A DNA stretch of 32,284 bases from Cryomorphaceae bacterium. GTDB taxonomy: Bacteria > Bacteroidota > Bacteroidia > Flavobacteriales > Schleiferiaceae. The stretch spans positions 1 to 32,284 of the forward strand of contig JAHEKP010000015.1 of the NCBI GenBank assembly GCA_024638285.1. Reading direction: 5' to 3'. Made by a program: the position numbers and the translations under genes. The notes under the pieces were generated by a model. It did no database searches. It saw only the letters and a program-made list of their open reading frames with translations, and was not told the origin of the DNA. Positions within the stretch are counted from its first letter, which is position 1. Every line of letters begins with the position of its first letter. This document shows, one piece after another, positions 1-32,284 of the stretch.

Positions 1-1010
1 TCCTCCGTAATGGGAGTGGGTGCAAAATCATGGGTAAGCAGATCTGCGGGTTGCGGATCTGGCATGGATAGGGCGCTTTCGTACTGGGCTTGAACAAATT
101 GGCCCGCTTCGGTTTCCCACTGGTCCAATTCCTTTTCGCTCACTCCGGCTTTCAAACATTGCGCCTTTAAAATAGGATAGGGGTCGCGTTTTGCAGCCTC
201 CTCTAGATCATCACGGTACCATTCCTTGCGTACTCCAGAAGTGTGGTGGTTGAGCAGCGGCACATCCATGCGGACTAAAAACGGACGGCGTTCTTTGCGC
301 ATCGTCTTTATAATCTTACCCAATTCCGTATAGGCCGTTTCAAAATCTGTCCCGTCAACATCCACCGCTTCAATGCCGGTAAAGCCCTTTGCGTATTCTA
401 CCGCATTGCTGTGGTGAACTTCTGCCCGATTTGCACTGATGTCCCAGCCGTTATCCTGCACGAACATGAGTAGTGGAAATTGTTTCAAAGCAGCCATATG
501 CAATGCTTCTGATATCTCTCCTTCTGTCATCGCACTGTCGCCAATGCTACAGACGGCGATCCCGCCCAATTCCTCTTTCGTGGCTAGTCCTTGCTGTTCG
601 CGGTATTGAATCCCCATGGCCACACCGGCCGTAGGGATCGCTTGCATTCCCGTTGCAGAACTTTGGTGCGGAATTTTTGGCTTATCCGCGTCGTTCAAAC
701 TGGGGTGGCTGTAATAGGTACGACCGCCTGAAAAGGGATCATCCACCTTTGCAAGCAATTGCAGCATCAAATCCTTAGGTGTCATGCCTATTCCCAACAA
801 TAAACTGTCGTCGCGGTAATATGGGGCAACATAATCTTTGGCCTCTAAATGCAAGGCCAGTGCAAGCTGGGCCGATTCGTGGCCACGGCTCGTTGCGTGT
901 ACGTATTTTGATGTCGTATCCTTTTCCCGCTCATACAATTCAGCCATACTCTTAGCCGTAGCCATGAGTTTAAACGCTTTTTCGAACGGAATAGTGGTCT
1001 TTTTTGACAT
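1..1010 (-). CDS. Fused 2-oxoacid dehydrogenase E1 (alpha/beta type), 5' part only
   Basis: Thiamine-diphosphate-dependent E1 component of a branched-chain-type 2-oxoacid dehydrogenase complex. It decarboxylates 2-oxoacids and passes the acyl group to lipoyl-E2. The reading frame starts at the ATG complementary to 1008-1010 (MSKKTTIPFEKAF) and runs open off the window edge, giving about 336 residues. A ThDP-binding signature begins at residue 157 (GDSAMTEGE) and ends about 30 residues later at QDNGWDIS. A later stretch, HHTSGVRKEWYRDD, is what I remember from Bacteroidota E1 proteins in which alpha and beta subunits are fused, usually about 650-700 residues. The beta half would lie outside the window, so the fusion is inferred. 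GDS replaces the commoner GDG. A TAnnTTTG-like -7 element lies just upstream at 1031-1038, so the gene may have its own promoter as well as readthrough from rseP-paaD. Confidence 0.88.
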   Translation of the reverse strand, partial: MSKKTTIPFEKAFKLMATAKSMAELYEREKDTTSKYVHATSRGHESAQLALALHLEAKDYVAPYYRDDSLLLGIGMTPKDLMLQLLAKVDDPFSGGRTYYSHPSLNDADKPKIPHQSSATGMQAIPTAGVAMGIQYREQQGLATKEELGGIAVCSIGDSAMTEGEISEALHMAALKQFPLLMFVQDNGWDISANRAEVHHSNAVEYAKGFTGIEAVDVDGTDFETAYTELGKIIKTMRKERRPFLVRMDVPLLNHHTSGVRKEWYRDDLEEAAKRDPYPILKAQCLKAGVSEKELDQWETEAGQFVQAQYESALSMPDPQPADLLTHDFAPTPITE

Positions 1011-1030
1011 GAGTCTGTGTTTGGGCTCCC

Positions 1031-1038
1031 CAAAGTTA
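1031..1038 (-). promoter_or_regulatory. Candidate -7 element for the E1 gene
   Basis: Read on the minus strand this is TAACTTTG, a full match to the Bacteroidota -7 consensus TAnnTTTG. It sits about 20 bases upstream of the E1 start codon. I see no good TTG at the -33 position, so this is a partial match only. Confidence 0.35.
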
Positions 1039-1069
1039 GGACATGAGGGGCATTTGGCCTCGACTGTTT

Positions 1070-1630
1070 TTACAAACACTTGAAGTATTCGAACGGCTCC
1101 AAACAACTGTTGCAGACGTACTGACTTTTACAAGCTGTACTGCCGTGTAAGCTGAGCATCCGGGTATCTGGGTCTTTGCATTTGGGACAGCGAACTTTGG
1201 GCGCTTCCGCAAAGAGCTCTCTTTTATCTGCTGACCCTGAAACTGGCGGTGCAATGCCATAAGCTTCCATTTTTCTTCTTCCTTCCTCTGAAATCCAATC
1301 AGTGGTCCAGGAGGGTTGCAATTGCTGAGTAATAGTAAAGGGCAATTGTCGCACAAACATGGCCTCTTCAATATCTTGAGACATCCGATCCATTGCCGGA
1401 CAACCTACGTAAGTTGGACTGATGACAATCTCATAGACTTGCGCTTCATTTCCTTCGGGCGCATCGGGATGGCTAGAATGAAAAGTATGCAACGCTTCAG
1501 CGTGTCGGAGGTCAGTAACGGGAAGCAGCTTGACCTCTCGTAAAATACCCATATCATGCAAGCTCAGTACCGGAATTTCGGGGTCATTTACTTGACCTAA
1601 ATGGGCGTATATGGTACTGCTCTGGTCCAT
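1070..1630 (-). CDS. paaD: PaaD-like Fe-S/MIP18 protein with C-terminal zinc ribbon
   Basis: 186 residues. The N-terminal half is a DUF59/MIP18-type domain with the signature DPEIPVLSLHDMG at residues 16-28 and the cysteine-containing loop SPTYVGCP around residue 77. The C-terminal tail carries a putative zinc ribbon (C148, C151, C173, C176) and ends in EPFEYFKCL, which is characteristic of PaaD (PaaJ in some nomenclature). PaaD is needed for phenylacetyl-CoA epoxidase activity and is thought to help assemble its iron centre. Here it stands alone: no paaA, B, C or E is present. It starts only 3 bases after rseP and precedes the E1 gene, so it is probably co-transcribed with rseP. Whether it serves a phenylacetate pathway elsewhere or general Fe-S assembly cannot be told from the window. 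Unlike plain SufT-type DUF59 proteins it has the zinc tail, which is why I call it PaaD. Confidence 0.87.
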   Translation of the reverse strand: MDQSSTIYAHLGQVNDPEIPVLSLHDMGILREVKLLPVTDLRHAEALHTFHSSHPDAPEGNEAQVYEIVISPTYVGCPAMDRMSQDIEEAMFVRQLPFTITQQLQPSWTTDWISEEGRRKMEAYGIAPPVSGSADKRELFAEAPKVRCPKCKDPDTRMLSLHGSTACKSQYVCNSCLEPFEYFKCL

Positions 1631-1633
1631 GCT

Positions 1634-2962
1634 TTATCCGCCAAATAAAGCTTTGATGAGATCATTTCCATTCGCAAATACAAGCAGCGCAAGCAGCAAG
1701 AAGAACCCGATCATTTGTGCAATTTCAAGCACTTTGATCGATGGCTTTCTTCCGGAGATCCATTCAATCACCGTAAAAATAACGTGGCCGCCATCGAGAG
1801 CAGGAATAGGCAGGATGTTTAAGAATCCAAGCATAATGCTCAAGAATGCAGTAAACTCCCAGAAATGGCGCCAATTCCAAGCCTGATCGTATTGTTTTAA
1901 AATGGTCAAGAAACCACCAACCTCTTTATACGCTTCAGTCTTAGGGTTGAAGATGAGTTTGAATTGACGGATGTAACTCATTAATTTATTCTGGACCTCT
2001 CCGCCAGCACCGCCCAATGCCTCAGCAAAGGTGTATGCTTTGTTCTTTATCTCATAATATTTGAATACTTCGCCTGTGTTGTATACCCCAATTAGACCCG
2101 ATTCTGGCAGCATCATTTGAACAGAATCTAATCGTCCTTCTCGGTATATGCTGAGGGTAATTTGCTCGCCCGAAAGCTTGGGCAATTCAGCTTTGTACTG
2201 GTCAAAGAACAAAAGCTCTTGACCGTTGAGCGCAACAATGCTATCACCTACCATAAGCCCAGCAGCTGCACCTGCACTTTCATCACCCAAGGCTCCGATG
2301 ACGTAGGGCATACGCGGCTTGATCAACCCAATAAATTTCTTATTGCTGATCATATCTTCAATGGCCTCCATCGTAATGGGAACCGTTACAAGGTTTCCAG
2401 CACGTTCAACAACAATATCTTCTTCTTGACTTAACAGAATCTCCATGGGAATCTCACTGTAGCTCTCAGGAACTACATCTCCGATACTTACAATTTTGTC
2501 GCCGTTTTCCAATCCCATTGAAAGTCCCATTTCATTGGTCCATATACCATTCACTAAACTTTCGTTTGGCAAATAGTCTTTTCCGTAAGACATCAACAAG
2601 AAGACGTAAATGAAATACGCAGTGATGAAATTCATGATGACCCCGCCGGTAAGAATAATCACACGTTGCCAAGCTGGCTTCGCTCTGAATTCCCAATCTT
2701 CAGGTTCCTCGCTGAGGTTTTCAGTGTCCATGCTTTCGTCCACCATACCCTCAATTTTCACATAACCTCCTAATGGAATCCAACCAATTCCCCATTCAGT
2801 TTCCCCAATTTTCTTCTTTAATAAAGAAAATTTGTAGTCAAAAAAGAGGTAAAATTTTGTGACGCGTACCCCAAAGTAACGTGCAGGCAAATAGTGGCCA
2901 AACTCGTGAAGTACGATCAATATAGAGAGTCCTAAGACGAACTGTAAAATCTGAATAAGCAT
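1634..2962 (-). CDS. rseP: RseP-type site-2 intramembrane zinc metalloprotease
   Basis: 442 residues, usual length for Bacteroidota RseP. The first membrane helix holds the zinc site HEFGH (H19, E20, H23). The third zinc ligand is in NILPIPALDGG near the C-terminus (D390) and is followed by the last membrane segments. A periplasmic PDZ domain lies at about residues 215-290 (GDESAGAAAGLMVGDSIVALNG). In Proteobacteria RseP cleaves anti-sigma factors and signal-peptide remnants within the membrane; the substrate here is unknown. It is the first gene of a probable rseP-paaD-(E1) unit, with a good -7 element at 2985-2992. An usual neighbour, dxr, is not in the window. Confidence 0.95.
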   Translation of the reverse strand: MLIQILQFVLGLSILIVLHEFGHYLPARYFGVRVTKFYLFFDYKFSLLKKKIGETEWGIGWIPLGGYVKIEGMVDESMDTENLSEEPEDWEFRAKPAWQRVIILTGGVIMNFITAYFIYVFLLMSYGKDYLPNESLVNGIWTNEMGLSMGLENGDKIVSIGDVVPESYSEIPMEILLSQEEDIVVERAGNLVTVPITMEAIEDMISNKKFIGLIKPRMPYVIGALGDESAGAAAGLMVGDSIVALNGQELLFFDQYKAELPKLSGEQITLSIYREGRLDSVQMMLPESGLIGVYNTGEVFKYYEIKNKAYTFAEALGGAGGEVQNKLMSYIRQFKLIFNPKTEAYKEVGGFLTILKQYDQAWNWRHFWEFTAFLSIMLGFLNILPIPALDGGHVIFTVIEWISGRKPSIKVLEIAQMIGFFLLLALLVFANGNDLIKALFGG

Positions 2963-2984
2963 GTGCTGTAGTTCTAATGAAGGT

Positions 2985-2992
2985 CAAAAGTA
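2985..2992 (-). promoter_or_regulatory. Candidate -7 element for rseP
   Basis: On the minus strand this reads TACTTTTG, a full match to TAnnTTTG, about 22 bases before the rseP start codon. No convincing TTG lies at -33. Confidence 0.4.
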
Positions 2993-3063
2993 ACGCTACG
3001 GCTGCAGATGAGCACTTATAGCGGCGAATAAACCTCGATAAAGTGTTGTTAAAAGTGGACTCT

Positions 3064-4254
3064 TTACTGCACTACACCCAGTTCCTTGCCCACTTTCGTA
3101 AAGGCCGCAATGGCTTTATCCAGATGCGCTTGGGTATGTGCTGCACTCAACTGGACTCGAATTCTGGCTTGACCTTGGGGTACTACAGGGTAAAAGAAAC
3201 CAATGACATAAATACCTTCTGCAAGTAATTTGTCTGCGAATTCCTGGCTTAACGCAGCATCGTAAAGCATAATGGGTACGATAGCACTTTCGCCGTCCTT
3301 ATAGTCGAAGCCGGCTGCTTTCATGCCGTCTTTAAAGTAATTGACGTTCCATTCCAATTGGTCACGTAAGTCTGTAGTCTCACTCAGCAAATTCAATACT
3401 TCAATAGATGCTCCTACAATAGCTGGCGCTAAGGAGTTGGAGAACAAGTACGGACGCGATTTCTGACGTAGCATCTCGATGATTTCCTTACGTCCGGTAG
3501 TAAACCCACCCATTGCACCACCCAGGGCTTTACCTAATGTTCCTGTGATGATGTCGACACGTCCCAAAACGTTTTTCAGCTCTATGGTGCCGCGTCCTGT
3601 CTTACCGATGAAGCCCGTTGCGTGACATTCATCCACCATAACTAATGCACCGTATTGATCGGCTAAATCACAAATTTTGTCCAATTGTGCCACGTAACCG
3701 TCCATTGAAAAAACGCCATCCGTAACGATGATTTTGAATCGTGCATTGGCTGCAGCTTTCAACTGCAATTCCAGATCCGCCATATCGTTATTCGCATAGC
3801 GGTAGCGCTGGGCTTTACACAGTCGAACCCCATCAATAATGGACGCATGATTTAAACTATCGGAAATAATGGCATCTTCCGCGGTAAGTAGCGGTTCAAA
3901 CACGCCGCCGTTCGCGTCGAAGGCTGCTGCGTAGAGTATGGTGTCCTCGCAATGCAAGAACTCCGCTAGCTTCGCTTCCAATTCTTTGTGAATGTCTTGC
4001 GTGCCACAAATAAAACGAACGGAGGACATTCCAAAACCGTGCGTTTCTAATGTTTTTTGAGCAGCGGCTAAAACGCGCGGATGTGAACTCAGTCCTAAAT
4101 AGTTGTTTGCACAAAAATTGAGTACTTCTTCGCCTTCAGTAGTTTTTATCACTGCATCTTGGGGTGTGGTTATAATTCGCTCGCGCTTAAATAAGCCTGC
4201 TGCAGTGATTTCTTCGAGCTGTGTGGTCAAATGTTCTTTTAATCCTCCGTACAT
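3064..4254 (-). CDS. kbl: Glycine C-acetyltransferase (2-amino-3-ketobutyrate CoA ligase)
   Basis: PLP-dependent alpha-oxoamine synthase, 396 residues, full length for Kbl. It splits 2-amino-3-ketobutyrate with CoA into glycine and acetyl-CoA in threonine breakdown. The PLP lysine is K242 in [13 protein letters not shown], and the aspartate that contacts the pyridine nitrogen is D208 in [21 protein letters not shown] near residue 50 and the C-terminal [11 protein letters not shown] stretch are typical of Kbl. The related serine palmitoyltransferase and BioF families share the fold; the N-terminus (MYGGLKEHL) favours Kbl. The usual partner, threonine dehydrogenase (tdh), is not adjacent. About 100 bases separate its stop from the rseP start and 49 bases separate its start from the next upstream gene, so it could be transcribed with that gene. 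Confidence 0.93.
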
Positions 4255-4303
4255 AGTTCAGTTGTGTTCTTAATTTATGTTAACGCTGCTTAAGCCGTTT
4301 AGT

Positions 4304-5230
4304 TTACTTCATGAAGGACTGCTTGTTGGCCCATTCTATACTTTCTTGTAGGCACAGAACTGCTTTGTCTGCAGCACAGAAGTCTTGTTCGATATAATAG
4401 TGCTCCAGTCCAGCTATTTCTGCCATAGCAAAGACTTCTGTCCAAGGAATGACTCCTTGACCTACGGGAACCTGTGTTGCAGTATCTGCGGCGAAGTCTT
4501 TTACATGCCAAAGCGGGAATCGCCCTGGATAATTTGCCATCCATTCTACGGGATTTTGTCCGGCGAAGGCTACCCAATGAATATCCATTTCAAAGACTAC
4601 ATTGCTTCCCTCTAGTGCGTTTAATAGGTATTCATAAGCGAAGGGTGAACCCGGCTTGTTGGGCTCTAGAGGGGTGAATTCGAAATCGTGGTTGTGCCAG
4701 CCGGCGACCATGTCGCGCTTCGCTGCTGCTTCTCCTAATTGGATCAGGTATTCGATCAAATGGTCGTAGCCTTCTTTATTGCGCCATGCTTCGTTCATCC
4801 AAGGAATAACGACCCACTTTTGTCCTAGAACTTCAGCAGCATCTAAGAAGGATGCTATGGATGCGGGATCGATGCTTCCCACAATTTCACTGGCCAATTC
4901 TGGAGGCATATAATGTCCTGATGGACTTTTTAGTTCTGCATCTGCAATGGCTTTATTGAACGCTGCGGTACTCATGCCTAAAAAACCACCTTCCATGTAG
5001 CCAAAGCTCTCTACTTTTTCATAACCCATTTCGCGTGTGGTTTGCAAGGTAGCAGCGATAGAGTCAGCGCCGGTAAGTGCTTCACGCAAGGTGTATAATT
5101 GGTAGCCTTTTTCTGAGTGATTCATAAACGTTGTACTTTCTTCTAGGGTCGATGTCGCTGCATCATCTGAGTTTTGACAGGCAAAAAACGTACTAAAGAC
5201 GAAAGCCCCAAGGATTGCTGATTTCTTCAT
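4304..5230 (-). CDS. Lipoprotein sugar phosphate isomerase/epimerase-like protein (TIM barrel)
   Basis: 308 residues with a lipoprotein signal peptide (lipobox ending ...FFAC, cysteine 18) followed by a Ser/Asp/Thr-rich linker. The rest resembles the AP-endonuclease-2 / xylose-isomerase-like TIM barrel family. Visible features include YTLREAL near the first strand, GWHNHDFEF in mid-barrel, EMDIHWVAFAGQNP (metal-site region) and WHVKDFA, followed by YYIEQD. Glutamate, histidine and aspartate ligands of the divalent-metal site appear present. Bacteroidota have many such exported barrel proteins, often linked to sugar or sugar-acid conversion in the periplasm. The substrate is unknown. It is transcribed away from the S4-domain gene, and the two start codons are about 60 bases apart. 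Confidence 0.85.
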   Translation of the reverse strand: MKKSAILGAFVFSTFFACQNSDDAATSTLEESTTFMNHSEKGYQLYTLREALTGADSIAATLQTTREMGYEKVESFGYMEGGFLGMSTAAFNKAIADAELKSPSGHYMPPELASEIVGSIDPASIASFLDAAEVLGQKWVVIPWMNEAWRNKEGYDHLIEYLIQLGEAAAKRDMVAGWHNHDFEFTPLEPNKPGSPFAYEYLLNALEGSNVVFEMDIHWVAFAGQNPVEWMANYPGRFPLWHVKDFAADTATQVPVGQGVIPWTEVFAMAEIAGLEHYYIEQDFCAADKAVLCLQESIEWANKQSFMK

Positions 5231-5253
5231 TCGATCATTTTTAATCTTGTGGG

Positions 5254-5283
5254 CTTGAAATTAGTGGAAAACGTGCAATTTTG
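5254..5283 (+). promoter_or_regulatory. Promoter of the S4-domain gene
   Basis: CTTG at 5254-5257, then 18 bases, then CAATTTTG at 5276-5283. This fits the Bacteroidota pattern TTTG-N(about 19)-TAnnTTTG with one mismatch in each box. Transcription would start at about 5289, so the mRNA may be nearly leaderless. This also argues against the upstream GTG at 5283 as the start codon. Confidence 0.45.
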
Positions 5284-5288
5284 TGCTC

Positions 5289-5654
5289 ATGCGTATAGAC
5301 AAATTCTTGTGGTGTGTCCGATTGTTCAAAACCCGTACCGTGGCCGGTGAGCAGGTGAGAAGTAACCGCGTTTTTATGGACGAAAATCCAGTTAAACCCT
5401 CTCGTGACGTCAAAGCGGGTGACCTTTTTACATTAAAGCGCCACGGGTATGATGAAGTCTTCCAAATCAAAGCCTTGCCCAAAAGTCGGGTGAGTGCAAA
5501 ATTCGTCCCGGACTTGATTGAGAATAAAACGCCACAGGTGGAACTGGATAAAATGTCATTTCTACGTTTAGCACGTAATGTGAGCCGCCAAAAGGGATTA
5601 GGGCGTCCAACAAAAAAGGATCGGCGTGATATAGACGGCTTTTTTGAAGAATAA
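5289..5654 (+). CDS. hslR: S4-domain RNA-binding protein, Hsp15-like
   Basis: 121 residues from the ATG. The N-terminal S4 motif (MRIDKFLWCVRLFKTRTVAGE, then VKPSRDVKAGDLF) closely follows Hsp15 (HslR), which binds free 50S subunits carrying a stalled nascent chain. The C-terminal tail is very basic (RQKGLGRPTKKDRRD) and ends in an acidic/aromatic FFEE. A frame with an in-frame GTG two codons earlier exists, but that GTG overlaps the probable -7 box, so I chose ATG 5289. It stands alone between a divergent neighbour and the glucan locus. I see no clear terminator after it. Confidence 0.85.
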   Translation: MRIDKFLWCVRLFKTRTVAGEQVRSNRVFMDENPVKPSRDVKAGDLFTLKRHGYDEVFQIKALPKSRVSAKFVPDLIENKTPQVELDKMSFLRLARNVSRQKGLGRPTKKDRRDIDGFFEE

Positions 5655-5717
5655 TTCTGAGGCTATTAATGAATCAATACGGCTCTGAACCTTTTGTGTT
5701 TACTAGTGTTAACGATC

Positions 5718-5775
5718 TGTCCGGTATTTGTCCGGCACGCTTAGTTGCGTTCTTAATAATAGTATAACACTTTTG
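5718..5775 (+). promoter_or_regulatory. susC promoter with 11-bp direct-repeat operator
   Basis: Two TGTCCGG copies at 5718-5724 and 5729-5735 start exactly 11 bases apart, about one helical turn. They are followed by CACG, an AT-rich stretch (CTTAATAATAGT at 5752-5763) and CACTTTTG at 5768-5775, a one-mismatch -7 box. A GTTG at 5744-5747 is a possible -33 box (20-base spacing). Transcription would start at about 5781, leaving a leader of about 35 bases before ATG 5816. The same layout recurs at 16770-16827 at a constant offset. I infer that this is the activator site for the locus regulator (13937-16765). Confidence 0.6.
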
Positions 5776-5815
5776 GGTGTACAAAGTACATTTAAACGCT
5801 AATAGACTCAACACA

Positions 5816-8800
5816 ATGCAAAAACACAGCATGCGAAACAGCTTACTCGTTCTGTTTTCATTTTTGATGTTTACTGCAACAGCACAATACTCTGGTACTG
5901 TGGTGGATGCAGCGGACAACGCACCATTACCTGGTGCAGTAGTGAAGGCAGGAGCGAAATCTGCAGTGACAGATTTTTACGGCCGCTGGTCGTTGGACGT
6001 TGCAAAAGGAACAAAGATCAATGTGTCTTTTATTGGATACGAAAGTAAATCTGTAGTTCTAGGCGATGCCAAAACGATTAAGGTCACTTTACAATATGAT
6101 AAAGCTGCAAGTACGCTTGATGAAGTGGTTGTAGTAGGTTACGGTGTTCAAAAAAAGAGCAACGTCACTGGAGCCATCTCTAGTGTTAAAGCAGAAGACC
6201 TAGAAGATCTTCAACTGCCTCGCCTTGAAACCGCGCTGCAGGGTAGAACTTCTGGTGTTCAGGTGCTCCAGAATTCAGGACAACCGGGTGCTGCATCAGT
6301 TGTACGTATTCGCGGTACATCTTCCATCAACGGATCCAATCCGTTGTACGTTGTAGATGGAGTCGTGATCGGCGGAGGTATTGATTATTTAAACCCGAAC
6401 GATATACAAACCATAGAGGTGTTAAAAGATGCTGCTTCTGCAGCTATTTATGGTGCGCGTGGAGCAAACGGAGTCATTATTGTTACCACTAAAAATGGCT
6501 CTTCTGCGAAAGGTATGGAGGTAAACTTCAGTACCTACACTGGTATTCAGAACTCCTGGAAACAATTGCCGCTGCTCAACGCTACGGAATACGCTACACT
6601 TCAAAATGAAATGGCCGCAGCAGCTGGTCAGTCAATCATTTATGATAATCCTGCGATGTATGGTGAAGGAACCAACTGGCAGCAGCACGTGTTTAACCAG
6701 AACGCTTTGATGCGTAGTACAGATTTTAGCGTTTCTGGTGGATCAGATCGTGGTTCATACTTTTCGTCAATCAGTCATTTCAAGCAGGACGGTATTGTAG
6801 CGGAAGGAAAGTCAAACTTCGAACGTCTATCGGCTCGTCTAAACACCATCACGAAAGCAAACGACCGCTTTACTATAGGATGGAATGTAGCCTACACACA
6901 CAACGAAAGCCAAACGGTTGCGGAGAATACTGAATTTGGTTCGCCTTTAGGTCGCGCGATGAATATTGACCCAATTACTCCTTTATACGAAACGGATCCA
7001 ACCGTTCTCTCTCAAGCGCCTTATACCTCTGGCGGTGTATTGCGTAACAACTTGGTTCGCGATGCTGGCGGTATTTACGGAATATCAAGCCGTGTAACTT
7101 CAGAGGTTTTAAATCCTGTTGCGGCTTACATGATAGAAAACAACTACGGTTGGTCGGATAAAATTGTAAACAACACTTTTGCCGAATTTGAGATTGCTGA
7201 AGGATTGAAAGCACGTACAAGCATGGGGGTTGACCTCGCGTTTTACGGAGGCAACGGATTCCGTCCATCGCATTATTTAAATGCGACCAACTTCCTAGAT
7301 ACGAACATGGTGTACAGCAACTTTAACCGTGCATTCACTTGGATCTGGGATCAAACCATTACCTACACAAAGGACTTGGGCGATCATCATTTTGATGGTC
7401 TTGCTGGCCACAGTGCACAAGAAGTTCAGGGCCGCTACATTGGTGGTAGCAAACGCGATGTGCCTGTGAGCACTTACAATGGCGCGACAATCGATTATGC
7501 ACGTAACGAGGAAAGTGAGCAAGTCTACGGTGGCTATTGGGAACGTTATGCGATTGAATCGTATTTCGCCCGTGCCAACTACGATTACCAAGGTAAATAT
7601 GTAGCTACGGCTATTATTCGCGCAGATGCTTCATCCAACTTTGGTGCGAACTACCGTTGGGGATACTTCCCGTCTGTAAGTGCAGGTTGGAACCTTCACA
7701 AAGAGAATTTTTGGGTATTTGACAATGTAAATACCATGAAATTGAAAGCCGGTTACGGTTTGAACGGTAATGACGCTGCAGGTTCTCTTGAGTATGCCTC
7801 CACTATTGTAGGTGGTCGTTCGTACACCTTTGGTTCAGGCGAAGTGTTAACAAACGGTACTGCACCTGCTCAGGTGGCTAACCCAGATTTGCGTTGGGAA
7901 AGCGTGAGCCAATTCAACGTGGGTGTTGAAATGCGCGCATACGACTGGTTAACGGCAAACATAGATTTTTACAGCCGTACTACTAATGATATGAAAACGC
8001 GTCCACCATTGCCAGATTATATTGGTAATGATGCGCCAACTGCGAACATCGGTTCGATGTCTAACCGCGGTATCGATATCGAATTGGGCTATGAAAAATC
8101 ATTCACTCAAGATTTCAGGTTTGCCGCATCAGCGAACGTCAGTTTCTTGAGAAATGAAGTAGTCCTTTTAGGGAATGAAAGTGGTTATCTACCCGGTCAG
8201 CAGTGGGGTCCACAAGGATTGGAAATCACTCGTATCTCAGAAGGATTGCCCATTGGATACTTCTACGGTTACCAAACCAACGGTATTTTCCAAACGCAAG
8301 ACGAAGTATTCTCCTACACTGGTGGCGAAAACGGCGACACACTTCAACCTGGAGCAGTTGCAGGTGACTTCCGCTTTGTTGATGTAAATGGCGACGGAAA
8401 AATTACTGCGGACGATAGAACGTTCATCGGTAACCCAACGCCAGACATGACCGCAGGTATTAACATTGATATGCAATACAAGAGCTGGGATATCGCAATC
8501 TTCGGTCAAGGAGTTTGGGGCAATCAGATCTACAACGCGACACGTCGTTACGATCTTCCTACAGCAAACATGACTGGCGCTGCGCTAGACAGATGGACAG
8601 GACCAGGTACTTCTAACGATTACCCACGCTTGACGTTCCAGGATAACAATATGAACTTTGCCCGTAGTTCTGATTTCTATGTGGAAGACGGAAGCTTCTT
8701 CCGTATTAAAAATGTTCAGATTGGATACAATTTGAGTCCAGCGGTAGCAGACCGCTTGATGCTTCGTAAAATGCGTATCTACTATGCAGGAACGAATTTG

Positions 8801-8920
8801 TTGACCTTCACTAAATACTCTGGATTTGATCCGGAAATTGGAGCTGGTTTTGGTGTAGACCGTGGTATCTATCCACAAGCGCGTGTACACAGCATTGGAT
8901 TAAACGTCACTTTCAAATAA
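5816..8920 (+). CDS. susC: SusC-type TonB-dependent outer-membrane glycan transporter
   Basis: 1034 residues from ATG 5816. A signal peptide (MQKHSMRNSLLVLFSFLMF, then TATAQ) precedes a carboxypeptidase-regulatory-like domain (YSGTVVDAADNAPLPGA...). Next come a TonB-box-like region and a plug domain with the SusC hallmarks DEVVVVGYGVQKK, RIRGTSSINGSNPLYVVDG and LKDAASAAIYGARGANGVI. A 22-strand barrel follows and ends in the aromatic-rich ...HSIGLNVTFK. It forms the SusCD pedal-bin importer with the next gene, moving oligosaccharides into the periplasm with TonB energy. A longer frame from a GTG at 5777 exists, but that codon lies next to the -7 box and before the expected transcript start, so I reject it. 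It is the first gene of the glucan operon; the gap to susD is 9 bases. Confidence 0.96.
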   Translation: MQKHSMRNSLLVLFSFLMFTATAQYSGTVVDAADNAPLPGAVVKAGAKSAVTDFYGRWSLDVAKGTKINVSFIGYESKSVVLGDAKTIKVTLQYDKAASTLDEVVVVGYGVQKKSNVTGAISSVKAEDLEDLQLPRLETALQGRTSGVQVLQNSGQPGAASVVRIRGTSSINGSNPLYVVDGVVIGGGIDYLNPNDIQTIEVLKDAASAAIYGARGANGVIIVTTKNGSSAKGMEVNFSTYTGIQNSWKQLPLLNATEYATLQNEMAAAAGQSIIYDNPAMYGEGTNWQQHVFNQNALMRSTDFSVSGGSDRGSYFSSISHFKQDGIVAEGKSNFERLSARLNTITKANDRFTIGWNVAYTHNESQTVAENTEFGSPLGRAMNIDPITPLYETDPTVLSQAPYTSGGVLRNNLVRDAGGIYGISSRVTSEVLNPVAAYMIENNYGWSDKIVNNTFAEFEIAEGLKARTSMGVDLAFYGGNGFRPSHYLNATNFLDTNMVYSNFNRAFTWIWDQTITYTKDLGDHHFDGLAGHSAQEVQGRYIGGSKRDVPVSTYNGATIDYARNEESEQVYGGYWERYAIESYFARANYDYQGKYVATAIIRADASSNFGANYRWGYFPSVSAGWNLHKENFWVFDNVNTMKLKAGYGLNGNDAAGSLEYASTIVGGRSYTFGSGEVLTNGTAPAQVANPDLRWESVSQFNVGVEMRAYDWLTANIDFYSRTTNDMKTRPPLPDYIGNDAPTANIGSMSNRGIDIELGYEKSFTQDFRFAASANVSFLRNEVVLLGNESGYLPGQQWGPQGLEITRISEGLPIGYFYGYQTNGIFQTQDEVFSYTGGENGDTLQPGAVAGDFRFVDVNGDGKITADDRTFIGNPTPDMTAGINIDMQYKSWDIAIFGQGVWGNQIYNATRRYDLPTANMTGAALDRWTGPGTSNDYPRLTFQDNNMNFARSSDFYVEDGSFFRIKNVQIGYNLSPAVADRLMLRKMRIYYAGTNLLTFTKYSGFDPEIGAGFGVDRGIYPQARVHSIGLNVTFK

Positions 8921-8929
8921 GCTAGAAAG

Positions 8930-10438
8930 ATGAAAAAGACACTTCATACAACAATCAAATCGTTCGCAATACTTGCACTAGGTGCACTAGTATCTGTCGG
9001 ATGTTCTAAAGATTTCTTAACGACAACGCCCGTAGGACGTGATTTGGAAATCAACTACTACCAAACGGAAGAACAAGCGTTCGAAGCATTGGTGAGCATT
9101 TATGATGTTCTACAGTGGAATGACCAGTACGGTTTTTCGATGCACCGCTTCTTAATGAACGTGGCCTCTGATGACACCTACGCAGGTGGATCTGATGCAT
9201 CTGATCAGCCATCATGGGTAGCAACAGATAACTTTACGTGGACTCCAAATTTGGGTCCTCAAGCCGGCTTCTGGCGCAAGAATTACAAGGGAGTGTACCG
9301 TGCGAATCTTTTCCTCGAGAAGATTGATGGAATTGATGCTGCTTCAGAAGCATTCAAAACGCGCACGAAAGCCGAAGCACACTTCTTACGTGCAAAATTC
9401 TACTTTGATCTCGCACGCAGCTTTGGTTATGTCCCATTGATTCAAAGTACATTGGATCCATCGGAATACTACGCTGTAAGCCAAGTAGGTCCAGATGTTT
9501 TGTATCCTTTCATCATTGCTGAATTGGAAGCGGCCATACCGGATTTACCGGTGAGCGTTCCAGGCATTGAATTGGGTCGCGTGACTAAAGGTGCTGCACA
9601 AGCACTTCTTGCCCGCATTTATTTATTTATGGATGATGATTCCAATATGGACGAGGTAGTTACTTTGTGTCAAGAAGTAATCAACTCCGGTCAGTACAGC
9701 CTTGAGCCAAACTACGAAGACATCTTCAAGAAAACGGGTGAGTGGGGCGTTGAGAGCGTTTTTGAAATCACGTATTCTGAGAACTCTACAAGCGACTGGG
9801 GCCGATTTGGTTCTGGCCACAGTGAAGGTAATGTAGGTGTCCAATTTTGTGGTATGCGCGATTACAACGGTCCTGATTATTCTCCAGGATGGGGCTTTTG
9901 CCCGGTAACGGAGGACTTAGAGTCGTTTATGGACGGGGATCCACGTTATGCCGCGACTATTATTGACGCTGATAACTTGGCAGGAGCAGAGTACAGTGCT
10001 GGATACCAGAATACAGGGTTCTTTATGAAGAAATATGCACCTCTTGCAAGCAACTTCCCACCGGATGGTGAGCCTGCTCTGAACTGGGGAAATAACATTC
10101 GCGAAATCCGTTACGCGGACGTATTGCTCATGGCTGCAGAAGGTTTAGTTCGCAGTGGTGGTTCTGAAGGAACCGCACGCAGCTACGTAAACCAAGTTCG
10201 TGCTCGTGTAAGTATACAAGGTATAGGCTCATCAGGGAGTCAATTGTTAACAGATATCTATAATGAGCGTAGAATGGAATTGGCCACAGAAGGTCACCGT
10301 TACTATGATTTGATTAGAACAGGCAAGGCAGCGACTACTTTGGATAACTGGGACGATACAAAACACATGTATCTACCTATTCCACAAAATGAATTGGACG
10401 CATCGCAAGGTGCATTAACTCAAAACTCAGGTTACTAA
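8930..10438 (+). CDS. susD: SusD/RagB-family surface glycan-binding lipoprotein
   Basis: 502 residues. The lipoprotein signal peptide ends at C25 (SVGC-SKDFLTTTP), and SKD after the cysteine resembles the Bacteroidota surface-export signal. Family features are FLTTTPVG near the start, YQTEEQAFEALVSIYDVLQW, the TPR-like helices with AEAHFLRAKFYFDLARSFG around residue 150, and the C-terminal IREIRYADVLLMAAEGLVR and ERRMELATEGHRYYDLIRTGKA. It caps the SusC barrel and binds the glycan. It starts 9 bases after susC, and the next gene begins immediately after its stop codon, so co-transcription is nearly certain. Confidence 0.96.
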   Translation: MKKTLHTTIKSFAILALGALVSVGCSKDFLTTTPVGRDLEINYYQTEEQAFEALVSIYDVLQWNDQYGFSMHRFLMNVASDDTYAGGSDASDQPSWVATDNFTWTPNLGPQAGFWRKNYKGVYRANLFLEKIDGIDAASEAFKTRTKAEAHFLRAKFYFDLARSFGYVPLIQSTLDPSEYYAVSQVGPDVLYPFIIAELEAAIPDLPVSVPGIELGRVTKGAAQALLARIYLFMDDDSNMDEVVTLCQEVINSGQYSLEPNYEDIFKKTGEWGVESVFEITYSENSTSDWGRFGSGHSEGNVGVQFCGMRDYNGPDYSPGWGFCPVTEDLESFMDGDPRYAATIIDADNLAGAEYSAGYQNTGFFMKKYAPLASNFPPDGEPALNWGNNIREIRYADVLLMAAEGLVRSGGSEGTARSYVNQVRARVSIQGIGSSGSQLLTDIYNERRMELATEGHRYYDLIRTGKAATTLDNWDDTKHMYLPIPQNELDASQGALTQNSGY

Positions 10439-10439
10439 A

Positions 10440-11321
10440 ATGAAAGCATTCAAATTATTCGCCATTCTTGGCTTAGCATTTGCGGCTGTATCGTGTGAAC
10501 CAACGGTACCGGGCAAAACAGAATTAGGTCCATTACCTACGGCTGATTACAGCTTGCAGTTTATAGATTCTAGCACAGTACTCTTAACCAGCGAAAGCTC
10601 TGGCGATCCATTCCTTTACCAATGGGAAGTCGAAGGAGTTGGCGTATTCACTGGCGAATCTGTAGAAGTTTTCATACCTAAAATGGGTGTTTACGATATC
10701 AAACACACGGTAATTAACCAAGGTGGACATGCTACTGCAACAGGCCAAGTTGAAATTCTTATCGACGCTGCATTCGTTTGTGCGGGAACTGCTGAATTTT
10801 TGACCGATTGTACATCCCGTACCTGGAAGCTCGCGCCACAGGCAGGCGCACTTTGGGTAGGACCAGTAGATGCCTCACAAACTTGGTGGGCCATCGGCGC
10901 CACAGGCGCCACAGACCGTCCGTGTGCGTTTGACGACGAATGGACGTTCAACTCTGATTTGGAAATGATCTACGATACCAAAGGCGATATCTGGGCGGAA
11001 GCATTTATGGGTGTTGCTGCAGATGCTTGTCATCCAGAAACCGTACTGACGGGTGCAAAGGCTGCTTGGGCCAGTGGTACACATGGCTTCGAAGTACTAC
11101 CAGGTACAGGTGTAAACGGTGTGGATCAGTTAAAAGTGATCGGTCAAGGTGCGTTCATAGGTTTGCAAAAAGCAACCAATGGGGGCGAAGTAACGAATCC
11201 GGTTGCGGACATTACCTACGACATATTGAGCATGACGGACGACGGTTCTGCCCGCTACATGGAAATTGAGGTTAATTGTAATGGTGCCTTGATTTGGCGC
11301 TTCACACTATATTCAGAATAA
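10440..11321 (+). CDS. Probable surface glycan-binding lipoprotein with PKD-like domain
   Basis: 293 residues. A lipoprotein signal peptide ends at C19 (AAVSC-EPTVPG). Residues about 37-110 look like a PKD/Ig-like fold (FLYQWEVEGVGVFTGESVEVFIPKMGVYDIKHTV...). The C-terminal part (about 115-293) begins CTSRTWKLAPQAGALWVGP and is tryptophan-rich (QTWWAIGA, DEWTFNSD), as expected for a carbohydrate-binding beta-sandwich; it ends IWRFTLYSE. I do not recognise a named family for that half. Its place directly after susD and before the GH16 gene is where SusE/F-type surface glycan-binding proteins sit, so that role is inferred from position and from the PKD plus aromatic-rich layout. Only 1 base separates it from the susD stop codon. 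Confidence 0.85.
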   Translation: MKAFKLFAILGLAFAAVSCEPTVPGKTELGPLPTADYSLQFIDSSTVLLTSESSGDPFLYQWEVEGVGVFTGESVEVFIPKMGVYDIKHTVINQGGHATATGQVEILIDAAFVCAGTAEFLTDCTSRTWKLAPQAGALWVGPVDASQTWWAIGATGATDRPCAFDDEWTFNSDLEMIYDTKGDIWAEAFMGVAADACHPETVLTGAKAAWASGTHGFEVLPGTGVNGVDQLKVIGQGAFIGLQKATNGGEVTNPVADITYDILSMTDDGSARYMEIEVNCNGALIWRFTLYSE

Positions 11322-11345
11322 AGGATTCATATCCCACATATTTCT

Positions 11346-12497
11346 ATGCAGTTGAATAAACTTCTTGTCCCCTTTTCGTTAGCGATTGCGCTCACATCTT
11401 GTGAGACCGCGGAGCTTCCTGTTTTATCAGGAAGTGATGTTGTGGTGGTCGAAGGTGATGAAGCGAATACTTACAGCTACCAGGTAAGCTTAAACGAGCC
11501 GGCCTCAAAAGAAGTTACCTTCAACTACAGTACGGTAGAAGTTAGTGCGCTCGCTGGTGAGGACTTTACCCAGGTAAGTGGAACTGCGACTATCCCTAAA
11601 GGTGAAAGTAGGGCCAACATTCCAATTCCTCTTTTAGGGGATACAGAATTTGAGCAAGATGAGACGCTTTGGATCAGTTATTCAAATGGAACCAACGTAA
11701 GCATTCCTAATCCTTTCAATGTCATTACCATTGAGAATGATGATAGCTACAGCGGTCAGTCCGATTCTGGTTACACTACGCCGCTTTCGTATCCTGGTGT
11801 TTCCTTAGTTTGGAACGATGAATTCGACGGAACTTCATTGAATATGAACGATTGGAATTACGAAACTGGAGCTTCCGGTTGGGGTAATGAAGAAAGTCAA
11901 TATTACCGTTCAGGAACCAACAATGCAACCGTAGAGAACGGTGTGCTTATCATCGCAGCTAAAGAGGAAACCTTTGGGGGTGCACCATTTACTTCGGCGC
12001 GCATTACGACCCAGGGGAAACAGAGCTTTAAGTATGGACGCATTGATATTCGAGCGCGTCTGCCTTATGGTCAGGGTTTGTGGCCTGCGCTATGGATGCT
12101 TGGCGACAACATCTCTTCAGTCGGTTGGCCTTCGTGTGGTGAGATAGACATCATGGAGCTGATCGGCGGTGACGGTTACAACGACAGAACGGTTCACGGA
12201 ACGGCGCATTGGAATGCCGGTGGGCAAGCCAGCTATGGTGCCGCCAAAAGCTTGCCTGACGGTAAGTATGCAGATGAATTTCACGTCTTTAGCTTGATCT
12301 GGAATCAAGGCTCCATGAAGTGGTACGTGGATGATGTTCTTTACAACACTTTAAATATTGGTTCGCTTTCTGCGTTCCATGAAAAATTCTTCTTCATTTT
12401 TAACATCGCCGTTGAAGGAGATTGGCCTGGGCCAGTGGGACAGAATACTGTGTTCCCACAATATATGGCGGTGGACTACATACGTGTATTTCAATAA
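11346..12497 (+). CDS. GH16 endo-beta-1,3-glucanase (laminarinase-like) with N-terminal Calx-beta domain
   Basis: 383 residues. It is a lipoprotein (lipobox ending at C19). A Calx-beta-like domain spans about residues 28-132 (VVVVEGDEANTYSY ... LAGEDFTQVSGTATIPKGES ... DETLWISYSNG ... ITIENDD). A Ser/Thr/Gly linker leads into a GH16 catalytic domain from about 150 to 383. The catalytic motif is GEIDIMELIG with nucleophile E266, D268 and acid/base E271. Substrate-cleft motifs include WNDEFDG, NATVENGVLIIAA, YGRIDIRARLPYGQGLWPALWMLG and the C-terminal MAVDYIRVFQ. The EIDIME motif and overall pattern fit the laminarinase/lichenase group of GH16, so the locus probably targets algal laminarin; exact linkage preference is inferred. 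It is probably tethered to the outer membrane. It follows the upstream gene by 24 bases. Confidence 0.92.
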   Translation: MQLNKLLVPFSLAIALTSCETAELPVLSGSDVVVVEGDEANTYSYQVSLNEPASKEVTFNYSTVEVSALAGEDFTQVSGTATIPKGESRANIPIPLLGDTEFEQDETLWISYSNGTNVSIPNPFNVITIENDDSYSGQSDSGYTTPLSYPGVSLVWNDEFDGTSLNMNDWNYETGASGWGNEESQYYRSGTNNATVENGVLIIAAKEETFGGAPFTSARITTQGKQSFKYGRIDIRARLPYGQGLWPALWMLGDNISSVGWPSCGEIDIMELIGGDGYNDRTVHGTAHWNAGGQASYGAAKSLPDGKYADEFHVFSLIWNQGSMKWYVDDVLYNTLNIGSLSAFHEKFFFIFNIAVEGDWPGPVGQNTVFPQYMAVDYIRVFQ

Positions 12498-12522
12498 TTA
12501 CTAACCATAAATAATGCTTAAC

Positions 12523-13860
12523 ATGAAAAAAATCTACGCTTTATTAATGCTTGCCCTTCCTATGTTGGGTTTTGCACAAAAGGATGTCACGTTTATCGTT
12601 GACATGCGCGACTATTCAGGGTCGTACACTACTGTACACTTGAATGGTGACTTTAACAGCTGGTGTGGTACCTGTAACCCAATGTCTGATCCTGAAGGTG
12701 ATTCAATTTGGACGGTTACTCTTCCGTTAACTGCTGATTCTATCGAGTACAAATTCACACTTGATGGATGGACTGGTCAAGAAAGTTTGACTTCTGGTAC
12801 GGCTTGTACTAAAACTACAGGTGCTTACACGAACCGTTTCGCTGCATTCACTGCGGATACAATCCTTCCAGGGGTTGCATGGGAATCGTGTGGTGCAAAA
12901 TCGGGCGAAGTATACATGACATTCCAGGTAAACATGTCTTACAGAGCCGTTGATTCAACGGGTGTATTCTTAGCTGGTGGTTCTGGCTTCGGAGTACCTG
13001 GAGATAACGAGATGTATCCTATCGGCGATAGCGTTTACTCTAAGACACTTGCTGCAGCTTCAGGTTTCTACAGCATGTTTACGTTCTTGAGCGCTAACGA
13101 TCCTTCTTGGGGAGCTAAAGAGAACATCGTAGGTAAGCCATGTGCTGCGGGTACATACAGTGACCGTGATATGGTAGGTTACTCTTCAACTATGGGTTTG
13201 ATGGGAGACTTCCACTACCGCACATGTTTCGGTGAGTGTACTACTGACGGTACTTGTCCTGTTCCTGCAACGCCTGTGAACGTTACGTTCCAGTCTGATC
13301 GTTCGAACAGCCCTGCGTTTACAACTGCTTACATCTCAGGTACAATGAACGGATGGAGTGGTGATGCAAACCAAATGACTGATGCTGATGGCGACGGTGT
13401 ATATGAAGTAACACTTTCACTATTACCAGGTTCTTACGAGTTCAAATTCACTGCAGACAGCTGGGCAATTCAAGAGAACTTCGACCCAACAACTGCAGAT
13501 TCTGTTTGTACGTTGACTACTGGTGCATTCACTAACCGTCTAGTTACTATTGCTCAGGCGGATACTACTCTTGACATCCAATGTTGGGAAGAGTGTGGTC
13601 CATGTGCGGGTATCGGTATTGAAGAAGCAGCAACTGACTTCGTAGTGAAGCCAAATCCAGCTTCTGATGTGTTGTTCATCGAAAACACCACAGGTACAAC
13701 TTCTAACGTCGCTATCTATAGCGTAACTGGTGCGAAAGTACTGGAGCAGCGTTTTGAGACTGAAGCACGTTTAGACGTTGCATCTTTGCCACGTGGCATG
13801 TACATCGTACGCGTTCAAAATGGTTTGAGCGAAAGCGTTGTACGCATTGCACTTAAATAA
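12523..13860 (+). CDS. Secreted three-module carbohydrate-binding-like protein with T9SS sorting domain
   Basis: 445 residues from ATG 12523 (an ATG three codons earlier is also possible). A signal peptide (MKKIYALLMLALPMLGFAQ) precedes three beta-sandwich modules. Modules 1 (about residues 20-120) and 3 (about 245-350) resemble each other: NGDFNSW / SGTMNGW, then MSDPEGDSIW / MTDADGDGVYEV, then EYKFTLDGW / EFKFTADSW, then TTGAYTNR / TTGAFTNR. They recall CBM48/CBM20-like or glycogen-binding E-set folds. Module 2 (about 130-240, FQVNMSYRAVDSTGVFLAGG...) is more divergent. Cysteine pairs (WCGTC, CWEECGPC) suggest disulfides. The last 80 residues (VVKPNPASDVLFIENTTG ... PRGMYIVRVQ ... VRIALK) are a type A T9SS C-terminal sorting domain, so it is exported by type IX secretion. 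No catalytic site is visible. The role is inferred to be binding glucan outside the cell. A strong terminator follows. Confidence 0.88.
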   Translation: MKKIYALLMLALPMLGFAQKDVTFIVDMRDYSGSYTTVHLNGDFNSWCGTCNPMSDPEGDSIWTVTLPLTADSIEYKFTLDGWTGQESLTSGTACTKTTGAYTNRFAAFTADTILPGVAWESCGAKSGEVYMTFQVNMSYRAVDSTGVFLAGGSGFGVPGDNEMYPIGDSVYSKTLAAASGFYSMFTFLSANDPSWGAKENIVGKPCAAGTYSDRDMVGYSSTMGLMGDFHYRTCFGECTTDGTCPVPATPVNVTFQSDRSNSPAFTTAYISGTMNGWSGDANQMTDADGDGVYEVTLSLLPGSYEFKFTADSWAIQENFDPTTADSVCTLTTGAFTNRLVTIAQADTTLDIQCWEECGPCAGIGIEEAATDFVVKPNPASDVLFIENTTGTTSNVAIYSVTGAKVLEQRFETEARLDVASLPRGMYIVRVQNGLSESVVRIALK

Positions 13861-13861
13861 T

Positions 13862-13917
13862 CACTTACCTTTTGGTTAGTAAGTAAGTGTTGAGGGGACC
13901 CGCGAGGGTCCCCTTTT
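13862..13917 (+). terminator. Intrinsic terminator of the susC operon (with preceding hairpin)
   Basis: The main stem is GGGGACCC (13894-13901), loop GCGA, GGGTCCCC (13906-13913), then TTTT and a T-rich run. Just upstream CACTTAC (13862-13868) can pair with GTAAGTG (13883-13889), giving a second, weaker hairpin. The terminator ends only about 20 bases before the regulator start codon. Confidence 0.85.
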
Positions 13918-13924
13918 CATTTTG
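13917..13924 (+). promoter_or_regulatory. Candidate -7 box for the regulator, overlapping the terminator tail
   Basis: TCATTTTG matches TAnnTTTG with one mismatch and lies 12 bases before the regulator ATG. A TTG at 13890-13892 is the only -33 candidate, with a spacing of 24 bases, longer than usual. If used, the transcript would be almost leaderless and the promoter would overlap the terminator stem. Weak. Confidence 0.25.
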
Positions 13925-13936
13925 TAAATTTCCGCC

Positions 13937-16765
13937 ATGCAAAGAATCAAATGTCTTGTTATTCTCCTGTGGTTTGCTGTTGGTGTAAAAGCGCAGGGAA
14001 TTCGTCACATTGATGCCGTTCAAGGTTTAGGTCATCCGACCGTTTATGCGATAACATCGGATGATCTAGGCTTTGTCTGGATGGGTACACGTGATGGGCT
14101 GTACCGGTATAATGACGGTAGGGCTCAATTGGTCCCATTCCTTGAGAAAACTTCCGCACTAAGAACAACTAACGTACAGAGTCTGTGCGTTGCACAAGAT
14201 TCGATTCTATGGATCGGCTTGCAACAAGGAGGAATAGTTGCCTACAACATACACAGATTGCAGCCCATCTTGGATGCGGCCGTGCCGCAGTTGCCTTTGA
14301 GTACCACGGTCATGTCAATTTTCGAGGATTCCTACGGTACGTTATGGGCGGCGACGGCGGGAGAAGGTATTTATGCGCTTTACAAGGGCGCTTCAGGATG
14401 GGAGCGTTTGGGCTTTGACTACGCCCCCGAAGACGTTTTATTTGGTTTTGATTTCGCGCAACAAGGGGATACGCTGTGGCTAGGAACCTCCGGTTCACAC
14501 CTACTGTACTATGATTATACACTGAAGCGCATCTTATCCATTGCTTCAGGCGATGCGTATGACAGTTACCGTAAATCGGTTACCGTGGCGGGAGCGAAGG
14601 TTATTATAGGGATTGAAGATCAGGGCGTTATCCTTGTGGAACAGGGACGGATTGAACGTTTACCGGCATTACCAGTCGCTCCTTGGGTTATTAATCCTCG
14701 TGATGTGGCTGTACATGAAGATGAGATTTGGGTAAGTACAGATGGTGATGGCATGTGGGTTTGGAATGGGGAACACTGGAGACAGTTTACTAAGAACCGC
14801 GTTCAGCTTGGCATGACAACAGACCAATTGTATGCCTTCACGAAAATCAACAACGAATTTTGGGTGGGTACATTTAACGGTGGTGTTACTGTTTTTCCGC
14901 TTGAGGAGGCGCAGTCTACACCATTAGTTAAGCCCAATAGATTTATTCCGTCAGGGATCCAAAGCGCATTGAGCTTACATAATGTGGACGGCACCTTGTG
15001 GGTAGGCTTTGATGGCGACGGCGTAGTACTGTACGATCGTACTGAGGAGGGTTGGGTCCCTGAGGAAGTAGACGGTACGGTGATGCCTAAGGTAAGCCCA
15101 AGCATGTTGCTCACATCAGATTCCACTTTGTGGTTAGGGTCATTTAATGAAGGGATTTTTGTCTACGACAAGGACGGTGCATTACTGCGCAGGTTTATTG
15201 CATTTACATCCATAGCGAATGGCTTGGGCAACAATAACATTTGGTCTTTGGCTCAAGGTAAAGGAGATTCTATATGGGTAGGTACACTAGGGGGACTGTA
15301 TTTGTGGGATGGAACTGAATTCACCTTGCCCTGGCGATCGCCGTGGGAAGTGGGTAGAAACATTATGGACCTCAAGGTTTATGACGGTGTGGCCTGGGTC
15401 GCTACTGAATTTCAAGGGCTCTATCGTATTGAATCGGATTTGTCTTATACGAATTGGTCCTTAGACCATCCTATACTTGCCATAGAACAACACAACAACA
15501 CGCTTTATGTGGGAACAGAAGGCGGAGGGCTTTATAGCGTAACGACTACAGGGTTTGACACGCTCATTGCCCCATCTACTTATGTTTCGGTGTACGGTTT
15601 AACGTCATATCGTGGCGTGTTATGGATTGCTTCTAGCAATGGATTGTTGCGACTTTCAGAAGAAGGGGGTTTGTCCATACTTGCGGAGGCGAGTATGTCG
15701 GAGCTGTCCATCAGTTTGTTTAATAGAAAGTCATTGTTGCCTTGGGGCGACGATTTACTTATTGGTGGTGATCGCGGTGTAGTTTCGTATCGAATCGAAC
15801 AGAATGAAGCAGAGGACAGGGGCCAATTGGCCATAACCGGCATCTATCAGGACAATGAGATTCGGCAGAATCCTGTGTACATAGGAATCAATAATCAAGA
15901 TAATGCGTTGATCATACCTGCAGGTGTTAATTCGATTGAATTCAATTATGAATGGATCGGAAAACAAGGCATGTTGGGAGGCACTGTGTTTTATCAAGTG
16001 GATGGCATTTCTGACCAATGGCTTCAATTAAATGCACGTTCTCGTTCTCTCTCTCTGAACAACTTGCGACCAGGCAACTATAGTTTAAAATTAGAACTAC
16101 GAAACGATGCCGGTGCTGTTCTCAGCGCTCTTGAAGTGCCTTTTGTGCAAAAGGCACACCTTTGGGAGAAGCGTTGGTTTCGTGTCATTCTAGTGGTCTT
16201 AAGTTTTGTAATTGTAGGTGGGTCTATTACGGTCTATCAAGAGCGTAAATTAAAAGAGACTAGGTTGCAACTGCTTGAAACAGAAAAAGCATTACTCTCT
16301 GCGAAAGCGGGTGAAATGGAGGCCAAGGCCAAGGAAAAAACGGATGAATTGAACTTCCAATTGCTCAAAACATCTTCTCGAGTTGAGCTATTGAAAGAGT
16401 TTAAAGACAAGCTAGATAACGAAAGTAAAATGCCCAACCGTTCTACAGAAACGAAAACTTTGTTGCGCGGATTGATCAGAGAACTGAACCGTGAGTTACA
16501 AAGTGAGAGCTATTGGGACCATTTTGAGCGTAATTATAAGGACCTGCACGATGCGTTTTCGGATACGTTAGCTTCTGTTCATCCGGGTCTTACGAAAGGA
16601 GAGATACGATTGAGTTATCTCATACGCCAAAAGATGAATAATAAAGAAATAGCTACGGTTCTAAACGTAAGTCCAGCCGCTGTCGAAAAGGCCAAATACC
16701 GTCTTAAAAAGAAGATTACCTTAGATAAAGATGAGTCGTTAGATGCTTATATTCAGCAACTTTAG
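13937..16765 (+). CDS. One-component transmembrane regulator: beta-propeller, Y_Y_Y, TM helix, LuxR-type HTH
   Basis: 942 residues. A signal peptide (MQRIKCLVILLWFAVGVKAQ) is followed by many Reg_prop-type propeller repeats over about residues 25-620 (for example LGFVWMGTRDGLYRYNDG, DSILWIGLQQGGIVAYN, GTLWAATAGEGIYAL). A Y_Y_Y-like beta-sandwich lies at about 665-740 (FNYEWIGKQG ... VFYQVDGISDQWLQL ... LRPGNYSLKLELRN). One membrane helix spans about 748-768. A Lys/Glu-rich coiled coil runs at about 770-850, and a C-terminal LuxR-like HTH lies at about 882-930 (LTKGEIRLSYLIRQKMNNKEIATVLNVSPAAVEKAKYRLK). There is no histidine kinase, receiver or AraC domain, so this is not a classic hybrid two-component system. 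The sensor should face the periplasm, bind a glucan fragment, and act directly on DNA through the cytoplasmic HTH. It lies immediately downstream of the glucan operon and is its likely regulator (inference from position). Confidence 0.93.
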   Translation: MQRIKCLVILLWFAVGVKAQGIRHIDAVQGLGHPTVYAITSDDLGFVWMGTRDGLYRYNDGRAQLVPFLEKTSALRTTNVQSLCVAQDSILWIGLQQGGIVAYNIHRLQPILDAAVPQLPLSTTVMSIFEDSYGTLWAATAGEGIYALYKGASGWERLGFDYAPEDVLFGFDFAQQGDTLWLGTSGSHLLYYDYTLKRILSIASGDAYDSYRKSVTVAGAKVIIGIEDQGVILVEQGRIERLPALPVAPWVINPRDVAVHEDEIWVSTDGDGMWVWNGEHWRQFTKNRVQLGMTTDQLYAFTKINNEFWVGTFNGGVTVFPLEEAQSTPLVKPNRFIPSGIQSALSLHNVDGTLWVGFDGDGVVLYDRTEEGWVPEEVDGTVMPKVSPSMLLTSDSTLWLGSFNEGIFVYDKDGALLRRFIAFTSIANGLGNNNIWSLAQGKGDSIWVGTLGGLYLWDGTEFTLPWRSPWEVGRNIMDLKVYDGVAWVATEFQGLYRIESDLSYTNWSLDHPILAIEQHNNTLYVGTEGGGLYSVTTTGFDTLIAPSTYVSVYGLTSYRGVLWIASSNGLLRLSEEGGLSILAEASMSELSISLFNRKSLLPWGDDLLIGGDRGVVSYRIEQNEAEDRGQLAITGIYQDNEIRQNPVYIGINNQDNALIIPAGVNSIEFNYEWIGKQGMLGGTVFYQVDGISDQWLQLNARSRSLSLNNLRPGNYSLKLELRNDAGAVLSALEVPFVQKAHLWEKRWFRVILVVLSFVIVGGSITVYQERKLKETRLQLLETEKALLSAKAGEMEAKAKEKTDELNFQLLKTSSRVELLKEFKDKLDNESKMPNRSTETKTLLRGLIRELNRELQSESYWDHFERNYKDLHDAFSDTLASVHPGLTKGEIRLSYLIRQKMNNKEIATVLNVSPAAVEKAKYRLKKKITLDKDESLDAYIQQL

Positions 16766-16769
16766 ATTT

Positions 16770-16827
16770 TGTCCTAAGTTTGTCCGGTACGGGACACCTG
16801 TTACTAAATAAAATTTAGTGACTTTCG
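16770..16827 (+). promoter_or_regulatory. Second copy of the susC-type promoter/operator, after the regulator gene
   Basis: TGTCC at 16770 and TGTCCGG at 16781 repeat the 11-base spacing seen upstream of susC. A further inverted half-site GGACA at 16792-16796 continues the 11-base phasing. CTAAATAA lies at 16804-16811 and ACTTTCG at 16821-16827. Each element falls exactly 11052 bases from its counterpart at 5718-5775 with no gap; by hand count about 33 of 58 positions agree, and the matches are clustered in the boxes. There is no gene downstream on this strand before the terminator at 16875-16908. Confidence 0.5.
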
Positions 16828-16831
16828 TTCT

Positions 16832-16908
16832 TGAGTTAACGAGGGAGTCCACGATTAGTAGATTTCTATTTTTTAAAAACCAGCGTTTCGTGCAACGCTG
16901 GTTTTTTT
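16832..16908 (+). ncRNA. Candidate small RNA co-regulated with susC
   Basis: If the promoter-like element at 16770-16827 is active, transcription would start near 16832 and stop at the intrinsic terminator, giving an RNA of about 75 bases with a strong 3' hairpin and U-tract, the usual form of a bacterial small RNA. No open frame of note lies in it. The start is a guess from the -7 box. The alternative is that this is only the 3' untranslated region of the regulator mRNA. Confidence 0.35.
16875..16908. terminator. Bidirectional intrinsic terminator between regulator and M61 peptidase
   Basis: Stem ACCAGCGTT (16879-16887), loop TCGTGC, AACGCTGGT (16894-16902). It is flanked by AAAAA on the left and a run of seven T on the right, so it can serve both converging genes. 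Confidence 0.9.
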
Positions 16909-16912
16909 ATGC

Positions 16913-18790
16913 CTAATTCTTAAACCATTGGTTTCGCAGCGCTAATTGTGCAGGGGTAGGGTCCCTTTGAAAGCGAATAAAATACTTCTTAGATGCGGTC
17001 TGATATTGGACCCTATAGGGAATGGTAAAGGATGAGTCCCCACGTGTTACATGAAGAGTCCTAAGTGTCCCTTCTACTGGCCCACCGAATTTATCTTCAA
17101 GTTCCGTGCTATAAGGCTTGATACGATCCCCTTCTTGTAGTTGATACGGATGCTCTTTGGGGACCTTCTTTATTTCGATGTAATCTTTGGTACGGACCAT
17201 TCGTGTTTTATAGCCCTTATCTCGAATTGGGTCCATTACCACGGGACCATTATACCTGCGATCGTATGCTATTCCAACTTTTTCCAAATACGATTTAATA
17301 GGGAGTTCCTTGCGTCCAGTAACGTAATCATCGAAGAACTGTTGGAGATCAGGATGGACTAAGGCAACGAATTCAGCGATGATGGCATCGTCTTTAAAAC
17401 TGTTTTCCGGACCGTACGTATCGCGCAAAGCGAGCACAACGTCGTGCAAGTCTTTTTCCCCGTGTGTTAATTCCATAATACGGATATCTAGCAAAGCACC
17501 CATAAGTGCACCGCGTTGATATACTTGGGCGTATTGTTTTTTGTACGGTTTCTTCAAGACATTTTCGCTCATCTCTGTGAAGGACATTTTCTCGGTTGGG
17601 TAGCGGTCGGCCGTACGGATTTTACCTCGAAGTAAGCTTCGCACGTAAGACGTTTCGGTGATCACCTGGCCTTTTAATTGGCTTATTCCTGCGAAGTATT
17701 CCGTAATACCTTCGTAGAGCCATAAATGTTGACTCATTTTAGGGTTGATATAGTTGAAATTTCCTATTTCCTCACTGTGAAGTCCCAGTGGAGTGAGTAT
17801 ATGGAAGAATTCGTGAATACATACGTCCGCCATACCGTCCAGAACCGTTGTTCCGCCAAAATCAGGCAAATAGTAGACGGAGCTGTTGCCGTGTTCCAGC
17901 GCTCCAAAACCTTTGCCGACTAGTGTGCGAATGGCTTTAATGATGGTGCCTATTTTAATTTCCTGTCCGGTAAACAGTCCTTCGAACTCCGTATGGTCTT
18001 TAATGTAAAAGATGAATACATAATTTTCAACTGGAAGATTTCCCTGCAAAAAGGCTTCGATTGCCTTCATGCTGGTTTCTACTTGCTCGTATATTTCTGT
18101 GGATAGTTCGCGCCCATTTTCAGTAAAGACGCCAATGGTCACTTTTGCGCCGCCGAGCTTGAAGGAGGTAGTATCTGGTCGACTGACCATTACTGGGCAA
18201 TCTAGGAATTCATGGTAATTGCGGGCGTAAAAATTCTGAGTATTTCCGTAGCTGTAACTTTCCATGGCACTCAAGCCAAAGAGACTCGGGCTTCTAGTAA
18301 TCTCAAGGGAAACGGGTAGTTCCTCTTGTCCTTCGAAAAAGCCGAAGTAACCTGCCGCATTCAAAAGGAAATTAGTGTGCTCTTGATTATTGGTGCCCGC
18401 TGGTTCAAACACTTTATTCGTACGAATCTGCGCGTCGAAGGTATCTTCAGCCCAATATTCAAGGCGCTGAGGTTTACCGTAGATGGTAAAAGTATTGCCT
18501 TTCCGTTTGACTCTCAGTGGTGCTCCATCAACATCATAGGCTGAGAAATCGTCAATAAATCGGCCATAATCTAGTGTAGCATAAGTGCCGGGTATGGTCG
18601 CTGGGAAATGAAAGTTATAGGTACGTTGATTTGAGGCGGTCCACTGAACCAATTTGGCGTCAACAGATACTTTGACACGATCGTTAACGACTTGCGTGAG
18701 GTCAATAGCATAGGAATGCATACCCGTACTTTGACCAAAAGTGAACGTCGTGATGAACAGAAGTACTAGAGGGAGTTTGTTTTTCATCAT
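16913..18790 (-). CDS. M61-family metallopeptidase (glycyl aminopeptidase type) with C-terminal PDZ-like domain
   Basis: 625 residues with a signal peptide (MMKNKLPLVLLFITTFTFG). The zinc motif HEFFH is at residues 326-330, and a candidate third ligand lies about 30 residues on in HLWLYEGITEYFA (E360 or E364). The N-terminal beta-rich region (VSVDAKLVQW ... FHFPATIPGTY) and the C-terminal PDZ-like segment (about 525-610) are the usual M61 layout. Family members are broad aminopeptidases, some with preference for Gly or acidic residues; here it is probably periplasmic or secreted. It converges on the glucan-locus regulator and shares the terminator with it. No functional link to the glucan locus or the rhodopsin is evident. 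The rhodopsin terminator lies just upstream, so it needs its own promoter, which I could not place. Confidence 0.9.
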   Translation of the reverse strand: MMKNKLPLVLLFITTFTFGQSTGMHSYAIDLTQVVNDRVKVSVDAKLVQWTASNQRTYNFHFPATIPGTYATLDYGRFIDDFSAYDVDGAPLRVKRKGNTFTIYGKPQRLEYWAEDTFDAQIRTNKVFEPAGTNNQEHTNFLLNAAGYFGFFEGQEELPVSLEITRSPSLFGLSAMESYSYGNTQNFYARNYHEFLDCPVMVSRPDTTSFKLGGAKVTIGVFTENGRELSTEIYEQVETSMKAIEAFLQGNLPVENYVFIFYIKDHTEFEGLFTGQEIKIGTIIKAIRTLVGKGFGALEHGNSSVYYLPDFGGTTVLDGMADVCIHEFFHILTPLGLHSEEIGNFNYINPKMSQHLWLYEGITEYFAGISQLKGQVITETSYVRSLLRGKIRTADRYPTEKMSFTEMSENVLKKPYKKQYAQVYQRGALMGALLDIRIMELTHGEKDLHDVVLALRDTYGPENSFKDDAIIAEFVALVHPDLQQFFDDYVTGRKELPIKSYLEKVGIAYDRRYNGPVVMDPIRDKGYKTRMVRTKDYIEIKKVPKEHPYQLQEGDRIKPYSTELEDKFGGPVEGTLRTLHVTRGDSSFTIPYRVQYQTASKKYFIRFQRDPTPAQLALRNQWFKN

Positions 18791-18836
18791 TTAAAGATAG
18801 CGGAAACTCATCCTTTGTTCCCTTGGTACGTATTGG

Positions 18837-18873
18837 TAAAAAAAGAAAGCCCCACGACTTTCGTCGTAGGGCT
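18837..18873 (-). terminator. Intrinsic terminator of the proteorhodopsin gene
   Basis: Read on the minus strand: AGCCCTACGAC, loop GAAA, GTCGTGGGGCT with one mismatch in an 11-base stem, followed by TTTCTTTTTTT. It lies 23 bases after the rhodopsin stop codon. Confidence 0.88.
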
Positions 18874-18896
18874 CACTAACACTCTGAAACGTATGA

Positions 18897-19640
18897 TTAA
18901 GCCGCCTCTGTCTTTGACTCGATTGCCAAAGAATAGATCACAAGACCAAATCCAATTTTGTTGATTGCATCAGCAAGGTTGTAGCACAAGTTGAGTACTT
19001 CCTCGTTTGCTTCGATACCAAGATCCATACCGAAGAAACCTCCAGCAGTACCTAGGATGTAACCGATAGGGTAGATACCCCAACCGATGATTACGAATTT
19101 AGCCAAAGCACTGTTTGCTTTTGCTACTGCACCACCAGCGTTGTTTGCCAATTTAGCAACGTCTCCTTTCCATACCATCCATACGATGTAGAAGTAAGCA
19201 GCACCAGAAATAGCACCCCAAACCCAAGAAACAGCATCATTTGCGTAAAATGCCTCACCGATGTACCCGGTAACTAACATCGCAACTGAAGCTAGGATCA
19301 GTTTGTACAAAATTGATTTTGTACCTCCAGCTTTCTTAGTGATCAAGTAGAACTCAACACACATAAGTGGAACAGTTAAGGTCCAGTCTACATAACGTAG
19401 AACAACTGGACTTCCATTACCGGCAGCGTAAAAATCACGCATGTAGTAGTAGTGCACTGCTGCAATACCAGTAATAAGCCCACTAACGAGCATTGAAGTT
19501 TTCCACTCGTCTGCAACTCTACTTCTTTCGAAGAAGAAGAATACCGAAGCGGCCAACATCGCCATGTAACCGGCGAAGAATGTGAACGATACGTAATCGT
19601 TCGGATCGAATCCCATAGATCCGTCTAAAAATAATGACAT
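18897..19640 (-). CDS. Proteorhodopsin, green-absorbing type, light-driven proton pump
   Basis: 247 residues, seven membrane helices. Helix C reads RYVDWTLTVPLMCVEFYLI: proton acceptor D85, T89 and proton donor E96, the DTE set of outward proton pumps. The residue equal to GPR position 105 is M93, typical of green-tuned flavobacterial proteorhodopsins. H63 (in AVHYYYMRDF) matches the GPR His75 partner of the acceptor. Helix G reads NLADAINKIGFG with the retinal Schiff-base lysine K228 and counter-ion D224. It pumps protons across the inner membrane on light absorption. The E-F loop is long and alanine/asparagine-rich. The gene is divergent from the crtY-blh fusion that would supply its retinal, with 207 bases between the two start codons, and has its own strong terminator, so it is probably monocistronic. 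Confidence 0.97.
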   Translation of the reverse strand: MSLFLDGSMGFDPNDYVSFTFFAGYMAMLAASVFFFFERSRVADEWKTSMLVSGLITGIAAVHYYYMRDFYAAGNGSPVVLRYVDWTLTVPLMCVEFYLITKKAGGTKSILYKLILASVAMLVTGYIGEAFYANDAVSWVWGAISGAAYFYIVWMVWKGDVAKLANNAGGAVAKANSALAKFVIIGWGIYPIGYILGTAGGFFGMDLGIEANEEVLNLCYNLADAINKIGFGLVIYSLAIESKTEAA

Positions 19641-19847
19641 GGTGTTAAAAATTAAAGGTTATAACTACCACTTAACTTACGAATAATACTTTTGTTCACG
19701 ACATGTTAAAATTGAGTTTAAAAACTCATAATAATGCCTATATCGCTCTAAAAAAGCCATTTATACATCTATTTAGCGGTAAGTATAGAACAAAGTAGCC
19801 ACGGAATTGTTGCAAATAATATAAAGGGTCTAATCGACATTTAATCA
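19641..19847. promoter_or_regulatory. Divergent control region between proteorhodopsin and crtY-blh
   Basis: AT-rich intergenic region of 207 bases. It holds an inverted repeat TGAGTTT-AA-AAACTCA at 19713-19728, a candidate shared operator. On the plus strand TACTTTTG at 19687-19694 matches the -7 consensus fully, which would give crtY-blh a leader of about 150 bases; no good TTG lies upstream of it. On the minus strand I found only a near match (TACTTTG, complement of 19790-19796). Promoter calls here are therefore tentative. Confidence 0.4.
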
Positions 19848-21827
19848 ATGAAGCGTTTCGACATAGGTTTTTTGGGAATGGGTGCTGCCAACGGGTTGAT
19901 TTTGCTCGAATTGGAGCGCCGGAATGTATTGCATCAACTCAAAATACTCATTCTTGAACCTGATGCGAAGCTGAAAAATGATAAGACCTATTGTTTTTGG
20001 GCAGATTCCAAACATGAAATCCGTACTCAACTAGAAGATGTACTGTACCACCAGTGGGATACACTTGATACCATGGACGGCCTAGAGGCGCTAGATGATC
20101 AACATTATTATATGGTTGAAAGTAGTGCGCTATATAATAAGGTTAAGTCGGTTACCCAATCGTACGAAAACATCCTTTGGATTAGAGCTGCAGTAGATGG
20201 CCTGAGGACAGAACAAGAAGGCGTCGTACTTTCAGCCGGAGACCATTCATGGGAAGTTCAACAGGTATTTGATAGCAGGCCCCCAAACATTAAAGAACCC
20301 ATAGGGCCGCTGGTCTTGCAAAGTTTTGTGGGTTGGCGCGTCCAATTAAATCAAGACTACTGGACTCCGAACGAGATGAGGTTGATGGATTTTAGCATTC
20401 CTCAAAACGGTTTTACTCAATTCATGTACGTCCTACCAACGGGATCCAAAGAGGCATTGGTTGAAATGACCCGTTTCGGGAGTGAGCCCTTGCCGCATGA
20501 ATTGGCCAGTAATCATCTTAGAAATTACCTCCTATCCAGAGGTTTGTCCTTTGATATTCAACACGAGGAACGCGGTGTGATACCCATGACGCAATATGCA
20601 GAGGTCAAAGATCAGGATGCACGTATTGTCTCTACAGGTGCTCGTGCAGGAATGATTAAAGCCACTACGGGGTACGCCTTTAAGAATATGTTTGTGCATG
20701 CAAAGGAATTGGCAGAAGGCATTATCCAGGAGCGACAGGATTCATCGTGGTTGCGCTTGCCTAAAAGCACTATGAATCGATTCAATTTTTATGATCATTT
20801 ATTGCTGCACATTTTAAAGCACAAACCACACTGGGGTAAAGAAATATTTGAGTCCTTATTCGCGACCCAGAAAGCAAACAAAGTTTTTCAGTTTTTAGAT
20901 GAAAAATCTTCCTTTAAATGGGAGTTGAGCATGTTTGCACGTTTGCCTATTATGAAATTTTTATGGGCCTTGGCAGCCTCTTTTGTAGCAATTGTGGTGG
21001 CAAAGCCCGCTCGATGGGCACCGGTCGTGTTTACTATTTTAGCGCTATTTGCCAATTCTTTTTTGCCCTCTGCCGTGACATTCGGACTGCAAGCCGTGCT
21101 CGTTTTCCTGTTGTTTCTATATGGGATCCCCCATGGAGCCTTAGATGGTTACAGTCACGCGAACCAGGACCGATTGCCAAAATTCATATTACGCTACTGC
21201 TTCATCATGCTGATGGTCATTTTATTTTGGGCCGCCAGTCCCATCATAGGATTGCTGGCTTTTTTAATTTACAGTGCATGGCATTTTGGAGAGACTGACC
21301 TGCGTGAATGGGGCTTTCCTAGTATTGGTCTTTCCTTTTTATGGGGAACCCTGTTATTGACGATGATTTTATTACCGCATCTCACGGAAGTGAATACCGT
21401 GTTCGAAGTGATGGGGGTAGCAACTGTGAATTGGCCCACGGCGTTCGTAAATATGGTCTTTCGAATTGCCCTATCGCTAGGCCTTTTTATGGGCGTTTGG
21501 TTTCGCTCAATCCCCTGGGTCGTTGCCGTAGTGACGCTCAGTTTGACAGCTACTTTACCTTTAGCTACGGCGTTCGGGATCTATTTTGTTTTGCAACATA
21601 GTCTTTCGGGTTGGAACCATCTGAAGTTGTCGCATAAATGGACAAATACGGAAATGTGGATGAAGGCTTTGCCGTTTACAATCGGGGCCGTGGTGTTGTT
21701 TCTATTGATCTTTAGATTCGATAAAAACTCCTTGTTGGCTTGGTCGAGCTATTTTCTAGTATTCCTCAGCGCCATCAGCTTACCGCACATTTACTTCATG
21801 TCTAAACTCTACAAAGACCGATTCTAA
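19848..21827 (+). CDS. crtY-blh: Fusion of lycopene beta-cyclase (CrtY) and Blh-type beta-carotene 15,15'-dioxygenase
   Basis: 659 residues in one open frame. Residues 1 to about 375 are a CrtY-type cyclase: dinucleotide-binding start FLGMGAANG (8-16), LEPD (36-39), KTYCFWAD (46-53), FVGWRVQ (160-166), VEMTRFGSE (205-213) and RGVIPM (242-247). Residues about 385-655 are a polytopic Brp/Blh domain: GIPHGALDG with H429, SAWHFGETD with H479, LQHSLSGWNHLKL with H584 and H591, and SLPHIYFMS with H647. The first half turns lycopene into beta-carotene; the second cleaves it to two retinals, the chromophore of the adjacent proteorhodopsin. Each domain is near full length (separate Blh proteins are about 270-300 residues), so this is a fusion and not an overlap. 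Histidine spacing in the third Blh motif (+7) differs from the HxxxH I recall for the 66A03 Blh. It converges on the phosphoesterase gene; the two stop codons overlap by 4 bases. Confidence 0.93.
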   Translation: MKRFDIGFLGMGAANGLILLELERRNVLHQLKILILEPDAKLKNDKTYCFWADSKHEIRTQLEDVLYHQWDTLDTMDGLEALDDQHYYMVESSALYNKVKSVTQSYENILWIRAAVDGLRTEQEGVVLSAGDHSWEVQQVFDSRPPNIKEPIGPLVLQSFVGWRVQLNQDYWTPNEMRLMDFSIPQNGFTQFMYVLPTGSKEALVEMTRFGSEPLPHELASNHLRNYLLSRGLSFDIQHEERGVIPMTQYAEVKDQDARIVSTGARAGMIKATTGYAFKNMFVHAKELAEGIIQERQDSSWLRLPKSTMNRFNFYDHLLLHILKHKPHWGKEIFESLFATQKANKVFQFLDEKSSFKWELSMFARLPIMKFLWALAASFVAIVVAKPARWAPVVFTILALFANSFLPSAVTFGLQAVLVFLLFLYGIPHGALDGYSHANQDRLPKFILRYCFIMLMVILFWAASPIIGLLAFLIYSAWHFGETDLREWGFPSIGLSFLWGTLLLTMILLPHLTEVNTVFEVMGVATVNWPTAFVNMVFRIALSLGLFMGVWFRSIPWVVAVVTLSLTATLPLATAFGIYFVLQHSLSGWNHLKLSHKWTNTEMWMKALPFTIGAVVLFLLIFRFDKNSLLAWSSYFLVFLSAISLPHIYFMSKLYKDRF

Positions 21828-23080
21828 ACCACTTTCTTTTTTAAGGTAATGTGCGTGATTTCAGGCCACATGCCTACACGCCCTGGAAAGGCTAAAAATC
21901 CAAATCCGCGGTTTACGTGCAATATTTTCCCATTTTGTTCTGGATAAAGCCCCGCCCACTTTGGATATTTGAATTTTACAGGCGACCATTTGATCCATCC
22001 CGGGATCTCAATACCAAACTGCATGCCGTGTGTATGTCCGCTCAGGGTTAAGTGAATTTTGTTGGGATGTTGCTTGACTTCGGCGTCGAAATGTGACGGA
22101 TCGTGGCTCAGAAGTACAGTGAACGCATCTTCTGGGATTTGTTCTAGAGCAGCATTTAGATCTCCGTATTGCGGAAACGGCGGCAACCCCCAATTTTCAA
22201 CACCGGCGAGATACAATTTTGCGCCGTTTCGTTCGAAGTATCGGCTGTCGTTGAGTAAGAGATCCATGCCCATTTCGGCGTGAATTTCCTTTAATCGATC
22301 CATATTAGCAACCTTCGCCTCGGGTGAAGGAAAGCGCCAATAATCCCCATAATCGTGGTTTCCTAAAATTGAAAAAATCCCTGATTTTGCCTTTAAGCGT
22401 TGGAATACAGGAATCCACGGTTCTGCTTCACTGGCCGTGTTGTTCACCATGTCTCCCGTGAATACAATACAATCGGCTCCTAGTTCTGTGACCATATCTA
22501 CGCCGTATTGTACCTTTTCTGTATTGTCGAACGAACCGCTGTGGATGTCCGAAATCTGTGCAATGGTAAAGCCGTCGAACGCGTCTGGCAAGTCTTCGTA
22601 TTCAAGAGTATGCGATATGACGCGATAGCGGTAGCGTCCTTTCCAAATCCCATCAATAATGCCTAAAAAAGGGATGGCTGCAAGGCCGAGGGCCAATTTT
22701 GAAATAAAGGCTCTGCGCTCAGGCAGTACAGTAGGCTGCGTGGTTAGGCCACGGAAAATAAATTGGCCTAATCGGACCACATCTTCGATAAGCAGCGGAC
22801 CAATAGCGATGAGTTTGGGAACGGCCAACAATATAGAGGCTCCCATGAGTAGGCTGAGGTAGCGGTATTCCACTTTCCCGTTTGTCATCATTACAGCCAA
22901 AGTGATCGAGAATACGACGTAAGCAATGGTAATACCCCAGTACACATAGGGAGTGGCGCTACTGCGAAAGACAGTTTTAAACGCTTGATAGGCGTAAAGG
23001 TCGATGGCGAGCATGAACCCAAGGGTGAAGAATATTCTGAAGATCATAATATCTGTATGGATGCTTAATAACAACGCCAT
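21824..23080 (-). CDS. Membrane-anchored calcineurin-like metallophosphoesterase
   Basis: 418 residues. Four hydrophobic segments fill about residues 11-100, followed by a twin-helix region and a linker (ERRAFISKLALGLAAIPFLG, then IDGIWKGRYRYRV). The phosphoesterase domain has all five blocks: ISDIHSGSF (D178, H180), FTGDMVNN (D210), GNHDYG (240-245), LLSHDP (H326) and LSGHTHGMQ (H349, H351). These bind two metal ions; the family includes YaeI/YkuE-type enzymes linked to envelope lipids such as UDP-diacylglucosamine, but the substrate here is unknown. An alternative start at the methionine 12 residues in (MIFRIFFTLGF) gives a cleaner membrane-helix N-terminus. It is divergent from polA (97-base gap) and overlaps the stop of crtY-blh. 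Confidence 0.92.
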   Translation of the reverse strand: MALLLSIHTDIMIFRIFFTLGFMLAIDLYAYQAFKTVFRSSATPYVYWGITIAYVVFSITLAVMMTNGKVEYRYLSLLMGASILLAVPKLIAIGPLLIEDVVRLGQFIFRGLTTQPTVLPERRAFISKLALGLAAIPFLGIIDGIWKGRYRYRVISHTLEYEDLPDAFDGFTIAQISDIHSGSFDNTEKVQYGVDMVTELGADCIVFTGDMVNNTASEAEPWIPVFQRLKAKSGIFSILGNHDYGDYWRFPSPEAKVANMDRLKEIHAEMGMDLLLNDSRYFERNGAKLYLAGVENWGLPPFPQYGDLNAALEQIPEDAFTVLLSHDPSHFDAEVKQHPNKIHLTLSGHTHGMQFGIEIPGWIKWSPVKFKYPKWAGLYPEQNGKILHVNRGFGFLAFPGRVGMWPEITHITLKKKVV

Positions 23081-23177
23081 GAGATGAGGATTGTTTCGGT
23101 CACAAAACTCGGTATTTGCCTTGAAGTAGCTATCTTACTTCCCTTATTTTTCTGTAGCTACACGCAAAATCTATTCC

Positions 23178-26012
23178 ATGGGTCAAGAAACACCAGATCA
23201 AGAGAAAAAACTATTTTTATTAGATGCTTATGCGCTGATTTTCAGGGCGTACTTTGCCTTTGCGAAAAACCCAAGAGTAACTTCTGGTGGGTTAGATACC
23301 AGTGCGGTTTACGGATTCACCAGTGCCTTGTTAGATCTTTTGTCAAAAGAGAATCCAACACACATTGCCGTTTGTTTCGATTTACCAGAGCCAACGGAAC
23401 GTCACGAGCTGTTTCCAGAATATAAAGCGAATCGTGATGCTACGCCAGAAGCAATAAAATTGGCGGTGCCCTTTATCCACCGGTTGCTGGAGGCGTTCAA
23501 AATCCCTGCGCTTGGTGTACCGGGATTTGAGGCGGATGATGTGATCGGAACTTTAGCAAAGCAAGCTGAAAAAGAAGGCTATACCACCTATATGATGACT
23601 CCTGATAAGGATTTTGGCCAATTGGTATCGCCGAATATTTTCATGTACCGTCCTGCTCGTGGAGGCAATCCACCGGAGATTTGGGGTGAGTCTGAGGTTT
23701 GTGAGAAATTTGGTCTTGATCGCGTAGAGCAGGTGATCGACTACCTGGGAATGATGGGGGATGCAGTGGATAATATTCCAGGCTTACCAGGCGTGGGAGC
23801 AAAGACTGCCTCTAAACTTTTAAAGCAGTACGGTTCTTTGGAAGAAACCCTCGCGCATGCAGATGAAATCAAAGGGAAATTAGGCGAGAAAATCCGCGAT
23901 AATGCAGCATTGGGTCTGCTTTCGAAAAAACTGGCACGCATTATCCTAGAAGTGCCTATAGATTTAAATCCGGGTGCACTTACTAGAGACCCGTGGGATC
24001 AAGAGGCGCTTTTAGATTTGTTCGAAGAATTGGAGTTCCGCACCTTAGGCAGAAGGTTGGGATTACAGCGGGACGCCGCTGATGAGGTGAGTGCGAAGCC
24101 AGCGCCAACAAAGAAAGTGGAATTGGCCAGTAACGACCAGATGAGCCTTTTCGGTGAGCCCCAAGCGACAGTGGTAGCGGCAGATCTGCCGAGCGGAAGA
24201 AAATCAATTGCTACCGTGGACCATTTGTATCAATGTGTAGAGACCTTACCTGAAGCCCTAGAATTGGGCAGATTATTGCTTGAAAAAGAAGAGGTTTGCT
24301 TCGATACGGAGACCACTTCTTTAGATACACATTCAGCAGAGCTTATTGGTATGAGTTTCGCTTTCGAAGTAGGTAAAGCCTATTATGTTCCTGTTCCGTC
24401 AGAGCGCGGTGCAGCGCAAGATTGGCTCGCTGCCTTTCAACCGTTTTTTGAATCGGAAACGGTGCGTAAAATTGGTCAGAATTTAAAGTATGACATAGGT
24501 GTATTATTAAATTACGGTTTGGAAGTGCGCGGTCCATTGTTTGATACCATGATTGCACATTATTTATTGCAGCCGGATATGCGCCATAAAATGGACATTC
24601 TTGCGGAGACCTACCTGGATTACACGACAATTACCTATGAAAGTGTGGTGGGTAAAAAAGGCAAAACGCAGAAAACCCTGCGGGAGGTGCCCCTAGAAGT
24701 GGTGACCGACTATGCATGCGAAGATGCGGACATCACCCTTCAGTTGAAAGAGGTCTTTGCGCCAAAATTACAGGAGACGGGCGTTGCGAAGGTGTTTGAA
24801 AACATTGAAATGCCATTGGTCCCTGTCTTAGCGCGCATGGAGCGTGAAGGAATTAAAGTAGATGTAGCTGCTTTGAATAGTTACAGTGTTGAATTGGGCC
24901 AATTGATTGAATCTCTAGAAGAAACAATTATAGCGTTGGCTGGCCGACCCTTCAATGTTGGGTCCCCACGTCAACTGGGTGAGGTACTGTTTGACGATTT
25001 GAAATTATCAGATAAGCCGAAGAAAACAAAAACCGGCCAATACGCTACATCAGAGGACATCTTGCAGGGATACAGGAACAAACATGAGATTGTGGATTCC
25101 ATTTTGACCTACCGCGAGTTAAAAAAACTAAAGAGTACCTATGTAGATGCGTTGCCGGAACTGGTTCATCCATCAACCGGGCGTATTCATACCAGCTACA
25201 ACCAGACTGTTGCAGCAACTGGCCGTTTGAGTTCTACCAATCCTAATCTTCAGAACATACCAATCCGAACAGAGAACGGCCGCCGCGTGCGTGCCATGTT
25301 CGTGCCTGCAGACGAACAGCACCTTTTGCTTGCAGCGGATTATAGTCAAATAGAGTTGCGTGTGATTGCGGCATTGGCTAAGGATAGTGCGATGATCGAT
25401 GCTTTCCGGAACGGAGAGGATATTCACAAGGCAACCGCAGCGAAGGTTTTTGAAGTGCCTTTAGAAGAGGTCTCTCGTGAACAACGATCTAATGCTAAAA
25501 CAGTCAATTTTGGAATAGTCTATGGTGTAAGCGCCTTTGGTTTAAGTCAACAAACGGATATGAGCCGTTCGGAGGCTAAAGCAGCAATTGACGGTTATTT
25601 CCGAACGTATCCGGGTATAAAAGCGTACATGGAACAGCAAGTGGCTTTTGCACGTGAAAATGGGTACGTAGAGACCATTACCGGTCGACGCAGATACCTC
25701 AAAGATATTGAGAGTCGCAATGCAGTGGTTCGTGGCCACAGTGAACGCAATGCCGTAAATGCCCCCATTCAAGGTTCTGCAGCGGATATTATAAAGCTTG
25801 CCATGATAGAAATTGATCGGGCAATGCGTGCACAGGGATTAAAGTCAAAGATGCTACTTCAAGTGCATGATGAACTGGTTTTTGATGCCTTAGAAAGTGA
25901 ACTCAATGCACTTCAGGTGTTGGTGGTTGAAAAAATGGAAGCAGCCGTTGATATGGCAGTTCCCATGATTGCTGAAGTAGGCACGGGTAAAACTTGGTTA
26001 GAAGCACATTAA
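23178..26012 (+). CDS. polA: DNA polymerase I
   Basis: 944 residues, full length. The 5' nuclease domain is at about 10-290 (LFLLDAYALIFRAYFAF, GFEADDVIGTLA, TPDKDFGQLV, GDAVDNIPGLPGVGAKTA). The 3'-5' proofreading domain is at about 350-540 and retains its metal residues (CFDTETTSLD: D376, E378; YACEDADITLQL later). The polymerase domain has motif A AADYSQIELR (around 718-727), motif B RSNAKTVNFGIVYGVSAFG and motif C QVHDELVFD (H897, D898, E899). It fills gaps and removes RNA primers in replication and repair. It appears to be transcribed alone from the gap shared with the phosphoesterase gene. The next gene, tetR, has its own operator 24 bases after the stop. No clear terminator follows. Confidence 0.98.
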   Translation: MGQETPDQEKKLFLLDAYALIFRAYFAFAKNPRVTSGGLDTSAVYGFTSALLDLLSKENPTHIAVCFDLPEPTERHELFPEYKANRDATPEAIKLAVPFIHRLLEAFKIPALGVPGFEADDVIGTLAKQAEKEGYTTYMMTPDKDFGQLVSPNIFMYRPARGGNPPEIWGESEVCEKFGLDRVEQVIDYLGMMGDAVDNIPGLPGVGAKTASKLLKQYGSLEETLAHADEIKGKLGEKIRDNAALGLLSKKLARIILEVPIDLNPGALTRDPWDQEALLDLFEELEFRTLGRRLGLQRDAADEVSAKPAPTKKVELASNDQMSLFGEPQATVVAADLPSGRKSIATVDHLYQCVETLPEALELGRLLLEKEEVCFDTETTSLDTHSAELIGMSFAFEVGKAYYVPVPSERGAAQDWLAAFQPFFESETVRKIGQNLKYDIGVLLNYGLEVRGPLFDTMIAHYLLQPDMRHKMDILAETYLDYTTITYESVVGKKGKTQKTLREVPLEVVTDYACEDADITLQLKEVFAPKLQETGVAKVFENIEMPLVPVLARMEREGIKVDVAALNSYSVELGQLIESLEETIIALAGRPFNVGSPRQLGEVLFDDLKLSDKPKKTKTGQYATSEDILQGYRNKHEIVDSILTYRELKKLKSTYVDALPELVHPSTGRIHTSYNQTVAATGRLSSTNPNLQNIPIRTENGRRVRAMFVPADEQHLLLAADYSQIELRVIAALAKDSAMIDAFRNGEDIHKATAAKVFEVPLEEVSREQRSNAKTVNFGIVYGVSAFGLSQQTDMSRSEAKAAIDGYFRTYPGIKAYMEQQVAFARENGYVETITGRRRYLKDIESRNAVVRGHSERNAVNAPIQGSAADIIKLAMIEIDRAMRAQGLKSKMLLQVHDELVFDALESELNALQVLVVEKMEAAVDMAVPMIAEVGTGKTWLEAH

Positions 26013-26035
26013 TTCGAGAGCAAAGTTTTTGTATT

Positions 26036-26057
26036 ATTGTAAGTGAACACTTACAAT
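26036..26057. promoter_or_regulatory. Perfect palindromic operator overlapping the tetR start codon
   Basis: ATTGTAAGTG-AA-CACTTACAAT: ten-base arms, all paired, two-base spacer. The right arm runs into the ATG of tetR (26056). TATTATTG at 26032-26039, a one-mismatch -7 box, overlaps its left end. This is the expected size and placement for TetR autorepression. Confidence 0.75.
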
Positions 26058-26583
26058 GACTGAAAAACAACAGGCCATACTTCAAAGCGCTCAGACGCTT
26101 ATTGCTGCACATGGATTTTATGCCATGTCTACAGCAAAGATTGCCGCACACGCCGGTGTGAGTGAAGCGCTAATTTTTCGTCATTTTAAATCAAAAACTG
26201 GACTGGCTGAGGCCTTGAAGTCGGCGGGTGAACGCGCTCGCGCTTCATTGATTTACGGTCGTTTAAATGATGCAGATCCTGCGGAGGTGTTGCGCTCTTT
26301 CACTTCCATCCAGCTTGATAGCTTTACAGATTTTAGGGAGGTCCTGGCCTGGGTGGCAATGATCCGCATGACACAGGAAAATCCAGAAAGTCGAACGCTA
26401 GACACTTTTGTGCTGGAGCGTTTGCGCTGGGCCATCTCCTGTGTCGGTCACGGAGCAGAAGAAGCAGTAGCTCGCACAGCTATTGAGATCGTGGAACGGT
26501 CATTGCTATTAGCATTTCGTGAAGACGAAGAAAGTGCTTCAGAGCTTTTGCGTGGATTGAGTGAATTGCTTATTAATGAGTGA
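26056..26583 (+). CDS. TetR-family transcriptional repressor of the efflux operon
   Basis: 175 residues. The N-terminal HTH is clear (AAHGFYAMSTAKIAAHAGVSEALIFRHFKSKTGLAEAL, about residues 16-52), followed by an all-helical ligand/dimer domain with little family-specific sequence. TetR proteins bind palindromes as dimers and let go when a small molecule binds. Two palindromes flank the gene: a perfect one over its own start and an imperfect one over its stop codon that also covers the -33 zone of the efflux promoter. This points to autoregulation plus control of the RND operon. The inducer is unknown. Confidence 0.92.
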   Translation: MTEKQQAILQSAQTLIAAHGFYAMSTAKIAAHAGVSEALIFRHFKSKTGLAEALKSAGERARASLIYGRLNDADPAEVLRSFTSIQLDSFTDFREVLAWVAMIRMTQENPESRTLDTFVLERLRWAISCVGHGAEEAVARTAIEIVERSLLLAFREDEESASELLRGLSELLINE

Positions 26584-26617
26584 GTACTTACTTAATTAGA
26601 CGAGAATAATACATTTG
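26577..26617 (+). promoter_or_regulatory. Efflux operon promoter with TetR-like operator
   Basis: TGAGTGAGT-ACTTACTTA at 26577-26594 is an inverted repeat with 7 of 9 pairs matching and no spacer; it contains the GTnAGT/ACTTA elements of the operator at 26036-26057. TACATTTG at 26610-26617 is a full -7 match. The operator covers the expected -33 position, so a bound repressor would block the polymerase. The transcript would start near 26624, about 22 bases before the adaptor ATG. Confidence 0.55.
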
Positions 26618-26645
26618 GAACGAATTATACATAACCTAAATACAC

Positions 26646-27761
26646 ATGAACAGTAAACTCATTAGAAACATTGTCGTCGCTGTGGCGATACTAGCAGTAG
26701 GAATTTTCGTCAAAGGCAAGCTCAGTGCTATGGCGACGAAAGAGGAAATACGGGATGAGAAGATTAAGCCGCGTATAAAAGTGATTGAAGTCGCGAACGA
26801 TACTGTGGCGCTTCCAATAACCATCTATGGGAAGTTGAACGCAGTGGAGCGAGTAGATTTATTGGCGGAGGTCAGTGGCACCTTTTTGGGTGGTGATGCG
26901 CCTTTTTTAGAAGGAGTGGCTTTTAGAAAGGGTCAGGTCCTAATGCAATTGGATCATGCGGAAGCGGAAGCGAACGTTATGAGTTTGAAGGGCAATTTTA
27001 TCAATAGTGTATTGGCCATATTACCTGATCTAAATGCAGATTACCCAGAGTCGTACCAAGCATGGGAGACGTATTATGATGCATTGAGTTTGTCGATTCC
27101 TTTACCCGATCTACCAATGGTACAATCTAAGCTCGAGAAATTCTTAATTGCACGAGGTATTCAAAGTGCGTATTATCAGGTGAAAAGTGCGGAAGAACGT
27201 TTAGAAAAATACAGTATTCGTGCTCCTTTTGACGGTAAGGTAGCGCAGGCGTTGGTGAAGAAAGGAAACCTAGTGAGTCCAGGAAGAGCGTTGGGAACCT
27301 TCGTAGGAACGGGGGGATATGAGCTGAAGGGCGCGGTAACGTTGGCCTATTCTGAACAATTAAAATTGGGCCAAGCCATCGCTTTCACAAGCCCAGATCG
27401 TAAAGGCAGCTGGAAGGGTCAGATAGACCGTATCAGTCCAATTGTTGATGGTGCAAGTCAAAGCATCAATCTAATAGCTGCCCTAAATGGAAAGGACCTT
27501 AAAGAAGGCATGTACCTCACTGGAACAATCGCTAATGTTGAAGTGTACGATGCACTTCGTGTGCCTGCGTATATGGTGTTTGATAACGAATACGTCTACA
27601 CCGTTGAATCCGATTCCATACTTGCAAAAACAGCGATAGAAGTAGTGGAATGGTTTGATGAAAACATTGTCATTAAAGGGTTGAAAAACGGCCAGTGGTT
27701 GGTGGATGCGCCAACTTTAAAGGCCGCCTCAGGAACGCTCGTTGAAGTGGTAAAAAACTAA
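26646..27761 (+). CDS. RND efflux periplasmic adaptor (membrane fusion protein)
   Basis: 371 residues. An N-terminal membrane anchor (IRNIVVAVAILAVGIFVKG, residues 6-24) without a lipobox is followed by a split lipoyl/barrel-sandwich domain (LLAEVSGTFLGGDAPFLEGVAFRKGQVLMQLD ... YSIRAPFDGKVAQALVKKGNLVSPG). An alpha-hairpin lies between the two halves, then beta-barrel (LKEGMYLTGTIANVEV) and membrane-proximal domains. It bridges the RND pump to the outer-membrane channel. It is the first gene of the efflux operon; the pump starts 13 bases after its stop. Confidence 0.93.
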   Translation: MNSKLIRNIVVAVAILAVGIFVKGKLSAMATKEEIRDEKIKPRIKVIEVANDTVALPITIYGKLNAVERVDLLAEVSGTFLGGDAPFLEGVAFRKGQVLMQLDHAEAEANVMSLKGNFINSVLAILPDLNADYPESYQAWETYYDALSLSIPLPDLPMVQSKLEKFLIARGIQSAYYQVKSAEERLEKYSIRAPFDGKVAQALVKKGNLVSPGRALGTFVGTGGYELKGAVTLAYSEQLKLGQAIAFTSPDRKGSWKGQIDRISPIVDGASQSINLIAALNGKDLKEGMYLTGTIANVEVYDALRVPAYMVFDNEYVYTVESDSILAKTAIEVVEWFDENIVIKGLKNGQWLVDAPTLKAASGTLVEVVKN

Positions 27762-27774
27762 CTAAAAGCCAACG

Positions 27775-30700
27775 ATGAAACGACTTATAGAATTCTTTAT
27801 AAAATACCCAGTTGGGGTCGATACCCTTTTGATAGGTACTTTCTTCTTCGGTTGGATCAGCTACAATGCACTGAACACCACGTTCTTTCCTTTAGTTGAA
27901 TCTAGGAACATTACCGTTACAGCTATTTACCCCGGTGCTTCACCAGAAGAAATGGAAGAGGGCGTGGTGAATAAAATTGAGCAAAATCTAAAAGGTCTCA
28001 CGGGCGTAGAACAATATACTTCCACCTCATCTGAGAACAGTGCGGTGATCAACGTAGAGGTTATTAAAGGATACGATACTGACCTCGTTTTAGAGGATGT
28101 CAAAAATGCAGTAGAAAGTGTTCCATCATTTCCGACCGGTATGGAACCTATTCGCGTTGCGAAAAGAGAAAACTTAACACTCGCGATGAGCATGGCCTTA
28201 AGTGGCGAGGGTGTGGATCTGATCAGTTTGAAACAGGAAGCGCGACGCATTGAGCGCGAGCTGCGTTTAGTGGACGGTATTTCAAAAATCTCATTAGGTG
28301 GTTTCCCCGATGAAGAAATAGAAATTGCCTTAGATAAGAGTACGCTGCGCAAGTACAACTTGTCTTTGACCCAGATTGCGACAGCATTGCGTACAACAAA
28401 CTTGGATATCACAGGCGGTACCATTAAAGGCACCCAGGAGGAAATGCTTATTCGTTCGCGTAACAAACAATACGACGCCGAAGCCCTTCAGAACATCGTA
28501 GTCTACACGCGTCCAAGCGGAGAAACGCTACGATTGAAAGATGTAGGCACCGTTAGGAACCGCTGGGCTGATGCGCCAACTCGCGCGCAGTTCAATGGCA
28601 TTCCTTCCGTGGAGCTCATTGTGAACAATACGGATGAAGAAGATCTGTTACAAACGTGTACATTTTTACGTGGGTATGTGACCGATTACAATTTGACCAA
28701 CAGCAATATGCAGATCGATGTGATCCGCGATTTTTCGGTAACGCTTGACCAACGTAAAGATCTGTTGCTAGAAAACGGTTTGTTGGGATTCTTCCTGGTG
28801 CTGCTGCTATTGACTTTATTTCTGAATTGGCGCCTAGCTTTTTGGGTGGCCATAGGAATACCGGTTTCATTTGCAGGGATGTTCATTCTAGCCACGCAAT
28901 TTGGCATTACCATTAATGTGATTTCACTCTTTGGAATGATCGTGGTAATCGGGATTTTGGTGGATGACGGGATTGTAATTGCGGAGAATATATATGCACA
29001 TTTTGAAAAAGGAAAGCCGCTCATGCGTGCAGCCCTAGAAGGTACGTTGGAAGTTATTCCATCCGTTGTAAGTGCTGTGTTAACGACAATAATTGCCTTT
29101 TCTTCCTTTTTTTTCTTAGCAGGTCGACCAGGGGATTTCTTCTCTGAAATGGCATTTATCGTTGTTGCTACCTTGGCTGTATCGCTGGTAGAAGGGTTAC
29201 TCTTCTTACCCACCCACTTGAGTCACGCAAAGCTGCAGCGAAATGAAAAAATGAATCCGGTGCAGCGCATGGCCACCGGAGCCTTGTTTAAGGTTAGAGA
29301 CCGCTATTATGCACCGTTTTTGAAATGGTCGCTCAACAATAAATTAGTCACCATTGCATTCTTTTTCGCAATTATGCTGGTGACTTTTGGTGCGATTGGC
29401 GGCGGCATCATAAGGACCCAATTTTTCCCTTTCATTGAACGGGATAACTTAGATATCAGCCTTGACATGCCGGCTGGGACGAACGATGAGGTGACCTTGA
29501 AATGGATCAATCATATTGAAGAGGCTGTTTGGCGCGTGAATGAGCAATACAAGGCGGAGCGCGAAGACGGATTAGATGTGGTGGTTGCTGTACAGAAAAA
29601 CATAGGCCCGCTCACGTCTAAAGCCCGATTAAACGTGAACCTATTGGATTCAGAAACGCGCTTGACGCCTTCCTTCCTTATTCAAAATGATATTCGAAAG
29701 GCTACCGGTGAAATTCCTAGTGCGGATAATTTGAGCTTCGGTGGCGCGCAAGCCTTCGGAAAGCCGATCTCTATTTCTTTAGTGTCTTACGATCTGGAGG
29801 AATTGAAAGGGGCGAAGGAGATTTTAAAAGCAAAGCTGAAAAGCATGGATGCCTTGACGGACGTTATAGATAACGATCAGAAGGGGATTCGCGAGGTGAC
29901 GCTAGAGTTGACGGATAAAGCTCGGTATCTTGGTTTGACTCCGGGAAGTATAATGACCCAGGTACGTGAATCTTTCTTTGGTGCGCAGGTGCAACGCTTG
30001 CAACGCGGCGAAGACGAGGTGAAGGTATGGGTGCGTTTAGCGGAAGAGGACCGCAAGAAGTTGTGGGACTTAGAGGAATTACTCATCACTACAGGGCAAG
30101 GAAGTGTACCGTTAAGAGAATTGGCCACCTACACAATTGAACGTGGAACAGTGAACATTAATCACTTGGACGGGCAACGTGAATTCCGGGTGGAGAGCGA
30201 TCTAACCAGTCCGAACGGTTCTGCACCGGCACTTTTAGCACAAATCCAAAGTGATATTTTACCGGAAATTTTCGCGCATTATCCATCCGTCGATGCTCGA
30301 TACGAAGGACAACAAAAAGAGAGTCAAAAGACGCAGGACAGTTCAAAAACGGTCATGCCGTTAATTCTGTTTCTCATCATTTTGACCATCACCTTTACGT
30401 TCAGATCACTGGTGCAGACCATCGTTATCATGCTTTTAATACCGCTAAGTATGACCGGTGTGGCCTGGGGACACTGGCTGCATGGCATGCCGATGTCTAT
30501 TTTAAGTTTCTTAGGCGTGGTGGCGTTGATTGGTATTATTGTGAACGATTCTTTGGTGCTGGTCAGTAAATACAATTTAAATGTGAAGAGTGGCGAACCC
30601 GTGTATGAGGCCATTTATAACGCTGGATTGAGCAGATTCCGTGCAATTTTCTTGACTACGGTTACCACCATTGCTGGGCTCGCACCGTTGATTTTTGAAA

Positions 30701-30945
30701 CCTCCTTCCAAGCCCAATTCCTTATTCCAATGGCGGTTTCTATTGCGTACGGTATAGGGTTTGCGACGCTGTTAACACTGGTGGTTTTGCCATCGCTTAT
30801 GGCATTGGTCAATGATTCCCGTGTGAATTTGAGACATTTCTGGACGGGCGAGCGGCCGACGCGCGAGTCGGTGGAGCCGGCCATTAAGGAGATGGCGAGT
30901 GAATCCTACTTTAACGAATTGAAAAATACTGAAGACCATGAATAA
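27775..30945 (+). CDS. RND-family efflux pump (HAE1/AcrB-like inner-membrane permease)
   Basis: 1056 residues, standard RND size, with two repeats of one helix, a large periplasmic loop and a five- or six-helix bundle. Typical signatures are FPLVESRNITVTAIYPGASPEEMEEGVVNKIE near the start, the TM4 proton-relay pair in ILVDDGIVIAEN, and the second-half IIVNDSLVLVSKYN and LTTVTTIAGLAPLIFETS. The conserved DD points to proton-driven export. The class looks like hydrophobe/amphiphile export and not CusA-type metal export, but I cannot name the substrate. Its last codons overlap the start of the outer-membrane factor by 8 bases, so translation is probably coupled. Confidence 0.96.
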   Translation: MKRLIEFFIKYPVGVDTLLIGTFFFGWISYNALNTTFFPLVESRNITVTAIYPGASPEEMEEGVVNKIEQNLKGLTGVEQYTSTSSENSAVINVEVIKGYDTDLVLEDVKNAVESVPSFPTGMEPIRVAKRENLTLAMSMALSGEGVDLISLKQEARRIERELRLVDGISKISLGGFPDEEIEIALDKSTLRKYNLSLTQIATALRTTNLDITGGTIKGTQEEMLIRSRNKQYDAEALQNIVVYTRPSGETLRLKDVGTVRNRWADAPTRAQFNGIPSVELIVNNTDEEDLLQTCTFLRGYVTDYNLTNSNMQIDVIRDFSVTLDQRKDLLLENGLLGFFLVLLLLTLFLNWRLAFWVAIGIPVSFAGMFILATQFGITINVISLFGMIVVIGILVDDGIVIAENIYAHFEKGKPLMRAALEGTLEVIPSVVSAVLTTIIAFSSFFFLAGRPGDFFSEMAFIVVATLAVSLVEGLLFLPTHLSHAKLQRNEKMNPVQRMATGALFKVRDRYYAPFLKWSLNNKLVTIAFFFAIMLVTFGAIGGGIIRTQFFPFIERDNLDISLDMPAGTNDEVTLKWINHIEEAVWRVNEQYKAEREDGLDVVVAVQKNIGPLTSKARLNVNLLDSETRLTPSFLIQNDIRKATGEIPSADNLSFGGAQAFGKPISISLVSYDLEELKGAKEILKAKLKSMDALTDVIDNDQKGIREVTLELTDKARYLGLTPGSIMTQVRESFFGAQVQRLQRGEDEVKVWVRLAEEDRKKLWDLEELLITTGQGSVPLRELATYTIERGTVNINHLDGQREFRVESDLTSPNGSAPALLAQIQSDILPEIFAHYPSVDARYEGQQKESQKTQDSSKTVMPLILFLIILTITFTFRSLVQTIVIMLLIPLSMTGVAWGHWLHGMPMSILSFLGVVALIGIIVNDSLVLVSKYNLNVKSGEPVYEAIYNAGLSRFRAIFLTTVTTIAGLAPLIFETSFQAQFLIPMAVSIAYGIGFATLLTLVVLPSLMALVNDSRVNLRHFWTGERPTRESVEPAIKEMASESYFNELKNTEDHE

Positions 30946-32251
30946 AGTCCTAACCTTTTTGTTGTTCTGTGGAGGATTCTTCAGTGCCGTTGCACAGGAA
31001 TCTAAGCCGACTTTGCTGTCGCTTGATGCTGCTGTTGTGGCCGCGTTGGAATACAATCACGATTTGTATATAGTGGCTTTGCAACGTGAACAGGCGGAGA
31101 ATAGTGCGACGTTGGGTAATGCGGGGGCATTGCCTGCATTGCGCGCTACTGCCGGGGTAAACTACAGCAATCAAAATTCTGATCTTGAATTTGCGACGGG
31201 CCAGAGCCAAATAGTAGAAGGTGCACAAAGTGCTGCCCAAAACGCCTCATTGGCCTTAAGTCAGGTTCTTTTTTCAGGCGGTGCCTTACAGCGTACTTAT
31301 GGAGTCCTGAAAAAGGCGGCCTCAATGGCCGGTGTGCAGGAGCTTCAGCAAATGAATGCTACGGTTGCTCAAGCGCACAGTCAATACTACGCTATTGCAT
31401 TGCTACAGGAGACGGTAGGCACTGCTGAGATGAACATAACGATCAGTGTAGATCGCTATGAGCGGGCGAAGTTGACCCATTCATTGGGCGGTTCCAACAC
31501 TACAGAGCTGTTGGCTGCGGAGGTCGCGTTGAATAGAGATGAAGTCACTTTAATGGACGCACGAACACAGTTGGCCAATGCGAAGAATACGTTTCGTTCG
31601 TTTGCCGGCCTTTCGGCAGATTTTGAAGTGACGGATAAGGTAAGCGATGACTTTGCTATGCCGATGGCTTTGGAAGCAATGGTAGCAGCAGCATTGGAAA
31701 ATAATCCTGGTTTGCAATTGGTTCGTATGGGTGAAGAAACTGCGCAATTGCAATACCAGCTTTCGCAGAGTACGCTCTTTCCTACGGTTAGTGCTCAAAT
31801 GAGTTACGGACTCAACCAGAGCCAGGCAGAAGCTGGGTTTTTAAGTGCCTCACAACAAACGGGGTTGAATGCCGGGATCACCCTTTCTTATGATCTTTTT
31901 GGGGGTGGTCGCAGCAGAACGCAGCGACAGAATGCTGCATTGGATATAGCGATTGCATCGCGTCGCAGGTTGCAGGCGGAGGAGACGATCGCTACTTCCG
32001 TACACAATGCAGCAGAGGTATTTATTAATGCCCAAGCGAAGTACGCATTAGAGCAAAAAAATGTCCTTGTAGCCCAACTAAACTTTGAGAAGACGAAAGA
32101 GCGCTACCACAAAGGTCAGCTTAGTTTTCTTGAGTTCCGGGAGGCACAATTAGGATTGTTGAATGCTGAGAATGGTAAAACAGCGGCCCTATTCCAAGCG
32201 CGGAACGCACATATTGCGCTTTGGCAATTGGTTCAAGCGTTCGACTTGTAG
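30938..32251 (+). CDS. TolC-type outer-membrane efflux channel
   Basis: 437 residues with a signal peptide (MNKVLTFLLFCGGFFSAVAQ). The duplicated TolC fold is visible: SLDAAVVAALEYNHDLYIVALQ at the start of the first repeat and EAMVAAALENNPGLQLVRMG in the second, with beta-strand pieces such as SAQMSYGLNQSQ and the C-terminal KGQLSFLEFREAQLGLLNAENGKTAAL. It forms the trimeric exit duct for the RND pump encoded just upstream. It is the last gene of the operon; a terminator lies 9 bases after its stop. Confidence 0.95.
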   Translation: MNKVLTFLLFCGGFFSAVAQESKPTLLSLDAAVVAALEYNHDLYIVALQREQAENSATLGNAGALPALRATAGVNYSNQNSDLEFATGQSQIVEGAQSAAQNASLALSQVLFSGGALQRTYGVLKKAASMAGVQELQQMNATVAQAHSQYYAIALLQETVGTAEMNITISVDRYERAKLTHSLGGSNTTELLAAEVALNRDEVTLMDARTQLANAKNTFRSFAGLSADFEVTDKVSDDFAMPMALEAMVAAALENNPGLQLVRMGEETAQLQYQLSQSTLFPTVSAQMSYGLNQSQAEAGFLSASQQTGLNAGITLSYDLFGGGRSRTQRQNAALDIAIASRRRLQAEETIATSVHNAAEVFINAQAKYALEQKNVLVAQLNFEKTKERYHKGQLSFLEFREAQLGLLNAENGKTAALFQARNAHIALWQLVQAFDL

Positions 32252-32260
32252 GAAAGAAAA

Positions 32261-32284
32261 AAGGCGCCCTTGGGCGCCTTTTTT
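32261..32284 (+). terminator. Intrinsic terminator of the efflux operon
   Basis: AAGGCGCCC (32261-32269), TT loop, GGGCGCCTT (32272-32280), then TTTT to the end of the window; A residues on the left mean it could also work in the other direction. Confidence 0.9.

What the first reader, a model, noticed from the sequence alone, without database searches (positions are those of the whole stretch)
16770..16827. The susC promoter layout recurs, without a gene, right after the regulator
Operator repeats, AT-rich spacer and -7-like box at 5718-5775 all recur at 16770-16827 at a constant offset of 11052 bases with no gap. The repeat starts 5 bases after the regulator stop codon and has a third, inverted half-site in the same 11-base phase. 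Sequence similarity stops at the -7 box, so this is not simply a duplicated operon end. It points to a second promoter under the same regulator.
Basis: seen in the sequence. Interest (0 to 1): 0.68.

Follow-up and report, generated by a model that had tools for sequence, protein, structure and literature searches.

The report
Laminarin regulator's promoter for small RNA
Right after the gene for a marine bacterium's algal-sugar sensor lies a second copy of that sensor's DNA switch, and instead of a protein it appears to turn on a short conserved RNA together with the sugar-uptake genes.

Summary
The repeat is real. Window 5718-5775 and 16770-16827 share 33 of 58 bases without a gap, the best match in the window; the similarity is mainly the TGTCC-N6-TGTCC pair. 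In the window's genus, 20 of 23 genomes with the regulator carry this operator 0-6 nt after the stop codon of the regulator or of a GH5 gene behind it. A genome-wide scan for a stricter motif puts 40 of 45 hits at these two places. The element is therefore a conserved second promoter, and "without a gene" needs correcting. In 13 of 23 genomes the operator is followed, always 62-63 nt on, by a conserved block of about 36 nt and an intrinsic terminator: a predicted 73-78-nt small RNA, at 16833-16909 in the window. In seven genomes the operator instead drives a GH5 glycosidase directly. The RNA has no Rfam match, no conserved reading frame and one copy per locus. Reading: one laminarin-type sensor-regulator co-induces the susCD operon and a small RNA. 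Transcription, regulator binding and RNA targets are inferred. A start-codon duplex with the divergent neighbour gene is strong in some sister species, but unsupported in the window's own species.

The parts
13937..16765 (+). Regulator: beta-propeller (Reg_prop), Y_Y_Y domain, C-terminal helix-turn-helix; SusR-like/LuxR-like layout
   Evidence: Pfam (Reg_prop 1.1e-17; Y_Y_Y below its cut-off); HTH by eye from the sequence and near-invariant across the genus
5718..5733 (+). susC-promoter operator TGTCC-N6-TGTCC (first site)
   Evidence: TGTCC-N6-TGTCC in 17 of 17 genomes (window included) whose susC upstream was read
5768..5775 (+). -7-like box of the susC promoter (CACTTTTG)
   Evidence: spacing
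16770..16785 (+). Second operator TGTCC-N6-TGTCC, 4 bases after the regulator stop
   Evidence: conserved position in 20 of 23 genomes
16792..16796 (+). Third, inverted half-site GGACA; only in the window genome and its nearest relative in this phase
16820..16827 (+). -7-like box of the second promoter (GACTTTCG, weak)
   Evidence: relatives have CACATTTG / CACCTTTG / CATCTTTG
16833..16909 (+). Predicted small RNA: conserved 5' block, hairpin, linker, intrinsic terminator
   Evidence: RNA model R1 hit 79.6 bits; leave-out profile E 3.5e-4 at 16833-16867
16843..16867 (+). 5' hairpin of the RNA (about 9 pairs, bulge), retained through one-sided changes
   Evidence: folds; pair counts
16878..16908 (+). 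Intrinsic terminator: 10-pair stem plus T run; 4 of 10 pairs covary in relatives
   Evidence: the simple scan did not list it

Best explanation
The element is a second promoter of the PUL's own sensor-regulator. When the regulator senses its glycan (laminarin, judged from the gene content) it binds the TGTCC direct repeat both upstream of susC and just behind its own gene, in the same geometry to the -7 box, and recruits RNA polymerase. At the second site transcription starts at about 16832-16833 and ends at the terminator at about 16908, giving a small non-coding RNA of about 77 nt that is made together with the SusCD/GH16 operon and acts as its post-transcriptional arm. In related lineages the same promoter drives the RNA plus downstream genes, or a GH5 glycosidase directly. 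Shown by comparison: conserved operator, geometry, RNA block and terminator. Inferred: regulator binding, induction, transcript, trans action.
For: Operator 0-6 nt after the stop of the regulator (18 genomes) or of the GH5 gene behind it (2) in 20 of 23 genomes with the regulator. Operator-to-RNA distance 62 nt in 12 loci and 63 in 2. In F. psychrophilum the sigma-A -7 box spans -12 to -5 (PMC9723704, passages), so the RNA block starts at the predicted +1 or +2. Model R1 gives 7 hits of 75-101 bits in 25 genomes, one per genome, all at this place, next best 33.6 bits; R2 gives 7 loci in 6 genomes. A profile made without the window finds 16833-16867 first, E 3.5e-4, next 1.4. Against G005, G008 and G019 the block is 75-78% identical while the operator-to-box spacer is 40-51% and the regulator about 50%. 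In G006/G023 the PUL core was replaced by a distant allele (regulator 45% identical to G005, flanking genes up308/M61/rhodopsin 89-97%), yet operator and RNA stayed (block 36 of 36), now behind an added GH5 gene. The recognition helix is near-invariant. Other exact motif hits in the window's genome precede a second GH16 and a GH149 beta-1,3-glucan phosphorylase followed by a GH17 gene.
Against: No transcript or binding data. The window's -7 box (TTTCG) and that of G017 (TTTAG) are the weakest of the set, just where no downstream gene remains. In 11 of 13 RNA-bearing genomes a colinear gene starts about 21-56 nt after the terminator, so a leader role is not excluded. The two RNA types (A in 7 genomes, B in 6) are barely alignable beyond the first ten bases, and type A is not a clade on the regulator tree. 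Three of 23 genomes have no operator. No credible target was found for the window's RNA. The simple terminator scan listed nothing.
Confidence: 0.72

Rival explanations
1. Attenuator leader: the RNA is the 5' leader of a downstream operon (GH5 and/or a lipocalin-like gene), its terminator a conditional attenuator; the window keeps a remnant after losing the gene.
For: In 11 of 13 RNA-bearing genomes a colinear gene starts about 21-56 nt behind the terminator, which leaves little room for another promoter. The window and G017, which lack such a gene, have the weakest -7 boxes.
Against: The genes behind it differ (GH5, lipocalin-like, none). The 5' block is 35 of 37 identical between the two genomes without a downstream gene. 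The conserved block has no counterpart able to pair with the changing terminator arms (CCAGCGTT vs CCGGCGCC), so no conserved antiterminator is visible.
Confidence: 0.17
2. Relic promoter: ancestral promoter of the GH5 gene, now orphaned and decaying in the window, with no functional product.
For: In seven genomes the operator sits directly before GH5 (G011 and G021 with a degenerate operator); the window has no GH5 at this place; weak -7 box.
Against: Operator 16 of 16 and RNA block 35 of 37 identical to G017 while the spacer is 24 of 33; RNA block and terminator pairing retained.
Confidence: 0.08
3. Processed 3' UTR of the regulator mRNA: the block is mainly a stabilising 3' end or processed small RNA of the regulator transcript, and the operator only tunes the locus.
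For: The regulator mRNA would read into the same terminator; the block directly follows the gene in 11 of 13 RNA-bearing genomes.
Against: In G006 and G023 the unit lies 2.7 kb away behind GH5 with the operator still at 62 nt; the fixed operator-to-RNA spacing points to initiation, not processing.
Confidence: 0.1
4. Short open reading frame or leader peptide.
For: Type B begins GTG and stays open for about 10 codons in several genomes.
Against: One-base indels within the block (G017 vs G000; G020 vs its sisters) break every frame; no ribosome site if transcription starts at the block.
Confidence: 0.03

Closest known systems
DonS and other PUL-associated antisense RNAs of Bacteroides (as described in PMC7366714 and PMC10994844, passages read)
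   Same: Small RNA (78-128 nt for the DonS family) tied to a susC-type operon of Bacteroidota
   Different: Those are encoded divergently, antisense to susC, and repress it; this one is encoded behind the regulator on the same strand and has the PUL's own operator
FopS / GibS small RNAs of B. thetaiotaomicron (PMC11697453 passages, PMC7366714 passages)
   Same: Short RNA with a conserved 5' end and a Rho-independent terminator; FopS pair near start codons of PUL mRNAs
   Different: FopS are 14 paralogues from canonical sigma-A promoters, not under a PUL-specific regulator; here one copy per locus; no Rfam match
SusR-like regulons of Bacteroides (PMC3878776, section read)
   Same: Membrane sensor-regulator activating susC operons through a direct repeat
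   Different: Published SusR repeats are 67 or 77 bp centre to centre, HTCS about 21 bp; here 11 bp
Rfp18 of Flavobacterium psychrophilum (PMC9723704, passages read)
   Same: Conserved small RNA in the same phylum
   Different: Needed for expression of proteases; no link to a PUL regulator described in the passages read

Membership tests
Bacteroidota sigma-A promoter | -7 box TAnnTTTG | tested here: inconclusive
   Relatives CACATTTG, CACCTTTG, CATCTTTG (5 of 6 fixed bases); window GACTTTCG, 4 of 6
Regulon of the PUL regulator | Shared operator in fixed geometry upstream of both units | tested here: met
   Same repeat, 57-58 bases from first T to end of -7 box at both sites; 20 of 23 genomes
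Regulon of the PUL regulator | Regulator binds the site and activates | not testable with these tools
   needs EMSA/ChIP and expression data
Small regulatory RNA (independent transcript) | Own promoter, terminator, conservation, no reading frame | tested here: met
   sequence features only; transcript itself not seen
Small regulatory RNA (independent transcript) | Base-pairs with target mRNAs | tested here: inconclusive
   Strong start-codon duplex with the divergent neighbour in G005, G006, G023; same complement seen in G019; weak in G008 (p 0.085); window p 0.035 uncorrected and unspecific
FopS / GibS family | Sequence family (R1 seed; in Rfam per PMC11697453) | tested here: not met
   No Rfam match at gathering score in window, L042, L043, L050
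DonS-type PUL antisense RNA | Divergent, antisense to susC | tested here: not met
   Lies 11 kb from the susC promoter, same strand, behind the regulator
SusR-like regulator | Periplasmic sensor plus C-terminal HTH | tested here: inconclusive
   Reg_prop, weak Y_Y_Y, C-terminal HTH by eye; not compared with SusR itself
SusR-like operator | Direct repeat 67/77 bp apart | tested here: not met
   11 bp here (PMC3878776 section 7)
Transcription attenuator leader | Mutually exclusive antiterminator hairpin | tested here: not met
   Conserved block cannot pair with the varying terminator arms (alignment, by eye)

The most novel reading that the evidence does not exclude
A small RNA hard-wired into a polysaccharide-utilization regulon: the PUL's own sensor-regulator drives it from a second copy of the susC operator directly behind its gene, so substrate sensing induces uptake machinery and a post-transcriptional regulator together, and the operator-RNA unit stays in place while the PUL core next to it is swapped between species.
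Probability: 0.45. Interest if true: 0.7.

Novelty: new variant of a known kind. Interest (0 to 1): 0.52.

Why it matters
Laminarin is a major algal polysaccharide (general knowledge) and PULs are how marine Bacteroidota consume it. PUL small RNAs are described in gut Bacteroides as antisense or globally driven RNAs. A small RNA that shares the PUL's own operator would link substrate sensing directly to post-transcriptional control, and it gives a defined 11-bp direct-repeat operator for a regulator class whose sites are little known. It also yields sharp tests: one probe, one induction, one deletion.

Tried and rejected
Chance repeat: the bare motif in one genome is not beyond chance; rejected on positional conservation. 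Duplicated operon end: rejected, similarity ends at the -7 box. Known RNA family: no Rfam match at gathering score; the sub-threshold hits (L10_leader, Leu_leader, RNAI, STnc370) lie far below their gathering scores. Third inverted half-site as a conserved operator part: rejected.

RNA targets: a duplex scan of start regions in 12 RNA-bearing loci (G019 and G009b left out as too short) put the divergent gene up308 first or second in the six type-A genomes scanned. Controls support it only for the G005-type RNA against G005, G006 and G023 (p below 1/400) and against G008's leader (p 0.005); G008's own RNA gives p 0.085; the window's RNA gives p 0.035 uncorrected and pairs better with the unrelated G007 leader. 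A 12-mer seed-complement search found 72 hits in five genomes and 102 in two, at about control level or a little above. I fetched and read 17 of these places; the recurrent exact match lies at the stop codon of a conserved frame, so I dropped it. I did not read the other hits. No whole-genome target prediction was made. Search for the type-A RNA outside the genus: 0 of 63 other genomes of the family at E <= 1e-5.

A better-registered alignment of the 5' hairpin (window shifted by one column) was made by eye only; the counts use the uncorrected alignment.

Full report
WHAT WAS CLAIMED.

OBSERVATION. Confirmed. The two 58-base stretches are identical at 33 positions with no gap, the best match in the window apart from itself (next 29; mean 14.8, sd 3.3), and similarity falls to 4 of 20 right after the -7 box. 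Most of it is the operator: 17 of 22 in the first 22 bases, 16 of 36 in the rest. TGTCC-N6-TGTCC occurs four times exactly in the 1.71-Mb assembly and its reversed control three times, so the motif alone proves little. The window's -7 box is weak (GACTTTCG).

SETTING. The window is contig 13 of a draft genome of a genus that includes Schleiferiaceae MAGs. The genes are susC, susD, an unassigned gene, a GH16 laminarinase-type gene, a CBM48-like secreted protein, then a regulator with a beta-propeller, a weak Y_Y_Y match and a C-terminal helix-turn-helix (HTH by eye); behind it, on the other strand, an M61 peptidase and a rhodopsin. "Laminarin" is inferred from GH16 here and from GH149 (NCBIfam, 1734 bits), GH17 and a second GH16 behind other exact motif hits elsewhere in the genome.

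CONSERVATION OF THE SECOND OPERATOR. Of 25 genomes of the genus, 23 hold the regulator; the susC contigs fetched for the other two (G015, G016) are read only about 5-9 kb downstream of the susC operator, short of where the regulator would lie. The operator lies 1-6 nt after the regulator stop in 18 genomes and 0-3 nt after the stop of an added GH5 gene in two more (G006, G023): 20 of 23, with G011 and G021 carrying a degenerate TGTCT form; G003, G012 and G013 have none. A scan for TGTCCRGN4TGTCY in all 25 genomes gave 45 hits: 23 at susC promoters, 17 behind the regulator or GH5, 5 elsewhere; the reversed control gave 9 (I assigned the hits by hand from the listing and the fetched loci). The window's own second site (TGTCCTA) does not fit that stricter pattern. 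One of the five others, in G013, has the same geometry before a secreted-protein gene.

WHAT THE PROMOTER DRIVES. Three outcomes occur. In seven genomes GH5+CBM6 (domains from one of them) starts shortly behind the operator. In thirteen genomes a conserved block follows at 62 nt (12 loci) or 63 nt (2 loci) from the operator, then an intrinsic terminator. In three there is no operator. The block comes in two types. Type A: G000, G017, G005, G008, G019, G006, G023. Type B: G004, G007, G009 (two copies), G018, G020, G022. They share little beyond the first ten bases, G[A/T]GTTA[A/C]CGA with changes in G004. F. psychrophilum's sigma-A box spans -12 to -5 (PMC9723704, passages); by that rule the block begins at +1 or +2.

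WHY AN RNA. Model R1 (type A) gives 7 hits of 74.6-101.3 bits in 25 genomes, one per genome, all here; the next is 33.6 bits, and none of the 63 non-genus genomes of the family matches at E <= 1e-5. Those seven are the sequences the model was built from, so I also made a profile of the 36-nt block from G005, G008 and G019 only: it finds 16833-16867 first in the window (E 3.5e-4; next 1.4) and the orthologous place in G017. Against those three genomes the window's block is 75-78% identical, the operator-to-box spacer 40-51%. Four of ten terminator pairs change on both sides and all cells pair; the 5' hairpin varies only on single sides, with two unpaired cells in the alignment used. One-base indels break any reading frame. 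Rfam gives no match.

A NATURAL SWAP. G005 and G006 are close in the flanks (up308 89%, M61 96%, rhodopsin 97%, lipocalin-like 81%) but distant in the PUL core (susC 75%, regulator 45%): the core was replaced. Operator and RNA stayed (16 of 16 and 36 of 36), now behind a GH5 gene. The recognition helix is almost invariant across the genus, which may be why the swap is tolerated. The regulator tree accordingly splits type A.

MECHANISM. Most likely the glycan-bound regulator activates both promoters, giving SusCD/GH16 and a short RNA at once. Shown: conserved sites, geometry, RNA, terminator. Inferred: binding, induction, transcript, action in trans. Target: in G005, G006 and G023 the RNA's 5' end forms a long duplex over the start codon of the divergent TIM-barrel gene (-27 kcal/mol; p below 1/400 against shuffles), and G019 has the same complement; it is weak in G008 and not convincing in the window or G017. 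The main rival is an attenuator leader, because 11 of 13 RNA-bearing genomes have a colinear gene about 21-56 nt behind the terminator; the unrelated genes behind it, the conservation in genomes with no such gene and the lack of an antiterminator partner speak against it.

KNOWN KINDS. It resembles PUL-linked small RNAs of Bacteroides: DonS-type antisense RNAs (PMC7366714, PMC10994844) and FopS/GibS (PMC11697453, PMC7366714), passages read. It fails the defining features tested for both: not antisense to susC, and no Rfam match. The operator is a direct repeat as in SusR and HTCS regulons, but 11 bp apart instead of 67/77 or about 21 (PMC3878776, section 7 and passages). Searches of the held library for PUL small RNAs and laminarin listed no paper whose title or abstract start describes a small RNA under a PUL's own regulator in marine Bacteroidota; I read passages of five papers only.

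Noticed in passing
G000:C71:322-348 (L060) and G017:C26 (L160): Three TGTC[C/T] half-sites in 11-bp phase upstream of a GH149 beta-1,3-glucan phosphorylase gene followed by a GH17 gene, overlapping a 12-base inverted repeat; no clear -7 box at the usual spacing.
   Followed up: partly
G000:C63:163-178 (L059): Same operator with near-correct spacing to a -7-like box upstream of a second GH16 gene: likely a further regulon member.
   Followed up: partly
window 5777-5800 and susC leaders of relatives: Near the predicted susC transcription start most relatives carry an inverted repeat (AGTGTAC..GTACACT), a possible 5' hairpin of the susC mRNA.
   Followed up: no
L041 and L054 (G006, G023) versus L040 (G005): Allele replacement of the whole PUL core (susC to regulator) between sister species, with the flanks unchanged.
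   Followed up: partly
window 4304-5230 (-): Divergent gene for a xylose-isomerase-like TIM-barrel protein; in G005, G006, G019 and G023 its start codon region is complementary to the RNA's 5' end.
   Followed up: partly
G007, G009, G018, G020, G022 susC upstream: An extra TGTCC half-site 56 bases upstream of the susC operator in these type-B genomes.
   Followed up: no

Follow-up and report, generated by a model that had tools for sequence, protein, structure and literature searches.

A single-frame crtY–blh gene beside a proteorhodopsin gene in an uncultured marine member of the Bacteroidota: architecture, origin and a possible private route to retinal

The fused gene, its opsin neighbour and the surrounding DNA

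The stretch of DNA analyzed here (the window, 32,284 nucleotides) comes from an uncultured marine member of the Bacteroidota and carries on its forward strand, at positions 19848–21827 (stop codon included), a single open reading frame of 659 amino acids running from an ATG to a stop. The original prediction that this one frame encodes both a complete CrtY-like and a complete Blh-like domain was confirmed by the open reading frame itself and by Pfam and NCBIfam searches. The Pfam family PF05834 (Lycopene_cycl) matches residues 5–370 with an E value of 1.4e-44 (153 bits, cut-off 23.4; profile positions 1–374 of 380), PF15461 (BCD) matches residues 421–655 (E 1.1e-23, 84.6 bits, cut-off 28) and the NCBIfam model TIGR03753 (Brp/Blh) matches residues 417–651 with 112.2 bits, above its cut-off of 95.25. 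The CrtY half, a predicted FAD-type lycopene beta-cyclase, comprises residues 1–376 (19848–20975) and the Blh half, a predicted beta-carotene 15,15'-dioxygenase, residues 377–659 (20976–21824, both on the forward strand), and the two are joined with almost no linker. With the NCBIfam models for CrtY and for carotene cyclases the CrtY half scores 119.4 and 73.1 bits, below both cut-offs (209.5 and 215.2); we class it as a predicted PF05834 cyclase and not as a member of the NCBIfam CrtY equivalog.

The CrtY half contains a dinucleotide motif with G10 and G12, the sequence NDKTYCFW at residues 44–51 and E206 within an L-x-E-x-T motif, and G10, G12 and E206 are invariant in the aligned fusions. 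By analogy with the plant FLEET motif and the motif of Pantoea CrtY, E206 (codon 20463–20465, forward strand) is presumably the catalytic glutamate; it is found in 57 of 57 fused and 28 of 28 split CrtY sequences. Four histidines of the Blh half, which we take to be the ligands of a non-haem iron, are each present in 57 of 57 fused and 31 of 31 split sequences: H429 in a GIPHGA motif (codon 21132–21134), H479 in SAWHFGE (21282–21284), H584 in QHS (21597–21599) and H647 in S-x-PH (21786–21788), all on the forward strand. When 67 fusions were aligned, the residues expected for both activities were invariant, including E206 and these four histidines.

An AlphaFold2 model of the fusion (mean pLDDT 86.5, pTM 0.73) places a helix at residues 368–385 that leads almost straight into the Blh helices 387–405 and 407–431, and the Blh half is modelled as an all-helical membrane domain (helices 387–405 to 629–658). 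Residues 1–379 of the model match the fold of an FAD geranylgeranyl reductase, 3oz2 (Z 23.4, rmsd 4.2, 349 residues aligned); in the structure comparison with Foldseek the matching rows span approximately residues 1–383, i.e., the CrtY half. A search by sequence found no solved homologue.

As had been predicted, the gene adjoins an opsin gene. This gene lies at 18897–19640 on the reverse strand, divergent from the fusion, and encodes 247 amino acids (PF01036, E 7e-43). The opsin has D85, T89 and E96 (proteorhodopsin positions 97, 101 and 108), M93 (position 105), the Schiff-base lysine K228 and Gly142, and its nearest solved structures are those of proteorhodopsin, 9jov and 9jou, with 9jov the best match. 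Judged by its D-T-E motif and Schiff-base lysine, the neighbour is predicted to be a proton-pump proteorhodopsin. The D-T-E pump positions, the methionine at position 105 and a glycine at the fenestration-aligned position recur in 69 of 69 opsins from fused loci and in 20 of 20 from split loci. Counting along the proteorhodopsin numbering, we provisionally take Gly142 to be the carotenoid fenestration position of xanthorhodopsins. The fenestration glycine is Gly153 in Kin4B8 and Gly156 in SrXR, and the residue in Kin4B8 gives access to hydroxylated xanthophylls, zeaxanthin among them (PMC13093654). If the alignment of Gly142 is right, one opsin could depend on a hydroxylated carotenoid as well as on retinal.

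An opsin is present in 38 of 39 fused genomes and lies near the fusion gene in most loci. In the window the two genes share an upstream region of 207 bp (19641–19847) in which an alignment of five relatives shows two conserved blocks, one hugging each gene, and a variable middle part. A gene for an M61-type peptidase lies beyond the opsin, and the fusion shares its last four bases with a metallophosphoesterase gene that converges on it. Elsewhere in the window, a SusC/SusD-like pair, a GH16 enzyme and a CBM48/T9SS protein (5777–13860) form a beta-glucan utilisation locus of the laminarin type, and a TetR regulator, an HlyD-type adaptor and an AcrB-type RND pump followed by a further open reading frame (26056–32251) form an efflux operon.

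Integrity, spread and origin of the fusion

The genome of the window is a draft of 85 contigs, and one might ask whether assembly or annotation has joined two genes. All 24 other genomes of the same genus that were searched carry the gene at 49–90% identity, the copies in G005 and G006 being cut by contig ends. The original prediction had named a stop or frameshift between the halves as contrary evidence; none of these copies has an internal stop, and when the window was compared with six of its close relatives, all equal to it in length, the median pN/pS was 0.15 at the junction (residues 363–425), with 0.10 in both the CrtY and the Blh part. Replacements at the junction are thus far fewer than synonymous changes, and purifying selection extends over the whole length of the gene (dN/dS about 0.05). 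Dozens of independent assemblies moreover show the same continuous frame without a stop, some of them on contigs of more than 1 Mb (L049, L076). We therefore reject an artefact, which on the strength of the intact frames in the genus and in other assemblies and of the selection on the junction has practically no chance of being the explanation.

A scan of genome contigs with the window protein left 80 loci, all of them full-length fusions with frames of about 650–720 amino acids, labelled as Schleiferiaceae, Cryomorphaceae, Crocinitomicaceae, Chitinophagaceae, Saprospiraceae and others. Two loci labelled as belonging to other phyla (L056 and L085) are probably mis-named bins; L085 falls among the Bacteroidota in the CrtY and Blh trees. 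In a sample of 396 genomes of the class Bacteroidia 78 have Blh, and in 36 of these 78 it is fused. Most of the genomes analyzed are drafts. This linkage count omits five fragmentary genomes of one family (f64), among them G326, in which a CrtY–Blh sequence (L234, G326:C30, about 3400–5800) has a frame break near the end of CrtY that is due to either an assembly error or a mutation; and one genome counted as unlinked, G208, is a truncated Blh hit to be set aside, which lowers the unlinked class from 27 to 26. The statement that most proteorhodopsin bacteria have two separate genes hence understated the frequency of the fusion, and the rarity it implied is wrong: the scan, the sample and both trees reveal an old architecture of single origin in many Bacteroidota. 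On plasmids no fused copy was found, the best matches covering 56–58% of the query and the CrtY half only, nor was there one in phages or in viral contigs as far as the pattern-limited search of the latter reached.

The two trees were built in quick mode, with SH-aLRT values as their only measure of support. A branch with support 98 separates all 57 fused sequences from the rest of the CrtY tree, and their sister group consists of the split CrtY proteins of G032 and G030, which belong to the family of the window's genome. In the Blh tree the fused sequences form one set with a single nested unfused member, L134. Since both half-trees show one fused group, the sequences point to a single fusion event in a tandem crtY–blh pair, an arrangement that persists in the same family. 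Overlapping frames of crtY and blh, plausibly the parent state, occur in L027 and L029. The unfused member L134 (genome G268) is a Blh-only gene inside the fused clade which lies beside an amylase-like gene and has no CrtY in front, apparently after loss of the cyclase half; such a derivative suggests that Blh can cleave beta-carotene without being physically joined to CrtY.

A second cyclase and the genes of the pigment pathway

On a contig other than that of the fusion, the genome of the window contains crtZ (L232:2290–2757) directly followed by crtYcd (PF18916, L232:2764–3471) and, 3 kb beyond crtYcd, a CruF-type gene (PF04240, C24:31062). Two earlier assumptions about this genome had to be rejected. 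The fused CrtY is not the sole cyclase, PF05834 having missed the unrelated CrtYcd that PF18916 found; nor is crtZ absent, as it was found with a CrtZ query, while the profile PF04116 gave only a weak hit to a protein that is TMEM189/CarF-like by eye.

In the Bacteroidia sample 35 of the 36 fused genomes have a second, unfused cyclase, which is CrtYcd in 30 and a second FAD CrtY in five; none has both, and one has neither (G378, 92% complete). A second cyclase is likewise present in all nine tandem crtY–blh genomes of the sample; G032, a tandem genome outside the sample, shows none. The 27 genomes with unlinked blh (including G208 with its truncated hit) each have exactly one cyclase. Within the fused genomes the second cyclase lies less than 200 bp from crtZ in 25 of 35 cases, and crtZ itself is present in 77 of 77 Blh genomes checked. 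Fisher's test for the two-cyclase contrast gives 6e-19, a value that overstates the case because a linked crtY counts by definition; the Blh tree provides no more than three to six independent contrasts, which are neutral or agree in direction and are never opposite, too few for significance. Nearly every genome nevertheless keeps a cyclase elsewhere, to which the blh-linked CrtY is an addition, and this observation is solid.

What the pigment genes make can be narrowed to some degree. PF04240 is found in 70 of 80 genomes, and the desaturase of the window's genome matches CrtID above the cut-off, 3,4-desaturase included. The single-chain CrtYcd of Algoriphagus, also a member of the Bacteroidota, is reported as a monocyclase (PMC2889829). 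The pigment may thus be monocyclic, of the saproxanthin or myxol type, and if so a separate bicyclase would be needed for retinal. PF04240 also occurs in most one-cyclase genomes, however, and alone cannot explain the two-cyclase contrast.

Other carotenoid genes of this genome are found in L181 (G000:C67:36000-54640), where a crtI–crtB–idi cluster (9361–13194) is flanked by an ECF sigma factor and a MerR regulator with a B12-binding domain, the regulator's best named model being CarH, below its cut-off. Genes that by eye resemble queD, folE and a photolyase gene follow the cluster, and the region looks like a light-controlled regulon. Near crtZ–crtYcd–cruF there is in addition a 182-amino-acid TMEM189/CarF-like protein (by eye; L182:5228–5776, G000:C24). 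In myxobacteria, CarF-type proteins are connected with the light-induced synthesis of carotenoids.

A possible private route from lycopene to retinal

We regard it as probable that the fusion is a private lycopene-to-retinal enzyme, the pigment being made by a separate set of genes, and that it arose once from a crtY–blh pair. The N-terminal half of this bifunctional, membrane-bound protein would close both beta rings of lycopene, the C-terminal half would cleave the resulting beta-carotene centrally into two molecules of retinal, and the retinal would serve the adjacent proteorhodopsin. Other carotenoids would be supplied by genes with a cyclase of their own, here crtZ–crtYcd and the cruF-type gene. 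An adjacent or overlapping crtY–blh pair that was already dedicated to retinal would have become one frame a single time, and the gain from joining may have been a fixed 1:1 ratio and a local hand-over within the membrane. We propose separate branches for retinal and pigment since a second, unfused cyclase is retained in nearly all fused genomes; this cyclase, usually beside crtZ, lends indirect support to the predicted commitment of lycopene to retinal instead of pigment. Counterpoints are G378 (fused) and G032 (tandem), which show no second cyclase, the Blh-only derivative in G268, and the scores of the CrtY half below the NCBIfam cut-offs. The original prediction went further in letting the single chain pass beta-carotene directly from cyclase to dioxygenase. 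That it does so, with a retinal-private and a xanthophyll branch running in parallel from lycopene, is a proposal which we hold only tentatively and somewhat doubt. If it is true, the parallel branches use two unrelated or paralogous cyclases, and the xanthophyll of the pigment branch could also be an antenna of the same opsin.

The second cyclase can be read differently. Possibly it is kept as CrtYcd not for channelling but because it is a monocyclase that leads through gamma-carotene to monocyclic pigments, in which case the fused CrtY would provide all the beta-carotene. The reported activity of the Algoriphagus enzyme (PMC2889829) speaks for this, as do the PF04240 gene and the CrtID-type desaturase, which such pigments need; yet PF04240 is also found in most genomes with one cyclase, and five fused genomes have an FAD CrtY as their second cyclase in place of CrtYcd. 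We rate this reading a serious possibility that falls somewhat short of even chances; it is compatible with the private branch and may be the cause of it. The fusion could also do nothing but fix a 1:1 ratio and joint expression, beta-carotene being shared with crtZ through the membrane. The presence of crtZ in every Blh genome checked would suit such an arrangement, zeaxanthin from shared beta-carotene would be useful to an opsin with the presumed fenestration glycine, and genomes with unlinked blh obtain both products from a single cyclase. A common pool would make the unlinked cyclase dispensable, however, and its retention in 35 of 36 genomes, usually beside crtZ, renders this rather unlikely. 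That one half has degenerated, CrtY for example being a mere anchor while CrtYcd supplies Blh with beta-carotene, could be argued from the existence of the second cyclase and from the CrtY half falling below the NCBIfam CrtY cut-offs; with the cyclase motif residues invariant and a dN/dS near 0.05 we consider it very improbable.

The private-route enzyme that we favour has the same two families, the same order of reactions and the same link to an opsin as the separate crtY and blh genes of proteorhodopsin bacteria. These are adjacent or overlapping in several Bacteroidota, whereas the fusion is one polypeptide in one clade. The original prediction cited no biochemical description of such a protein, and we likewise found no description of a bacterial CrtY–Blh fusion in the open-access papers searched. 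The nearest described relative is a four-enzyme protist protein, CrtI-CrtB-CrtYc/d-Blh of Thecamonas trahens (PMC10016063), which also has a cyclase and a C-terminal Blh on one chain, but this protein is eukaryotic, includes CrtI and CrtB and uses the unrelated membrane cyclase CrtYc/d in place of the FAD-type CrtY found here. Thraustochytrid CrtIBY (PMC10016063) and fungal synthase–cyclase fusions (PMC2889829) are single-chain carotenoid enzymes too; unlike CrtY–Blh they end at beta-carotene and lack Blh. The CrtYcd of Algoriphagus (cited in PMC2889829) is a lycopene cyclase like the CrtY half, and the second cyclase of the window's genome is of its kind, but it belongs to a different family (PF18916) and is not fused to Blh.

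A widespread fusion, found along with an additional cyclase and with its split precursor form in the same family, makes it possible to ask by expression and knockout how rhodopsin bacteria apportion lycopene to retinal and to antenna or protective pigment, and the fusion would offer a one-gene tool for retinal formation in lycopene-producing hosts.
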